Shown here one piece after another: positions 1 to 64,000 of a stretch of 64,000 nt of DNA. Origin of the DNA: a virus. The DNA is taken from positions 1-64,000 of IMG/VR virus record IMGVR_UViG_3300020553_000008. One strand, written 5' to 3'. The position numbers and the translations under genes were made by a program. Each line of letters starts with the position of its first letter. Position 1 is the stretch's first letter. A model generated the notes under the pieces. It worked only from the letters and a program-made list of their open reading frames with translations. It did not search any database and had not been told where the DNA came from.

Positions 1-126
1 CTTAATAGTATTAGAAAATACGCAAAACAACGTAGTGATAGATTACAATACTTAGCCAATAGTATAAAAAATCTATCTGATATTATGTTATCTATTCAAA
101 AGAGTAAAACTAAACATGGATCCTAA
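1..126 (+). CDS. C-terminal end of an unidentified protein (partial)
   Basis: Frame 1 is open from the left edge to the TAA at 124-126 and encodes about 41 residues, rich in Lys, Ser, Arg and Gln, predicted mostly helical (it includes RKYAKQRSDRLQYLANSIK). The next gene starts at ATG 116 inside this frame, an overlap typical of the tight operon that follows, which is the main reason to believe the frame is real. No motif is recognisable in so short a tail and the function is unknown. Confidence 0.5.
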   Translation, partial: LNSIRKYAKQRSDRLQYLANSIKNLSDIMLSIQKSKTKHGS

Positions 127-547
127 AGACTTATTAAATAATCCTGATCAGATAAAAAATCTAATTTCTTTATTACAAGCTATGCTGCCTAACGAAGAAA
201 AACAAGAACAAAAACCAACTAAAGCAAAATCAAAAAGTAAAAAAGAGACGGAAGCTTCAACAGAAGAGCCTTCTTTCAATAGTAAAATTAAAACGAAGAA
301 TAAAAGGACATCGCAAGTGTCCTCTGTTAATAAATTTGAAAAAATGATGGAATTCAATATGCATAAAGATGATAAGCTAATAGATGAAAAATTAGCAAAA
401 CATCCGCCGGTTGCACGAACAAGAGAATACGAACCAATATCTGTGAAGTGCAGAGTTTGTGGAAAAACAGAGAATATAAATCCAGCTCTTGTGCATGACA
501 GTCCTTCGCGCTATAAATGTAATAACTGTTCGACAAACGCTGGGTGA
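116..547 (+). CDS. Small zinc-ribbon phage protein, function unknown
   Basis: A 143-residue protein with three parts: a short helical N-terminus (about residues 1-27), a Lys/Glu/Ser-rich, probably disordered middle (about 28-75), and a C-terminal zinc ribbon with the pairs CRVC and CNNC separated by about 20 residues. The order 'charged linker, then four-Cys ribbon at the very C-terminus' suits a nucleic-acid- or protein-binding adaptor. It lies directly upstream of the replicative helicase (TGA at 545-547, helicase ATG at 554), so a link to replication or transcription is an inference from context. No family name is recognised. Confidence 0.75.
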   Translation: MDPKDLLNNPDQIKNLISLLQAMLPNEEKQEQKPTKAKSKSKKETEASTEEPSFNSKIKTKNKRTSQVSSVNKFEKMMEFNMHKDDKLIDEKLAKHPPVARTREYEPISVKCRVCGKTENINPALVHDSPSRYKCNNCSTNAG

Positions 548-553
548 GATGAA

Positions 554-2020
554 ATGATACTTTGTGATCCTGCCGCAGAGAGAGCGGTATTGTCTGGTAT
601 ATGTAAATATGGTGAAAATGCATATTTAGATATTGCCGATATTGTACAGCCATCGACATTTACTGTTGATAGTAATGCTATGATTTTTCAGGTTATAAAA
701 GAAATCTGTGAGAAAGATCATAGTCCATCTATAGATATAGCATCGATATTATCAACTTCCCAATCATTAAATTTTAGTCATATTCTATCTCAAAAGAATG
801 AGACACAACATTTAAAAGCTATTATTGATTTTCCTGTTAATCTTGAAAACGTGAGAAAGTTTGCTGCAAAAATACGCAAACTACAAATCGCTAGACTTTT
901 AAGGGAACAACTGGAAAATGCTAAAGAAAAATTACTAGATATTAGTGGCAATGAGCCAATATCATCTATTATAGGACTAGCAGAAGATAGTATATTTAAC
1001 TTTTCAACTCTATTAAATGATACAGATAATAATCCTGTTTGTGTTGCTAATATAGTCGATGATTATATCAATAATATTAAAGAAAATCCAATCGATCAAG
1101 TCGGTATATCGACAGGGTTTCACGTTTATGATAACGCTATAGGGGGTGGTTTACGAAAAGGATCCGTTAGTATCATAGCAGCAAGACCAAAAACCGGTAA
1201 AACGCTTCTGGCAGATAATATAGGGTTACACATAGCTAAGAATGTAAAAATTCCTGTATTGAATATGGATACAGAAATGAGTACTGATGATCATTTAAAT
1301 AGATTATTGGCTATGATGACAGAAATAGAAATTAATGATATAGAAACTGGGAAAGCTTTTGAATCACCGGATAAGAATACCAGATTAGTTGGTGCTCAAC
1401 AAGAATTAAAAAACGCTAAACTTTACTATAAATCAATAGCTGGTAAACCATTTGAAGAGCAATTGGCTATAATGAGACGATGGTTAGTAAAGGAGGTTGG
1501 ATTGCATCCAGACGGCACAGCAAAAGATTGTGTTATAGTTTACGATTATCTAAAACTTATGGATAGTCAAGGAATTAGTCAAGATCTTAAAGAATACCAA
1601 GTTCTAGGCTTTATGATGACTAGTTTGCATAATTTTGCTGTCAGATATAAAGTTCCGATTCTTGGATTTATTCAATTAAATAGAGATGGAATAACAAAAG
1701 AAACAACAGATACTGCTAGCGGATCAGATAGAATTATATGGCTATGTAGTAATTTTACAATCTTCAAAAGAAAAAGCGATGAAGAAATTGCAGAAGATGG
1801 CCCAAATAATGGTAATAGAAAACTTGTTCCTATTATTAGTAGACATGGTGGTGGTTTAGATGATAATGATTATATTAATTGTCATATGAAGGGCTGGTGC
1901 GCAAAAATTGAAGAAGGTAAGACTAGATTGGAATTAGTAAATAATAATACTAACACAGATAAAGGATTTATTGTTAATGACGAGAACAATGATGACGATC
2001 AAGAAATCCCGTTCATATAA
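554..2020 (+). CDS. Replicative DNA helicase, DnaB-like
   Basis: A 488-residue helicase of the DnaB/RecA-like superfamily 4, which unwinds the fork in the 5'-3' direction as a hexamer. The N-terminal roughly 110 residues resemble the DnaB N domain (start CDPAAERAVLSGICKYG). The RecA-like ATPase core follows, with Walker A ARPKTGKT (G215-K216-T217), the catalytic-Glu motif just after it in NMDTEMS, a Walker B strand in VIVYDYLKLM, and a downstream region with GSDRIIW and an Arg-His pair in ISRHGGG. The C-terminus is acidic. ATG 554 is used because it follows the upstream stop at 547 and gives the full N domain. The primase reading frame overlaps its 3' end, so helicase and primase are translationally coupled, as their joint action would favour. 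Confidence 0.92.
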   Translation: MILCDPAAERAVLSGICKYGENAYLDIADIVQPSTFTVDSNAMIFQVIKEICEKDHSPSIDIASILSTSQSLNFSHILSQKNETQHLKAIIDFPVNLENVRKFAAKIRKLQIARLLREQLENAKEKLLDISGNEPISSIIGLAEDSIFNFSTLLNDTDNNPVCVANIVDDYINNIKENPIDQVGISTGFHVYDNAIGGGLRKGSVSIIAARPKTGKTLLADNIGLHIAKNVKIPVLNMDTEMSTDDHLNRLLAMMTEIEINDIETGKAFESPDKNTRLVGAQQELKNAKLYYKSIAGKPFEEQLAIMRRWLVKEVGLHPDGTAKDCVIVYDYLKLMDSQGISQDLKEYQVLGFMMTSLHNFAVRYKVPILGFIQLNRDGITKETTDTASGSDRIIWLCSNFTIFKRKSDEEIAEDGPNNGNRKLVPIISRHGGGLDDNDYINCHMKGWCAKIEEGKTRLELVNNNTNTDKGFIVNDENNDDDQEIPFI

Positions 2021-3146
2021 TCAGCAACAACTAAAAGTATTGTCCGATTATTTATGCGAAGATATAGATAATCTATTAGATAGTCTAAATATCACAGACT
2101 ATAAAATATTTGATCGTATGATTGCCATGAGATGTCCTATACACGGAGGAGATAACAACTCTGCGTGTAACTTATATTATAAAGGGGACTCATACAGGGG
2201 AAACTGGAAGTGTCGTACTCATCAATGCGAAGAAACATTCAAAGGATCTATCATTGGTTTTATTAGAGGCTGTTTGTCTAAACAAAATGGATGGACAGGA
2301 CCAGGAGATTCGACAGTATCTTTTAATGATGCTGTTGAATATGCAATAAAGTTTAGTAAGAAAAATCCTGATAATATTAAAGTCAATAAAAAAGAGGTTG
2401 AAAAAAATAATTTTGTTAATGTTATCAATCATATACAGTCTGATATAAGACTAAAAGATGAATCACCAAAGGTGTCAAGAGCCACTATTATTAAAAATCT
2501 AGATATTCCATCACAATACTTTTTGGATAGAGGATTTTCAAGAGATATATTAATCAAATATGATGTTGGAGAATGCACCAGTCGTGAAAAAGAAATGTTC
2601 CAAAGGGCAGTTGTTCCTGTTTATGACGATTCTCACTCACATATGGTAGGATGTTCTGGAAGAAGTCTGTTCGACTCCTGCGAAAAATGTAAGGGCTATC
2701 ATAGTTTAGACGCATTATGTCCAAAAGATGACTATTTATGGCAATACTCTAAATGGAAGCATAATAAGGGATTTAAGACTCAAGAATATCTATATAATTT
2801 ATGGTATGCGAAAGACTATATACAACAAAGTAAAAGTATAATTCTTGTAGAAAGTCCCGGCAATGTATGGAGACTTGAAGAGGCAGGAATACATAATAGC
2901 GTAGCCCTATTCGGATCTGTGCTACAAGACAAACAAAAACTATTATTGGATATATCCGGGGCTATGAGTATATATATGTTAATGGATAATGATGAAGCTG
3001 GCAAAAAAGCATCAGAAAAAATTTATGATAAATGTTCGAAAACATATAATGTCTATAAAATAGATATTGATCATCCTGATGTTGCCGAGATGACCGTCTC
3101 AGAAGTAAAAGAAATTATTTCACCACAAATACGAGATAAGTACTAA
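1977..3146 (+). CDS. DNA primase with zinc-binding N-terminus and TOPRIM domain
   Basis: Makes RNA primers for lagging-strand synthesis. The N-terminus carries a CHC2-like zinc module (CPIHGG, then CRTHQCEE), and the C-terminal third a TOPRIM fold: acidic Glu E292 in VESPGN and the DxD motif in DNDEAG (D337, D339). A second Cys/His cluster, CEKCKGYH followed by a Cys, lies between them and may bind another metal. The open frame reaches back to TTG 1971. ATG 1977 is preferred because AAAGGA at 1961-1966 lies ten bases upstream; ATG 1989 and 1992 are alternatives. It overlaps the helicase gene by about 44 bases and shares one base with the next start (TAATG at 3144-3148). Confidence 0.88.
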   Translation: MTRTMMTIKKSRSYNQQQLKVLSDYLCEDIDNLLDSLNITDYKIFDRMIAMRCPIHGGDNNSACNLYYKGDSYRGNWKCRTHQCEETFKGSIIGFIRGCLSKQNGWTGPGDSTVSFNDAVEYAIKFSKKNPDNIKVNKKEVEKNNFVNVINHIQSDIRLKDESPKVSRATIIKNLDIPSQYFLDRGFSRDILIKYDVGECTSREKEMFQRAVVPVYDDSHSHMVGCSGRSLFDSCEKCKGYHSLDALCPKDDYLWQYSKWKHNKGFKTQEYLYNLWYAKDYIQQSKSIILVESPGNVWRLEEAGIHNSVALFGSVLQDKQKLLLDISGAMSIYMLMDNDEAGKKASEKIYDKCSKTYNVYKIDIDHPDVAEMTVSEVKEIISPQIRDKY

Positions 3147-3739
3147 TGAATACCAAAATTATAGCATTTTCTGGACGTAAACAGTCTGGCAAAACTATTT
3201 GTTCAGAATTTTTAAAAGGATTATTATTATCTAATGGATATTCTGATGTTGAAATATATAACTTTGCAGACCCATTGAAAGAAGACATATGCATGAACAT
3301 GTTTGGATTATCATATGCTCAGTGTTATGGCGAAGATCATAATAAGAATGAACTAGTTGATGCCTATTGGGAAGATAAGCAACTAACAGCACGAGATTTA
3401 ATGCAATTAATAGGCACGGACTTATTTAGAAAATTAAATAATAATATTTGGGTAAATGCTCTTATCAATAAAATTAAAAAGAGTAAACTTCAAGTTGTTA
3501 TAGTTTCTGATTGTAGATTTCCTAATGAAATAGAAGCTATAAAAAATAATGGAGGAATAGTATTTCGACTAAATAGAAATCCACACAAATCAGAACATAT
3601 TAGCGAATCAATATTGGATGCTTGCAGATATGATTGGAATAATTTTAATGCTATCATTAATAATGAACATATGACAGTTAGAGAGCAATATGATAAACTT
3701 AAAAAACTTATGTTACATTTTAATGTACTACCACAATAA
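3146..3739 (+). CDS. Deoxynucleoside monophosphate kinase
   Basis: A 197-residue P-loop kinase of the phage dNMP kinase family (T4 gene 1 type), which phosphorylates dNMPs to dNDPs to feed phage DNA synthesis. Visible motifs are the P-loop GRKQSGKT (residues 10-17), the NFADPLK segment after strand 2, the substrate-lid region with RDLMQLIGTDLFR, and VSDCRFPNE, which is characteristic of this family. The length matches. The start overlaps the primase stop by one base, placing it in the replication operon. A dNMP kinase is sometimes retained where modified bases are made, but no base-modification synthase is visible here. Confidence 0.88.
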   Translation: MNTKIIAFSGRKQSGKTICSEFLKGLLLSNGYSDVEIYNFADPLKEDICMNMFGLSYAQCYGEDHNKNELVDAYWEDKQLTARDLMQLIGTDLFRKLNNNIWVNALINKIKKSKLQVVIVSDCRFPNEIEAIKNNGGIVFRLNRNPHKSEHISESILDACRYDWNNFNAIINNEHMTVREQYDKLKKLMLHFNVLPQ

Positions 3740-3748
3740 TAGGATATC

Positions 3749-5737
3749 ATGATTATAACTTATTTCCGTAGTTCGTCTTATAATGCCCATTCTATGTGCG
3801 AACAACAATATTTTTTTGAATATGTACTAGGATGGAGGGGCCCAAGTGGACAAAAGGCGGATAAAGGAACAATAGTCCATAAAGTTTTAGAAATTCTTGC
3901 CATGATCAAACAAGGTCAGCAAGATAAATTATCTCATATAAATGATGACGAATTCTTAGGTCTTATAGATATAAATGACTATAGTCTTAATACCATAATA
4001 GAAAAAGTATACAAGCATTATAGTACCGCTAATAGTCATCATACTTGGACTCTAAAAGATTATAAGGACTGCTATAATTGGGTTTACAAGGCTATAGAAT
4101 TTAATGGCGGTATGTTTGATCCTAGAAATCGCACCATTCTTAGACCAGAACAACACTTTGATTTGGTAATAGAAAAACCATGGGCTAAATACGAGTATAA
4201 TATTAATAATCAAAAACTAGATGGATATTTGGGCTTAAAAGGCACTATAGATCTTATAACTTTGGCTAATGATAATACTATTGAGGTCATAGATTGGAAA
4301 GGATTGCCATTAGATACAAAATTACCTACTCTTGACGGATGGACAACAATTGCAGATATAAATGTGGGATGTAATGTCTTTGATCAATACGGTAATATAT
4401 GTCGCGTTGTTGGAAAATCAAAAGTCAAAACAAAAAAATGTTTCAGAGTAACTTTTGATGACAAAACATCGGTAATTTGTGACGATGAGCATTTATGGAA
4501 ATTATCTAATGGTGAAACGGTATCTATACAGGATCTAGTTATTGGCGATACTATTAATGTGACAAAACCATTAAAATGTAATGAACAATCCCTACCAATA
4601 GATCCTTATCTATTAGGAGTCTGGTTAGGAGACGGAAGAAATAGAGGCTGCGAGATTAGTGGCAATGATACTGAAATTTTTGAAGAAATACAAGCAAGAG
4701 GTTATGAGCTAGGAAAAATTCAAAATGATAAAAGATCAAAAAATAAGACAGTATCGATCCTAAATGTGACAAAAATACTAAAATCTTTAAATCTATTGAA
4801 TAATAAACATATACCAAAAATTTATTTGAGAGCATCTTTTCAACAAAGGCTAGACTTACTAAGGGGTTTGATGGATACAGACGGAAATGTAAATCCAATT
4901 AGAAAACAAACTGTGTTTACTTCTTGTAATAAAAAACTATCCGACGATGTTAAAGACCTACTTTTAACCCTTGGGCAAAGACCGAATCAAGCGTGTATTA
5001 AAAGAGATACAAATTACAAAAAAAACGTAATCATATATCCTATTTCGTTTCGTCCAATTGACATTAATCCTTTTCTATTGAGCAGGAAAAAAGAACTTGT
5101 GGATGTAAATTGGGGATCTGGAAGATCTAGGGTTAGACGAGTTTCTAAAATAGAAGAATCGATTATACAAAAAACTCAATGCATTTCCGTAGACAGTCCA
5201 GACAATACTTATCTGTGTACAGAAAATTATATTCCAACACATAATACTGGACGAAGACTAGATTGGGCAACAGGACAAGAAAAAACACAAGAAAAATTAG
5301 AAAAAGATCCTCAACTCAAAATCTATCATTATGCTATTAAAAAACTGTATCCTCATATAGAGAATGTTATTTTTTCCATATATTTTATTAATGATGGTGG
5401 TCCTTTTTCTATGGTTTTTCATGATAGCGATCTTGCCGATACTGAAAATATGTTACGTCAAAAATTTGAAATCATTAAACAAACTAAACGACCACGATTG
5501 AATAAAAGTTGGATGTGTAATAAATTATGTCATTTTGGTAAGACTACATTTGCTAATACTAATATTGAGCCATTGAAAGAGTATAGGGATGGACAAATAT
5601 GTCAAAAAGATTCGATCATGACAAAATGTGAACAAGTGAAGCACGACCTTGAACTTTACGGGATCGATGCTACAATGAGTATGTACAAGCACCCGAATCA
5701 TTCTTTTGGATCCTACAAAGCACCCGGAACCGTATGA
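3749..5737 (+). CDS. PD-(D/E)XK (Cas4/RecB-like) nuclease interrupted by an intein
   Basis: The host protein is residues 1-184 plus 500-662, about 347 residues after splicing. It resembles the Cas4/RecB nuclease family, which acts on DNA ends in recombination and replication. The N-terminal part has the start RSSSYNAHSMCEQQYFFEY, typical of this family, and the GTxxH motif (KGTIVHKVLE). The catalytic GTIDLI Asp is followed by VIDWK, and splicing joins this to TGRRLDW to give the diagnostic DxK-TGR active-site strand. Two Cys in WMCNKLCHFG near the C-terminus could be part of an iron-sulphur site, as in Cas4, though I do not see a convincing full Cys set. Unspliced protein would lack an intact active-site strand. 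SD-like TAGGATATC precedes ATG 3749. The 3' end overlaps the polymerase start by four bases. Confidence 0.85.
   Translation: MIITYFRSSSYNAHSMCEQQYFFEYVLGWRGPSGQKADKGTIVHKVLEILAMIKQGQQDKLSHINDDEFLGLIDINDYSLNTIIEKVYKHYSTANSHHTWTLKDYKDCYNWVYKAIEFNGGMFDPRNRTILRPEQHFDLVIEKPWAKYEYNINNQKLDGYLGLKGTIDLITLANDNTIEVIDWKGLPLDTKLPTLDGWTTIADINVGCNVFDQYGNICRVVGKSKVKTKKCFRVTFDDKTSVICDDEHLWKLSNGETVSIQDLVIGDTINVTKPLKCNEQSLPIDPYLLGVWLGDGRNRGCEISGNDTEIFEEIQARGYELGKIQNDKRSKNKTVSILNVTKILKSLNLLNNKHIPKIYLRASFQQRLDLLRGLMDTDGNVNPIRKQTVFTSCNKKLSDDVKDLLLTLGQRPNQACIKRDTNYKKNVIIYPISFRPIDINPFLLSRKKELVDVNWGSGRSRVRRVSKIEESIIQKTQCISVDSPDNTYLCTENYIPTHNTGRRLDWATGQEKTQEKLEKDPQLKIYHYAIKKLYPHIENVIFSIYFINDGGPFSMVFHDSDLADTENMLRQKFEIIKQTKRPRLNKSWMCNKLCHFGKTTFANTNIEPLKEYRDGQICQKDSIMTKCEQVKHDLELYGIDATMSMYKHPNHSFGSYKAPGTV
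4301..5245 (+). other. Class-3-type intein with LAGLIDADG homing endonuclease domain
   Basis: In-frame intein of 315 residues (G185 to N499 of the precursor). Block A is GLPLDTKLPTLDGWTT, with Gly where Cys or Ser is usual. Block B is DDEHLW, with H248 and W250. Block F is QCISVDSPD, with C478. Block G ends IPTHN, followed by +1 Thr T500. The missing N-terminal nucleophile, together with Trp in block B, Cys in block F and Thr before the His-Asn, is the WCT signature of class 3 inteins, which start splicing from the block F Cys. The centre holds two LAGLIDADG helices, LLGVWLGDG and LLRGLMDTDG, so it probably also encodes an active homing endonuclease. The insertion point is the conserved DWK|TGR active-site strand of the host nuclease. 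Confidence 0.93.
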
Positions 5738-7602
5738 CTTATTCAGTACTACATTGTCATTCTCATTTTTCATTATTGGATGGCTTAAATAGACCAGAGC
5801 AAATTGCCACCAGATGTGCCAAACTGGGCATAAAATCATGCGCCTTAACAGATCATGGTAATATTGCTGGATCGGTACAGTTTTATCAGAAAATGAGATC
5901 TAAGAATATTAAACCTATTCTTGGATGCGAATTATATATTTGTGAAGATGATCCATCAATACAAACAAAAGAGAATGCTTCCTTGTCGCATTTTCTCGTA
6001 CTTGCTAAAAATTTAAAAGGCTGGAAAACACTCATCAAAATAGTCTCGGAATCAAATAGGCCAGATTATTTTTACCATAAGCCAAGACTAAGTATCAAAA
6101 AATTATCAGAATTACTAGATGGTAACATAATAGGTGTTTGTGGTCATTTGGGATCGACCCTATCGGATATTATCTTAAAAGATCAGGATAATAGTATTTC
6201 TAATGGTCTTTCTTTTATAGACAATATGAAAACTATATTCGGTGATAATAATTTTTATTTGGAAACACAATTATTCGATAAAGACTATCTAAAAGAACAA
6301 GTCTATTTAACAGAAACGATTAGGCGACTATCCGAATTAAGTAAAATTAAGGCAGTATCTACTCCCGATGCTCATTATTGCGAACAAGACGACGCTATAG
6401 ACCAAAGGATTCTTCTTTGCAATAATTTAAAAACAACACTATCTGATATTAATACTAAATTAATTAATAATCAAAGTATTCCTATGGAGTGCTTCTTTAA
6501 AAGTGATAAATATTATATCCTATCTCCAGAAGAGATGACGAACCTACATAGTCCACAGGAAATAGAAAATACAATTTTTGTCGATAGCTTAATAGAAGAG
6601 TTCGACATCTTATCTGCTCCAAAATTGCCTAATTTTGATTGTCCAGAAAACTATGATCCTGATGAATTTTTAAGGGAATTGTGTAGAGTTGGATGGAAAA
6701 ATAAAATCATTCCAAATATTCCAAAGGATGATCATCAAGTTTATGTAGATAGAATAAAATATGAGTTAGATATATTACAAGGTGCTAGTTTATCTAGTTA
6801 TTTTTTAATTGTGCAAGATATAGTCAACCATGTTAGACATAATAACTGGCTACCTGGACCGGGCAGAGGAAGTGGGGCTGGGTGTCTGGTTTCTTACCTT
6901 GTTGGTATCACAGATATTGATCCCATGAAATATGATTTATTATTCGAAAGATTTTATAATGCTGGTAGAAATACTAAAGATAGAATCTCTATGCCAGATA
7001 TTGATATAGATATTCCAATCGATAAACGCGAACAAGTATTAGAATACATAAAAAATAAATATGGACACAGTAAAGTATCTCAAATGATTACTTTTAATAC
7101 TATGAAAGGTAGAGGGGCACTAAAAGACGTATTGCGAGTATATGGTAATATTAGTTTCGAAGAGATGAATACTATTACTAAGTTTATTCCTGACGAAGCT
7201 AAGATAGCGGACGAGCTTCAAGAAATGAAAGAAGATACTGGAGAAGCATCTATTATCAGATGGGCTCTAGAAAATAATACGGATAAACTAAAAGAATGGT
7301 GCTATATATCTGAAGAGGACGGGACTTTATCTGGGCCTCTATCTAAAAGATTTGAACAGGCAATAAGATTGGAGGGAACAAAATCTAATCAAAGCAAACA
7401 TGCTGCTGGTGTAATAATAGGTACTCAAGACCTTGCGTCTTTATGCCCGATGGTCTATGATAACAGAAATGATCAGCTTATCGCTGGCATGGAGATGAAC
7501 GATCTAGAGAGTTTGGGTCTAATAAAATTTGACATATTGGGTATCGCATATTTGGATAAAATTATGTCAGTATCAGAATATTTAAAACACGGAGAACTAT
7601 AA
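5734..7602 (+). CDS. DNA polymerase III alpha subunit, N-terminal half (PHP and palm)
   Basis: A 622-residue protein matching the first half of DnaE-type (C-family) replicative polymerases. It has the PHP domain (LHCHSHFSLLDGL, TDHGN at D40-H41, GCELYI), then the palm with GPGRGSGAGCLVSYL, the catalytic pair in MPDIDID (D422 and D424), KHAAGVIIG, and the third catalytic Asp in LIKFDILG (D600). It then stops within about 20 residues, where intact DnaE would continue into the fingers. All three metal-binding Asp residues are therefore in this half, but fingers, HhH and OB parts are missing and are encoded at 8481-10094. No intein blocks are seen at the end. It overlaps the nuclease gene by four bases, and a 60-residue gene starts at the next base. 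Confidence 0.92.
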   Translation: MTYSVLHCHSHFSLLDGLNRPEQIATRCAKLGIKSCALTDHGNIAGSVQFYQKMRSKNIKPILGCELYICEDDPSIQTKENASLSHFLVLAKNLKGWKTLIKIVSESNRPDYFYHKPRLSIKKLSELLDGNIIGVCGHLGSTLSDIILKDQDNSISNGLSFIDNMKTIFGDNNFYLETQLFDKDYLKEQVYLTETIRRLSELSKIKAVSTPDAHYCEQDDAIDQRILLCNNLKTTLSDINTKLINNQSIPMECFFKSDKYYILSPEEMTNLHSPQEIENTIFVDSLIEEFDILSAPKLPNFDCPENYDPDEFLRELCRVGWKNKIIPNIPKDDHQVYVDRIKYELDILQGASLSSYFLIVQDIVNHVRHNNWLPGPGRGSGAGCLVSYLVGITDIDPMKYDLLFERFYNAGRNTKDRISMPDIDIDIPIDKREQVLEYIKNKYGHSKVSQMITFNTMKGRGALKDVLRVYGNISFEEMNTITKFIPDEAKIADELQEMKEDTGEASIIRWALENNTDKLKEWCYISEEDGTLSGPLSKRFEQAIRLEGTKSNQSKHAAGVIIGTQDLASLCPMVYDNRNDQLIAGMEMNDLESLGLIKFDILGIAYLDKIMSVSEYLKHGEL

Positions 7603-7785
7603 ATGCTAACAAAAACTTTAGATCAAGTTGCTGCTGGCGAAATATTCAAGGTTAATAATATTAACTATGTCAAAATCGCCGAGGTTCGTGTCAGTTGTTG
7701 CAGAACCGTGAACTGTCACGTTCTAGAAGATAGTAATCAAAGGACTTTTTTCCCAGGAAACACAGTTGTGGAGACTAATGGCTAA
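7603..7785 (+). CDS. Small conserved-looking phage protein between the polymerase halves
   Basis: A 60-residue beta-rich protein starting with ATG immediately after the stop of the polymerase N-half. Its core reads FKVNNINYVKIAEVRVSCC followed by RTFFPGNTVV. I have an impression of similar short phage proteins with this 'VRVSCC...RTFFP' pattern, which may form an SH3-like barrel, but no function is known to me. The coding density, adjacency and overlap with the exonuclease start (stop 7783-7785, ATG 7778) support it as real. Confidence 0.6.
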   Translation: MLTKTLDQVAAGEIFKVNNINYVKIAEVRVSCCRTVNCHVLEDSNQRTFFPGNTVVETNG

Positions 7786-8479
7786 TTTACAAAAAATTTG
7801 TGTATTCGATTTAGAAACGGACGGGGCTAATCCCGATATTTGTAGCCCCGTTCAAATCGCTGCTGTTATTATCGATCCTTATAAATTAGAAATAATCAAA
7901 GATTCAGAATTTAATATCAATCTAAAGCCCCAAGCAATACAAGATAATCCAGAATATATATATGATGATTCAGATGTTCTGGATTTTCATGCCAAAGTTA
8001 GAGGATGTGATAAAACAAAAATCTTAGAAGATTGGAGATCTTTCCAGAAACAAGACAGTGGATGGAAAATGTTTGTATCATATTTGGAAAAATATCATAT
8101 AAGATCTGATAAAAAATCTTGCTTTACAGCTCCTATTGCTGCTGGCTATAATATTAATAGATTCGATCTAAGAATTATAGATAGATTAAGCATAAAATAT
8201 AATAATGTCAATAAGGAGGGACGAACATCTCTATTTTATCCACGAGATGTTATTGACTTAATGAACGTTATTTTTTATTGGTTTGAAGGTAATAATGAGC
8301 TTAAAAACTATACACTTGATAATGTTAGAGAATATTTAGGATTAGGAAATAGTGGCTCTCATGATGCTCTAAATGATGTTAGGGCAACAGCTGATATTTT
8401 GATAAGGTTTATGAAATTACATAGAAATTTATCGAATAAGGTAAAATTCAGAAACGCCTTTGCTCTTGCAAAAAATTGA
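7778..8479 (+). CDS. DnaQ-like 3'-5' exonuclease (DEDDh)
   Basis: A 233-residue DEDD-superfamily exonuclease, the probable proofreading partner of the split polymerase. Motif Exo I is FDLETDG (D11, E13), Exo II lies in GYNINRFDLRIID, and Exo III is GSHDALNDVRATADIL with the His-x4-Asp of the DEDDh subgroup. ATG 7778 is chosen over the upstream TTG 7766 because GGAG at 7770-7773 sits just before it and the protein then begins directly before the first beta strand. The gene lies exactly between the two polymerase halves, its stop (7477-type TGA at 8477-8479) being one base before the C-half ATG, so the three are almost certainly co-translated and probably form one complex (inference). Confidence 0.9.
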   Translation: MANLQKICVFDLETDGANPDICSPVQIAAVIIDPYKLEIIKDSEFNINLKPQAIQDNPEYIYDDSDVLDFHAKVRGCDKTKILEDWRSFQKQDSGWKMFVSYLEKYHIRSDKKSCFTAPIAAGYNINRFDLRIIDRLSIKYNNVNKEGRTSLFYPRDVIDLMNVIFYWFEGNNELKNYTLDNVREYLGLGNSGSHDALNDVRATADILIRFMKLHRNLSNKVKFRNAFALAKN

Positions 8480-8480
8480 A

Positions 8481-10094
8481 ATGACTCAATATTTTACTTT
8501 TGATTGTGGATGTAAGTTCAAGGTTTTGGAATATACCTCAGAAGGAATTCCAAAAATAGAATTTACAGGTAAGTTGAGCGATCTTAATCTTGATTGTTCA
8601 AAAACATGGTCTATGATCGGAGATGGTAATACCAAGGGTGTATTTCAACTAGAATCAAGGTTAGGTTCTAGTATGGCTAAAAAATTAAAACCAGAGAATA
8701 TAGAACAACTATCTGCCCTAATTAGTATTATGAGGCCAGGATCTTTGGAAGCTTATAGAGATGGTAAAAGTATTAGTCATCATTATATAGACAAAAAGAA
8801 TGGTCAAGAAAGCTTAGACTATTTTCACCCATCCCTTGAGCCATCATTAAAATCAACCTATGGAGAGATGATATATCAAGAACAGGCCATGCAAATCGCG
8901 CAAGCGGTGGCTGGTTTTGATCTACAAGAGGCAGATATGCTGCGTAAAGCAATTGGCAAAAAGAAGCCAGAAGAAATGGCTAAGATCAGGGTAAAGTTTA
9001 AGGATGGTGCTAAAAAACTGAATATAGTCAACGACGAAGAAATAGACGAAATATTTAGTTGGATTGAAAAAAGTCAAAGATATTCTTTTAACAAAAGCCA
9101 CGCTGTGTCATATGCTATGAATGCATATTCTTCGGCTTATGCAAAAGCTCATTTTGCTAAAGTATTTTTTGCATCATACCTTAAATTTGCAAAAGATAAA
9201 ATGGATCCTCAAAAAGAAATAAAAGAACTAATACGTAATGCAACAGAAATGGATGTGATTGTATGTGTTCCTGATGTAAGAAAGCTTAATAAGCATTTTA
9301 CTATTAGCGATGATAAAATATATTTTGGTCTTACCGATATTAAGGGTGTCGGTTATTCTGTTTATGATAAATTATTAACTATTATTAAAGACTTAGATAT
9401 AAATAATATATCTTGGAATACATGTTTAGTTAAAGTTTTAACAAAAATTAATTCCACAGCAGCTAAAGCATTAATATCATGTGGCGCTTTAGATCATCAT
9501 AATATCACCCGTACAAAAATGTTATTTGAATACGATATAATATCTGAATTAACTTCTAGAGAATTAGATCTATTAGACTTGGAAAAGTCGTCTATTGCAC
9601 AATCTTTACATGGTTTATTGACACAAAATAAAATTAATATTAAGCGAAAAAGTAGCATACAAAATCTTATCAATTTATATAACAATCCGCCATATTCATT
9701 AGATGATAAAATAGAATGGCTATCTGATACAGAAAATGCTTTATTAGGGGCCTCTATAACTTGTTTTAAGATAGATTCTTATGATATTAGTATGACAAAT
9801 TGTGATTGTAAAGCTTTCAAGACTACCAACGCATCAAAAAATATTATTTTAGCAGGAGAAATTAGTTCCATCAACTTTGTCAAAACAAAAAACGGCAAAA
9901 ATCCTGGGGCTGAAATGGCCTTTGTCACAATAGAGGATCAATTTGCATCACTAGACTCAGTAATATTATTTCCTGAGCAATTATCAAAATATCGTAACTA
10001 TCTATTCGATGGTAATGTACTAATATTCTTAGGTAATAAAAGTTCTAAAAAAGATTCTTTTATAGTGGAGAAATGTTTTATACCAAGATCTTGA
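8481..10094 (+). CDS. DNA polymerase III alpha subunit, C-terminal half (fingers, HhH, OB)
   Basis: A 537-residue protein matching the second half of DnaE. After about 45 unusual N-terminal residues (start MTQYFTFDCGCKFKVLE) it joins the family at KGVFQLESR and continues with MRPGSLEAYRDG, GEMIYQEQAMQIAQAVAGF, ADMLRKAIGKKKPEEM and the uninterrupted YSFNKSHAVSYAM. Further on come KIYFGLTDIKGVG (HhH region) and an OB-like C-terminal segment (about 9840-10080). The cyanobacterial split-intein site lies within the FNKSH region, which is intact here, so this is a different split. ATG 8481 follows the exonuclease stop by one base; the frame also opens upstream at TTG 8460. The first 45 residues, with a CxC, may be an assembly extension. 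Confidence 0.92.
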   Translation: MTQYFTFDCGCKFKVLEYTSEGIPKIEFTGKLSDLNLDCSKTWSMIGDGNTKGVFQLESRLGSSMAKKLKPENIEQLSALISIMRPGSLEAYRDGKSISHHYIDKKNGQESLDYFHPSLEPSLKSTYGEMIYQEQAMQIAQAVAGFDLQEADMLRKAIGKKKPEEMAKIRVKFKDGAKKLNIVNDEEIDEIFSWIEKSQRYSFNKSHAVSYAMNAYSSAYAKAHFAKVFFASYLKFAKDKMDPQKEIKELIRNATEMDVIVCVPDVRKLNKHFTISDDKIYFGLTDIKGVGYSVYDKLLTIIKDLDINNISWNTCLVKVLTKINSTAAKALISCGALDHHNITRTKMLFEYDIISELTSRELDLLDLEKSSIAQSLHGLLTQNKINIKRKSSIQNLINLYNNPPYSLDDKIEWLSDTENALLGASITCFKIDSYDISMTNCDCKAFKTTNASKNIILAGEISSINFVKTKNGKNPGAEMAFVTIEDQFASLDSVILFPEQLSKYRNYLFDGNVLIFLGNKSSKKDSFIVEKCFIPRS

Positions 10095-10118
10095 CAATCG
10101 ACGCCGTCTTGGTATAAT
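10091..10118 (+). promoter_or_regulatory. Consensus sigma70-type promoter for the SSB gene
   Basis: TTGACA at 10091-10096 and TATAAT at 10113-10118 are both perfect matches to the housekeeping consensus, with a 16-base spacer. The -35 box overlaps the TGA stop of the polymerase C-half. A start near 10125 would give a leader of roughly 30 bases before the SSB ATG at 10158. It is the clearest promoter in the window. Confidence 0.85.
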
Positions 10119-10157
10119 ATGTATAGTTGTGGCGTTTTTAACTTTAGGAGTTTGATT

Positions 10158-10526
10158 ATGAATATCACTTTGTTGAAGGGTAATTTAGCACGAGATCCGG
10201 AACTACGCGTTGTTAATCCTAATGGAAAGCAAACAAGCGTTGTCAACTTTACTATTGCTGTTAACAGAGATTATGTTAAGGCTAATGGAGAAAAAGACAG
10301 GATCACATCTTTTATTAACTGCGAGGCATGGGATAGCGGCGCCGAAACTATTGCTGAGTCCTTGAAGAAGGGCGACTTGGTGATGGTTGAAGGCTCCTTA
10401 AGAAATGACACATGGGAAAAAGATGGTGTTAAGCATAGTAGTCTAAAGGTTAGAGTTAATAACTTTTCTAAGATTACCAAGTTGAGCAGAATTAAGTCGG
10501 AAGAGTCCGAAACTGTTGCTTTCTGA
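10158..10526 (+). CDS. ssb: Single-stranded DNA-binding protein
   Basis: A 122-residue OB-fold SSB of the bacterial type. It shows the start MNITLLKGNLARDPELR, VVNFTIAVNRDY, ITSFINCEAWDSGAETI, LKKGDLVMVEGSLRNDTWE and LKVRVNNFSKI, which cover the whole OB core. The tail is short and ends SEESETVAF: weakly acidic and finishing in Phe, a reduced version of the partner-binding tip of bacterial SSB. ATG 10158 is set by AGGAG at 10146-10150 with a seven-base spacer; the longer frame back to 10119 would begin inside the promoter. It has its own strong promoter upstream and a hairpin downstream, which suggests separate, high-level expression. Confidence 0.93.
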   Translation: MNITLLKGNLARDPELRVVNPNGKQTSVVNFTIAVNRDYVKANGEKDRITSFINCEAWDSGAETIAESLKKGDLVMVEGSLRNDTWEKDGVKHSSLKVRVNNFSKITKLSRIKSEESETVAF

Positions 10527-10546
10527 AACCAAATAGGAAATATATA

Positions 10547-10577
10547 GAATATTGGGGGTGAAATATCCCCCTTATTC
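10547..10577 (+). terminator. Hairpin after SSB, probable terminator
   Basis: GAATA and GGGGG pair with CCCCC and TATTC around an eight-base loop (TGAAATAT), with a one-base asymmetry between the two stem blocks. The following RNA is U-rich but interrupted (TTATTCTATTATAT), not a pure U tract. It lies 20 bases after the SSB stop and just before the glycosyltransferase start at 10586, so it probably ends or attenuates the SSB transcript. Confidence 0.6.
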
Positions 10578-10585
10578 TATTATAT

Positions 10586-12232
10586 ATGGAAAAATCTAAA
10601 CTAAAGATATTGATGTGTTCCGAAGCAAGTTTTATTAATTCTGGCTTTGGAAAATATGCATATGAAATTTTATCTAGATGGCATAAAACAAATAAGTATA
10701 TAGTTGCAGAGTTTGCTTCTTATGGTATGGTTAATGATCCAAGAGATAAGAACATAGATTGGATATATTATGCCAATGCTGTTAGAGATAGTGATCCTAG
10801 ATATAAAGAGTATATGTCTAGAACAGATAATCAGTTTGGTCGATGGAGATTTGAAAAAGTATTATTAGATTTTAAACCAGATGTTGTTGTTGATGTTAGA
10901 GATTTTTGGATGACAGGATATCAATCCATATCCCCATTACGAAGTTATTTTCATCATATTTTGATGCCAACTGTAGATTCAGCACCACAACAAGAAGAAT
11001 GGATCGATATATTTTTATCTACAGATGCCATCTTTACATATAGCGATTGGGGGGCAAAAGTTCTAAAAGAACAAACAAACAATAAAATAAAATATATCAG
11101 CACAACAAGTCCAGGGGTCAATCTCGATATCTTTAATATAAAAGATACAAAGTCTTTACGACGCCAATTTGGTATACCGGAGGATGCTTTTATTTTTGGG
11201 TCCGTAATGAGAAATCAAAAACGCAAGCTAATCCCTGAGCTGTTTAATTCGTTGCGTAAGATATTATCCATACTTGAATCAGAGCAATCTAAACAAAAGA
11301 TCTATCTATATTTACATACCACATATCCAGATATGGGATGGGATATACCAGAATTATTAAGTCAATATAATATAGCAAATAATGTTATATTCACTTATTT
11401 ATGTAAAAATTGTCAAAATATAGAGCCTTCTGTTTTTAGTGGTGCTCAAAAAATTTGTAATAAATGTTTGAACAAAAGCTCTCAATTTCCATCTGTGTCG
11501 AATGGAGTCTCTGATACTCAATTAAGCGACATATATAACATATTCGATATATATGTTCAATATGCTATTTGCGAAGGATTTGGTATGCCTCAAGTAGAAG
11601 CAGGCGCTTGCGGTATACCAATAGCCACAGTTAATTATAGTGCTATGGTAGATATTATAGAGAAATTGAATGCTTATAAAATTAATGTCAAAAGCTATTT
11701 CAAAGAAATAGAAACTAAAGCTATAAGAGTATATCCAGATAATGATGATCTTATTAAGATTATTATAGAATATATGAACATGCCATTTCCAATTAGAAAC
11801 AAAAAAAGATTAGAAACTAGACAACTTACAGAGAAATTTTATAATTGGGATAATATTACTAAATTATGGGAAAATTATTTTGATCAATTAGAATTTAGAG
11901 CAAACTGGTTATCTCCATTAGGTCAATTACAAAAACCACCAAAACCAAAAGATAATAAAGAAAATATTATTCAAATTATTAATATGTGTAATGATTATCT
12001 TAAAAACGCAGATTTATTATCATCATCTAAATTTTTAAGTATGTTACAGAGTGCTGATTATGGATTCACATATGCTTCTCCAACACAAATATCTAACTAT
12101 TCAATAGATAATGTATACGATTATGTTAATACGATGATTGATAATAATAATAGGTCCGAAGAAGCAAGAGCTAATACTCAATTTATTGAAGAAGACTTTG
12201 TGCAATATGCACATTTAAAGAGTAACACATGA
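10586..12232 (+). CDS. GT-B glycosyltransferase with inserted zinc ribbon
   Basis: A 548-residue glycosyltransferase of the GT4/GT1-like GT-B fold, transferring sugar from a nucleotide-sugar donor. The N-terminal Rossmann domain begins ILMCSEASFINSGFGKYAYE, the acceptor side with the glycine-rich start. The donor-binding half contains FGSVMRNQKRKLIPELF and the E-x7-E-type motif in CEGFGMPQVEAGACGIP (about residues 325-345). A four-Cys ribbon (CKNC...CNKC, about residues 273-294) is inserted in the donor domain, which is unusual. The last roughly 150 residues have no recognised motif. It is the only full-size enzyme of the cluster and starts it; no good SD is visible before ATG 10586. The acceptor is unknown: virion protein, phage DNA and host glycan are all possible. 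Confidence 0.82.
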   Translation: MEKSKLKILMCSEASFINSGFGKYAYEILSRWHKTNKYIVAEFASYGMVNDPRDKNIDWIYYANAVRDSDPRYKEYMSRTDNQFGRWRFEKVLLDFKPDVVVDVRDFWMTGYQSISPLRSYFHHILMPTVDSAPQQEEWIDIFLSTDAIFTYSDWGAKVLKEQTNNKIKYISTTSPGVNLDIFNIKDTKSLRRQFGIPEDAFIFGSVMRNQKRKLIPELFNSLRKILSILESEQSKQKIYLYLHTTYPDMGWDIPELLSQYNIANNVIFTYLCKNCQNIEPSVFSGAQKICNKCLNKSSQFPSVSNGVSDTQLSDIYNIFDIYVQYAICEGFGMPQVEAGACGIPIATVNYSAMVDIIEKLNAYKINVKSYFKEIETKAIRVYPDNDDLIKIIIEYMNMPFPIRNKKRLETRQLTEKFYNWDNITKLWENYFDQLEFRANWLSPLGQLQKPPKPKDNKENIIQIINMCNDYLKNADLLSSSKFLSMLQSADYGFTYASPTQISNYSIDNVYDYVNTMIDNNNRSEEARANTQFIEEDFVQYAHLKSNT

Positions 12233-13191
12233 ATATTTTATATATAGGACCGTATAGATTAGCTAATAATGCGGGTTTAGAATCAACTAATCTGCTATAT
12301 AATCTTATGGAACTTGGTCATAATATTACAGCTAGATCCGTATTCGATGGAACAAATCCTATTAAGGATAAAGAAATAATATCCGTGTTTGAAAATATAG
12401 AGCAAAATAAATATTCTAAATTTGATTTACTTATTCAGCATCTACCTATCTCAAGAATTGTAAAAACTTCAAAAATCAAGAATAATATCTACTGGCCGAT
12501 ACTAGACAATACGGGATTGTCTCCAATTGAAAAAAAGAAATGTGAATTAATAAGTCAAGATGGACTGCTAATATATAGCACAAATTCCGATAAAACTATT
12601 TTGGGTACTTGTAATATATCTAATTTGATGAAACTAAATTATATAATTAATGATAAGCTATTATCCAAAAATTCTAGTATATTTAATTTTGGTATCTATA
12701 ATAGACATAAAAAATATTATACAATTGTCGATGCGACTATGGAATACACTATACAAAATCTGATTATTAATTTTGTGACAAAATTTCAGAACAAAGACTA
12801 TTGTTTGGTAGTATTCTTACCAAATACGACTCAAAACTTATTAGATCAGTATCAGAAATATATAAAAGAGATATATACAATATTTGATATTAATTTTTCT
12901 ATCAATAAAATTCTCATTGTGCCGATAGACCATAATGTAGATGCTCTAGTATCGGCGCATAAAACAGGAGATATCTATATTTCCTTAAAAGATAATATAC
13001 AGACTATCTTATCGTCTAGTCTTGGTAAAAATATTATTTATTATAAATCAGAACCAATACTATCATACGAAAAAAATAATCTTAAAAAATATGGAACTAT
13101 AGAATATAAAGAAAAATTAGACTTGGATCAACCAAGTATAATAAAAAATATCGATAACCTAAAAGAGATTATAGGAAGATATGCTCAATAA
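12229..13191 (+). CDS. Glycosyltransferase-like protein (degenerate GT-B)
   Basis: A 320-residue protein starting MNILYIGPYRLANNAGLES, a Rossmann start with the 'G-x-G/N-N-A-G' character of GT-B glycosyltransferases. The C-terminal half has strands reminiscent of a donor-binding domain (ILIVPIDHNVDALVSAHKTG) but no clear E-x7-E motif, so donor binding may be altered or lost. The start ATG overlaps the stop of the previous gene (ATGA at 12229-12232). Assignment rests on the N-terminal pattern and the neighbourhood. Confidence 0.55.
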   Translation: MNILYIGPYRLANNAGLESTNLLYNLMELGHNITARSVFDGTNPIKDKEIISVFENIEQNKYSKFDLLIQHLPISRIVKTSKIKNNIYWPILDNTGLSPIEKKKCELISQDGLLIYSTNSDKTILGTCNISNLMKLNYIINDKLLSKNSSIFNFGIYNRHKKYYTIVDATMEYTIQNLIINFVTKFQNKDYCLVVFLPNTTQNLLDQYQKYIKEIYTIFDINFSINKILIVPIDHNVDALVSAHKTGDIYISLKDNIQTILSSSLGKNIIYYKSEPILSYEKNNLKKYGTIEYKEKLDLDQPSIIKNIDNLKEIIGRYAQ

Positions 13192-14038
13192 TATAGCTAC
13201 CAGTAATATCATTAGTAGTATTTTTAGTAAAAATACGCTATTATATAATGGTAAAAAAGATTTATTTTTAACCACTTTATTACAGTGCGAGTCAATTAAT
13301 ATTATAGATTCGCCATCTCAACCATTTTCTATTTTACTCTCTGATAATCCGATAGATTATTCACAAACATCTATAAAAAATAGCTTAATGTATCATGTTA
13401 ATAGTTTAATATTATTTCATAAAGAACCACCACAAGCTCTTAAAAAAGAAGATAAAGCAATTCTTGACAAAAAATTAAAGAATTCTTACAGACTGTTTTT
13501 CTCAAAAGATATAGAGAAATCTTGGGGTTTAGCAACTATAGAAAAAAATATAAATATTGAATATGGAGTCATAAGAATAGATGAAAAAGATAAAAATAAA
13601 AATGTATGCGTAGTTAATCTTAATAAAGATAATGGTATACAAAATTTATATCAACATATTAAAAATACTATTATCGATTGTGATCTAATAGATGCGCATA
13701 CTGATGGTGATGAAGTATTAAAGATATTATCACAATATAAAATATGTATTATTCCACACGATACATATGATGCATTATTAGCTGCTTCTTTCGGAGGACT
13801 GGTTTATACATCATCAAGTCAGATAGACAAATCCATAAGCAATATAGCATATATAAAAGACTACAATACTATTAATGATCGGTTAAAAAACGATTTGAAC
13901 CAATGGGATAATATAAATAGTTTATTAAAACAAAATCAGTCATACATACATGATAAATACAATATAGACAAATTCTATAGCGAATTTAATAATATCTGTA
14001 CTTCTATTTCTAGAAAAGCATTTACATATGAAACGTAA
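13181..14038 (+). CDS. Glycosyltransferase-like protein (donor-domain-like)
   Basis: A 285-residue protein. Its second half resembles the donor-binding domain of GT-B enzymes: ILSQYKICIIPHDTYDALLAAS with FGGLVYTSSS, followed by a terminal helical segment (YNIDKFYSEFNNI) as at the end of GT4 enzymes. The first half is poorly conserved and no full catalytic set can be pointed to. SD-like AGGAAG (about 13173-13178) precedes ATG 13181, and it overlaps the previous gene by 11 bases. It could act with a neighbour or be a degenerate paralogue. Confidence 0.5.
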   Translation: MLNNIATSNIISSIFSKNTLLYNGKKDLFLTTLLQCESINIIDSPSQPFSILLSDNPIDYSQTSIKNSLMYHVNSLILFHKEPPQALKKEDKAILDKKLKNSYRLFFSKDIEKSWGLATIEKNINIEYGVIRIDEKDKNKNVCVVNLNKDNGIQNLYQHIKNTIIDCDLIDAHTDGDEVLKILSQYKICIIPHDTYDALLAASFGGLVYTSSSQIDKSISNIAYIKDYNTINDRLKNDLNQWDNINSLLKQNQSYIHDKYNIDKFYSEFNNICTSISRKAFTYET

Positions 14039-14435
14039 TCTAATTATAACAGTCGATTCTTCTATTAAACAAGATGGTTTTGTGCATATTAATCAAATAT
14101 CTTCGATCATTAATTATTCCTGTGACTCTATCATTCTAGACTGTTTAGAATATCTGCAAGAAAAAGATCATGCCGTAGTATTTAATGTTCTACTAGAAAA
14201 ATTAAGACCAACTGGCAGATTGGTTGTCTCGATAAGTAATGCTAAAGATATAGCCAATAATTTTGTTAATGCAACAATATCATCCGGTGACTTTTTAAGA
14301 TTTTTTATTAACAAACAGAGCCTATTAAGTATCGAATCTATATATACTTTTATTGATTTCAAACATTATGATATTTTAACACTAGATACCGATGACACAT
14401 CTATAACTATAGTAATAGAAAGAAAAAATATATGA
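14028..14435 (+). CDS. Truncated SAM-methyltransferase-like protein
   Basis: A 135-residue protein with the post-motif-I part of class I methyltransferases: SIILDCLEYLQEKDHAVV, then LLEKLRPTGRLVVSISN, which matches the 'leader strand, helix, L-x-P-G-G-x-L' segment before strand 5. The SAM-binding glycine loop (motif I) is absent, so it is unlikely to be an active methyltransferase alone. It overlaps both neighbours (11 bases upstream, ATGA downstream). It may pair with another polypeptide or be a remnant. Confidence 0.5.
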   Translation: MKRNLIITVDSSIKQDGFVHINQISSIINYSCDSIILDCLEYLQEKDHAVVFNVLLEKLRPTGRLVVSISNAKDIANNFVNATISSGDFLRFFINKQSLLSIESIYTFIDFKHYDILTLDTDDTSITIVIERKNI

Positions 14436-15157
14436 GCAATACCATATGCGAAAAATGTCTTTTTGCTCAGAATATTTCTAATCCTATGCCTTGTTCTTTT
14501 AGTATACCAAGTCTTATAAAAGATATCCATAATATTGTAGAAAAAAATAATTATTTTGTTATTAATAACTACACATGTAGATATGGTTTTAGTAAAAATA
14601 TTTATCAAGAAAATATCGATAAGTTTAATGATACAGATATGATGGAGTATGTTAAGCAACAAAATATTGTCAAATATTCCTTGGCTCTTATTACTAGTAA
14701 TATAACATTTAAAGATACTATAGAAAACTTAAACGCTTTATCGATCAAACCAGAATATATCACTATTATTTGTTATGGCAGCGGTTACGACATACACGAG
14801 ACACTGCAACAAAAATTACCAAAATTCATAAAATATAAAGTTCATTCTTTTCTTGAGAATATTCCTTCTCCAAAAGCATTACATGTTGCTCTAGAAACAA
14901 ATAAAAACAAGACAGGAAATCTACTTTGGATTCTAGATGATGAAAGTATTGCTTATGTCTCCAAGTACGATAGTATACAGAATATTAACTATATGATAAA
15001 TGTTGAGCAAAAATCTGCTCACTATTATAGATGTAATAAAATTGATTCTAGTTTTAATGGTATTTTTATTAATACAGATAATTATTGGGCTCTTTCAAAA
15101 ACACAAGACTACACAATAGAAAATAATCAAAATACTTTAGTTATAAACTATGATTGA
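14432..15157 (+). CDS. Unrecognised protein of the sugar cluster (GT-A-like?)
   Basis: A 241-residue protein. The N-terminus has a Cys-rich patch (CEKC, then later Cys in NPMPCSF and TCRYGF), perhaps metal-binding. The middle (KYSLALITSNITFKDTIENLNAL, then EYITIICYG) has the beta-alpha-beta pattern of a GT-A or related nucleotide-sugar domain, and LLWILDDESIAYV could carry an Asp-Asp metal motif (DD in place of DxD). This is suggestive only. ATG 14432 overlaps the upstream stop. Confidence 0.4.
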   Translation: MSNTICEKCLFAQNISNPMPCSFSIPSLIKDIHNIVEKNNYFVINNYTCRYGFSKNIYQENIDKFNDTDMMEYVKQQNIVKYSLALITSNITFKDTIENLNALSIKPEYITIICYGSGYDIHETLQQKLPKFIKYKVHSFLENIPSPKALHVALETNKNKTGNLLWILDDESIAYVSKYDSIQNINYMINVEQKSAHYYRCNKIDSSFNGIFINTDNYWALSKTQDYTIENNQNTLVINYD

Positions 15158-15818
15158 TATTCTTATTATTACTCCAGAAATTACAAAAGGCATGAAGTCT
15201 GTTGGCTCAAAGTGTTTATTACCATTAAGAAAAAATCTAAGCGTTATTGAGTATCAAATAGCGCAAGCGCAAAAAATAACAAAACAATCGCATATAACCA
15301 TTAATATAGGGTTCGATTCTGAAAAAATTATATCCAAATTATATCGATATAGAACAATCAGATATTTAGTAAATCATGACTATAACAATACGAATCAAGC
15401 TAAAAATCTATTATTATATATAGATCAATATAAACCTAAAAATTTATTAATTTTGAGTAGTGGATTATTATTAAAAGAAAATACAATAGAAAAGACTCAT
15501 CTTCAAGCAGAATGTAAAATATTTATGTTACATAAACATAAAAACAATTTTTCTATAGGATCTTCTATGTCTAAAAATTTAGAGTATTTATTTTTTGATA
15601 TGGATGAACCATGGACAGAGATTGTATATTTGAATGAAGATGCGATTAATATTCTATCTACTTGCGATAGAAATATATTTAAACAAATGTATCTTTTCGA
15701 AGTAATAAATTTTTTACTAAGTAAAAATATAAAGTTCACAAAAGTTTATATTAATAAAGGCAGTATTATGAAAATTAATAACTATAAAGATCTTGATAAA
15801 GCGAAAGTATTTATATGA
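15150..15818 (+). CDS. Nucleotidyltransferase-like (GT-A fold) protein
   Basis: A 222-residue protein that follows the plan of small sugar-phosphate or choline-phosphate nucleotidyltransferases: IDILIITPEITKGMKSVGSK with CLLPL after it replaces the usual glycine-rich loop ending in P-K-x-L-L-P, and IRYLVNHDYNNTNQAKNLLL matches the 'N-x-x-Y-x-x-T-N-x-x-x-S-L' segment of the family. Several glycines of the loop are gone, so activity is uncertain. If active it would make an NDP-sugar or CDP-choline-type donor for the neighbouring transferases. It overlaps the previous gene by eight bases. Confidence 0.55.
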   Translation: MIDILIITPEITKGMKSVGSKCLLPLRKNLSVIEYQIAQAQKITKQSHITINIGFDSEKIISKLYRYRTIRYLVNHDYNNTNQAKNLLLYIDQYKPKNLLILSSGLLLKENTIEKTHLQAECKIFMLHKHKNNFSIGSSMSKNLEYLFFDMDEPWTEIVYLNEDAINILSTCDRNIFKQMYLFEVINFLLSKNIKFTKVYINKGSIMKINNYKDLDKAKVFI

Positions 15819-16534
15819 CAACAAAAATAGTTGTACAGAAATTAAATGATAAATTTATTAATAATATTGAATTATCAACAACTCCATTTTGTAATAAAAA
15901 AGTATTGAATATAACAGGATATCTATATAGGATATATTATATAGAAAAATTTACCCATATAATATTTGCAGCTTCATTATTAGATAATGAAATTAATCAA
16001 TTCATTGATGAGTTTGGTACTACAGTAAATATCTTTATTTATAATGACACAACAAAATATATTGAACACCATCCTAATCTTAAAGGAGTTATTCAGAAAA
16101 CAAAGACTGATTCAAAAAATAAAATTATCACTATACCTAAATTAGTTAATAATGAAATTTATTATAGCGATAACTCTATACCTAAATATGATAGCATAGT
16201 TTGCTTTTTAGACAATATAGAATCTTTACCAGAAGCTTTAAATAATTATCTTTATCCACAATCTATATTATCTATTAAATTATTTAATAATAGCTCTATA
16301 ATACATCCTCAAAATTTAGGACTTCTTTTTGAATATGATAAGGCAAGGATTCTTAAACAAAACAAATATTATTTGGCATTAACAGACGACTACGTTCCAG
16401 AAGCATGGGCTTGTGGAGCATTAGCGCTAGATATTGACGATCTGAATTCATTAACACCAAGTAAATATAAACATACAAAAAGTTTTCAGTCTTATTCTAA
16501 TTTTTTAAAGGTATTAATCAGTGATAAAAAATAA
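15815..16534 (+). CDS. Glycosyltransferase-like protein (donor-domain-like)
   Basis: A 239-residue protein with weak similarity to the C-terminal half of GT-B enzymes near its end: KYYLALTDDYVPEAWACGAL has the acidic residue and 'EAWACG' loop expected in the donor pocket. The rest, with Ile/Lys/Asn-rich beta-alpha repeats, has no firm motif. ATG 15815 overlaps the upstream stop (ATGA). It is one of at least four partial transferase-like products in this block. Confidence 0.45.
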   Translation: MTTKIVVQKLNDKFINNIELSTTPFCNKKVLNITGYLYRIYYIEKFTHIIFAASLLDNEINQFIDEFGTTVNIFIYNDTTKYIEHHPNLKGVIQKTKTDSKNKIITIPKLVNNEIYYSDNSIPKYDSIVCFLDNIESLPEALNNYLYPQSILSIKLFNNSSIIHPQNLGLLFEYDKARILKQNKYYLALTDDYVPEAWACGALALDIDDLNSLTPSKYKHTKSFQSYSNFLKVLISDKK

Positions 16535-16979
16535 TATAGGATTTATGCTTATAAATATAGAAAATGATCAACACCATGATTCTATGCTACAAAATATTAG
16601 AAAATTGATAGATGCTAATCCATATAAAAATATTGTTATATTTAATAGTATTTGTAATAAAATTACTACTTATAATATCCCTATCTTGCATCTGAGTCAC
16701 GCTAAATTTTTTGAGGGCGACTTATGGCTATTTGATTTAACTAGTGTTATTATTAGTAAGAACTTCACCAATCTTAATAAAAAAATACTATATTGTAATG
16801 ACATGCCGTGGTTAAAAAATAGAACTAATATATATAACGAATGGCTAAAGATTTACGATTCTGATCTAGATTTTGTAACTACCAATCAATATTTGTATGA
16901 TATATACAGTATATGTTGGAAAAAACCATTAGATATTATGGAGAATTTCGATTATGAAAAAATACAACACATCGTATGA
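16521..16979 (+). CDS. Small protein of the sugar cluster, function unknown
   Basis: A 152-residue protein. GTG 16521 is preferred as start because AAAGG (16507-16511) sits nine bases upstream; ATG 16545 is the alternative. The centre (FFEGDLWLFDLTSVIISKNF, then KILYCNDMPWLK) has the beta-alpha look of the first Rossmann domain of a GT-B transferase, ending in ICWKKPLDIMENFDYEKI. It could be a detached acceptor domain for a neighbouring donor-domain protein, but that is inference. Confidence 0.4.
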   Translation: MIKNNIGFMLINIENDQHHDSMLQNIRKLIDANPYKNIVIFNSICNKITTYNIPILHLSHAKFFEGDLWLFDLTSVIISKNFTNLNKKILYCNDMPWLKNRTNIYNEWLKIYDSDLDFVTTNQYLYDIYSICWKKPLDIMENFDYEKIQHIV

Positions 16980-17766
16980 CCAACTATCTGATCAAGATAA
17001 AAAAGATCTAATATTATCTTTATATTCATCAGAAGGTAAGAGCTTTGCTGATATAGCTACTATGTACGATACTTATGCTAATAGAATAAGACGAGACGCT
17101 AAAAAATATAATATAAAAATCAGAGATAAAAGCGAAGCTCAAAAAAATGCATTAAAAACTGGCAAACACTCTCATCCAACAAAAGGCAAAGAAAGATCAG
17201 AGGACACAAAACAAAAAATAGGGATGGGAGTATTAAACGCATGGGAAAATCTCGAAGACAACGAAATACAAAAAAGAAAGCTTAAAGCTAAACAAAATTG
17301 GGAAAATTTAGACGATAACACAAAAGAAAACATACTTAAATCTGCTAATATGGCAGTAAGAACCACCAGCAAGGTAGGATCAAAATTAGAAAAATATCTA
17401 CATAAAAGACTATTAAGTGATGGTTATAAAGTAGAGTTTCATAAAGAGCAAACACTGGTAAACACAAGGTTGCAAATTGACCTGTTCGTTCCTAGTATAA
17501 ATCTAGCTATAGAAGTGGATGGTCCATCTCACTTCACTCCTGTGTGGGGCCAAGAATCTTTAAAAAGAAATAAAAACTACGATAATAAAAAAGAAGGATT
17601 AATCATTGGTAAAGGATGGAACTTATTGAGAATTATACAAACTAAAGATTATTCTGATGCTCGTGCGTTTTTGATCTATGATCAAATACTACAGATTATA
17701 AAAACAAATCATTCTGATCTCATTTCTGGACAACAGAAATTTATTATAAAGGATACCAATGGCTAA
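16954..17766 (+). CDS. Putative homing endonuclease: HTH, NUMOD3-like and Vsr/DUF559-like nuclease
   Basis: A 270-residue protein in three parts. The N-terminal region (about 25-55) is a helix-turn-helix with SFADIATMYDTYANRIRRD. The middle (about 70-125) has a NUMOD3-like segment, HPTKGKERSEDTKQKIG, and two repeats around 'AWENLEDNEIQKRK' and 'NWENLDDNTKENI'. The C-terminal nuclease is of the Vsr/DUF559 PD-(D/E)XK type: IDLFVPSINLAIEVDGPSH with D176, E187 and D189, then W-N-L-L-R-I. DNA-binding modules joined to a Vsr-like nuclease are typical of free-standing phage homing endonucleases. It sits between the glycosyl cluster and the annealing-protein-like gene, overlapping both neighbours. 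Confidence 0.75.
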   Translation: MKKYNTSYDQLSDQDKKDLILSLYSSEGKSFADIATMYDTYANRIRRDAKKYNIKIRDKSEAQKNALKTGKHSHPTKGKERSEDTKQKIGMGVLNAWENLEDNEIQKRKLKAKQNWENLDDNTKENILKSANMAVRTTSKVGSKLEKYLHKRLLSDGYKVEFHKEQTLVNTRLQIDLFVPSINLAIEVDGPSHFTPVWGQESLKRNKNYDNKKEGLIIGKGWNLLRIIQTKDYSDARAFLIYDQILQIIKTNHSDLISGQQKFIIKDTNG

Positions 17767-18478
17767 AAAAGATAAAAATGAAGTTGCTGAAGATAATATT
17801 GTTGAAAAGAAAATTCCAACAATTGCTGATTTAGACTGGACAGATTATGTTCTAGGGCTTTTATCTGACGATGAAAAGATTAGTGGCAATCCAACAACGG
17901 ATGGTTTAAGGCGTATTTTTGAAACTGTTTTAAACTGTAGATTAATATCATCAACAAGTTTGGTTGTTCAATCTCCTAGTCCGGAAAATGAAAAAAGAGC
18001 AACGGTTATACACTCACTATCATACTGTTTAAATCCAACCCTTCAGGACTCAAACGGTTTAAATATTGTGTCTGTGGATGGCTCTGCGGACGTATACTGG
18101 GGTAACTGTGACAAGGTTTATAGGAATCACCCGGTTGCTGTTGCAGAAACAAGGGCCGAGGGCAGAGCATTGCGCAGAGCATTAAGATTGCGCAAAGTAG
18201 TAGCGGCAGAAGAACTGTCCAAAGAAATCGAAGATCATCCTGATCAAAATAGTGTTAATAAAATTAGTAATCAACAAATTAATTTTATAGATGTTTTAGC
18301 TCAAAGACTAAATATTAATGTGACTAAACTATTAGAAGAAAATAGTATAAAAACAGATAATATTTATAACTTGACTCATGAATCAGCCGTTGATATAATA
18401 AGATTATTGTCCAAGTACCAACAAAATATGGACAGTATTGCTGAAACTATATTAGGCTACTCAAACGAATGGAAGTAA
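17759..18478 (+). CDS. Possible single-strand annealing/recombination protein (Rad52/ERF-like)
   Basis: A 239-residue protein. The central segment HPVAVAETRAEGRALRRALR matches the 'A-x-T-x-A-x-G-R-A-L-R' helix seen in ERF- and Rad52-type annealing proteins. Before it, the segments NPTTDGLRRIFE and SLVVQSPSPENEKRATVIH have the strand-helix pattern of that core. The C-terminus has a small helical region, perhaps protein-binding. An annealing protein near a homing endonuclease and downstream of the replisome makes sense, since homing and phage replication both need recombination. The motif is short, so the call is moderate. SD-like AAAGGAT precedes ATG 17759. Confidence 0.45.
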   Translation: MAKKDKNEVAEDNIVEKKIPTIADLDWTDYVLGLLSDDEKISGNPTTDGLRRIFETVLNCRLISSTSLVVQSPSPENEKRATVIHSLSYCLNPTLQDSNGLNIVSVDGSADVYWGNCDKVYRNHPVAVAETRAEGRALRRALRLRKVVAAEELSKEIEDHPDQNSVNKISNQQINFIDVLAQRLNINVTKLLEENSIKTDNIYNLTHESAVDIIRLLSKYQQNMDSIAETILGYSNEWK

Positions 18479-18481
18479 TTT

Positions 18482-18805
18482 ATGAAAGTTTTATATAAAG
18501 CTAATGATAAGCTACAATTTGAACTTGAGGCTAGTGGACAAAAAGAGATTTTTAAAGAACTGGCACTGATACAGGAAATTTTTAGTGAGTCCAAATGCGG
18601 CATGTGTGGTAGTACAAATCTTAAATTTGTGGTAAGAAATGTTGATGGAAATGATTACTACGAACTAAGATGTGCTGATTGTGGCGCTGTTCTAGCTTTT
18701 GGTCAACACAAAAAGGGTGGCACATTATTTCCAAAGCGTAAAGATGATAATGGAAATTATTTACCACATAATGGTTGGCATAAATGGACAAAAGATAAAG
18801 AATAG
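18482..18805 (+). CDS. Small zinc-ribbon protein, function unknown
   Basis: A 107-residue protein with a beta-rich N-terminus (KANDKLQFELEASG) and a zinc ribbon formed by CGMC and CADC about 25 residues apart. A short basic tail ends NGWHKWTKDKE. It is the last + strand gene: its TAG stop (18803-18805) abuts the stop of the opposing gene. It follows the annealing-protein-like gene by three bases, so a role in DNA metabolism is plausible but unproven. Confidence 0.7.
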   Translation: MKVLYKANDKLQFELEASGQKEIFKELALIQEIFSESKCGMCGSTNLKFVVRNVDGNDYYELRCADCGAVLAFGQHKKGGTLFPKRKDDNGNYLPHNGWHKWTKDKE

Positions 18806-19168
18806 TTACCATTTATTCACTGGGCATTTTTCGCTATCCCAGCTTAATTTGCTAATATAATTTCGTGTTCTATTTATTGGACAGCCACACTGTAAACAGG
18901 ATTGATTTTTAAAGAATTCGCAGCTCTCGCATATTTTAAATCTTCTCTCTATTTCTTCATCTTTGGCTAACACAAAATTATTTTTAGCATGAGCGACCAA
19001 GCTTTTAGAGAAGTTTTTAATTTTTGTGCCAAATCCTGGCTCTTCTGATCTAATATCCATATAAGAACATGGAAAAATCGGTGGATTATTATCTTCAACA
19101 GTGATCTCTAGTCCACATTTTGAGCATTTGTAAGTGTTATCTCTTATGCTTATAAACTCACAAAACAT
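18806..19168 (-). CDS. Small Cys-rich metal-binding protein
   Basis: A 120-residue protein with two clusters: a zinc ribbon at the N-terminus (CSKCGLE, then FPCSY) and a dense C-terminal set, CESCEFFKNQSCLQCGCPI followed by a final Cys near KCPVNKW. The spacing C-x2-C-x7-C-x2-C-x-C suggests at least one structural metal. It is the last gene of the tail operon and begins three bases after the 2,726-residue gene ends, so it is probably made with the late genes. I have seen this Cys pattern in small phage proteins encoded near tail genes, but no function is known to me. Confidence 0.7.
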   Translation of the reverse strand: MFCEFISIRDNTYKCSKCGLEITVEDNNPPIFPCSYMDIRSEEPGFGTKIKNFSKSLVAHAKNNFVLAKDEEIERRFKICESCEFFKNQSCLQCGCPINRTRNYISKLSWDSEKCPVNKW

Positions 19169-19170
19169 AA

Positions 19171-22100
19171 TTATTTTTCTCTCGGTGGTGGTGTATTCGT
19201 AAAAAATTCATATGGTATCATTTCCCATAGAAACTGACTTTTTAATATGGTGCCTTTATTTTCTATTCGATCTATTGATCCATAAAATGTTCTATACATC
19301 ATCTCATTCATTAGTTGAAAAAACAATGGGGTTGTTGATGGTACTAATTTAGTATCTTCTATTTCCATACATTTCCAATAATAAATATTATTATTTAATA
19401 TAGGCTGAAAAGACGAACCACTAACAGATCCCGCTTCTACTATCTCGTATGGATCCAAAATATCGCTAATTTGATTTCTTTTACCCGGTCTAAATAAACC
19501 AGTTGGACCATATCTATACACAGTACTGTAGATATCTAGTCCGCGTAATTGTCTAGGTATTTTTCTAAATTTTATTTTTAGATTATTTACATTATCTAAA
19601 TTGCATACATTATATATTTTCATTGATTGACCAGCTCTAATACCTCCCAATGTTAATAGTCCAAAACCATCAACAGATTTTTGAGGAACAGAAGCCCCTA
19701 TTGTTTCTCCTGGTGGAGGCAAACTAGAAACAAAATTACCATCATCTGGTGGCGGTGGAGAAGGATCATCCGGATCACCACCTCCTACTCCACCAGGTAA
19801 ATTGCCTATATCCAACACATCAGCATCCTGAGTACTATTGGTTTTGTCTGCCTTGTTATCTTTTATTTCTAATGGGCTTAGTAATACATCATATGTTTCT
19901 ATTGCTGTTACCATAATTTCTTTATAACTATTTATGGTATCCATTCCAGCAGCATTGCCATTGATATGATAATTTCTTTTTATCGTAACTTCTTCCCATT
20001 TTATAGGTAATCCTGCTGCTGTTGCTTTTTTTTCTAAATTAGTTTTATTTTTATTAACTATATTTTCTCCAATAGTATATTTATATGTTTCATATGGCCC
20101 ACTTCTAAATCCACTAGTACTACCTTTGCTGTAATTTATACCATCAGGATCATCTTCTTCGTTTTCCAATATGGATCCTCGTTTATGATTACAAATATTA
20201 TTTATTGCTAATTGAGGCATTCCATATATTCCTTGTATATAATTTGCTGGTCTACAAACATATGTTATGCTTTTCAAAACTTTCGGTCTTAGCTCTTCCG
20301 CTATACTACAGCCTTGATGAGGATCCAAATTTATCCAGTAATTATCATTATCGTATTCGTACTCTATCTGAAAAGCTAAAAGAGATAATCTATCAAAAGG
20401 TCTGAATGTTTTAATTTTAGCTAAAATTTGAGGCTTAATACCATGTCTAGTTCGTTCAAAATCTCTAGTAATAGATACAATATCTTCTTTCAATATAGTA
20501 TTTTCTTTAAATGTTGTAATATCATCAACCACAACGGATTCTAATACTGTAATAGATTCAATATTTTCACGAGCAATCTTTCCGGAGATAATAGATGTTT
20601 TATTTTTTATTGTTATTCTTGCTTTTTGATAATCGCTAGTTTCGTTTAATAGTTTTAGAATATCATTTCTTTCTTGATAAAAAACTCTAAGAGCTAATTC
20701 AGAGATTTTTTTATTAGAGTTATATTCTGTTAAAGATTCATAGTGTCTATAAATATAGGATAAATTATAACTTTCAATGACTTTATTTGTGGCAACAATA
20801 GTATTTACGCCTATGTTTGATTCTACCTCTAAATTTACATTAGTATTTTCTAATAAATTAAGCCTTGTTATTAAATTTTGAAAAACTTCATTACTTATAG
20901 GATCTCCATTAATATCTGTCGCTTCAATTGGCGGCTTCTCTTCATAATCATTTTCTATTGATATATAACCACTAGGGTACGGAACCATCGAAGAATCTCT
21001 AAAATTATTATTTCTTATATATGTTAAATGAATATTATTAAAATCAACATTATTAAACGAAAAATATTTAGAATTACTTAATAAATTATCTAAAGTTGTT
21101 GAGTTTGCTGGATTATTTACTATATATTTACTATTATTATCAACAACAGTAATAACATCATTCAGTTTATGGGGATAGGCTACAGAAGCACCTACATATT
21201 TTAAAGAATTAATTTGTTCACTTTGTTCTTTAGTAAAAAACATTTTATTATACAATAATCTATCTGATTTATGATTATTAAACATGTTACCAATTTTTTC
21301 AATATTATTGTACATAGGTATTTGAGATAGGATATTTTTATTTATTGTGTAAGACCCATCTCCATATGAACCATAACTATTTGTTGTATTATATACTTCC
21401 GGGTGCGGCCTATTTAATGATTCTTTTTCAAAAGCATACATGTTCACAGGATTATTCTTTAAGTCTGTAGAGGACGATAATCCAAATACTACAATTACAT
21501 TATTATCAGGACTAATAAAGTCTGCTTTATCCATATCTAATCTATCTACTTTTAATATAGTATACGGTTTTTTATCTTTATAAATTAGTGCTTTACCTAA
21601 TATTTTGGTAGTATATTTTGGAGTAGTATCCGCTGGTGCAACAGGTTGATCGGGCTGTGTCGATGTGGGTGTTACGGACGGGGTTTCTCCTGTTGGTCCA
21701 TCAATAAGATTAACATCTATAATTGCATCTGGAGCAATATTTTGACCACTAACTTGAACAATATCCTTAAAAGTAAATATCTCAAATGGTACAGTTCCGT
21801 CTATCATTATTAATTTTTTTTGATTAATATCTGAATACAGATTTTTAAAAATGCTATATTCGGTATCAGGTAAATCATTATATAAAACATGATTACGTGT
21901 TATATAATCTGATTTCTCACATAATATCGAAGGTTTTTGTGCTAAAGATACCCATTTACCAGTAGTCGGAACAAAATAGAGACCATCAACACAAACATTA
22001 GAGCTATCTGTAGATGAGAATCTTACATCCACAATATCATCCGTATGATACGATATATTATTATAAGTCAATGGGCCGCTAACAGCATTAAACTCTGTGC

Positions 22101-25100
22101 AGCCTATGGTTAATTCTTTGATAGACTTTTCCTCTAGTAAATCTTTGATATTTTCAACTACTTTAACAGAAAATCTGGATAATTCTGGCAGCGTATCCTT
22201 ATTTAATCTGATATAGTTATATTTTTTATATGGCAATATAGGACTATTAGCGTATTTAAAAATAGAGGCTTCTGCTTTATACCAAAAAATATTATCTTTT
22301 GAAAAATTAATTAGTATTTTTTCTGGACTACCAAAAGGATATCGTTTGTAATCTTGATGATAAATATCATTAGCTATGGCTTGTCTAAAATCTTGAGCTC
22401 TTTGAGCATTAAAATAATTAACAATTTGTCCTACGGCTATAGACATAGCAATGTCGCCTCCTCCAAGGCCAGCCATAATTCCTCCCAAACCACCAGTCCC
22501 ACCAAGACCAACAGCTCCCGTATATGCGTATGTTGCAGCTAAAATAGCCAGCCATGGAAATTCTACGCCAGGAATACCCTTAATATTTCCAATGAGTTCC
22601 GGATCTGATGCTTCACAAATTGTATTATCTTGAAAAAATATATTAGGAGCATTAATATTTACAAATGGCATCATATGCTTATAGTTTTTTAAGTTTGCCA
22701 TAAAACCATACCCACCATACTGGGGTGGCTTACCGTACTCTATAAGAGATAATGCTTCATTATTTCCATATGAATTTAATGATGACAAGATTGGAGCCGT
22801 TGGTTTTTTAGTATCTCCAAAATGTAACAACAGCTCCCAACTACATAATGAACTATATAAACTACTAGAATTAATTTTATTAGTAAAATCATAAATATTT
22901 GTATATAATTGAGAATTAATAGTATTATCATTAGGCAACATATCATCATGTTCATCATATAATGTTATAGCGCAAGTAAAAAATGTGACATCGTTTTTAT
23001 TAGGCCCTTTTGTTCCCTTAATCCCAGCACCACCTCTTGGTGGACAACGCACAGTAGAATCAAACATTGGTTTACCAGCATATTTACTAAATGTATTATT
23101 GGTAATGTTAAGCTTATTAGCCGTAACCGCATTATGATAAATATTTACTTCTTGATCACTATATCCAAATGGACAAATAGATGGTTTTATAATATCATCA
23201 GTGTTAATAATATTTTGATAATTAGCAGCAACATATCCTGAACTATTATTATAGTTATGATCGTTTACAACATTATATTTATTGGCATGGTCAGAGAATT
23301 TTAAACTAAGATTAAAACTATGATTCTGAATATATTCTTGATTTAAAAGATATAAGTGAGGATTCGATGTTGGTTCTTTATATGGAACAGAGATTCCAGC
23401 AACAGATGTTTTTGTAAATCTTGTATTCATATTAGATAAGCTATATAAATATTGAGTTAAATCAGAATTATTAATATTTATTGGATTAAGAGGCCAGTCT
23501 TGTGGAGCTGCCAAGCTATCAAAATCTGATTGTATTGTTTGATCTATAAATATTGATCCTCCAGCAATTGGTGATTTATATCTTTCACCGCCACCAATTC
23601 TATATAGTTCATCTAGACATGGTTTAGAATCAAATACTATACTTAAATCTTTTGTGTTAACATAGTTTAGAAAATTTAGTTTAACTTCTATATCTTTAAT
23701 AGAAAAATTCAATACTCTAGGATTTCTAAAGCCTTTCCATGTTCCGGTTGGATTTGGTAAGTTTTCATAATAGTTTGCTGGTTGCTCTCCATTATCTTTA
23801 ATACAATTTGGATTGGATCTTCTGGCCTTACTCATATATTTGACTATATCTTCTGGTATAGGCCCTGGAGGATATCTTGGTCCAGAAACTGGGAAAAGAT
23901 ATTTAAACCTATTATTTTCTGAATCACTAATGAAACCAAATTCATCCATGAAGGGTGAAAAATTATTGTAAGATCTAGCTTCGTGTCTTTTTGGATCTCC
24001 TCCTCTTAATATTCTATATCCATGATCATAGGCTTTTCCGTTTGCGCTAGGTATATCTTGATCGCCGTATTCTCTATGGATTTGATTAAGCCAAACCCAG
24101 TGAGGAGGACTATCGGATCTACACGGTGTTGTTCCGCCACATTGTATGCTTTCTTGAATCCACTGAGCGCCTTCTGCTATTCCTATCTCTATTGATGATT
24201 TAAATTGTATTGGAATAATAAAAAGATTATTTCCGCTATATATATAGCTATCATTCTGAATATTGTTTATACTAGGGCCGCTAAAACTATAAGACTCTCT
24301 AGCTCCAACATTGAATTTTAAAACACTAGATAGATTCTCTATGCCGCTATGTAATGGACTATCATAAGATATCCATCCGCTTTGAGGATGAAAAACACCC
24401 TTTTTAAAATCGATATATTTATCAGAATTATCCGGTATAATATCCTCAAAACAATATTTAAAGCCCTCTGCAAAATAAGGAGGATCCAATGATGGTTTGT
24501 CAGATTTATAATTTAATGGCTTTCCTGTGATAGCCGGAAACACAGTTCCAGGATCCGGATGATTAGGAATACTTATTCCTATATTATTAATTATTTCATT
24601 ATCCCAGCCACCATATGATTTTATTTTTGGTGAAAAATCGGTACTAAAAGTCTCATTATTTTCCTTATCAAGTGCTCCACCCCAAGATCTATAATGATAA
24701 GTATTATTTTCCCATCCATCTAGAGTAGAACCCTTTCCTCTTATCCAGTTTCCTCTTGATCCGTATAGATCTGTTGAATATAAACTAAAACAATTAGCGC
24801 ATTTTGGATCAGAATGGTGTCTTATATGTTCAAGTTTTATTTTATCTAACCTATATTGAATATTAGCATCAGAAAAATATCTTAATATAATATTAGAAGA
24901 TTGATCATACTTATAGGATGAGTCCGCTTTGCCATCTTTTATAGGTCCTCCATAGTAATCTTCTAAATAGTATAGCGTATTGTTAATTAATTTTTCTGGC
25001 CGACTCTTTAGAACTTTAATATCTGATGTCATGGCTATAGGTAAAGCTAATCCTCTACCATGTATTGCTATACTATTTATAATTGGAGTATGAACTCTTA

Positions 25101-27351
25101 AATTTTTAGAATTTAATATAATATCATGTTTTTCTCTATCTATAATATATTCTATATCTGCTGGATCCGGTTTAATCGGAGGCGGAGGTTTTCCTATTCC
25201 TCCCGGCCCCGTTGACGGAAAAGAAGTTGATATTGGTGACAAATATCGTCCTCTAACATCTTTAGGAAAAAATTGATTGGGAGTATTGTTTAGATCGGGG
25301 CTCATTAGACCAACAAGACTAGTAACATAAAATGTTTTAATCTTAACAAATGTGCCGTATGGAGTTATAATCGTGCATTTTATTTGATACCTTCCTGTAG
25401 AATATGGAGCAACATAAACTTCTGGCCCATGAGACAATGATTCAAAGCCAACAACTTGTCCAGTATAATCTTTTATAGTTTGTTGAACCTGAGATGTATC
25501 AGAAAATAATTGTGGGCCACCTTTAGTAGATATAGATAAAATAATATCATTAATAAATAATACTGGTGGTCCACTAACTTTTTCCCATTTACACACAAAA
25601 TCTTTTCTGACTAATATATCAGAAGGATTATTCTCATCCTCTGCTGTTTTATAAGAATCTATATCCAGAGTTTCTGGTAAAACTCTTAATAGAATTAGAT
25701 CCGATAGATTACTAGTGTAGTTTAATCCTAGCACCGATCCATCTTTATATTTAAAAACGCATGTATTTGGACTATTGTCATTTTTAATGTTATTGTATTC
25801 TGGTAAACTTGGATCATTAGTAGATTTAGCAAGAACTAGGTTGATTTTATTGATTTTTTCATTATATTTAATAATTGGTCTAGCAGAATCCCATAGCATC
25901 AGGTCTGATCTGGGAATAATATTTGCTGGTACTTTAGGATTTTGTTTAAACTTTAAACCAATTCTTGATTTTGTTTCAGCATAATTTGTATCTATACTTA
26001 GATCGCCAACCTCTATGCTTTGATTAGTATATAATATAGCATTTTTTACTTCGGACTTGACAATATATTCACCAAACTGATCTACTCTAACATTCGCTCC
26101 GTATTCTAATGGTTTATTAGATGTTACAACCCCTTCTGCTCCTAGTATAAGTTTAGATCCATATTTTTGTACTAATTTTTGTTTTAATCCTACTGTGTTA
26201 TATATAATATTATTATTTAAATTTCTAGTATTATCATCATTATCGGTAGAACTTAGCTTACTGAAATATGAACTTATTTTATTAAGACATTCTATCGTAG
26301 ACTGTAAATGACCAATGCCTGTTGATACATAGTTATTATTTATGAAAATATTTACGAACTCCATTACTTCTTTAGTATATAATCTACTAATACTAAATTC
26401 ATCTATAAATGGACTGGTAGCAATATATTTAGATAAATTTTTATAGCTTCTTGCTGTATGTGTTTGTCTATAAGATTCTCTTCTCTTTAGATCAAATGTT
26501 AATTTATGATATATAGCATTATATGCTTGATATAAAGATGGCGAGCAAAAAGAACGAGGAGCAATGCCAGGAAATTGTGCCATATATTCATCAAAATTTA
26601 TATAATAACTATATACATCGCCATCTGGAATCCATAAAAGATATTTGCTTTGTCCTATAACTATGTCGCTATATGTGCTTACGCTACTTGATGTAGAAAC
26701 ACCCATACGATTTTCTTCAACAAAAATATCACTATCTAAAAATAATGCATTATTACCAATAGTAGATAATTTAACATAATTATTTTTGCTGTCTCCATAA
26801 TTAAATTCTATATATTCGCTATTTATAAACTTGCTAGATGTTTTATTTGGATCGTTAGTTTCATATAGAGTTTCTTCATCAATTTTAACGAATGATCTTG
26901 ATGTGTTAAAAAGCTTAACTCTTGCATTATTTGGAAACTCAGATAATTTTTTACCAGTTTTGGACGGAACGATTCTTTTAAACCAGCACATTAGACCATG
27001 TACTGGAAAATAAGATATATTTTGTCTATTTAGAGTCCAATCTGTTGACATATATCCATTTGTTTTCCAAAAATTAAACTTTGGATTAATAATCTTTAAG
27101 AAATTTTGTATACCTAAAATATTATTTTCATTATTATATCCTGAAACATATCCTTTATCTAACAATAGGGTGTTGTCGATAGTACTATTATCTTTAGTTA
27201 TAAAAAGAGGGGTCCATACATTATCCGCAGCTTCAGTGGTGCTGATCAGATTATTTAGAATATCGTTCCTCACACTAGCAGCATTAATACTGTTTTTTTG
27301 ATCTATCAAATCTTCTAAAAAGGTTTTATCGTATATAATACAATTATTCAT
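19171..27351 (-). CDS. Giant virion protein of unknown function (2,726 aa)
   Basis: A 2,726-residue protein rich in Asn, Ser, Tyr and Gly, of the kind found in phage tail tips and fibres, but with no recognised enzymatic motif. Visible pieces: a region near residues 590-690 with a PKD/Ig-like look (FVCKWEKVSGPP to FVKIKTFYVTSL); a Gly/Ala-rich hydrophobic segment at about 1595-1645 (LGGTGGLGGIMAGLGGGDIA), unusual for a soluble fibre; a Thr/Pro linker (SVTPTSTQPDQP); and a Pro-rich acidic patch near the C-terminus (DPDDPSPPPPDDG). Its start overlaps the stop of the upstream 1,089-residue gene by four bases. Position after the hub-like protein suggests a peripheral baseplate or host-contact part. 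Confidence 0.8.
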   Translation of the reverse strand: MNNCIIYDKTFLEDLIDQKNSINAASVRNDILNNLISTTEAADNVWTPLFITKDNSTIDNTLLLDKGYVSGYNNENNILGIQNFLKIINPKFNFWKTNGYMSTDWTLNRQNISYFPVHGLMCWFKRIVPSKTGKKLSEFPNNARVKLFNTSRSFVKIDEETLYETNDPNKTSSKFINSEYIEFNYGDSKNNYVKLSTIGNNALFLDSDIFVEENRMGVSTSSSVSTYSDIVIGQSKYLLWIPDGDVYSYYINFDEYMAQFPGIAPRSFCSPSLYQAYNAIYHKLTFDLKRRESYRQTHTARSYKNLSKYIATSPFIDEFSISRLYTKEVMEFVNIFINNNYVSTGIGHLQSTIECLNKISSYFSKLSSTDNDDNTRNLNNNIIYNTVGLKQKLVQKYGSKLILGAEGVVTSNKPLEYGANVRVDQFGEYIVKSEVKNAILYTNQSIEVGDLSIDTNYAETKSRIGLKFKQNPKVPANIIPRSDLMLWDSARPIIKYNEKINKINLVLAKSTNDPSLPEYNNIKNDNSPNTCVFKYKDGSVLGLNYTSNLSDLILLRVLPETLDIDSYKTAEDENNPSDILVRKDFVCKWEKVSGPPVLFINDIILSISTKGGPQLFSDTSQVQQTIKDYTGQVVGFESLSHGPEVYVAPYSTGRYQIKCTIITPYGTFVKIKTFYVTSLVGLMSPDLNNTPNQFFPKDVRGRYLSPISTSFPSTGPGGIGKPPPPIKPDPADIEYIIDREKHDIILNSKNLRVHTPIINSIAIHGRGLALPIAMTSDIKVLKSRPEKLINNTLYYLEDYYGGPIKDGKADSSYKYDQSSNIILRYFSDANIQYRLDKIKLEHIRHHSDPKCANCFSLYSTDLYGSRGNWIRGKGSTLDGWENNTYHYRSWGGALDKENNETFSTDFSPKIKSYGGWDNEIINNIGISIPNHPDPGTVFPAITGKPLNYKSDKPSLDPPYFAEGFKYCFEDIIPDNSDKYIDFKKGVFHPQSGWISYDSPLHSGIENLSSVLKFNVGARESYSFSGPSINNIQNDSYIYSGNNLFIIPIQFKSSIEIGIAEGAQWIQESIQCGGTTPCRSDSPPHWVWLNQIHREYGDQDIPSANGKAYDHGYRILRGGDPKRHEARSYNNFSPFMDEFGFISDSENNRFKYLFPVSGPRYPPGPIPEDIVKYMSKARRSNPNCIKDNGEQPANYYENLPNPTGTWKGFRNPRVLNFSIKDIEVKLNFLNYVNTKDLSIVFDSKPCLDELYRIGGGERYKSPIAGGSIFIDQTIQSDFDSLAAPQDWPLNPININNSDLTQYLYSLSNMNTRFTKTSVAGISVPYKEPTSNPHLYLLNQEYIQNHSFNLSLKFSDHANKYNVVNDHNYNNSSGYVAANYQNIINTDDIIKPSICPFGYSDQEVNIYHNAVTANKLNITNNTFSKYAGKPMFDSTVRCPPRGGAGIKGTKGPNKNDVTFFTCAITLYDEHDDMLPNDNTINSQLYTNIYDFTNKINSSSLYSSLCSWELLLHFGDTKKPTAPILSSLNSYGNNEALSLIEYGKPPQYGGYGFMANLKNYKHMMPFVNINAPNIFFQDNTICEASDPELIGNIKGIPGVEFPWLAILAATYAYTGAVGLGGTGGLGGIMAGLGGGDIAMSIAVGQIVNYFNAQRAQDFRQAIANDIYHQDYKRYPFGSPEKILINFSKDNIFWYKAEASIFKYANSPILPYKKYNYIRLNKDTLPELSRFSVKVVENIKDLLEEKSIKELTIGCTEFNAVSGPLTYNNISYHTDDIVDVRFSSTDSSNVCVDGLYFVPTTGKWVSLAQKPSILCEKSDYITRNHVLYNDLPDTEYSIFKNLYSDINQKKLIMIDGTVPFEIFTFKDIVQVSGQNIAPDAIIDVNLIDGPTGETPSVTPTSTQPDQPVAPADTTPKYTTKILGKALIYKDKKPYTILKVDRLDMDKADFISPDNNVIVVFGLSSSTDLKNNPVNMYAFEKESLNRPHPEVYNTTNSYGSYGDGSYTINKNILSQIPMYNNIEKIGNMFNNHKSDRLLYNKMFFTKEQSEQINSLKYVGASVAYPHKLNDVITVVDNNSKYIVNNPANSTTLDNLLSNSKYFSFNNVDFNNIHLTYIRNNNFRDSSMVPYPSGYISIENDYEEKPPIEATDINGDPISNEVFQNLITRLNLLENTNVNLEVESNIGVNTIVATNKVIESYNLSYIYRHYESLTEYNSNKKISELALRVFYQERNDILKLLNETSDYQKARITIKNKTSIISGKIARENIESITVLESVVVDDITTFKENTILKEDIVSITRDFERTRHGIKPQILAKIKTFRPFDRLSLLAFQIEYEYDNDNYWINLDPHQGCSIAEELRPKVLKSITYVCRPANYIQGIYGMPQLAINNICNHKRGSILENEEDDPDGINYSKGSTSGFRSGPYETYKYTIGENIVNKNKTNLEKKATAAGLPIKWEEVTIKRNYHINGNAAGMDTINSYKEIMVTAIETYDVLLSPLEIKDNKADKTNSTQDADVLDIGNLPGGVGGGDPDDPSPPPPDDGNFVSSLPPPGETIGASVPQKSVDGFGLLTLGGIRAGQSMKIYNVCNLDNVNNLKIKFRKIPRQLRGLDIYSTVYRYGPTGLFRPGKRNQISDILDPYEIVEAGSVSGSSFQPILNNNIYYWKCMEIEDTKLVPSTTPLFFQLMNEMMYRTFYGSIDRIENKGTILKSQFLWEMIPYEFFTNTPPPREK

Positions 27352-30300
27352 ACTTTAGTTGCCGATAATGTCCATTTTCCATTAATAAATATAAAAATAC
27401 CTTTACTTCCAGCAGAGGCCGATAGTTCCAAAGGATTATCAAAATTTACTACAAGTAAAGGAACTGATGCTGATCTTCGTCCTTGAATATGATGCAGCCT
27501 AACGCTTGCAGAATTTCCAGACCCTATTGTTCCTATAGCCATTACTGATGGTTTGCTCAAAGGTTCATAAAATCCACTTAATCTATCGTATCTACACAAC
27601 AGTTTAGTTCCTTTTGGAGCAGTATATCCTGTTTTGTCTACTACATATACTAATCTTCTATATCCATTTTGCAATGGTTCTTTATTATATTCTATATCAT
27701 CTATAAATGCTCTAGTAGAATATGTGCTATCATAATCGTCTTCTTTAATCATATCGCTTTCTAGTGTTACATAAACATTCCTATACGGACATTTATTATC
27801 TGTTTTATTTGCTAAAAATTCTTGTAAAGAGGCTTGATCTGTTTTATTAGTAACTATAAATGGTGGCAAAATTTCTTCTTTGCATCCTCCTCCACTAGCG
27901 TCCCACACTCTTCTTTGCGAATCCCATCTTAAATCTATTGGGCCAACAGGCCATAAGTCTGGTTTTTGAGCCCAATTACGATAAAAATATTTGGATTTAG
28001 TACTTTTTTTAGTCCATTTACCAGTTCCTTCGCCGATCCCTGTTCCCGAGCCAGACCATGTATATGCTTGTGTGATAATATCGCCTAAAGGAGTTATTCC
28101 ATATTGTGATGATGATGGGAGTAATGCTCCGGGTGCTTCTAAATTATTTTTACCAAAATTTTTATCACCAGTTGTATCAACCAGTCTGAATCTTAAAACT
28201 AGACCATTATCATCAATATGATATGGCATATCATGAGCGTTCGGCGCAGGATATCCTTCTGTATCAAATCCCCAAGAGTGTAGCATTAGCGGTCCTCGCA
28301 AAGCCATAAATCTTTGATTATTTAGTATAAATACATTATCTGTTGCTTGTTTATCCATATCATATCTATAATAGTCTTTATTAATATTATCTTTTCTAAT
28401 ATTATTATAGAGCACAAAATTATTACCATTCGTTTGAGGATTGTCTCCTCTGCCAATAGCCATTATGGAGTGTCTACAAATATCATCTGGTAAAGCATAA
28501 GGATTCCTAAATTCGCCACTTGGTACCACTATGGGATTTAAACTATATAAATTAACATCTGGTAATGATGTTTTTTTAGTTGGGTCTTTATCATTCTTTT
28601 TGATATCTAATTTAGCCTTGGAGCATACGGAGCATGGTATTCTTAAAGGCGTAGACAATTCTGTACCATCTAAATTATAGATTAAGGTCTCTCTAGTATT
28701 AAGACACTTAGGACATGCTAAATCATATGTAAAATTATTATAAGATAGTTTTAAGTTTTGTTCACCACCAAAAAATGTTCCACTACCACTAACCAAAGTA
28801 CTTAAAGGATAGGTTCCATTTTGTTTAGTTGGATAAAAAGAAACAGGTGACAATATTCCATCAAGACTCATAGCGGATTTAGAAGAATAGTCTTCAAATA
28901 ATTCTGATCCAATTTCATCTCCAGTAATAATACCTGCCCAATGATGATTTCGTATACTATAATAAACGCCAGAATAAAAAGCTTTATTTTGATCAGTACC
29001 ATATGATGCATAATCCGAATATCTTAATGATTGTTCTCCATTATTATTTGTTATATTCCAAGCATCCGTAAATTTAACTCTATCTAAATGTTGTTGAGCT
29101 TGACTGATAATTAACTCAACCGGACTTGTGCCGTAAAATCTAGTACGTCTATCATCAACCTTGTAAGCTTCTCTTGAAGATCTTGCTTTAGCTAATATAT
29201 CAAGTCTTTCTAGTAGAGCTTTATTTGATAATCTTTTATTGATTGTGTTAATTTGTTGATTAATTTTACTAATATTATTATTTAGTGTTCTTGCTTTATC
29301 TGTTAATTCTTTATTAAATAATCCTGTTTTAGGATTATATGTTTGAAAACTATAACTAGTTTTTATACCATCGTTGGAGGTTTGAATACTAATATTACTA
29401 ATAACCGGAAATCCATAATCATTAGAACTATTAACTACTATACTAGTATATCTTAAAGTAGAATTTAGATTAGCATCATAAAATATAGAATTTTTTGAAG
29501 ATATACCATATAATGTATTGTCAAAAGTAGAATTTCTATTTACTCCTAATATATTAGGATTGAATGATCCGCCTATACCAAATATTGGTGGACCAACTAT
29601 TGAGACTCTTCCGTTCTCAAGAACAGACTGATAGTTAACATCATATGCTATATTAAAATTAACAACATTTTCTAAAAATCTTATACCTCCATATTTCCAT
29701 GGAACATAGTCGCTATTTTGTTCTACTTTAATATTTCCAAATAAATTATCAGATATATTAGGATTAAGCATAATCGAAGGATCATTGGCCCATGGGCCGT
29801 AAACTCTATTGTTGCTCTTTATTGGTATGCCAGCAAAAAGTGGGGTTGCCATCCTTGGTTTAATAACATCATGTTTGGTTGCTTGATTGCTAGAGGCCCC
29901 TTTGACAACTATAAAATCTTGACTGATTACAGGTAATCTATATTGTTCTAAATAATCTATATAAAAACGAAATTCTTGCATTTCTTCTTCTGAATATTCA
30001 TATCTATTTTGATTTTTCTTTGATTTACCCTTTTCTTTTGGCTCTCTTTCTTCAGCATCGTCCGCTTCTTTCTTGGCCTGTTTAACAATACCAAGATTAG
30101 CTAATATAGCTAAATCTTCTTCGGCAACATTAGCAATCACAGTTAATGATGGATCAGCAGTATAGCTATTACTTATGCTCATAACCTCTATACCTGGACT
30201 CTCAACAATAGCTCTACAGTCTGTAAGATTAATAGGATTAAGAAATACTAATTGCGAACATTGTGCAGAAATATATAACTTTGCTCCTGGAACAAATCGA

Positions 30301-30617
30301 TCATAAGGATCATAGTTATTATTTTTTCTAATTAAAATAAAATCTTCATCTGTTAATGTATTAATATTTACAGACGGTTGTAGTAATGGACAAAAACTAT
30401 CCTCTTCATCTTCACTAACTGGTATAACTACATTATTATCAATTCTTTGACCAGTATCTGCTGTCGATGTTTTTTCCCAAGCCTGAATCCTACTCTTATC
30501 TGCGTCACTAACTCTATCTTCCTTCAGTGCTGTTACTAATTCATCTTTAGCTTCCTGTAGTTCTTTTTCAGCTTTACTAAGTTCTTCTTTTAATTCTGCT
30601 ATAGTTTGTTCTGCCAT
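27348..30617 (-). CDS. Large tail/baseplate-associated protein with zinc ribbon
   Basis: A 1,089-residue protein. It begins with a charged coiled-coil (about residues 4-35: AELKEELSKAEKELQEAKDE) and has a second Lys/Glu-rich stretch near 175-205. A beta-rich body follows, then a four-Cys ribbon (CPKC about 20 residues before CSVC, around residues 625-655). Towards the end are WPVGPIDLRWDSQRRVWDA and a Gly-rich C-terminal domain ending in FIFINGKWTLSATKV. The length, gene order and composition make it structural. The coiled-coil could mediate trimer formation. No specific family is recognised. Confidence 0.75.
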   Translation of the reverse strand: MAEQTIAELKEELSKAEKELQEAKDELVTALKEDRVSDADKSRIQAWEKTSTADTGQRIDNNVVIPVSEDEEDSFCPLLQPSVNINTLTDEDFILIRKNNNYDPYDRFVPGAKLYISAQCSQLVFLNPINLTDCRAIVESPGIEVMSISNSYTADPSLTVIANVAEEDLAILANLGIVKQAKKEADDAEEREPKEKGKSKKNQNRYEYSEEEMQEFRFYIDYLEQYRLPVISQDFIVVKGASSNQATKHDVIKPRMATPLFAGIPIKSNNRVYGPWANDPSIMLNPNISDNLFGNIKVEQNSDYVPWKYGGIRFLENVVNFNIAYDVNYQSVLENGRVSIVGPPIFGIGGSFNPNILGVNRNSTFDNTLYGISSKNSIFYDANLNSTLRYTSIVVNSSNDYGFPVISNISIQTSNDGIKTSYSFQTYNPKTGLFNKELTDKARTLNNNISKINQQINTINKRLSNKALLERLDILAKARSSREAYKVDDRRTRFYGTSPVELIISQAQQHLDRVKFTDAWNITNNNGEQSLRYSDYASYGTDQNKAFYSGVYYSIRNHHWAGIITGDEIGSELFEDYSSKSAMSLDGILSPVSFYPTKQNGTYPLSTLVSGSGTFFGGEQNLKLSYNNFTYDLACPKCLNTRETLIYNLDGTELSTPLRIPCSVCSKAKLDIKKNDKDPTKKTSLPDVNLYSLNPIVVPSGEFRNPYALPDDICRHSIMAIGRGDNPQTNGNNFVLYNNIRKDNINKDYYRYDMDKQATDNVFILNNQRFMALRGPLMLHSWGFDTEGYPAPNAHDMPYHIDDNGLVLRFRLVDTTGDKNFGKNNLEAPGALLPSSSQYGITPLGDIITQAYTWSGSGTGIGEGTGKWTKKSTKSKYFYRNWAQKPDLWPVGPIDLRWDSQRRVWDASGGGCKEEILPPFIVTNKTDQASLQEFLANKTDNKCPYRNVYVTLESDMIKEDDYDSTYSTRAFIDDIEYNKEPLQNGYRRLVYVVDKTGYTAPKGTKLLCRYDRLSGFYEPLSKPSVMAIGTIGSGNSASVRLHHIQGRRSASVPLLVVNFDNPLELSASAGSKGIFIFINGKWTLSATKV

Positions 30618-30622
30618 AGTTA

Positions 30623-33600
30623 TTATTCTTTTGGTTTTTTAGCATCTTCTGGTTTTGGTTGATTCTTTTTATTTATTGCATCATTTAAAGAACGAATTTT
30701 ATATTTAAGATTATCAATTTTTCCTTGTAAATCACGAACTGTTGGATCTGATGCATAATTACTTCTATCGATAGCATTAGTTTTGGTGCGTTTTGTTATG
30801 ATTGCTTTTTTTGTATTATTATCTAATTTAGCCCACGAACACGTAACATCATCAATATTTGGACTAACATTGTATCCTAGAATAGGTCCCAACAAACCAT
30901 CATCATTTCTAAGGGCGTGCCAATAATTATCGCCAAAAACAAAACTATCATCAATATAATTGCCTGGCTCTTCCCAGCCACCATCCGCTATTTCAAAATT
31001 ATATCTTATATTTTGACTACCATGATAAACAAAAAATGATGACGTTGTGCCAGGAATAGCTATATCTATATAAGCTGTATCTTTATAAGCATATACGTCT
31101 GGCATTTTAACCATATATTGTTTACCATAGTATTTACTAGCTATAGTTTGAATAAAACCATGAATAAGTTGTAAATCTTTAATAAAATTATGATTAAGAT
31201 ATAAATCCCAATTCATTTGCATTTTAGAATGCAAAGCATTTCTTGGCTCGGCCATATGCCCATCTTCTGCTATACTAGGACTAGATAAGTTAGTACCAGC
31301 TCCTCCCATACCACCACCCAGATTAACTGTGGATATTGGCTCACCAGGCAATGGTGGCGGTTTTGCTTCCAAAAAGATATTTTTAGCCTTATAAGCATTT
31401 ACTAACATAACAAAAAGATCAGGCTTACTAAAATAAGATTTACCTAAACAATATGTCAAATATTCATCAAATCCAGAGCATCTTAACTCTGTTTCTTTAA
31501 TTGTAAATCCAGCGGATTTATATTCAAGAGTTCTTACAACATTTCTATCACTTTCTGCTGCTGGAGTTGAACTACTGTCTGATGATCCGGAACCATCGTC
31601 TGATGATCCGGAACCATCGTCTGATGATCCGGAACCATCGTCTGATGATTGTTCTTGTTGGGCATCAGCAGCATCTTCGTCTCTCTTTTGAGCATTCGGA
31701 TTATTATTATCTTCTCCTCTATTATTCCATCCTGGCTCTTCATCACTCATTTTTGGTCTTTCAAGCTCCGGAGAATCAGTAGACGGACTTGTTTCTTCAC
31801 CCTGTTCTTCCTCGTCCTCTTGCGCAATAAAAAGCGGTGTAAAAGTTATTATATTTTGGGCAGATTGTTCCGAAGATGGTGATGGAGGGGGCGGAGGAGG
31901 CGGAGACGACCCACGGTTATTTACAGATACTCCTATCTCAGGAATAGCAGTGGAGCTACCTTGAAAACCTACTCCAGATAATTTATCCGGAGCCCCGCTT
32001 CCTTCGCTATCACTATTTGATCCATTCGGTGGACTATTCTCTGTTTCTTTTTGTTCTTCTTCTGTTCCTCCTTCACTATCGTCATTTTTTTTCTCATCAT
32101 CTGATGCATCGTCGGTTTCACCGCTAGCATCTTCTGATTTTGGTGTTGAAGAAGTTTTTTCATTGTCACTAGTAGAAGCTACGCTTCCATCGTACATAGA
32201 CAATGGTTCGCCTATTGATAATGATGGTAATTCATTAAGGTCAAAAGCAATAGTAATCTGATTTGTCCAAGTATCTAAATATACTGGTCTGACAAATCTA
32301 AAAATATTAGAATCAGAAGTTGATCCGTATGTAACGTCTAGTTTTGTGCCAAAGTATGGACAAATAACATCTCTGAATAATGGTATAAATCTTGTGCCAG
32401 GATTATTACGAAATATTCTTGTTAAAAAATAATTACCACCTATTACGCTTTCTGGTCTACCTATTTCGGCATCTCCCCAATAAGGATCAATAGTTATATT
32501 ATTTATTTTATTTGATCTTAGAAATGGATTTCTAATTTTTGATATTGATCGTCTATTATTAATAAATCTTTTAACTATAGGATTCCATATATAATTATTT
32601 TGTGCATAAGCTAATCTGTAGGTTTTTGCTTGATAAAATCTTTGTTGATTGCCTCCAAAAACTACTTTTCTAATACTATTCTGATTTGTCTCTTGTCCAA
32701 ATGAGCTATTTTCAACATTAAATCCAGATGTTTCTAAATTCGATACAACTGCTGGAATCTGATATGTTGGATTATATTGAGTTCTATTAACAGTAACAAC
32801 TTTAATAATAAATTCTATACCACCATTAGCTTTAACCGGCACAACAACTGTTAAAAAATCTAATCCAGTATCTTCTACAATCGTTGATATAAATTCTGAT
32901 AGGCTTTTATCTGGACTACCAGATATTCTGTAGTCATAGGGAGGAGTGGGTAAACTACTTAAATCAAGAGAAAAAGAGTTATATGGTAATGATGTAAATC
33001 CTCTTCCAGGGCCAGCAGCAGTTATTACGCCAAAAGTATTCATTGTTGTTAAATGTGGTTCATTAACACCATTATAATTAATACCAACTCTTCTAATACT
33101 TTTTGATAAAATTCTACCAAATGGAGAATATGATCCATCCTCGTCTCTGGCTCCTCCATCAACATTAGCGGTTAATGCATGTATACTATCTATAATAGCT
33201 TTGGCACTAATCCCATTTTCATTTAATGCAGCACCACCGAATCTGTTATATCCCATGCTTTCTAAAAATCCATAAACATTAAAAATATTAGCAATATTAC
33301 CTTGAGATAATCTAGCATTTTTTGCACTAGTTACGGCCCCATCAAAATCTTGTAAGATTATTTTAGAATTATCCAATAAACTATCGAAAGATTCTATTTG
33401 TACGCTATATGTTACTCCTCCTGGTCTATTATTTCTTTCCCAACTTCTTACTAATCCTATAAATTCAAAATTATCAAATTTAAAATATACTGGAGTATCA
33501 ATAATATCATAAATATTAATTGGTCCATTTCTATTAACTGTTCCGTCCGGCTGCACATAAGTTCCTGTTGCAAAAAAACCAGGATCCTCATAAACCCAAT

Positions 33601-33937
33601 AACTAGAAACAAAAGCGTTTCCAACCCATCTATAAAAAATCTTTCCGGGAGCATTTTTTTCTTTTTTTGTTAAGCTTGAACTATATGGATTACCAAATTC
33701 ATCAACATAACAATCATCTCCTATGCAGTTATAGTAATGATTTAATGGATAACTATTGGCATTATAATGAGGAATATTAGCAAAAATATTTGGTTGAAAA
33801 TCTTCTATTAATTCTACTGTTAACGAACTAGCTTTTCCTCCCCATCCAACATTACTACTAAAAGATACTACACTAGCACCTAAGAATAAAGTCTGTGCCA
33901 AAACATTTTCTTTATAATTCTGACAATTAATCGGCAT
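30623..33937 (-). CDS. Baseplate-hub-like tail protein with long acidic Ser-rich linker
   Basis: A 1,104-residue protein. The N-terminal part (start to about residue 230) has the character of phage baseplate hub or late-control-like proteins: SSLTVELIEDF, then VYFKFDNFEFIGLVRSWERN and VTYSVQIESFDSLLDN. A second globular region runs to about residue 580. Residues about 595-800 form a low-complexity linker of Ser, Glu, Asp, Gly, Asn and Pro, including seven prolines in a row and a DDGSGSS tandem repeat. A C-terminal domain follows, ending in a Lys-rich coiled-coil. SD TAGGAAATATT stands directly before ATG 33937. The hub assignment is inferred from the N-terminal pattern and position. Confidence 0.6.
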   Translation of the reverse strand: MPINCQNYKENVLAQTLFLGASVVSFSSNVGWGGKASSLTVELIEDFQPNIFANIPHYNANSYPLNHYYNCIGDDCYVDEFGNPYSSSLTKKEKNAPGKIFYRWVGNAFVSSYWVYEDPGFFATGTYVQPDGTVNRNGPINIYDIIDTPVYFKFDNFEFIGLVRSWERNNRPGGVTYSVQIESFDSLLDNSKIILQDFDGAVTSAKNARLSQGNIANIFNVYGFLESMGYNRFGGAALNENGISAKAIIDSIHALTANVDGGARDEDGSYSPFGRILSKSIRRVGINYNGVNEPHLTTMNTFGVITAAGPGRGFTSLPYNSFSLDLSSLPTPPYDYRISGSPDKSLSEFISTIVEDTGLDFLTVVVPVKANGGIEFIIKVVTVNRTQYNPTYQIPAVVSNLETSGFNVENSSFGQETNQNSIRKVVFGGNQQRFYQAKTYRLAYAQNNYIWNPIVKRFINNRRSISKIRNPFLRSNKINNITIDPYWGDAEIGRPESVIGGNYFLTRIFRNNPGTRFIPLFRDVICPYFGTKLDVTYGSTSDSNIFRFVRPVYLDTWTNQITIAFDLNELPSLSIGEPLSMYDGSVASTSDNEKTSSTPKSEDASGETDDASDDEKKNDDSEGGTEEEQKETENSPPNGSNSDSEGSGAPDKLSGVGFQGSSTAIPEIGVSVNNRGSSPPPPPPPSPSSEQSAQNIITFTPLFIAQEDEEEQGEETSPSTDSPELERPKMSDEEPGWNNRGEDNNNPNAQKRDEDAADAQQEQSSDDGSGSSDDGSGSSDDGSGSSDSSSTPAAESDRNVVRTLEYKSAGFTIKETELRCSGFDEYLTYCLGKSYFSKPDLFVMLVNAYKAKNIFLEAKPPPLPGEPISTVNLGGGMGGAGTNLSSPSIAEDGHMAEPRNALHSKMQMNWDLYLNHNFIKDLQLIHGFIQTIASKYYGKQYMVKMPDVYAYKDTAYIDIAIPGTTSSFFVYHGSQNIRYNFEIADGGWEEPGNYIDDSFVFGDNYWHALRNDDGLLGPILGYNVSPNIDDVTCSWAKLDNNTKKAIITKRTKTNAIDRSNYASDPTVRDLQGKIDNLKYKIRSLNDAINKKNQPKPEDAKKPKE
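31580..31649. repeat. 21-base tandem repeat encoding DDGSGSS
   Basis: Three exact head-to-tail copies of a 21-base unit (31580-31600, 31601-31621, 31622-31642) plus a partial fourth. In the - strand gene each unit encodes DDGSGSS. The copies are identical at DNA level, so the array expanded recently and is likely to vary in number between relatives. Confidence 0.95.
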
Positions 33938-33948
33938 AATATTTCCTA

Positions 33949-35928
33949 CTAATGATCTCTATAACTTTGTCCTATATTACATTGTTGGTATACCCAACTG
34001 ATACTACGAGAATATCGTCCAGAATTTGGGTTCCAATTTTCATTATCACTGGATATATACACCAAACCTAAAGTTTGTAATGGCTCATTAAATAATGGAC
34101 TAGAAGAATACGGCCTATGAGCCTCAATAACTTGCTCAATAGCCTTAAATAAATAGTTATTATAATGTAATGGACATTTTGGATTATTCAATGATATCTC
34201 ATCAACTGATGATGCCGGAGGTATGGCTATTTCTATATTAATTGTCTTTTTGGGGGTAGTTCTTCCGGTTCTTTGTATAATTGGTCCTAATGCTCTGCCA
34301 ATAACAAAAGTTTCTGCTGTACTATCCACAGGATTATCGTATGATACGGTAATATTTTCACTAATAACACCAGGAATCAATAGTTGTTTATTATTAAACT
34401 CATAACTATAATTAATTGTGCCTTTTTTTGGATCAAAAGATTCACTAGTAGACACAGGAACAGCACTCAATAAATTTTCTGTACTAAATATAGGATTATT
34501 TGGTAATGATGGCGGGTCGGTAACATAAGCTGGAATATAAGGAACTTTTCTATCGGAACTATTTATTCCAAGACTAGCTCTTCTATATAGATAAGGCTTA
34601 ATATGATTTGTCCATGCGTTTAACGCATTTTCTATTTTTGTACTTTTAATATTTTGGCTAGGTGGATATTGAGGTGGTATTGGAAAAGCGGATGAGGCCG
34701 TGTCTGTGCTATTATAGGCTTGTGTATTAGTTTTATCCAACATATTATTCGCATAAGATAAATCCAATTTTGCATCTATAAGCCCATCATTGCCTATGCC
34801 TGTTGGAAGAACGCCACTTTCATGTTCCATTATATCTTGGTTTACGATAGCTAATCCTTCTATATTACCAGCAACTCTTACTGTTTTAACATAATCTTCT
34901 CCAGTTGAACATTCTATAGTATATGTTTCAGTATATGGGATACCGCTAGGCATAGCTAACCATGTATCATTAGCTTCATACGTTCCATTAAAAATATCCA
35001 TATTTATTGTTCTGTTATGATTAAAAGCAAATAAATTTTGCTCAAATGGTATTTTTATATATGGCGAGCTATTTGTTGTGCTTCCACTAAATGTATTTTT
35101 TGACATTTTTTCTACCCAAGCTTTGGCGAGAACATACGGCTTGGTATTTTCGTCAAGCAAACCAGTAGCACAAATTTGATTTTTAGGGGGCAGTATACCT
35201 TTTGCAGATAATCTTCTTGTGATTCTAAATTGTGGAATATTAACAATATTTAGTCCATTTGATAATGGCAATCCTAGATTAATAGGATTATTATCATTAA
35301 ATAAACCAAGATTAGGATTATGAAACTCTGGCCTCATTGATGGAGAAAAAGAAACATTGGTATATGATACATCATCCAGTGGCTCAACACTCCAACTATC
35401 AGACCTATCCGTTACATATTTTTCTATAACATTATTTGGATCTTCTATTAGACTAGAATTTGTTTCTAGAGCTATAGTATAGTCTGCGCTTTGAACCCAA
35501 TTATCGGCCGTATTACTAAATGACATATCCCTGACAGATAATCCACTAATTTCATAAAGTATATTATCTTCACATTTAAATTTTAATGTTCCATATGGAC
35601 AACTAGTAAATAGTTGTTTTAATCCACTAACTCCGGCTATGATTCCACTAAATCCTGGAAATGCTTTATCAACATCAACATTAGAAATATTACCTTCAGG
35701 AAATCTAAAAATTTTACCATTAAGATTTATGGATGTGACAAGAGTTTCTGGTAAATTATTATTATTAGCATTTATACTATAGCTGATATCAACAACTGGT
35801 ACAGGTCCGGTGATGCTATGGATTGGTATATTGTTATATTCTATAATAATTTTAGGATTATTATTAATAGATTGTATCTGATTTAATTCTTCAGAATTTA
35901 TTCCATTTATATTTAATTGATTAAACAT
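33949..35928 (-). CDS. Virion structural protein, unrecognised
   Basis: A 659-residue beta-rich protein. The N-terminus (IIIEYNNIPIHSITGPVPVV) and many Asn/Ser-rich strands suit a tail component. The C-terminal roughly 170 residues contain FVIGRALGPIIQRTGRTTPK and end with NWNPNSGRYSRSISWVYQQC, a short 'S-x-S-W-x-Y' terminal strand that often closes phage structural beta domains. There is no catalytic motif. It is preceded by GGAC a few bases before ATG 35928 and lies between the mosaic protein and the hub-like protein, so it is probably a tail-sheath-adjacent or baseplate part. The precise role is unknown. Confidence 0.7.
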   Translation of the reverse strand: MFNQLNINGINSEELNQIQSINNNPKIIIEYNNIPIHSITGPVPVVDISYSINANNNNLPETLVTSINLNGKIFRFPEGNISNVDVDKAFPGFSGIIAGVSGLKQLFTSCPYGTLKFKCEDNILYEISGLSVRDMSFSNTADNWVQSADYTIALETNSSLIEDPNNVIEKYVTDRSDSWSVEPLDDVSYTNVSFSPSMRPEFHNPNLGLFNDNNPINLGLPLSNGLNIVNIPQFRITRRLSAKGILPPKNQICATGLLDENTKPYVLAKAWVEKMSKNTFSGSTTNSSPYIKIPFEQNLFAFNHNRTINMDIFNGTYEANDTWLAMPSGIPYTETYTIECSTGEDYVKTVRVAGNIEGLAIVNQDIMEHESGVLPTGIGNDGLIDAKLDLSYANNMLDKTNTQAYNSTDTASSAFPIPPQYPPSQNIKSTKIENALNAWTNHIKPYLYRRASLGINSSDRKVPYIPAYVTDPPSLPNNPIFSTENLLSAVPVSTSESFDPKKGTINYSYEFNNKQLLIPGVISENITVSYDNPVDSTAETFVIGRALGPIIQRTGRTTPKKTINIEIAIPPASSVDEISLNNPKCPLHYNNYLFKAIEQVIEAHRPYSSSPLFNEPLQTLGLVYISSDNENWNPNSGRYSRSISWVYQQCNIGQSYRDH

Positions 35929-35943
35929 AAAATATGTCCATTA

Positions 35944-38900
35944 TTAAATTGTTGGTACGCAAGTAGTACTTATATATGTACCTTGTACAGCTGGGTGGCA
36001 CGGATATATCAATTCATTTGGTTGAGAGCACGAATATCCTTGGTTACAAACACTTTGATATAAGACCCATCTATATGCAGTATAAGGAGATGGAAGAGAT
36101 TCTAAAACAACAGCTACTTCAGAATCATTAGTGCTTGATAATCCCCCATAAACATCACAATAATAGTAACATTCCCCAGCATTCACGGGTGGAGGTGGGG
36201 GTGGTGGCGGAGGCGGCGGCGGAGGCGACGATGGCTCATTACATCTACTACAATACGATCCACTAGGACCATATACATATAATTCTACAACATGTGTTAC
36301 ATTAGCCCTTAATGGAGTTAAGGCACAATTAGGAGCACAATTACCACAATCATTATAGTGGCAAGTCATATGAGTAATTGTAACAGAGGAGCTTAATGGT
36401 AAAGAACTACTGGAGGCGGTGTTTAGTGAATCTTTAGGTAATTGACCTGTCCACGTTACAGCCACCGGGCCTGAACCACATCCAGCATCTTGATAGTATA
36501 TTTGGTTAAGAGGTTTGATAAATAATATAGCATTTTGATTGCTTTGTAATATACCTTTTAGCGAAACTGTTATAGATCCATTTGCATTAGTTACACAATT
36601 AAATATACTCAATGGTCCTGTTGCCAATCCTCTTGTTGGGGTCGGAGTTGGAGCAGGAGTTCTTGTCGGTGTTACAGGATTAGATGATCCGCATGGTCCT
36701 GCTAGTACTATACCATTTCCAGAACTATATCGAGGTATATATAATGAGCCAGTAGTCTGATCGACATCTAAATGTCCAAGATATTGAGGACCTATTTTGT
36801 TAATAATAGATCTGTTCTGCTTAGTTTCTAAATTAACGCCAACAACATAATTATCCGTTAAATTATTATTATAGGTTATATAATATCCTACTTTATTATT
36901 TTTATCTATCTTTAAGAAATTTTCCACGTTATAAGAGGATCCAAGAAGATCGTTAACTATAGATATGGTACTTAGTAAAGATGGATTTTGTTGATAATAC
37001 GAAGTTGATTGATTTAATTCATAAATTCTAATAGAGCTTTGTGATCCGGCCTGTCTAGCATCAAATGAATATAATTTATTATTAAATATATATGGAGTAA
37101 CTGATATCGATCCAGGAGAAAAATTATTTATGGTCGTAACTGCGTATGTCGAACCATCTATTATAAACAATGTATGCTCAGGAGAGGCTCCAACATGATT
37201 ACTAACTACTACATAAATCTTATTATTATTTTCATCAACAGATACATTTCCATTGCCAAAAAGTTTATTTAACGAAATTGATGTTTCTATAGTATCTGTT
37301 GAGCAATTTATAGCTGTTAGGATTGCATTACTATTAGAATCATATCTCATAATAAAAATTTTATTAGTCACACTATTTATTGCTAAGGCTGATGGATGTA
37401 TTTTGCTTTGCAAAGATATGGTATTAACTAATGAATCTGTTGATCCATTTATTACCAGTACAGAGCCATTATTAGGTGTTCCATAATTTATAAGATAAAG
37501 TTTATTTAAAGACTCATTAATTATTAAATTACCGAATTCAGCGCCTGCTGGTCCAGATATCGAGGATGTTATACTTTTAGTTATACTATTTACAACTCTA
37601 ATTCTATCACTAATTACATCAACAAGATATAATTTTTTACTACTATTATTAAAGTAACAGCCATAAGCTTCTGTGGTTGGAAATAATACCTCTGTAGAAT
37701 GAGTACATTGTGTTAAAGGTAATGGTGACGAAGATGGTGTTCTCGTCGGAGTTCTTGTTGGGGTAACAGACGGAACAACAGCGGCCACGGTTGATGTTGG
37801 AGTGACCGTTATTTGAGGAGTTCTAGTTAATGTTATGCTTGGTGTTGGTGTGGGTGTTGGAACAACACATTCATAACCAGAACATCTTAGTGCTACTCTA
37901 CCAGCATTATTGTATACAGTATCTACGACCCGTGTTCCTGCATTATTAATTTGCATAGTTTGAAATATATTCGCGCTACGAATATTATCGCTTAGTTTTT
38001 CTTTATATATCCAATTATTATTTACATATTCATATATTATTATTCTTTCATTGATAATACTTATAGGATCTTTATGCATAATTGCTAAAATATTATTAGT
38101 TTCAGAAATTGCTGCTCTACCATCCTCATTTGTAGCAAAAATAGATGTGATGGGAGATCCCTTTAGGGTCCATTGATTATTTATTAGAGTATAAACTTCT
38201 ACTCTACTTCGTCCGCTAGCCACGAATGTATCATTACTTTTTGCGTCAATATACCATAGTATATTACCAGCTGATGGAGAAAAAGATGTACTTATTGTTG
38301 CCGATTTAACCCATGCATTATTAATCCAATCATAAACTCTTACTATACCAGTAGTAATACCAATAAATAATCTACTACCATCAGGACTTAATTTAATATT
38401 CGGATAATATCCTACTAAATCAGTAGAATTTTCGCCAAATATTGAGAATCCTTTTTGTGTCCATGTTCCATTAATAAATTCGTATACTTTAATTTTACCA
38501 GCTGTTGCTTGTTCGGCCCCGGTGGAGCCAACATAGTCTGGACTACCAATAGCAATAGTATTACCGTCACTGCTCATACTTACAATAGAACCTAGACCCT
38601 CCCCAGTATTTATTCCTAATATATCTGAACCTTTTTTAGACCAAGATGTACCATTCCACATATATACAGTAACTTTTCCTTTATATTGTCCAACAGTAGA
38701 ATATATACTTGTTGAATGTCTTGGTGTTCCTATCGCTACTGTGGTACCAGCAGTATCTGTATCTATAGAATCATTACCGCTAAATGCAGTAACAATCTCG
38801 GCATTATCTAATGTTATCCTACTAGCTCTTTCGATCCAGGCTGTATTGTTCCAATCATATACTACTACCGTATTAACAAATAATCCAGCTATTGTGGATC

Positions 38901-41900
38901 CGTTTCTACTTAAAGAATATGTTACTAATCCACGATTACTAAGTTGTGGTTCCAATAGTTCTCCTAATTGTTTGTAAGAGCATACGGGCAACATAGTTGG
39001 TGTTGGAGTAACTCTGGGGGTAGATGTAGGAACAGGAGTTCGTGTTGGGGTAGGTGATGGCGTTGGAGACGGTACTGCTTGACCTATCGGTAATACGCAC
39101 ACACAATCAATCGCTGCTCCAAAGCAACCACAATTAGCGCATGTGCTTTCAAATCTGATTGTTGTTGTTGTGCTTGAAGCGGTAAAATCTATTATTTCTG
39201 CGATCCATCCCATGCTTTCGTATGATTCAAATGTTGTATTGCTAGGATCAAAAGAGAAATTATATTCTTCAGCATAGGTGCCTGTGATAACAACCTTAAA
39301 TGTTCTTATAACATTAATATTTCCATAATTATTACCAGATTTTTTAAATGATAGTCTATAAACACCATTTACAATCGTTGGTATATTTTGTTCAATATAA
39401 CCAGGACTACAAGAATTTAAATCAACCCATACTTTAATTGGTTGATTTGTCCCATAGAAGTGCAACGAATGAACATCAACATTATTGGTTACCCAATTAG
39501 CTGCTGTTCCTAAATTCATTGATGGTACACTAATCTCGAAATCACCATTAACAACCAAATTATTAGCACAAGATGGACAATCAGGAACCACCGGTATAGT
39601 AATTGGTGGAGGACAAACAAAGTTAGTATCGATTTCTTGACCACGTCCAGATGATGTTGCACTAGACGGATCTGGTAAATTATTGGATTTGGTGGCATAT
39701 GTAAAATATGCAGCATTAGCGGATCCGCCAGAATAGTATGCCGCTTTATACCATTCATTTTCAGTAGGAATAGCATATTTTGCTGCCGGATTTCTTGTTA
39801 TCGATGACTGACTCATGTCATACGCGCCATTTTCTGTGATTCCATAGTCATTAGAGTCTTTAGAATCTATTTTTCCATTACTAAGCCAATTACAATATCT
39901 AGCTAAATCAAACCATGTTATATAATTTACTGGTTTATCTCCCATATTTAATTTTGTTGTATAATAATATAAAGAATCTTTTTCGGTGCGTAATATACCT
40001 CCTCTAGGATCGTTGCTCATAGCTTCTTTATATAGATTATATCTATCATAAACACTAGCAACAGAATTTAAAAATTGTGCATATTCACAATTGGTTAATA
40101 GATATTTTTTGATTGCGTATCTATAAACGACAGAGCCGTATCCATTAGTATCAGCAACATTATTAACATCATCAATTAATGCATAATTAATAAGATCTAA
40201 CGATCTAGTATCTCTAACTATTATTCGTCCACCAATAGTAGCATTAGCTGATATTGGAGACTGTGGACTTCTATAGCCTGATCCAAGTTCTAGACTATTG
40301 GATATCCATGATCCTCCTCTAACAATTCTACTACTACTAACCTGACCCTCTGTCCATTCATTTAAATTACCAGTTTGATCATACGTTCCATAAAAACTAC
40401 TACTACCATTTGTTCCGACAGTTGTTACATTACCTGTCTGATCGTTCCACACAGCAACAGAACCATAATTAGCAGTTGATACCAAATTGAAACTTGCTGG
40501 CGAAGCTGGCTCATTAAATGATTCATTACAAGAAATACATTGTTTTGTTGGATAATGTAATTTGTAAAAAATCTCGTATTCATGACATACTATTAAATTA
40601 TTAAGCTGAATTTGCATAACATCAGTAGTTAATAATGTACAGTTTTCTCTATTAGCAGAACTCCAACAATCTTTAATATCTTGATACGATGAAGGAGATG
40701 TTTGTATTCTATAATTAATATTTAATCTATTATTTCCTTTTTGTGGCTTTAGATAATTTTGCTGTATAATATTATCCGATGTTAAGGTTTTAAATGATAA
40801 ATTTTGTGCAGAAGATCCTGATACTTGTAAACAGCTTTGAGCAACTTGATTTGTAGCAGCAGCGTATATCCAATCGAGCCATCTTTCTGACGAGCAATTA
40901 AATTCTACAAACTGATATTGTAAAGTTTCTACAATATATTCTATAAACTCATTAATCCCCGGTTCTATATCGGCCCTATTCATTGAACCGCTTACGTCTA
41001 CAAATATTAAAATTCTAATTGGGGTCTCTTGATCTGTTTGTTCAATAATCGGTAAGAAGTGAGTTTCGAATTGTGTTAAAATATCGTTATAAGTTGTTGG
41101 TCTACTTACTTTAACCACCCTGTCTGTTCCAAAAGGAAGTTTAGGAACAGCATTAGATGGATATATCCATTGTGTACTATCTGCTGGAGCTAATACTATA
41201 AATCTTTCAGCATCTACAGCTCCATTTTCTATTAGAGATGTAACATTATTGGTATCTTCGACCCAGTCTTTTCCTATAGTACCTAGGAGTCCAACATAGT
41301 CCGGATTTGCTTCGTCAATAAATATCATGATAAAATCTGTTGGTAAAATAACAGCTGGTGGTATGTATATACCAGTTACTTCTGGTCCAATAAATTCGCA
41401 ATGTTTAGTTAATGTTACTACTCTAAAATCATAATATTCTCCTAATTCTAATCCTGTTATAGATGTCGATGCTGTATCTAATATAAAAGCGTCTCTAATC
41501 CATGATGATGAACTAGTTTTATACTCTATAACATATCCTTCTATATCTGGATACTGTGGTATTTGATCTTCCCAGCTCAACGATACAATATTATCACTAA
41601 CCTCGTAATTAGTAATTATTGATGATGCTACAGTAGTAGCGCCACACTCAACAAAGTCCGGACACTCCAAAATAAATGATTCGGTTCTTGATACTCCACT
41701 AGTTTTATCTTTTATGATAGTTTCCAGTATAAATTGTTTTAACTCAACATTTTTAGTAATGCCAACAAAAGCATTTTGTCTAGTATTAGATGCTTTAAAA
41801 GTAAAAAATTCTTTATCTAAATATGCTCTATTACTAAAATCTGCATCTAAGCATTTATCTGGTGACGGAGTAGGAGTTGGTGTGGGGGTGACGCTGGGCG

Positions 41901-44900
41901 TTGGTCCAAATACTGGTAATGTTGGTGGCGGGGTTGTGGGAGGAGAAACTAAATTGCAATCATAGTCTGTAAATTGTACTTTTCCATCCGGCTTGCCATT
42001 ACCAAAACCATCTGCTTCTACGCACTGAAATAAATTAGAGAAAGATCTATCTGGTAAATCAGATTGTGTGGGCCATCTCCAATATCCAGCATTGGTACCT
42101 CCTCCTTTATAGTATGCTGCTTTATACCATTCACTATAGCTTGGTAAAAAATATTTAGCATTAGCGTTTCTAACAATAGGTTGGTCAAAATTTTCTGCTG
42201 TTGTTCTGCCATTAAGTGTATACGCGCCATCTTCTGTTGTTGTATTGTCTTGGCTACCATTAGGCTTTCCATTGTGTAACCAATTACAAAATCTAGCGGC
42301 AGAAAACCAGTTAACAAATACAACTGGTTTATTATTCATAGGCTGCGGTCTATTGTTTGCAGAAGTTGTTTTTGAACTATATGTATAATTACCAGACGTT
42401 CCACTTCTAACAATACCTCCTTTGGTATTGCTTATCATATTAGTATCGTATAATTTATAGATATCTGTTTTTGCTACAGCATTAAGAAATTCTACATATT
42501 GACAATTCGTTACTTCGTACTGACCAATTTTATATTCATAAGATACAGCCCCTACAGGATCTGTGGTAAAAATTGGATTATTAGGATTACCAGCATCTCC
42601 AACAGTAACAAAATATGGTAAATTATTAGGATTAGTTAAACTCGCTATTCTAAATCCATGACTAGCTACTTTTAGTGTCGGATCTTTAGCATGATAGGAT
42701 GTTTTTGTGTAATCAAGCTCATTATCTGGACTATCAAATCCTCCACCCAGACACCATCTTCTCGTTACTTTACGACCACCCACTACCGAAACATGATGTT
42801 CTTCTGTCCATTCTTCAGCGTTCCCACCCTGATCATATGTACCATATGCGCTAGGTCCACCATTAGAGCCAACTGTAGTAACATTACCATTGTCAATCCA
42901 AATTGGGCCTTTGGCACATAATTTTAGATTTGCACTATTAGGACCGGGAGGAAAAGTTAAAGAATATACACTATAAATACCTAAACTATTAACAGCTCGA
43001 CATGTGATATATAAAATTCTTGGAGTTAATTCGTAGTAAAAAATATTAACAGGATCGACAGCATCAAAATCTATGGTGTCTTGTACAGTATCGTTGAGTA
43101 GATTGATTACAGACAAGGAATTTGAGTCTGTATTACACACATATAATTTTTTAGCAAAATTAATCAATGCCATAGACGTTGGCGATGATCCAACAGCGAT
43201 TGTTTTTTCTATGGTTCTTGTTGTTAGATTAAGAACACTAATATTATTACTAAGATAATTTGTAATATATCCTTTATCATTTAATGCTACAAATGACCAT
43301 GGTCTTAAACCACTAGAATTAATATTGCTAATAACACTATCGTTAACCGGATCTATGATACTAATAGAATTAGATTCTGTATTACAAACATAAATTAAAT
43401 TATTGTGAAGATACAGGGATCTCGGACCATTCTGTACTGTTATTGATGTTATAAATTGATATGTTGTGGCATTAAAAATATTGATAGTAGAATTGGGCGA
43501 ACTTACTGTGCCAGTATTAGTAACATAAATTTTATTATTTAGATATAGCAAGCTAGCAGGACTGGTACCGACATTCAATATAGTTTGTATAACAGTGTTA
43601 TTAGTAGCATTTATAATACTTATACTATTATCATCAGAATTAATAACATAAATTCTATTATCTATAGAATTACTAATAATATCAGTTGGGTTATTGCCAA
43701 CAGATACGGTGCTAAGTTGTGTTTTTGTTGCGAGATCAACAATACTAATAGTGTCGCTGTCACTATTTGTAACATAAGCTCTTGTTCCAAATAGAAAAGT
43801 GGCGCTGTTAGGATTTGATTGAACTGTAACTAACTCCAAATCTTTTATTGGAGGTAATAGAGGAGGTGGCGGTGGTGGAGGCGGTGGAGGAGGTGGTGGC
43901 GGTGGAGGAGGTGGTGGCGGTGGAGGAGGAGGCGGAGGTGGCGGAGGAGGAGGTGGAGGAGGGGGTGGTGGACTAGCTATCAAAATACTAGCAGCTCCGG
44001 TAACATCTAGTCTGCCACCAGTACTAATCGGGGCAGCGCCATTGGTAGCAAAAGCTGGGGTTGGTATTGCGCTAAAAAGAATAGCGTTTTTAATTTGTGC
44101 GGCAGATACGTTTGGAAAAATACTTGCCAATAACGCAACAGCTCCGGCAACATGGGGACAGGCCATACTAGTTCCACTAATAGAAAAATAGTCACCATTC
44201 TTCCATGTGCTTAGTATGCCACCTTCTTCAGTCTGGTCTCCTCCTGGTGCTGCTATATCAACATTAGCTAAGCCATAATTAGAAAATATACTCCTAGCCC
44301 CAGTAATAGTCATGCTTGCTACAGATATAATACCATCTGTTCCGCTTGGATCGTTCCATGTATAAGAGGATGGATATTTTGGTAATGAATCATTATTTGT
44401 TCCATTATTAGCAGCAGCACATACGCTAATTATACCTTGAGCATAAGCGGCTTTCATAGCATCTAATTGAGATTGAGAAAATGATCCGCCGGCATAACTA
44501 TGATTAATTACAACAATATTTCTGCCTTTTGGATCATTATTTTTAAATAATTGTTTTAATGATGTTGTATAATTTACAGCTAGTATAATTTTAGCCAAAC
44601 TGCTTGTAAGTTCAAGACTACTACATGGTGGTGGTTTGTCACTTCTACAAGAGAATATTTTTCCATTCAATAGACTAACTCTTTTACAAACTCCTGTCAC
44701 TCCCAAATTATTGTCACCAAAAGCTCCTATTGTACCAGCAACATGGGTTCCATGACCATTATAATCATTATATCCTTCGTTATTGGTGCTAAAATCTCCT
44801 TCTAGATTATTATTAGAATCATATGTGAATCTAAGATTACCAGCTAAATCTGCATGAGTAATCATATTATTTAATAATATGCCAGTATCTATAACCACAG

Positions 44901-45363
44901 CATAAACATCATGAGTTCCTATATGTCCTCGATTCCATAGGGGGACAACATTTATATGAAAATTGCCTCTCGCTGGATTTAGACCCCATAATTCGAACCA
45001 TCTACTATCATTACTCAAAGAATTATAACTTTTATTAATTATTGGTTCTTCGAATCTAATTATTTCATCAGCTTCAAAAAATGCTATATTTTTATTATAA
45101 TTCAATGTATTTTGTGTTTCAAAAGTATTTTGCCTAACCAAAAACATCCCAGGAAGACCCAATCCTCTAATAACAGTATATTCAGGTCCTAAAATAGTAT
45201 AAATATCATTTATAGATTCCATTCTAGATATTGCTTCTTCAGTAAGTCTAATAATAAAATTACTAGAATACTCTGATTGAGAATTAATTAATATTGATTC
45301 TATTTTAGTATCAACAAATTGAGTAAACCATATCTCTGATACTTTATTATAATCACTATTCAT
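35944..45363 (-). CDS. 3,139-residue mosaic virion protein: subtilase, propellers, vWA, permuted FGE-like domains
   Basis: Order of domains (residues). A prodomain-like start, 1-130, ends in NDSRWFELWGL as in secreted subtilases. The S8 subtilase follows (130-460) with D159 (VVIDTG), H204 (GHGTHVAG), oxyanion N320 (AAANN) and S399 (GTSMACPHVAG): the full catalytic set. 37 prolines (465-501). A YVTN-type beta-propeller (about 505-790; seven 'YV(T/C/I)N' strands). Formylglycine-enzyme-like domain 1, permuted (807-1122). A TPTP linker, an FN3-like domain (1240-1335), and a vWA domain with MIDAS DVSGSM (near 1450). Permuted FGE-like domain 2 (1630-1908). A DUF642-like domain (NLVVNGDFE, about 1930-2090). 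Propeller 2 (2127-2498), propeller 3 (2555-2892), and a Cys-rich C-terminus with 13 prolines. Probably a surface-exposed tail fibre or adhesin with protease; its target is unknown. Confidence 0.85.
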   Translation of the reverse strand: MNSDYNKVSEIWFTQFVDTKIESILINSQSEYSSNFIIRLTEEAISRMESINDIYTILGPEYTVIRGLGLPGMFLVRQNTFETQNTLNYNKNIAFFEADEIIRFEEPIINKSYNSLSNDSRWFELWGLNPARGNFHINVVPLWNRGHIGTHDVYAVVIDTGILLNNMITHADLAGNLRFTYDSNNNLEGDFSTNNEGYNDYNGHGTHVAGTIGAFGDNNLGVTGVCKRVSLLNGKIFSCRSDKPPPCSSLELTSSLAKIILAVNYTTSLKQLFKNNDPKGRNIVVINHSYAGGSFSQSQLDAMKAAYAQGIISVCAAANNGTNNDSLPKYPSSYTWNDPSGTDGIISVASMTITGARSIFSNYGLANVDIAAPGGDQTEEGGILSTWKNGDYFSISGTSMACPHVAGAVALLASIFPNVSAAQIKNAILFSAIPTPAFATNGAAPISTGGRLDVTGAASILIASPPPPPPPPPPPPPPPPPPPPPPPPPPPPPPPPPPPPPLLPPIKDLELVTVQSNPNSATFLFGTRAYVTNSDSDTISIVDLATKTQLSTVSVGNNPTDIISNSIDNRIYVINSDDNSISIINATNNTVIQTILNVGTSPASLLYLNNKIYVTNTGTVSSPNSTINIFNATTYQFITSITVQNGPRSLYLHNNLIYVCNTESNSISIIDPVNDSVISNINSSGLRPWSFVALNDKGYITNYLSNNISVLNLTTRTIEKTIAVGSSPTSMALINFAKKLYVCNTDSNSLSVINLLNDTVQDTIDFDAVDPVNIFYYELTPRILYITCRAVNSLGIYSVYSLTFPPGPNSANLKLCAKGPIWIDNGNVTTVGSNGGPSAYGTYDQGGNAEEWTEEHHVSVVGGRKVTRRWCLGGGFDSPDNELDYTKTSYHAKDPTLKVASHGFRIASLTNPNNLPYFVTVGDAGNPNNPIFTTDPVGAVSYEYKIGQYEVTNCQYVEFLNAVAKTDIYKLYDTNMISNTKGGIVRSGTSGNYTYSSKTTSANNRPQPMNNKPVVFVNWFSAARFCNWLHNGKPNGSQDNTTTEDGAYTLNGRTTAENFDQPIVRNANAKYFLPSYSEWYKAAYYKGGGTNAGYWRWPTQSDLPDRSFSNLFQCVEADGFGNGKPDGKVQFTDYDCNLVSPPTTPPPTLPVFGPTPSVTPTPTPTPSPDKCLDADFSNRAYLDKEFFTFKASNTRQNAFVGITKNVELKQFILETIIKDKTSGVSRTESFILECPDFVECGATTVASSIITNYEVSDNIVSLSWEDQIPQYPDIEGYVIEYKTSSSSWIRDAFILDTASTSITGLELGEYYDFRVVTLTKHCEFIGPEVTGIYIPPAVILPTDFIMIFIDEANPDYVGLLGTIGKDWVEDTNNVTSLIENGAVDAERFIVLAPADSTQWIYPSNAVPKLPFGTDRVVKVSRPTTYNDILTQFETHFLPIIEQTDQETPIRILIFVDVSGSMNRADIEPGINEFIEYIVETLQYQFVEFNCSSERWLDWIYAAATNQVAQSCLQVSGSSAQNLSFKTLTSDNIIQQNYLKPQKGNNRLNINYRIQTSPSSYQDIKDCWSSANRENCTLLTTDVMQIQLNNLIVCHEYEIFYKLHYPTKQCISCNESFNEPASPASFNLVSTANYGSVAVWNDQTGNVTTVGTNGSSSFYGTYDQTGNLNEWTEGQVSSSRIVRGGSWISNSLELGSGYRSPQSPISANATIGGRIIVRDTRSLDLINYALIDDVNNVADTNGYGSVVYRYAIKKYLLTNCEYAQFLNSVASVYDRYNLYKEAMSNDPRGGILRTEKDSLYYYTTKLNMGDKPVNYITWFDLARYCNWLSNGKIDSKDSNDYGITENGAYDMSQSSITRNPAAKYAIPTENEWYKAAYYSGGSANAAYFTYATKSNNLPDPSSATSSGRGQEIDTNFVCPPPITIPVVPDCPSCANNLVVNGDFEISVPSMNLGTAANWVTNNVDVHSLHFYGTNQPIKVWVDLNSCSPGYIEQNIPTIVNGVYRLSFKKSGNNYGNINVIRTFKVVITGTYAEEYNFSFDPSNTTFESYESMGWIAEIIDFTASSTTTTIRFESTCANCGCFGAAIDCVCVLPIGQAVPSPTPSPTPTRTPVPTSTPRVTPTPTMLPVCSYKQLGELLEPQLSNRGLVTYSLSRNGSTIAGLFVNTVVVYDWNNTAWIERASRITLDNAEIVTAFSGNDSIDTDTAGTTVAIGTPRHSTSIYSTVGQYKGKVTVYMWNGTSWSKKGSDILGINTGEGLGSIVSMSSDGNTIAIGSPDYVGSTGAEQATAGKIKVYEFINGTWTQKGFSIFGENSTDLVGYYPNIKLSPDGSRLFIGITTGIVRVYDWINNAWVKSATISTSFSPSAGNILWYIDAKSNDTFVASGRSRVEVYTLINNQWTLKGSPITSIFATNEDGRAAISETNNILAIMHKDPISIINERIIIYEYVNNNWIYKEKLSDNIRSANIFQTMQINNAGTRVVDTVYNNAGRVALRCSGYECVVPTPTPTPSITLTRTPQITVTPTSTVAAVVPSVTPTRTPTRTPSSSPLPLTQCTHSTEVLFPTTEAYGCYFNNSSKKLYLVDVISDRIRVVNSITKSITSSISGPAGAEFGNLIINESLNKLYLINYGTPNNGSVLVINGSTDSLVNTISLQSKIHPSALAINSVTNKIFIMRYDSNSNAILTAINCSTDTIETSISLNKLFGNGNVSVDENNNKIYVVVSNHVGASPEHTLFIIDGSTYAVTTINNFSPGSISVTPYIFNNKLYSFDARQAGSQSSIRIYELNQSTSYYQQNPSLLSTISIVNDLLGSSYNVENFLKIDKNNKVGYYITYNNNLTDNYVVGVNLETKQNRSIINKIGPQYLGHLDVDQTTGSLYIPRYSSGNGIVLAGPCGSSNPVTPTRTPAPTPTPTRGLATGPLSIFNCVTNANGSITVSLKGILQSNQNAILFIKPLNQIYYQDAGCGSGPVAVTWTGQLPKDSLNTASSSSLPLSSSVTITHMTCHYNDCGNCAPNCALTPLRANVTHVVELYVYGPSGSYCSRCNEPSSPPPPPPPPPPPPPVNAGECYYYCDVYGGLSSTNDSEVAVVLESLPSPYTAYRWVLYQSVCNQGYSCSQPNELIYPCHPAVQGTYISTTCVPTI
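36187..36225. repeat. 13-proline run in the mosaic protein
   Basis: Thirteen consecutive NGG triplets on the + strand, read as CCN on the - strand, give 13 prolines just before the last Cys-rich domain of the 3,139-residue protein. All four proline codons occur. Confidence 0.97.
39640..40475 (-). other. Circularly permuted FGE/SUMF1-like domain, copy 2
   Basis: In the 3,139-residue protein, about residues 1630-1908. It begins with the part that normally ends the fold, YGTYDQTGNLNEWTEG and IVRGGSW, and then continues with the part that normally begins it: YRYAIKKYLLTNCEYAQFLN, KPVNYITWFDLARYCNWL and PTENEWYKAAYY. Approximate borders. Confidence 0.75.
42000..42945 (-). other. Circularly permuted FGE/SUMF1-like domain, copy 1
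   Basis: In the 3,139-residue protein, about residues 807-1122. The usual C-terminal half comes first (YGTYDQGGNAEEWTEE, CLGGGF, HGFRIAS), followed by the usual N-terminal half (YKIGQYEVTNCQYVEFLNAV, KPVVFVNWFSAARFCNWL, LPSYSEWYKAAYYKGG). Approximate borders. Confidence 0.78.
43861..43971. repeat. 37-proline run in the mosaic protein
   Basis: Thirty-seven consecutive proline codons (residues 465-501) between the subtilase and the first beta-propeller. The codons mix CCT, CCA, CCG and one CCC without a fixed DNA period, so it is not a simple microsatellite. Confidence 0.97.
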
Positions 45364-45391
45364 AATAGATATTATTTGTCCTAAATATTAA

Positions 45392-46528
45392 TTAAGATTC
45401 TGTAGCACAAACATCAAGACCACATCTTATTGCTATACTATCATATATTTTATGTTGACTTCTATCATGAGTAAGCTCTATTGTAACAAGACTTTGTTCG
45501 TATAGTGCCAAATTAGGAACCAGATAAGTATAAATATTTCCATTACCATTCTCACCAAAATAAATATCTCCAGACGATGGAACAAAACCAACAGTTCCGA
45601 TGCCCATATTAGCTGTTGTAAACTTATAAGTATATTTTTCACCAGGATTAGCATTGTAAACTTCTACTATCATAAGTTTTGGACTACTACTAGTACAGCA
45701 TTCTCCAGATAGGGATATTTGTGGAGAACCAGAAATTGTTACTAATCCATATTTAATACATGGTAAACAATCATCGCAAATTGTCATAATTGAATTACTA
45801 AAATTCATTTCTCCATTACAAGATTGTGGAGTAACACTTAATTGTATAGTATTAAAAATTTTAGCTTCGTCAGTATTTTTAACATACATATTATGATTCA
45901 TAGAGCCAGGATGATCAGATGAACATTCACCAGAATTTGCACAAAAGACCAATCTATGCTGCATATCATATGAGTCTGATGTGGGAATAAAAGTGCCTGA
46001 TTTTGGCGAAGCCATTATGCATGGCCAATTTGATCCTAAGCTATATAAGCTATAATTATACGATGCTCCTGCTTCTAATCCACTAAAAGATGATACAAAA
46101 TTAAAAATGTTAGAATTGCTTAGTATATACTGGTCGCATACTTCAGAGCCACATCCACTCAATTCTATACCAATATTTGGTAAACATCCAGTACATTGTA
46201 CAAGTTGCTGGGATGAAAATATTTCTGAATTATCTGATAAACTTACAACCTTTGCTTTTACGCTTGTAAATAATTCTTGATTAGCATATCCACATTGTAA
46301 TGGTTCATACGGTAATACATTAGATAAATTCATAGCTAGACCTGTACTAGCACAAAAAGATACTGATGTATTTATAGAGGTTGTTTTTGCTGTTGCTTCA
46401 AAAGACCCTGTCCTAGGAATAGCAACGGATGGCCAGTTTCCACCAAGTCCTAAAATTTCATATCTATAATTTTCTCTCTTAATTAATCCACTAACTGGTA
46501 TCGAGATATGAATATTATTGTTTTTCAT
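45392..46528 (-). CDS. Virion protein of three cysteine-containing beta repeats
   Basis: A 378-residue protein. ATG 46528 is chosen because SD TAGGAA lies just upstream and the previous gene stops at 46537; a TTG at 46546 would extend it by six residues. It consists of three tandem copies of a roughly 120-residue beta domain. Copies 1 and 2 share the plan: GL and a Y-x-Y strand, then L-(G)-x-NWP, a Pro-x-x-G-(S/T)-F turn, FCA-S-(T/G)-G, and a closing Cys pair (C-x-x-C) before the next copy. Copy 3 is more diverged and ends CGLDVCATES. The fold is probably Ig-like; the paired Cys could bind metal or form disulphides. It belongs to the fibre/tail-tip block; the neighbour upstream has two more copies. 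Confidence 0.75.
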   Translation of the reverse strand: MKNNNIHISIPVSGLIKRENYRYEILGLGGNWPSVAIPRTGSFEATAKTTSINTSVSFCASTGLAMNLSNVLPYEPLQCGYANQELFTSVKAKVVSLSDNSEIFSSQQLVQCTGCLPNIGIELSGCGSEVCDQYILSNSNIFNFVSSFSGLEAGASYNYSLYSLGSNWPCIMASPKSGTFIPTSDSYDMQHRLVFCANSGECSSDHPGSMNHNMYVKNTDEAKIFNTIQLSVTPQSCNGEMNFSNSIMTICDDCLPCIKYGLVTISGSPQISLSGECCTSSSPKLMIVEVYNANPGEKYTYKFTTANMGIGTVGFVPSSGDIYFGENGNGNIYTYLVPNLALYEQSLVTIELTHDRSQHKIYDSIAIRCGLDVCATES

Positions 46529-46536
46529 AATTTTTC

Positions 46537-47748
46537 CTATAAGCAATCATTGCAATAGATTGTTAATGATGGACTATAAACACTATTACTACCCTGAAAC
46601 ATATAGTATGGTTCTGCGCATGTATTTGGCGTAACTTTAAGCCTTAGAGATGAATAATAAGTTTCGACAAACTTTGGGTCTAAAACATAGTCTATAACTG
46701 AGCTATCATTACTAGGACATAATGACGATGTTGGACAAAATACTATTTTAGAGGATAATTTAAATTCTCTAGAATTATATGTAGTAAATGTCCCGCTTAT
46801 TGGAGTGATAAACATTGCTGGCCAGTTTGCTCCTAGGCCAACATATTCGTAGTTGTAGTTTTGTGTTGGTTCTAGTCCACTTATATGAGCAGTAATATCC
46901 ACAGTACTTGTATTAGTACCTAAGTTAATAACACTAGATCCTTCTTGAAGAATAACTTTAACTCTTGGTAAACAATCTTTGCATTCTATAGTAACAGGAT
47001 TACTTTTAACAGAAGATCCGTTAAAAGACAAAGGGATAACTTCAAGTTCAAAAGTACTATATAAATGACTTTCATTATATGTTGGACAAGTATTTGGTAT
47101 TACTCCAGAAATAATGTTTCTATTTGTTACACATTCACAACAAGCTCCAGATGTTGGACAAAACGACATAATAGAACTTAGATTACCACTAGTTTCAGAC
47201 GGTTTTATAGTTCCAGAAAGCGGGGCTATGGTTATAGGCCAATTACTATCAATACCTTTATAAACATAAGAATATCTCTCATATGGCTGTAGACCACTTA
47301 TTGTGGGATTAAGTATAGTTTTATAGTCATCTTCTAATAATTTATAAGACAAATTAGTAATAACAGGTATAACACCTATTCCTCCTCCAACACTGCCACC
47401 AGGAATTGTACCCATAATAGGTACATATATGGGCAAATCAGCAGTTGTTCGTAAAATAACATAATAAGCAGATTGTGAAGAAAGTTGTGTTAGTGTTGAA
47501 TCTTCATGCGGAACATAAGCATACGAAGAATTACCAAATTCATCTGTTAATTGTGATCGTTTTGTCCAAAACACTGGTATAGAATTATCTATATTTTGAC
47601 TACTATATATAGTATCTATAGATTGAATAAACTTATTATATTGTAGTTTTTTATCATTATCAGAAGATATTTCTTCTGGCATCTCCATAAGATTTAATGG
47701 TTCTGTACCAGCGTATGTAAAGATAAAAAATTGATTATTAATTATCAT
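46537..47748 (-). CDS. Virion protein with two cysteine-containing beta repeats
   Basis: A 403-residue protein from ATG 47748; TTG 47760 is an in-frame alternative four codons upstream. The N-terminal roughly 115 residues are a separate region (FIFTYAGTEPLNLMEMPEE). They are followed by two copies of the repeat shared with the next gene: GLQPYERYSYVYKGIDSNWP and GLEPTQNYNYEYVGLGANWP, each then P-x-SGT, FCPTSG or FCPTSS, several Cys, and CKDCLPR or CNDCL at the end. Cys content is high for a phage structural protein. It precedes the three-repeat gene by eight bases, so the two probably form one assembly. No known family is recognised. Confidence 0.75.
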   Translation of the reverse strand: MIINNQFFIFTYAGTEPLNLMEMPEEISSDNDKKLQYNKFIQSIDTIYSSQNIDNSIPVFWTKRSQLTDEFGNSSYAYVPHEDSTLTQLSSQSAYYVILRTTADLPIYVPIMGTIPGGSVGGGIGVIPVITNLSYKLLEDDYKTILNPTISGLQPYERYSYVYKGIDSNWPITIAPLSGTIKPSETSGNLSSIMSFCPTSGACCECVTNRNIISGVIPNTCPTYNESHLYSTFELEVIPLSFNGSSVKSNPVTIECKDCLPRVKVILQEGSSVINLGTNTSTVDITAHISGLEPTQNYNYEYVGLGANWPAMFITPISGTFTTYNSREFKLSSKIVFCPTSSLCPSNDSSVIDYVLDPKFVETYYSSLRLKVTPNTCAEPYYMFQGSNSVYSPSLTIYCNDCL

Positions 47749-47798
47749 AAAATATAGCAAATAAGTTTAAAGTAAGTAATATAATAATACACCATTCG

Positions 47799-48677
47799 CT
47801 AAGGTATGCTTGCTAAACAAATAGTATCGTTACTAACCCTGCCACCAAGAGTGATTTCTGCTATAGATGGAATATTATTTGGTTGATCGGCAAATAATAG
47901 TTCAAAATTTTTAATAGGTAATAAGATTTTAATTTTATTATTAATACCTAAATTATTGGGAATAAATTTTACAATTGTTTTGTTGTTTGACGATAATGTC
48001 CAATTATTTGTTTCATCCAAAATTATGTAATTATTTTCATATTGTCTTCTCTCTAATTGAGATGGACTAGCACAAAATGTTGCTGCTGTAAAGGTATAAT
48101 TACCATCTATTTGTTCCTCAACTCCAAGATTGATTGATAATTCTATATCGGCAGATTCTGAGGACGCTATAAAATTCTTGATAGTAGCTGTTACTGTTTC
48201 TGGTATTCCTGGACCAGTAACTTTCATACCAACAAATAATGAATTAAAATTACTTCTATTATTGAGCCTCAGAACAGAATGATTGTTTGATACTCCTTCT
48301 AGTGTATTTCCATTTAATATGGATCCTTCAAATGAGAACGACGTAGACGGAGAACATACTACTAATAAATAATCTGTATATAATATACTATTAGAAACAT
48401 CTCTAATATTAGTTTGAATAACAGTTTGAGTTTCAAAATTATGATTTGCTTTGATTGTTAAATTAACTGTCGGTTTAAAGTTTTTATTTTTAGATATGGT
48501 ATAACTAGGATTATCCGGTAAAAACTTAATAACTGGTGGAGATATTTTTGGTAAAGTTGTGGATACTTTAAAGTCTACTATATAAATATCTTTTTGTGGT
48601 AAATTAGGAGGCGTTGGAAAAGAGAGTAAAATACCTTTTTCACCGTCTTCGATAGAGTAATTTACTGTATTAATCAT
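47799..48677 (-). CDS. Beta-rich virion protein, unknown
   Basis: A 292-residue protein, all-beta by pattern, with Ile/Asn/Ser-rich strands and no catalytic motif. The middle (FVGMKVTGPGIPETVTATI) resembles a short adhesin or fibre repeat, often preceded by 'G-x-x-V-x-G'. Two 'FCAS' and 'VVCS' Cys motifs recall the Cys repeats of the neighbouring proteins, so distant relation is possible. The start ATG overlaps the preceding stop (ATGA). A 38-50 base gap follows it with nothing notable. Confidence 0.6.
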   Translation of the reverse strand: MINTVNYSIEDGEKGILLSFPTPPNLPQKDIYIVDFKVSTTLPKISPPVIKFLPDNPSYTISKNKNFKPTVNLTIKANHNFETQTVIQTNIRDVSNSILYTDYLLVVCSPSTSFSFEGSILNGNTLEGVSNNHSVLRLNNRSNFNSLFVGMKVTGPGIPETVTATIKNFIASSESADIELSINLGVEEQIDGNYTFTAATFCASPSQLERRQYENNYIILDETNNWTLSSNNKTIVKFIPNNLGINNKIKILLPIKNFELLFADQPNNIPSIAEITLGGRVSNDTICLASIP

Positions 48678-49216
48678 AGAGAAGCTTCAATACATTTAAA
48701 AGTTAAAATTTGTTCAGTTAACACACTATTATTACTATCTAGCACACTAAATTTAAAAATACTAATATTATTATATGTTTCAGGGTTTACTGATATATTT
48801 AGTGGTATTGTTGCTTTTCTAAGAGTAATAGTATTATCATTTTGTGTTTCTTGATAATTCTCGTATTTGGGTTGGCCAATCGATACTAGATTTGTAGTAG
48901 AATTCTGTGTTAACTCTACAAAAGCATACGAATATTCAACTGCTCCACTTTTTAGATTAGTTACAACAGCTGATAGTAAATCTCCAGCACAACAAAAATT
49001 TTCTATATTAGATACTGCTTGATTTTTATAGCTAAATGCTATAACTGGCATCGGTTCAAAGCAAATTTTTTGACCGATCCACTCTATAATAGATCCATCA
49101 ATAAGTTTAGAATATAATTTGCCTGTTTTGCTATTCATAACTAGTTCGCCAACCTCTAGTTGTTCTGGGCTTGGAAAACCATTACTACTTATATCTCTTT
49201 TAATTAAAAGCCTCAT
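48674..49216 (-). CDS. Small tail-fibre-associated protein
   Basis: A 180-residue protein. The N-terminus, RDISSNGFPSPEQLEVGELV followed by NSKTGKLYSKLIDGSIIEWIG, matches the short module 'P-x-x-L-x-x-G-E-L-x-x-N-x-x-D-G-x-L-Y' at the start of many phage fibre and virion proteins. The rest is beta-rich with FCCAGDLLSA, a double Cys reminiscent of the repeats in the next genes. Overlaps of four bases on both sides tie it tightly to the fibre operon. A fibre attachment or decoration role is inferred. Confidence 0.65.
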   Translation of the reverse strand: MRLLIKRDISSNGFPSPEQLEVGELVMNSKTGKLYSKLIDGSIIEWIGQKICFEPMPVIAFSYKNQAVSNIENFCCAGDLLSAVVTNLKSGAVEYSYAFVELTQNSTTNLVSIGQPKYENYQETQNDNTITLRKATIPLNISVNPETYNNISIFKFSVLDSNNSVLTEQILTFKCIEASL

Positions 49217-51711
49217 AAGCTACAAACTCCTGTAAATAATATAACTCCGAAATCCCAATTACTTAATACATCATTATTTTGTTCCTCTTCTTCAGGATCA
49301 ACGGCATAAGCGGTTAATCCAGAAGCATAATAATATGAATATGTTCCCTGGCCACTACTATTCCATGCGCTGATTCTATATAAATAGTCTTTAGTAGAAT
49401 TCAAACCATATATTGTTTCAGAATTTATGGTTATAAAGTTATTATCTGATGGAGAATTATGATAATACCAATTAATTCCATAGTCATCTGATTCTTCTAT
49501 AATATAACCAGAAAATACACCAATCCCTAATTGAGCACTAGTATTCCAAGATAAAGAAATAGCAGAAATATCTCCATCGAAAACTCTTGTACCAGTTACT
49601 GATATAGGACTTGTTGGAACATTATTATTTGGGCTAAGTAATTGTGTAGCTTCAGAATATTCTCCAATACCAATGGAATTCTGTGCAGCTACTCTGAATA
49701 AAATATTACTGCCTGCTATTGTTTTAATTGTAGCAGAAGTCTGATCTGATAGTCCTCTGTGTAGATAAGCTGGGTTTTCATCTTCGTCATCCTGAGTATT
49801 TGTCCAAGTTTCTCCATTATTAAAAGAGAACTGAACAAGATAATTTACAATTTTGCTTCTGCCATCATCGACTGGGGCGTCCCATTGTAAAGAATATTCA
49901 TTATTGCCAAGACCAGCATTATTATGACCAATTGCTCCTCTAATATTAGTTGGAGCATCTGGTTCTGTTGGATTAATTCTAGGTGTTCGAGATATAATTT
50001 TACCATTATAATCAACTGTTAATAAGGCATTTGCAATATATTTACTTGTTCCGTCTAAAGACGGTTTCGGTCTAAGATACACATCCTCTGCTACTAATGC
50101 GGTAGAATAGGTATTCCCGCTCACAGTTAAATCGGCATATGTAGATAATAATCCTTCTCCACTAACTATACTGGCTAATGAAAAAGCATTACTTGTATTA
50201 ATACACACTTTACCAATTTCGTCGTAACTAAATCCGGATGGTATGGTTTTTTCTCTATCTAGATATCTATCAAAAAACACTCCTGTTGGAGATCCAGATA
50301 CAGCATTAGGAATATGTGCATCTACTCTAAATGTTGGAATTAATCCTTGTGGAATAAAATTCTGGTTTAATTTATAGACACTATCATTATAATTATTATA
50401 TGGAATATTATTTTTAGAATAAATGAGAAAATCTATATTTTCACCAAGCATATTAAAACCAGTATGTATGTCTGGTCTAATACTAATATTATTTAATGTT
50501 GATGGTTTAAAAGTTAATTCTGTTGTAACTTCTTGTCCTAAGTTATTTGTGTATGTAACATTATCTGTGGCGAGTGGTTCCATCTGCATAGCCAAATAAC
50601 CACCTTTTGTGACAGAAAAAATGAATACATTAGTATCTACAGCGGCCCCAGTGCCGTCTAATCCTATTGGTGGATCTCCAGGATGCTCTGGAGCTATTTC
50701 TAGTTCGAAACAATCTACTGGCTCATTGTCAACATTACCATTTTCATCGGCTGCTGGAGGATTTGGATCAGTTATCGAAACTTCTGTTCGTATACTATCT
50801 TCAAAAATATATTCTCTATCAATATCTAATTGAGCTGGTTCTTTAGCAACATAAGCCATTTTAGCATAGCCGACGATAACTTCGCCAAAAGCATTTTCTA
50901 TACACAACGTATCCGAACCAGTACCTAGTTCCTTAACTATTTGTTCTAGCCCAGGCTGTCCTGGTACTATAGCAGCATAAGGCGACCACCAACGGTCTTC
51001 CGTATAAATATAAAGTCTATTATTTCTTAGTAACGCAGGGCGTTTTGGATATCTTATCCAGCTCACACCGACTCTCTCTAATCCACTCAAATGTACATCA
51101 GGATCATAATTTTCTCTTAAATATGTAGCTGGTTGCCATTTGGCTACTTCTCCTGATCCATCATGTGTTAATATAAATCCTTTATATGAATCAAGATCAT
51201 TATTAGGCCCTAAGCTTATACCCATATCGGCTTCAATGACTTTATTAATTTCTACTTTTTGATTAGTAAAAGATATACCGGGATAAGTATTTATTTGTTT
51301 CTCTTCATTATTCATTACATACAAAGGAGATGATGGTGTGCCAGATGGAAAGCATATTGGTCCACCAGTAGCAGAAACAAAATATGAGGTAGCAGCGGCA
51401 TTCGAGTCATTTAATTTGTAGATTAATCCGCTACTCTGTCCACTATACAATGGAATAGGCTGTCCACTCAAGTTAATTCTACCAAAGTTTTCGGCAACTA
51501 TCGTTTGTGCTCGTAGTCCGCTAGCATCTACAAATGAGGGACTAATCAATTTGATACCACTATTAGCAGCTAGATACATACTACCACTGGCTGCTAAACT
51601 AACTTGATTACTACTTAAAACATTAAAATATATTCCGTCTATTTTATTATTGCCGGTTTTAATAGCAACACCCGGCCAATTGCGTGGATTTAGTATATTA
51701 TACCATAACAT
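49213..51711 (-). CDS. Tail-fibre-like protein with two C-terminal FN3 domains
   Basis: An 832-residue protein. The N-terminal third has fibre-shaft-like repeats (SLAASGSMYLAANSGIKLIS). The middle includes VTKGGYLAMQ and ISIRPDIHTGFN, a domain shared with the 1,196-residue neighbour. The C-terminal roughly 250 residues hold two fibronectin type III domains: PTEPDAPTNIRGAIG to YLVQFSFNNGETW, then PISVTGTR to GYIIEESDDYGINWY with YRISAWNSSGQG. FN3 domains are common on phage tail and fibre surfaces and may bind carbohydrate or host surfaces. SD AGGAAAT precedes ATG 51711. Acidic E-rich tail near the end. Confidence 0.72.
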   Translation of the reverse strand: MLWYNILNPRNWPGVAIKTGNNKIDGIYFNVLSSNQVSLAASGSMYLAANSGIKLISPSFVDASGLRAQTIVAENFGRINLSGQPIPLYSGQSSGLIYKLNDSNAAATSYFVSATGGPICFPSGTPSSPLYVMNNEEKQINTYPGISFTNQKVEINKVIEADMGISLGPNNDLDSYKGFILTHDGSGEVAKWQPATYLRENYDPDVHLSGLERVGVSWIRYPKRPALLRNNRLYIYTEDRWWSPYAAIVPGQPGLEQIVKELGTGSDTLCIENAFGEVIVGYAKMAYVAKEPAQLDIDREYIFEDSIRTEVSITDPNPPAADENGNVDNEPVDCFELEIAPEHPGDPPIGLDGTGAAVDTNVFIFSVTKGGYLAMQMEPLATDNVTYTNNLGQEVTTELTFKPSTLNNISIRPDIHTGFNMLGENIDFLIYSKNNIPYNNYNDSVYKLNQNFIPQGLIPTFRVDAHIPNAVSGSPTGVFFDRYLDREKTIPSGFSYDEIGKVCINTSNAFSLASIVSGEGLLSTYADLTVSGNTYSTALVAEDVYLRPKPSLDGTSKYIANALLTVDYNGKIISRTPRINPTEPDAPTNIRGAIGHNNAGLGNNEYSLQWDAPVDDGRSKIVNYLVQFSFNNGETWTNTQDDEDENPAYLHRGLSDQTSATIKTIAGSNILFRVAAQNSIGIGEYSEATQLLSPNNNVPTSPISVTGTRVFDGDISAISLSWNTSAQLGIGVFSGYIIEESDDYGINWYYHNSPSDNNFITINSETIYGLNSTKDYLYRISAWNSSGQGTYSYYYASGLTAYAVDPEEEEQNNDVLSNWDFGVILFTGVCSL

Positions 51712-51723
51712 CTTGATAATTTC

Positions 51724-54700
51724 CTATGAATAAAAATATGGACCCCTTGCTCTTCCAATTTCGCCGCACCAGAATGGTAAATTATTAGTATCAATTAATT
51801 CTTCACTATCGCAGGACAAATCTATCATATCTTCTGTACCATCAGGAATTAATGGTGGAGAAGTTTCTCCGTATACGCCGTCCAATCTCGGAACAGAAGT
51901 TTTATTACCCCAAAACGTAGTATTTGCTGTTCCATCTTTTTGTCTTGGCAAAGGAGGTGGAACATTTGGTAATGGAGCAGTCGGCCCAGTCGTCTGAGTT
52001 GTTCCAGCGTCTTCATCATCCGGATCTGGTGGTATAACAGGATCCCATCCGATATCTGTTAATCTAGACTTAACAGTACCATCTTTTACAAATATCTTAT
52101 CAACAACCAACCATCCACTGATCGTCACATCTCCATATAAAGTTCTTGGTGTCAAAGAATTTGTTCCGACATCTTCGCTTGCAATTAGATACGGCTCATC
52201 TGTATTAACAGTAACGACTGGATATCCTGTAGTAACAACATTATTAAAATTTTGAAAATATGCTGCTTTATGCCATTGATGAATATCTGGTAAAAAGTAT
52301 TTTCTAGTATTATTAGTCAGTATTCTATAACTATTACTACCTACTGGCAATATGGTATATGCTCCGTCATTCAGTATCTCAGCAGTAGATTGAGATGATG
52401 TTAGTCCTGTCGGAGCGCCATTATGAAGCCAGTTCATATATTTTAATGAATTAATATAACTAACAAAAGTTACTGGCTTATTACCCATATTTGATTTAAT
52501 AGAATATGAATTATTAATACCATTGGTGCTGAATATGATACCACCTTCTGGTTGGTTTGTCATATCAGAAATATACAGACCGCTACTAAATGGATCATTG
52601 CCGGTGGCAACAGCATTTAGAAAAATATTATATTGAGCATTTGTGACTTCATATTTACCTATTCTATAATTTTTATTAACTTTACCCAAATTATCAATAG
52701 GTACTAACGAATATGAATTTCCATTTCTAAGATAAAGATTTCCGGTATCAGGTATATTGTCTCCATCTGTTACAATAACAAATTGAAGACCTAATATGGA
52801 ACTTATAATATTATTATCTGTTTGTCCTTCGGTGCTTGCGACTCTAAATCCGATATGATCATGTCCACTATTAGCTGTTGCATATTCTATACTTTTTAGA
52901 TATACTGATGGATCGTTTCCAATTGCTGAGATTGTTTCAAAAGAGCCACCAGCGGCCATCTGGCTACTAGCGGTATATTCTTTTACTGCCGGATCTATCC
53001 ATTCTGCGACGTTTCCATTTTGATCATAAGTACCGTAATAACTATCTACTCCATTAGTGCCAACAGAAGAAACTATACCACTAAATAAATTATCAGTAGC
53101 ATTATAGTTAAAATTAGCAGTGCTGAATGAACTGTTTATTCCACTGCCACCTGTATTTATAAGAATAGCAGCAATATCGTTAGCATTAGTAGCATAGGGT
53201 GTATAGATACCGGAAAATCTTTCTACAGAACCTATATTGGCGTAGACTTTAAGCGCTGGGCTAGGATCATTACCATAGATAGCAAAATTAATATCTTTTC
53301 TACCAGTATTAAATTCTGTGTCAACTAATGGTCTTATACTCAAAACATTAGAGCTTGAATCAGGGATTACTCCAACAACACTCTTTTGCATTGTTAAGTA
53401 ACCAGCGCGAGTGATGGATACTACAGATACGGCGTTAATCGTTGTTGTTGTAACATTTTGATCTAATAATAATTCTATTATAAAACCATCGTCAAATACT
53501 ATATCTGTAACTATTCTATAAACTGTCGCTGTTCCTGTTACTATTTCTACTTGATCTCCAACAGCGAATTCATCAACTGGAACATCAGCATCAAATATAA
53601 TTTGTTTTAAACATATGCTGCCTGTTCTGGCATTAAACTTTGTCCAAATAATATCTTGTTCGGTAAGAAAATAATCATTAATATCGTATAGGCCTTGAAT
53701 ATATCCATTAGATGATGTGGTAAGAATTTTATTAGAGCCAACATTACTAATATTAATACTATTTCCACTAACAGATATTCCACTTGCGGCTAATATACGA
53801 CCACTTGTTGAAACACTAAGTAAGCTGCCTGTTGCTAAATTATCTAAAAATAAATTAGTAGGATAAAGATTTGTAATAGCTAATGAGCCTTGTGAAGATA
53901 TTGAGCCAGAGCCAAGTGATAATGTATTAAAACTCGCAGTAATGTTACGGTTGGCATTTGTAAATGTAAGAGATGTATTATTTTGTGTACCAATGGATAA
54001 TGAGTTCAATGTTGAAGCATTAAATGATGATCCAGAGATAGTTACCGAGCCATTACTATTTAGATTTATTCTTTGTTGATTATTATATCCTATATTAATA
54101 TTGTTTAATGATCCTGATATTAAACTTTGTTGATTATTACCAGAACTAACGCTAAGAACTAATCCGCCATAACCATCTGTAGTGTTAGATGCTATACTAT
54201 ATAATTGAGCATAGTCTTTTTGATTATTATTAGAGTCTTTACCAGCTAAATTAACTATTGAGCAAACATCTCCATTATTCAAACCTGATGGTTTATGATA
54301 TACTGTGAGTTTTGCAGGTTGGCATGTGGTCCTATTTTCTAATCTTAGTATCTCACTACAACTATAATTAACAACATGAAAAATAGTTTGTGGTCTTGAT
54401 CCTGATGGAATATTAATTCCTACTCTACCATCATAACTAAAGAATAGATTACGATAGTTTTGACCACTACCATAAATTATAAAATCGCTACTTTTTAGAT
54501 CTTGATTAAATATTGTATTAGCATTACCAGATGTTGGGATAATTGAATGAGCTAATGATTCGGAACTTGATCCTAGCAATAGCTTATTGGTGTTTCCGGA
54601 ACTCCAGTATAGTTGTGATCCTAGTAATCCATTTGAGCCATCATTATATTGAAAAGAATAAATATCTCCTCCTGGATTGGCTTGAGCAGAAAAATTATCC

Positions 54701-55314
54701 TCGTATGATAGTGCTGAAGAATATTTGTCGTTCTGGTTTAAACTATACCAAGTTTGTCCATCGCAAACCAGCCTGATTGGGTTTTGAACAGATGAGAATA
54801 TTGAGCCATTATGGTCTCTAATAATAACGGAATGACCATCCGATAAGGGTTTAATATCCACAACTAAATTTCTACATGTTTTCGGATCCGGCAAAGAGCA
54901 GTCTATATTTTGAATAGTATTATCTACTATATAAATACTAGTAACAGAGTCTATACTAAAATGATTATTTTTTAGAACAACATTATGAAAATTAGTATTA
55001 AAATTAGAACTATTTACAAATAGATAAAACTCATTATTGGAACCAGAGAATGCTTCTTTATTATTGTTTTTAGATGAATTAGATATTTCTATTCTTTTAA
55101 TAACTATATTTCCATCTAATAATTGTACTTCTCCAACCCCTATTTCCCATTTATAGTTATCCTTAATGTTTCTAACAAGATAAGGAATATAGTATCCAAT
55201 GCTACTATTATCTAATGTTTGATATCCATTGATAGTTTTATTAGGTACAAAATAATCATTATTAATTGAGCAATAAAAACCTATATTATTAAATATTTTA
55301 GTAGTTTTATTCAT
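51724..55314 (-). CDS. Tail-fibre-like protein with permuted FGE-like domain
   Basis: A 1,196-residue protein. The N-terminus starts TKIFNNIGFYCSINNDYFVP. Around residues 200-450 are Ser/Gly/Asn-rich repeats typical of trimeric fibre shafts, including DGRVGINIPSGSRPQTIFHV, which matches the 'G-x-V-G-I-G-T-x-x-P' fibre motif. The region 600-740 includes the GYLTMQ/LSIRPLVDTEFN domain shared with the next gene. Residues about 748-1038 form a formylglycine-enzyme-like domain in permuted order (YGTYDQNGNVAEW before YRIGKYEVTNAQY). The C-terminus is acidic and Pro-rich and ends CGEIGRARGPYFYS. It starts at the base after the tape measure gap (ATG 55314; tape measure stop 55316). Likely adhesin; receptor unknown. 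Confidence 0.75.
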   Translation of the reverse strand: MNKTTKIFNNIGFYCSINNDYFVPNKTINGYQTLDNSSIGYYIPYLVRNIKDNYKWEIGVGEVQLLDGNIVIKRIEISNSSKNNNKEAFSGSNNEFYLFVNSSNFNTNFHNVVLKNNHFSIDSVTSIYIVDNTIQNIDCSLPDPKTCRNLVVDIKPLSDGHSVIIRDHNGSIFSSVQNPIRLVCDGQTWYSLNQNDKYSSALSYEDNFSAQANPGGDIYSFQYNDGSNGLLGSQLYWSSGNTNKLLLGSSSESLAHSIIPTSGNANTIFNQDLKSSDFIIYGSGQNYRNLFFSYDGRVGINIPSGSRPQTIFHVVNYSCSEILRLENRTTCQPAKLTVYHKPSGLNNGDVCSIVNLAGKDSNNNQKDYAQLYSIASNTTDGYGGLVLSVSSGNNQQSLISGSLNNINIGYNNQQRINLNSNGSVTISGSSFNASTLNSLSIGTQNNTSLTFTNANRNITASFNTLSLGSGSISSQGSLAITNLYPTNLFLDNLATGSLLSVSTSGRILAASGISVSGNSINISNVGSNKILTTSSNGYIQGLYDINDYFLTEQDIIWTKFNARTGSICLKQIIFDADVPVDEFAVGDQVEIVTGTATVYRIVTDIVFDDGFIIELLLDQNVTTTTINAVSVVSITRAGYLTMQKSVVGVIPDSSSNVLSIRPLVDTEFNTGRKDINFAIYGNDPSPALKVYANIGSVERFSGIYTPYATNANDIAAILINTGGSGINSSFSTANFNYNATDNLFSGIVSSVGTNGVDSYYGTYDQNGNVAEWIDPAVKEYTASSQMAAGGSFETISAIGNDPSVYLKSIEYATANSGHDHIGFRVASTEGQTDNNIISSILGLQFVIVTDGDNIPDTGNLYLRNGNSYSLVPIDNLGKVNKNYRIGKYEVTNAQYNIFLNAVATGNDPFSSGLYISDMTNQPEGGIIFSTNGINNSYSIKSNMGNKPVTFVSYINSLKYMNWLHNGAPTGLTSSQSTAEILNDGAYTILPVGSNSYRILTNNTRKYFLPDIHQWHKAAYFQNFNNVVTTGYPVVTVNTDEPYLIASEDVGTNSLTPRTLYGDVTISGWLVVDKIFVKDGTVKSRLTDIGWDPVIPPDPDDEDAGTTQTTGPTAPLPNVPPPLPRQKDGTANTTFWGNKTSVPRLDGVYGETSPPLIPDGTEDMIDLSCDSEELIDTNNLPFWCGEIGRARGPYFYS
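52200..53070 (-). other. Circularly permuted FGE/SUMF1-like domain, copy 3
   Basis: In the 1,196-residue fibre-like protein. The normal C-terminal half comes first (YGTYDQNGNVAEWID, AAGGSF, HIGFRVAS), then the normal N-terminal half (YRIGKYEVTNAQYNIFLNAV, KPVTFVSYINSLKYMNWL, LPDIHQWHKAAYF). Approximate borders. Confidence 0.78.
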
Positions 55315-55315
55315 A

Positions 55316-58300
55316 TTATGTTAATGATCTAGGATCAATATCTATATTAAAATTAATAGTATTATTTTCTGGATTTTTGGCTTTTAGGTCTCTAAACGCC
55401 CCCTTAATTGCTGATACCACAATTCCTGCTATATCTGGTCGTAATTGATTCAAAACCGTGTCTCCGTTGATGGTTACAACAACATCATGTTTTCCGGTAA
55501 TAGTAATTTGTGGAGGAATATAAATATTACTAAGTATATTAGCAATATTATTTAATCTATTAACAAAGTTATCAATACTAGCAATATCGCCGCTAGTATT
55601 AGATACACCACCAGCAGCATTGTTTGGTTGTTTTAGATTGGACAATGCTTTGTCGAATGCTTCTGTGATACTACTTGTTATGGATCCGACTAGACCATTA
55701 AGATATTTTGTAAAATCGAATGATTGAGCATTTCCCATCATACCACCTAAGAATTTATATTGTGGTATGTACCCACCTTTATTTAGATAGTTAACTATTC
55801 CACCTCTAGCATAATTTCCGCTATTTATTGCTTCTAATACTGGTTTATATTTTTGAGTTGATTGTCTATTAATAACAAATTCGCCAGGCGTTAACATAGC
55901 CGGAACAGTATCTGTGCCTTTTGGAGCAAAATTAACAAAGGAGCCACCGCTAGCATATAATGGAACAGGACCTCCCTTAGCAAGTTTCATAGAAATTCCT
56001 TCTGGTAATCCTGCTTGTTTTGCTTCTTCTTTAATCTCTTCTTCTTTTTCTTTGATTCTAGCTTCTAATAATGTAATCAGTCTCGACGATGTTGGCAAAG
56101 CGCCATAAATATTACCAGTTAATAATAAGTGTGCTTCTGTTGCTTTTTTCTGTAGATTATCTATATCTGTGGCTCGTACCGCATCGGTTCTTAAAGATTT
56201 TATATTATTTTCAATTTTATCTACAGATAATCCTTTATATAATAGAGAATCTTGAACATTATACCACTCTCTTAGTTGATTCAAAGCGTCTATGAAGCTA
56301 GTATCATATAATTTTCTTCCTTTTTTATCGGTAGCTTTTGTATAATATTCTTTTAGTATATCAATTATATTTAATCTAGTCTTGGGTCCAGAAAATAGAT
56401 TTTCAGGCGTTAATGCCATTTTATGAACATCTTGCCATGTTGTGGCTCCAGCATATTCTGGTTGTTTTCCTTTTGGATTTGTTCCGCTCTTTAGGCCAGT
56501 CTTAGGATCAACATCGTGTAGTATCGCGCCTTCTGCTAGATCAGTAATTTGATCAGATACTCCAATATCCACATCTCCTCCAGCAAAAGCTTTAGATCGT
56601 ATTAAGGCAATTTCTCTATTTATAGCAGTAAGTACTGTTTCTTGGGTTATTGGTGGCGTTTTACGAAAATATAATGTTTTATCAAGACCTCCTTGATTAA
56701 CTGTTACTGGATCCCCATATAATTTTCTATCTACTGGGATACCTAAGTTTTTCAAATATTCAGCACTTTGTGCAGGATTAGCTGGCTTATATAAGTCTAC
56801 ATATAATGATCTCCATGCATCTATAATAGCTCTTCTAGGAGATGTTACGTCGTTAATGTTGGTAGCTTCTTGTGCTAATTTTCCGGCTATCATACCAACT
56901 TGACTAATTTTATCTGGTGGGGTAGCTGATATTTTTATTCCTGTTCCATCAGCTAAATTTTGTGATAATACTGGTTGAATAGCACGGGCTATTGATAATC
57001 TGATTGGTTCACTAAACTTAGCTTCATCGCTAGTTACTTTTTCTCTTTGTACTGTTGCTGCTTTAGTTTTAGCGATTAATGTCCTAGCATTCTTTATATC
57101 TTCTTCTCGCTTCTTTTTGTAATTTTCTGCAAAAAAGTTTTCGACAGGAATTATATTCTTTCTACCATTAGTAGATGTTATTACGCTAGCTTTTTCTGAA
57201 TCCTGTAAGCTCATTTTATATGTATCTGGTATATCAGTAAATAAACTAGAATCAATCAAACCTATATTTTCACCATTAAGATTATATTTAAATGGTTCTC
57301 CTGGAGGAGCAGTCTCTTGACCTGTTAATACGTCATATATTGGAGTATTATTCTTTAAATTTCCTAATAAAACATCTATAGAATCAGCATATAAAGATTT
57401 ATTATTAGTTGATAATAATTCTGCTAATGGAAATTTAGATTTTGGATCTTGTGGTTTAACTATAATATAATTTAAAGGATCTCCAACAAAAGCCTTACTA
57501 ATCGTATCATATAGTTTGCCATTGATTTGATCATATGTGAAATTAAATGGAGCAGTATCATATACTGATGGGGTTGTGGTAATCAATTTAACAAGTCCAT
57601 CTTTACCTCCAATACCAAAAGCTGTCTGAGAACCACTAAAAATTTCTTCTCTAGCCCCTTGTATAGTATTGAATGCATTAGAAATCCATGGTAATTTTCT
57701 TGGATTTTTAGCGGCACCTGTGATCCTATCTTTCTGACTAATTTCTATAAAATCATTTTCAGATAGAGCAAATTTATTAGCATCATCAATATTCTTATAT
57801 GCACCATTTTTTATAATATCATTTTGTTGTAAAATATTTTTCCATTGATCTTTTGGTATATTATATAATGTTATTGGAAATTCTATTCCTCCTTTATCGA
57901 ATGGTTGACCGAGATTAAAACTAGCCCTAAAAGTATTTCTATTATATAAAGCTTCTAAATCAGCTAAATATTTTTTAATATTTAATGATGATTGTGACTC
58001 AACAAAATCTTTTTCTTTTTTCATATTATCTATAGCATTTTCGATAGCATTATAAATTGTATCATTCTTAACAATATCCGTATTTAAATATGATAACTGA
58101 GACTCTACGTCCTTGTATGGCCTATGCCACTCAGATGCTGTTTGGCCATATTGCTTTAATCCTCCAGCTCCGCCACCACGAAAACTACCTATGCTTTTAA
58201 AATTATCTATACCGGCTACAACTTGTGTCATACCACTTAATGCAGATTGTCTAAAACTAAGTATATCTCCTAAACCAGATCCTCCAGCGGCTCCTAAAAT

Positions 58301-61300
58301 AGAAGGATCTTTTGTTAATAATCCTGGATTTGTAGTATCTTCATATGATAATCCCTCTAATATATAATCATTCCCTACTGATCTTACTTTAACAGAAGAC
58401 TGAAAATTAGGAGCTTTCGATTTTTGAATGTTATTTAGTATTTCTTTTATATTCTTAAATTTATATTTATCATTATAGGTTTGTAAAATATTTTGATAAT
58501 TCTTTTTAACAGTATCAAAATCGAGCTGTCTTATAGGCAATAAAGAAATTTTATCTCCATCTAAAACAGTATTACTTAAGTATGATGAATCTGGAAGTCT
58601 ACCTACACTTTTAACTGAAATACCGGCATTTTGAGTGGTAGATGGAATAATTTTAGGAAAAGAAAGATTCGAACCAAATACAGCGTCTGTGACACCAATA
58701 TCTGCCATTTGTATACTTACACCATCATATCCGATGCCTCTTCTGGCGTTTAAAGTACCAAGCTCAAGACCTGGTTTATTGTTACTACCTCCTCGAACTC
58801 CGGCAAATTCTCCCAATGGTCCAGATTTTTCTGAAATTGCATAATATGAATTGGGAAATTCATAGATTGGGTTGCTAGTTATTGCTGATCCAATACCAGT
58901 ATTAGGTTTAACATAATCTGAAATATTCTTATCTAATGCTGGATATGTTCCACTTGTTATTAAGTCTTGTTGATTTCTTGATGCATAATCAGCTCCTAGA
59001 AAATCCATACCTCTAGCTTTCCATTTTTTATCAACAACAAGTCCACCATCAGCATAGTAACTTACCCTACCTCCTTTATTATAATTTCCACTATTAATAG
59101 TTTTTAGTAAAGATAAATTATTTTTTGTAGCGCTCTTATTAACAACAAACTCTCCAGGAGTTAACATAGCAGGAACAGTATCTGTTCCTTTGGATTGAAA
59201 ATTAATTTGTTGGCCTTCGCTGGCATAAACCACGCCGCCAAGTCTCATACCGGGTGCTGGTTTACCATTATTTGCAAGTTCTACTAATTTCCATATACCA
59301 TTTCGCATTTCATCTAATACTTGGTTTTCAAAATTAAGCTTAACACCTTGGATAGAATGGGCTAATTTTTCTGCTGCTATTTCAGCAGTATTTTGTGCCA
59401 TAAGTTGTTGAATTTGTCCAAGCATCATATTAGCTTGAGATTGTTGAGCAAGACTACTTTTATAGTAGGCTATTGCTTCCTGCATTTCTGGATCTTCTTC
59501 TGGGTTTCTTAAACTATCTAATACTTGAGCAAATAACGGATTTACGCCTTGTCCGCTTTCTTTTAACATGCTTTCTAGTACATTTGCTCTTAATTCATTT
59601 TGTTTTTGTCCTTCTCCTAGTAATGGAGCTATCATATTAAATGTTTGAAGATCTTCGCCTCTTTGTTCTGATGTGCTTAAATTAGTTCTACCAGCCATAT
59701 TATTACTTAATCGAGCTATAGAATTATTTAATTTAGCAACTTCTCCTGGATCGGAGGTAACAACTTTTTCAAGCAAGTTCATGCCAGCTTGTCTTTTAGC
59801 TTGAACTTCTTGAATTTTATTCATAGCGGCCTCGGCCATTTCTGTGCTATCCGCCATCTGTTTTAATGCTTCATAATTTTCTCTTAGACTAACATTAACG
59901 TTACGCAATCTATTTTGCATTAACATAAACTCATCACGACCAGCTGGTCCTCTATTAGCAGCAGTATCGCTCATTCCTTGTATTTGTGATCTAGTATTTT
60001 CTAGATTAAGAATATTTTGACCAATAGCAGCAGGATTTGTTGGTCCTCCTGTTAATGAGCGTGTTTGTTCATTAGCTATTTGTTGTTGTTGAAATAATGA
60101 AGTTGATTTCCCAAAAGCTTCATTAAGTTTTAGTAATCCTTGCGTTTGAATATCACTGGCTCTTCTAAATCGTGAATTAGCCTCTATTTGATAATCAACC
60201 ATTTGATTCATAGCATTAGAATAATCATTTAGATTTTTTTGATAAAATTCTAGTGCTTTTATGGCTGTTTCTTCTGCTCTTCTAGCAGATCCTATAGCGT
60301 CTGCAAATGCTGGTACTTGTTCAACAATCTCGTCAAAACTTACATCTTTAGCGTCTGTTCCACTTTTACTAATTTCAGCAAAAGCTTTATTGACTTGATT
60401 ACTAAGTTTATCAGTAAGATTGCTTGGTAAACCTAAGTCTCTTAAATTTTTATCTAATGATGAGCGAATACCAGCAGCTATTCTTTCATTAGTAGCTTCT
60501 GGATTCTTTTCTATTTCTCTATTTACAGTAGATAGTACTGTCTTTTCTAGTTTGTTACCTAAGCCAAGAAGAGGGCTAACAATATCAGATTGCGATCCAA
60601 AAAATCCAGCAGCTTGACTCACTGCTTCTTTTCCTTCTCTTGGACTATAAGCGTCTAGGTTTCTTAACACATTTAAACTTTTAATAGCTATCTCACCAGA
60701 TTTTGCATTACCGCTTAATGCTGCTGCTGATAATTCTGCTGATCTGCCCATATTATCTAGTTCAAAAGATGTTTTTTCAATCGACTGATCCATATTATTA
60801 AACATACGTTCTAAACTAACAATAAATTTTTTCATCTCTCTATTAAGTTTATCAATTTCCATGGATCGTAAAGAAGCTTCTAAGTTGATACGAGCCCTAT
60901 ACTCTGCCTCTTGAGCTATAACATTACGTTCCATAGCGGCTTTTTGCTGATCGCTGAGATTATTACTTGCTCGTATTCTTAATATTTGTTCTTGAATAAC
61001 TGGATTACTTTGAGCTATATTTTTAGCAAGCTGTGTGGGAGCACCGGTTGCATCTTTTAATTCTCCCATAACGTCTTGCATACTAGTTCCTGTTCTTAAT
61101 TTCTCTTCAAACAGTCTGAGGGTAGCATCAGCAACTGGTTTGTAAGCAGCAGATTGCTCTTTGGCCATATCGGGAGCCATTTTTTGCATATAGAAGTTTC
61201 TAGTTTTTTCTCCGCCACCAAAGGTATCAGTAGATGCTATATATGCTCCAATTCCTTGTTTTTCTAATATCATACTCCTTTGAGCAGCCTCGCTTCCTCC

Positions 61301-64000
61301 TCCCAAAGCATCAAAAAGATTAACCCACATAGCTTTAGGAACTTCAGCATCTATACGTATACCTTCGGCAACATTCGTGCCGGCAATGCTTAATTCTTGT
61401 CGAATATTATCTAATAAATCTAATCTTGTTATGTCTTTACTAAAATCTTCGAATGCATTACTTACTTTTTCCATAGCGTTTTCAACATTTTTTGCTGCTA
61501 ATGCTTTATCAAATTCTCTAGCCGCATTATGAGCGTCTTTTAATGCTGCTGCTATTCCAATAGCTGCCACTCCTATAACTGCTCCAGCAGCAACAAAAGG
61601 ATTACTCATAAATTTTATTATTTGTGGACCAATACTACTTGCTAAATTACCAACACTTCCACCCATAGAGCTTAGACTTTTTATAGTAGAGTCAACAGTG
61701 CCAGGTAATTGAGAGAGCGCAGCAAGACCAGTACCAAAAGTTGAACCGAAGCTCTCTATGCCAGCGGCGGCAACAACAGACCCTCTATCATTTTCTCCAC
61801 CAAACATTTTTATAGCACTAGATAGAGCGGAAGTAAATGCTGTCACTCCTACTGCCCCCTTGGTCATATAAGAAGACATTTTATTTAGAGATTTTATATT
61901 ATCGTCGTAGCCTTTACTAGCTTCTATAAGACCTGCACTAGCTAATGATTCCGCAGCTGCTGTTGTTATTCCAAGTTGTTCAGCTAATTTTTCTGATGCT
62001 ATTTTTTGAGCTTCTGCACTAGTCATTGTACCATGGAATACTTGTTGTAGTTTTGTAGAACTACTAATGATATCATTTAAATTTAAGCCTTTACTAAATC
62101 CACTAGTAATTTCTGTAGCAATACTAGCTAATTCTTTTGATGCTAACGCTGGATTTATTTCTTTTATTTGTGCAATTAGTGAGTCCTGTATAGATTGTAC
62201 TTCTGTATTTGCTTTATCTTTAACGTCTGTGCCTTTCTTTTTAGATGAATCACTTAATTCTTTTAGTTTAGTCTGTTTTTCTGTTTTAGACAAAGAAGCA
62301 TCGTTCAATATTTTGGCTTTTTGTGATTGGTATTCTGATTTAATAGCGTCTAGATCTGCTTTTTTTCTTTGATTAATAGTTTCTAATCTGGTTTTATTTT
62401 CTAATGCTAAAATTCTAAGAGTATTTTGTTTTTCTGCCGGATTCATAAGTTCTTTAGCACTATCAATTAGAGCTTTTCTCATTTGAGCTACTTCTTGATC
62501 AAAACTAATACCTTTTGCTTTTGCTCTTGAGGCAACTAGATCTGTATCGTCTTGTGTTCCACTAAAAGAACCCGCCGAAACTGGCCTTGGAGGAACCGGT
62601 GGCGGAGCTGGCCTTGGAGGAACCGGTGGCGGAATTGGTCTTGTTGGAACAGGCGGTGAAACCGCCGAAACTGGCCTTGGAGGAACCGGTGGCGGAATTG
62701 GTCTTGTTGGAACAGGTGGTGGAGCCGCCGAAACTGAACTTGGTGGAACCGATGGTGGAACAAACTGAGTTGGAGCCGCTGATGAAGAGCCGGGCGCAGA
62801 TTGCGCTCTACTACTGCTTAATGATTTTTCTGACTCAATAGCTTGAACAGCGCCAGTTTTACGAATCTCTATTAGTTGAGCTTCTAGTTTTCTAATTTGT
62901 TCTAGTTCAGATGCTGCTACAGCTAATTTTTCTTCATAACGTTTGGCCAACTCTTCTGGACTACCACTACTTCGCCCAGTTAGTCTAGCATCTATGGCTC
63001 CTCCTTTTGTCTTATAATCTCCTCCGTATGCTGCTATTTCTTCTCTTTCTATTCTACCAATCTCCTCTGGTGATGCTTTGCTGATTAATTCTTTAGCGAC
63101 GCTACCAACCGGACCTTCTGTAGAATATCTTTTTAATAATTCTTCAGAACTTTGTGCGGGATTAGCCGCATAGTAAACTTTTCGTTGACGTTCATATAAT
63201 TGTCTTCCGCCACCAACATCTTTTGGACCTTCTCCTCCCAAACCTCCCTGAAAACCTAATTTAGTAGCCGCTGTTCTATATATACCAACTAATTCAGCTT
63301 CTATTTTTTCAATAGCTTTTTGTGCTTCTTTACTTAATTCTCCACCATCTTTAAATTTTCTAATTCCAATACCTCCTCCTTTATTTAGTCCCAGAGCCTT
63401 CGTTGCTTTTTCTCTTATTATAAAACTTCCTACTGGTAGATTTGTTGGTATGCTATCGCTAGTTCCACTTCCCGGACCCTTAAATACGCTAATTCCACCA
63501 TCACTAAATCGCCCCATACCATTTTTATCAGCTTGATTCATACGGCTTAGTGTTCCATAACCAATTCGTTTAGCAAGTTTAGGAGGCACATAAGCCTCGC
63601 CGTTACTTACTAAGGCCGGAACAGAACCACCATCAGCAAAACGGTCTATGGGTCCACCATCGGCTCTTTGAAAATATGATAGGGCCATGCTTCTAGAATC
63701 AACAGGTTTTTGTGTTCTATTATTATTTCTTTTTACTTGTTCTGGATCATTAAGTAAAGTGGGACTCTTACTATAACCACTCTGTAGTATCCAAGCCGGA
63801 TCGGTTGCTGGAGGCCATGTTTCTCTTCTTCCATAAAGCTTAGGATCTATTAGTGCTTGATTTTTAGTCCAATTTTCTGGTTCTAATGGTGTTTTTTTAA
63901 CATCTCCTCTATTTTTAAAGTAATAGGCCCAAACCTTTTGAGCATCCGCACTAACCATACTTCTATCAGAAGTTAGCATACCTCCTTTTTCACTAACAGC
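55316..64000 (-). CDS. Tail tape measure protein (5' end beyond window)
   Basis: At least 2,894 residues; the frame stays open to the right edge (upstream codons read AVSEKGG before ATG 63979), so the true start is probably outside. Typical tape measure signs: repeated DGG and SNGE motifs near the start (FADGGSVPALVSNGEAYVPP); two clear copies of GTDTVPAMLTPGEFV followed by 'INSGNY' and a glycine-rich end (about 59040-59215 and 55780-55945); and a hydrophobic segment with PFVAAGAVIGVAAIGIAAAL (about residue 790). Long Ala/Gln/Glu-rich coiled helices fill much of the rest. A Pro-rich insert lies at 62574-62760. It sets tail length and may help DNA delivery through its hydrophobic segment. No lytic enzyme domain is recognised. 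Confidence 0.9.
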   Translation of the reverse strand, partial: AVSEKGGMLTSDRSMVSADAQKVWAYYFKNRGDVKKTPLEPENWTKNQALIDPKLYGRRETWPPATDPAWILQSGYSKSPTLLNDPEQVKRNNNRTQKPVDSRSMALSYFQRADGGPIDRFADGGSVPALVSNGEAYVPPKLAKRIGYGTLSRMNQADKNGMGRFSDGGISVFKGPGSGTSDSIPTNLPVGSFIIREKATKALGLNKGGGIGIRKFKDGGELSKEAQKAIEKIEAELVGIYRTAATKLGFQGGLGGEGPKDVGGGRQLYERQRKVYYAANPAQSSEELLKRYSTEGPVGSVAKELISKASPEEIGRIEREEIAAYGGDYKTKGGAIDARLTGRSSGSPEELAKRYEEKLAVAASELEQIRKLEAQLIEIRKTGAVQAIESEKSLSSSRAQSAPGSSSAAPTQFVPPSVPPSSVSAAPPPVPTRPIPPPVPPRPVSAVSPPVPTRPIPPPVPPRPAPPPVPPRPVSAGSFSGTQDDTDLVASRAKAKGISFDQEVAQMRKALIDSAKELMNPAEKQNTLRILALENKTRLETINQRKKADLDAIKSEYQSQKAKILNDASLSKTEKQTKLKELSDSSKKKGTDVKDKANTEVQSIQDSLIAQIKEINPALASKELASIATEITSGFSKGLNLNDIISSSTKLQQVFHGTMTSAEAQKIASEKLAEQLGITTAAAESLASAGLIEASKGYDDNIKSLNKMSSYMTKGAVGVTAFTSALSSAIKMFGGENDRGSVVAAAGIESFGSTFGTGLAALSQLPGTVDSTIKSLSSMGGSVGNLASSIGPQIIKFMSNPFVAAGAVIGVAAIGIAAALKDAHNAAREFDKALAAKNVENAMEKVSNAFEDFSKDITRLDLLDNIRQELSIAGTNVAEGIRIDAEVPKAMWVNLFDALGGGSEAAQRSMILEKQGIGAYIASTDTFGGGEKTRNFYMQKMAPDMAKEQSAAYKPVADATLRLFEEKLRTGTSMQDVMGELKDATGAPTQLAKNIAQSNPVIQEQILRIRASNNLSDQQKAAMERNVIAQEAEYRARINLEASLRSMEIDKLNREMKKFIVSLERMFNNMDQSIEKTSFELDNMGRSAELSAAALSGNAKSGEIAIKSLNVLRNLDAYSPREGKEAVSQAAGFFGSQSDIVSPLLGLGNKLEKTVLSTVNREIEKNPEATNERIAAGIRSSLDKNLRDLGLPSNLTDKLSNQVNKAFAEISKSGTDAKDVSFDEIVEQVPAFADAIGSARRAEETAIKALEFYQKNLNDYSNAMNQMVDYQIEANSRFRRASDIQTQGLLKLNEAFGKSTSLFQQQQIANEQTRSLTGGPTNPAAIGQNILNLENTRSQIQGMSDTAANRGPAGRDEFMLMQNRLRNVNVSLRENYEALKQMADSTEMAEAAMNKIQEVQAKRQAGMNLLEKVVTSDPGEVAKLNNSIARLSNNMAGRTNLSTSEQRGEDLQTFNMIAPLLGEGQKQNELRANVLESMLKESGQGVNPLFAQVLDSLRNPEEDPEMQEAIAYYKSSLAQQSQANMMLGQIQQLMAQNTAEIAAEKLAHSIQGVKLNFENQVLDEMRNGIWKLVELANNGKPAPGMRLGGVVYASEGQQINFQSKGTDTVPAMLTPGEFVVNKSATKNNLSLLKTINSGNYNKGGRVSYYADGGLVVDKKWKARGMDFLGADYASRNQQDLITSGTYPALDKNISDYVKPNTGIGSAITSNPIYEFPNSYYAISEKSGPLGEFAGVRGGSNNKPGLELGTLNARRGIGYDGVSIQMADIGVTDAVFGSNLSFPKIIPSTTQNAGISVKSVGRLPDSSYLSNTVLDGDKISLLPIRQLDFDTVKKNYQNILQTYNDKYKFKNIKEILNNIQKSKAPNFQSSVKVRSVGNDYILEGLSYEDTTNPGLLTKDPSILGAAGGSGLGDILSFRQSALSGMTQVVAGIDNFKSIGSFRGGGAGGLKQYGQTASEWHRPYKDVESQLSYLNTDIVKNDTIYNAIENAIDNMKKEKDFVESQSSLNIKKYLADLEALYNRNTFRASFNLGQPFDKGGIEFPITLYNIPKDQWKNILQQNDIIKNGAYKNIDDANKFALSENDFIEISQKDRITGAAKNPRKLPWISNAFNTIQGAREEIFSGSQTAFGIGGKDGLVKLITTTPSVYDTAPFNFTYDQINGKLYDTISKAFVGDPLNYIIVKPQDPKSKFPLAELLSTNNKSLYADSIDVLLGNLKNNTPIYDVLTGQETAPPGEPFKYNLNGENIGLIDSSLFTDIPDTYKMSLQDSEKASVITSTNGRKNIIPVENFFAENYKKKREEDIKNARTLIAKTKAATVQREKVTSDEAKFSEPIRLSIARAIQPVLSQNLADGTGIKISATPPDKISQVGMIAGKLAQEATNINDVTSPRRAIIDAWRSLYVDLYKPANPAQSAEYLKNLGIPVDRKLYGDPVTVNQGGLDKTLYFRKTPPITQETVLTAINREIALIRSKAFAGGDVDIGVSDQITDLAEGAILHDVDPKTGLKSGTNPKGKQPEYAGATTWQDVHKMALTPENLFSGPKTRLNIIDILKEYYTKATDKKGRKLYDTSFIDALNQLREWYNVQDSLLYKGLSVDKIENNIKSLRTDAVRATDIDNLQKKATEAHLLLTGNIYGALPTSSRLITLLEARIKEKEEEIKEEAKQAGLPEGISMKLAKGGPVPLYASGGSFVNFAPKGTDTVPAMLTPGEFVINRQSTQKYKPVLEAINSGNYARGGIVNYLNKGGYIPQYKFLGGMMGNAQSFDFTKYLNGLVGSITSSITEAFDKALSNLKQPNNAAGGVSNTSGDIASIDNFVNRLNNIANILSNIYIPPQITITGKHDVVVTINGDTVLNQLRPDIAGIVVSAIKGAFRDLKAKNPENNTINFNIDIDPRSLT
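62574..62760. repeat. Proline-rich repeat array in the tape measure gene
   Basis: Imperfect DNA repeats; a 24-base unit recurs exactly at 62583-62606, 62610-62633 and 62673-62696, with a larger unit repeating about every 63-90 bases. On the - strand it encodes five copies of PPVPPRP or PPVPTRP separated by Ile, Val, Ser and Ala. The array lies in the N-terminal part of the protein, before the coiled body. Confidence 0.9.

Follow-up and report, generated by a model that had tools for sequence, protein, structure and literature searches.

Introduction

The closest described relatives of the domains reported here are the proteins of the FGE-sulfatase family PF03781 (human FGE/SUMF1, SUMF2, EgtB, 5aoh, PvdO). 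In FGE the active cysteine pair sits between the GG and GFR motifs. In the normal C-type-lectin fold the N and C termini are adjacent, and Mtd, TvpA and TaqVP, all of normal order, are targets of retroelement mutagenesis, according to PMC6328139 and PMC5006420. Connectivity is also altered in collagen IV NC1, a member of the same C-type-lectin-like superfamily, but the change is described as segment swapping in PMC3779223, whereas the copies presented here appear to be circular permutations. In the open-licence literature on circular permutation with FGE, the C-type lectin fold or tail fibres, and on FGE in phages, we found no description of this permutation; in PMC5401866 circular permutation and formylglycine-generating enzyme occur in unrelated places.

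The window analysed in this study is a stretch of 64,000 nucleotides from the IMG/VR virus record IMGVR_UViG_3300020553_000008. It encodes three FGE-like domains in which both halves match the PF03781 profile; they differ from the described members of the family in that the halves are swapped and the catalytic cysteine pair is absent. The explanation that we favour, with a probability of about 0.78 for the whole, is that this is a permuted domain that originated by duplication, serves viruses as a non-enzymatic binding module and, in about two fifths of the copies, has its new ends tied by a cysteine pair.

Results

Order of the halves in the window copies

Three FGE-like copies (A, B and C) were found where a sequence-only reading of the window had placed them, all on the minus strand and spread over two open reading frames (Table 1). 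PF03781 gave six matching pieces on the two proteins, two per copy. As that reading had claimed, the end of the profile precedes its start in 3/3 copies, and no window copy has the N-half before the C-half. The whole-protein scores, 85.9 and 43.9 bits against a family cut-off of 23.3, place both proteins in the family. Taken alone, the N-half pieces lie above the cut-off in all three copies and the C-half pieces below it, at 17.6 to 19.3 bits (E 2e-5 to 8e-5). When each half was searched with its own HMM, the C-half again came first and the N-half second in 3/3 copies. Models built from an alignment that includes the window copies (A3) matched them at E 2e-28 to 2e-83, and those built from an independent alignment of normal-order sequences (A5) at E 9e-18 to 4e-70.

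No extra N-half or C-half was detected in either window protein with the four half-domain models at a limit of E 100; their remaining matches were all below 0 bits, so no hidden partner half was seen, neither an N-half upstream nor a C-half downstream. The motifs that had been described for the copies need a small correction, as copy B retains RGGSW and has GGR at the place of the GFR of A and C. Matches to the family phrog_18508 (labelled kinase) fall on one half only per copy, the N-half in A and the C-half in C, which alone gives no order.

Table 1. Features of the window, with the matching PF03781 pieces and their profile positions.
Feature	Position	Strand	Basis	PF03781 piece (profile)
Copy A, C-half (first in protein)	42640..42936	-	half-domain HMM, protein 810-908	42643-42891 (162-254)
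Copy A, N-half (second)	41995..42639	-	half-domain HMM, protein 909-1123	42061-42537 (36-137)
Copy B, C-half (first)	40219..40476	-	half-domain HMM, protein 1630-1715	40219-40446 (159-254)
Copy B, N-half (second)	39640..40209	-	half-domain HMM, protein 1719-1908	39682-40125 (35-139)
Copy C, C-half (first)	52834..53121	-	half-domain HMM, protein 732-827	52837-53109 (153-254)
Copy C, N-half (second)	52162..52803	-	half-domain HMM, protein 838-1051	52258-52680 (34-123)
Copy B, entire permuted domain in the model	39619..40494	-	structure model, pLDDT 94.5, pTM 0.93	
Copy A cysteine, new N-terminal segment	42916..42918	-	residue 5 of 41947-42930; A4 column 36	
Copy A cysteine, new C-terminal segment	42022..42024	-	residue 303 of 41947-42930; A4 column 525	
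3139-aa multi-domain protein with copies A and B	35944..45363	-	ORF and domain matches	
1196-aa protein with copy C	51724..55314	-	ORF; directly after tape-measure-like gene	
2887-aa tail tape-measure-like protein	55316..63979	-	phrog_25241; upstream, same gene run	

Structure model of copy B

Copy B, modelled as 292 residues with 92 aligned sequences, formed a single compact domain with the confidence values given in Table 1. An earlier model of a related viral copy (L009), made with 17 sequences, was weaker (pLDDT 74.8, pTM 0.82) and gave one row at Z ≥2 against 80 chains. The fold comparison was piecewise, each half of the copy B model being matched separately to known folds. Residues 102-285 matched the front of the 5aoh chain (5-196) at Z 6.2 and human FGE 1y1h (87-279) at Z 4.7, residues 3-94 matched the back of EgtB-IV 8vig (334-442) at Z 4.7 and rmsd 2.2, and residues 8-98 matched the phage protein Mtd 1yu2 (269-380) at Z 3.1 and rmsd 2.3. 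Among 748 chains none reached Z ≥8 and 10 reached Z ≥5, modest values with the tool used, for which a Z below 8 may reflect merely a common arrangement. Several structural rows overran the halves, either extending an N-half match to the chain end (e.g. 1y1e 87-340) or beginning within the C-half of the model (EgtB rows such as 17-285). A Foldseek search with the copy B model against PDB and BFVD had 0 matches at E 0.001. With the sequence profile, pieces of the two halves were located in reverse arrangement within single solved chains, namely SUMF2, 5aoh, TvpA (the third-best sequence match among solved chains) and SUMF1, the N-half pieces being individually weak (i-E 0.013 to 260). By these piecewise matches at modest Z, copy B is predicted to have the FGE-subtype C-type-lectin fold.

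The copies thus hold all elements of the domain in swapped order and with joined ends, within what the model predicts to be one compact unit. Judged by the confirmed order and the confident model, the window segments appear to be a true circular permutation, each segment being one complete domain. As the sequence shows, with the confident model in support, the old C-terminal strand (GFR..) connects via a short loop to the formerly N-terminal one (FVxVGD..). The new ends are located in the former loop between the halves, the chain being reopened between '..PTxVxANxxGDG' and 'NSANFNxCADWNGxxGNVTTVG'.

Fibres are usually trimeric. In such a trimer the C-half of one chain could complete the N-half of another chain, and swapping of segments is on record for collagen IV NC1 in PMC3779223. 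We consider such a domain swap unlikely, since the monomer model of copy B closes with high confidence and the short loop links strands that are adjacent in the normal fold, as described in PMC6328139.

Spread in viruses and bacterial relatives

In the IMG/VR loci fetched we counted 104 distinct permuted units and 32 normal-order units, deduplicated by a 50-residue key and with gaps of ≤30 only, many frames being cut at locus ends; the 104 include the window copies as present in sister contigs. The best 80 of 228 and the best 80 of 190 matches were kept in two of the viral scans, and 4/5 of all viral scans used permuted queries. A normal-order query added 76 new loci, comprising 49 with only permuted units, 24 with only normal ones, 2 with both (second-frame and nested cases are taken in here) and 1 with neither. 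A second permutation frame, with an N-to-C linker and a C-to-N junction of the same kind, was found in L198 and L205; in L045 a normal domain is nested inside a permuted domain. The junction motif NP[LN] was rejected as a mark of single origin, being present in just 33/94 units.

The same order is present in many uncultured viral loci. Among cultured phages, copy A, the L009 copy and the normal-order bacterial L095 domain were all unmatched by tblastn in 50,697 phage records. The tape-measure-like protein was likewise unmatched in these records, while the polymerase ORF matched 1355 of them, so the absence means little beyond the virus group missing from the collection.

The closest cellular relatives among the matches listed were bacterial FGE-like loci (L068-L147), mostly from Planctomycetota and Verrucomicrobiota, with 37-56% identity in the best segment, motifs as in the viral copies and some tandem forms. 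Unlike the permuted copies, they are normal-order wherever a unit holds both halves. Among 104 ORFs of these 80 loci (the best 80 of at least 567 relatives) none had only a C-half followed by an N-half, and 9 had tandem forms. Every one of 13 additional bacterial loci was normal-order or tandem; in the extra bacterial search ≤8 candidates were scored per genome, and 11/24 rows were inspected as loci (10, then L302). In the bacterial tandems L298 and L301 the C-to-N junction is as in the permuted units.

These tandem arrays (the 9 ORFs, L298 and L301), with their shared C-to-N junction, are what would be expected if the viral halves were remnants of truncated tandem normal domains, each pairing with a lost or hidden domain. 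Such remnants are very unlikely here: no hidden half was seen in the window proteins at E 100, the isolated unit models at pTM 0.93, and the halves stay paired in the 104 distinct units, with a median gap between C-half and N-half of 3 residues and a maximum of 19 (94 units). For the permuted domain, the short C-to-N junctions in bacterial tandems together with the second cutting frame in viruses suggest that its most likely origin is a bacterial domain of normal order that was duplicated in tandem and then lost the outer halves.

Phylogeny

Trees were made from 204 rows, selected from 275 units by dropping those with overlap >0.70 and leaving out nine loci that repeat the window copies. With both halves, FastTree placed the 97 permuted rows on one side, where two bacterial rows (L075, L106) also fell (support 0.998). 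With the N-half only, bacterial L071 fell inside the permuted group and permuted L177 outside (0.927), and with the C-half only four normal rows fell inside (0.98). IQ-TREE was run on 72 of the 204 rows (33 of 97 permuted, 30 of 98 bacterial and all 9 normal viral). Copy C grouped with L067 (support 100/100), and A and B were nearest to other viral permuted copies. The window copies are thus not mutual nearest kin, in agreement with the earlier view that the permutation is older than these copies. A single origin of the permuted form was not rejected (AU p 0.459). L177 clustered with normal-order rows (99/31, bootstrap unsettled) and one clade was recovered in only 1% of the 200 bootstrap trees; the permuted form may thus have had a second origin or undergone a reversal.

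Function and gene neighbourhood

Ninety-two of 171 units were kept, nearly full halves being required and near-copies (k-mer overlap >0.75) dropped; in alignment A4 three of the 92 that were identical to window copies were swapped for window references. The sequence-only reading had proposed binding rather than catalysis because RGGSW is replaced, a reason that fails since copy B keeps this motif. The proposal itself is likely to be right, as two cysteines between GG and GFR occur in 0/92 permuted copies and one in 6/92; the catalytic pair of PF03781, at the position before GFR that we assume for it, is accordingly absent from all 92. A role as an FGE-type or sulfoxide-synthase-type enzyme had been considered since the fold is common to enzymes (PMC5006420). 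It was dropped after the cysteine count and is highly improbable, the copies also belonging to long multi-domain proteins, one of them with Mtd_N.

Variability peaks between GG and GFR (3.21 bits), and this stretch may form part of a binding surface. A variable loop before GFR, the FGE-subtype fold and the similarity to TvpA would suit a target of a diversity-generating retroelement, as are Mtd and TvpA, and both the match of the copy B C-half to Mtd and the Mtd_N domain of L009 are likenesses to Mtd. In contrast to Mtd, TvpA and TaqVP, the permuted copies have swapped order, and the reverse transcriptase PF00078 was found in 0/31 viral records (30 with a PF03781 match, some of the records fragments). 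We dropped the retroelement reading, which is hardly credible on this count. The best reading is that the permuted domain would act as a non-catalytic ligand-binding module on tail/fibre proteins.

The 3139-aa protein comprises an S8 protease (157-432), beta-propeller repeats, copy A, fn3 and copy B, and further carries a choice-of-anchor C / DUF642-like stretch and Pro-rich linkers. The 2887-aa protein matched phrog_25241 (tail length tape measure protein) at E 2.2e-10, with a best stretch of residues 2688-2730 only. At least one of the window neighbour proteins (659, 1104, 384, 407 and 832 aa) adjoins permuted copies in each of L193, L204, L207, L067 and L046. The permuted protein of L009 has Mtd_N and RCC1 above their cut-offs and a phage tail repeat below its cut-off; it was the 1/10 permuted proteins scanned with a tail-specific partner domain, the other 9/10 having none. 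Gene position and partner domains suggest that both window proteins are virion proteins. The suggestion that moving the termini allows the fold to be placed inside a fibre chain was not borne out: the normal fold already has adjacent N and C termini, and normal-order copies are likewise found in tandem in bacteria and terminate a viral frame of 1963 aa (L224).

Cysteines at the new ends

The two end cysteines of copy A (Table 1) co-occur across the 92 units: both were present in 38 and neither in 51, with 3 discordant (Fisher p 2.8e-22, a value inflated by relatedness). When any cysteine in the end stretches was counted, 43 units had both, 19 neither, 16 the start only and 14 the end only. Well-supported branches provided 4 independent comparisons, nearly always all 4 concordant; with just this number, significance is out of reach for the covariation. 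In about two fifths of copies the pair is probably a disulfide that joins the new ends and replaces the lost peptide link, as the covariation suggests.

Discussion

In this study we found a second permutation frame (L198, L205), a nested normal domain (L045) and covarying end cysteines, all of which are new. We give an even chance to the fuller scenario, in which large uncultured tailed viruses took a bacterial domain, rewired it once and repeatedly re-framed it, with an end disulfide replacing the loop in many copies. The result would be a widespread tail module and, within the reach of our searches, the first natural permutation on record for the FGE/C-type-lectin fold.

Arguments for circular permutation frequently start from two distant structures. 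In the present case about 100 permuted units, normal bacterial kin, candidate tandem intermediates and a second frame can be aligned, which makes the route of permutation testable. If our reading is true, the steps of permutation by duplication would be readable in living relatives. The covarying end cysteines offer a direct and cheaply testable prediction.

Family scans show the permuted modules merely as partial FGE matches, and Foldseek searches gave nothing significant. Because the swapped form occurs in many uncultured viruses and in none of the sampled bacterial relatives, it offers a good example from nature of a domain retained after being rewired. The fold is that of a phage receptor-binding protein under retroelement mutagenesis (Mtd), and the permuted copies therefore add to uncultured viruses a large collection of likely adhesion modules that is uncharted.

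Reversed order of the half-domains

The three FGE-like segments (PF03781, C-type-lectin fold) were all located in two minus-strand proteins, copies A and B in one of 3139 aa and copy C in one of 1196 aa. PF03781 matched them in six pieces, and in each copy the piece from the end of the profile preceded the other along the protein. With half-domain models derived from permuted relatives and the window copies, E-values on the three copies were 2e-28 to 2e-83; with models derived from normal-order sequences alone they were 9e-18 to 4e-70. In both approaches the back half (C-half) preceded the front half (N-half), confirming the order proposed by the sequence-only reading. That reading had named one case against itself, an N-half hidden upstream. 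Since the half-domain models found no further half above zero bits in either protein, with a limit of E 100, this case was excluded at that sensitivity. We concluded that the interpretation as a circular permutation is right.

Structure prediction, proposed earlier as a check, agreed. The best model, made for the 292 residues of copy B from an alignment with 91 other sequences, had a pLDDT of 94.5 and a pTM of 0.93, and on these values the two halves are predicted to fold as one body. It was compared with solved structures using a sequential aligner, which mostly matched one half per row, and the halves were placed separately on the front and back of FGE-fold chains. Model residues of approx. 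97-285 matched the front part of 5aoh (5-196; Z 6.2, rmsd 3.6, 142 aligned) and of human FGE 1y1h (87-279; Z 4.7, rmsd 3.0, 121 aligned). Residues 3-94 matched the back part of 8vig (334-442; Z 4.7, rmsd 2.2, 85 aligned) and residues 8-98 that of Mtd 1yu2 (269-380; Z 3.1, rmsd 2.3, 82 aligned). No solved chain reached Z 8. In some less clean rows the N-half match extended to the chain end, and some EgtB rows started in the C-half. The sequence profile also found the halves inverted within single solved chains, for example 5aoh, where residues 76-163 match profile 186-272 (i-E 0.013) and residues 199-263 match profile 39-102 (i-E 4.6e-5); for SUMF1, SUMF2 and TvpA the N-half pieces were non-significant taken alone.

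Cut site and new ends

The linker between the halves in normal-order relatives is exemplified by 'DPTFVTASSTGVGSAGLGSTANSINGAQVADWNGQVGNVTTVG' in the bacterial locus L075. In permuted copies the chain starts at 'NSANFNYCADWDGKNGNVTSVG' and stops at '..DPTCVSANSVGDG' (locus L039), and thus lacks just a few loop residues compared with this linker. A junction of about nine residues, which reads 'GFRIASLTNPNNLPYFVTVGD' in copy A, connects the old ends. According to PMC6328139 and PMC5006420, the N and C ends of the normal fold are adjacent antiparallel strands, so joining them would be easy.

Among 92 aligned permuted copies, cysteines at alignment columns 36 (NSANFNxCADW) and 525 (PTCVSAN) were both present in 38, both absent in 51 and single in 3; copy A has both, copies B and C neither. 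On well-supported branches, four independent comparisons nearly always came out 4/4 as expected, too few for significance. The linkers of 102 bacterial normal-order units contained one cysteine in 12 cases and two or more in 3, all 3 being tandem domains of L079. There, and in the viral L218, the cysteines occupy about the same two positions in the uncut loop, which means that the two positions can be spatially close. Judged from this sequence pattern, the pair probably forms a disulfide closing the cut loop. In 17/92 copies (e.g. L160, L018, L207) a cysteine was found instead at column 24, just before NSANY; 15 of these 17 lack the RYCNW-motif cysteine.

Distribution in viruses and bacteria

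IMG/VR was scanned with copies A-C and two alignments (two scans kept the best 80 of 228 and the best 80 of 190). After deduplication, the fetched loci held 104 permuted units, with a median frame length of about 1000 aa, versus 32 normal units, with a median of 325 aa. A normal-order query gave 76 newly found loci: 49 permuted only, 24 normal only, 2 with both and 1 with neither.

In the loci of the best 80 of 567 bacterial relatives, 83 ORFs were N-C, 7 N-C-N-C, 2 N-C-N-C-N-C, 10 had only a C-half and 2 only an N-half; none was C-N alone. Of 288 genomes of a single phylum, 18 matched at E 1e-40. Ten of their loci were fetched, of which 9 were normal and 1 tandem normal, none permuted. Three further bacterial stretches, one with a junction-crossing match and two with partly extended matches, were likewise normal or tandem. 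Neither form was found in the phage collection at tblastn sensitivity, and the open-licence literature searched yielded no description of a permuted FGE-type domain.

Origin of the permutation

In a 72-row tree the permuted copies grouped together, except L177, which was placed at the border beside normal-order L075 and L106 (support 99/31). Forcing the permuted rows into one clade cost 2.16 log units and was not rejected (AU p 0.459). The 204-row trees were concordant with two rows misplaced, or four using the C-half alone. Since none of copies A, B and C is the nearest kin of another in the 72-row tree, the permutation appears to predate their spread, and the earlier claim that it preceded their duplication held.

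Two loci, L198 and L205, showed another permutation frame, N-half end, C-half, N-half start (by Pfam, profile 112-254, then 32-109 and 36-110), with an N-to-C linker as in normal-order relatives and the same kind of C-to-N junction. Such a frame is the expected remnant of a tandem pair trimmed elsewhere. The bacterial loci L069, L073, L079, L090 and L147 contain normal domains in tandem, and the C-to-N junctions between them are short. Together these observations suggest a permutation by duplication, in which tandem duplication followed by trimming would yield the permuted domain.

Viruses seem to have acquired normal domains separately as well, because the normal copy adjoining a permuted copy in L026/L165 and the one nested in a permuted N-half in L045 branch within the bacterial rows at moderate support values (96/66 and 90/73, respectively).

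Features of the window and of related loci
Feature	Locus	Position	Strand	Remark
Second permutation frame	L198; L205	5986-6930; 5983-6885	+	opened before 'YW(L/I)PSxDEWYKAA'
Normal-order FGE domain inside permuted N-half	L045	3901-5628	+	same contig as L208, L240
N-half with ~140-residue insert	L213	8197-9171	+	
N-half with ~110-residue insert	L202	ORF 1-3537, residues 530-839		
Split polymerase and intervening ORF	window	5734-7602, 7766-8479, 8460-10094	+	phrog_405 halves; between them phrog_192, polymerase-exonuclease-subunit ORF
Glycosyltransferase-like gene	window	10586-12232	+	phrog_2170, E 3e-24; downstream of replication genes
Subtilisin-like S8 protease domain	window	44068-44895, within 35944-45363	-	residues 157-432, E 1.6e-41

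Genome setting and function

The window covers nearly the entire 64,032-base virus record. Replication genes lie on its plus strand, whereas the minus strand carries a long series of large genes. The phrog_405-family DNA polymerase is divided over two ORFs (profile 42-615 and 610-1054), and the S8 protease domain forms the front of the protein bearing copies A and B.

A tape-measure-like gene adjoins a permuted-copy gene, and genes around the permuted copies are also common to permuted-copy loci of other viruses. In the L009 protein the permuted domain occurs together with Mtd_N, RCC1 and, as a weak match, a phage tail repeat; no tail-specific partner was found in the 9 other permuted proteins scanned. 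Variability peaked between GG and GFR (3.21 bits; other blocks of more than five residues, 1.00 to 2.70). In retroelement-diversified relatives, as described in PMC5006420, the variable region lies in the C-half, the same half as this stretch. A reverse transcriptase was found in 0/31 records, which counts against a retroelement. Enzyme action was counted against too, as 0/92 permuted copies have two cysteines between GG and GFR. The binding role put forward by the sequence-only reading is probably right; its explanation of the moved termini, a fold fitted into a fibre chain, is a conjecture. Given the tape-measure-like neighbour, the shared neighbouring genes, the L009 partners and the variable GG-GFR stretch, the permuted domain would be a module with which tail or fibre proteins bind a ligand.
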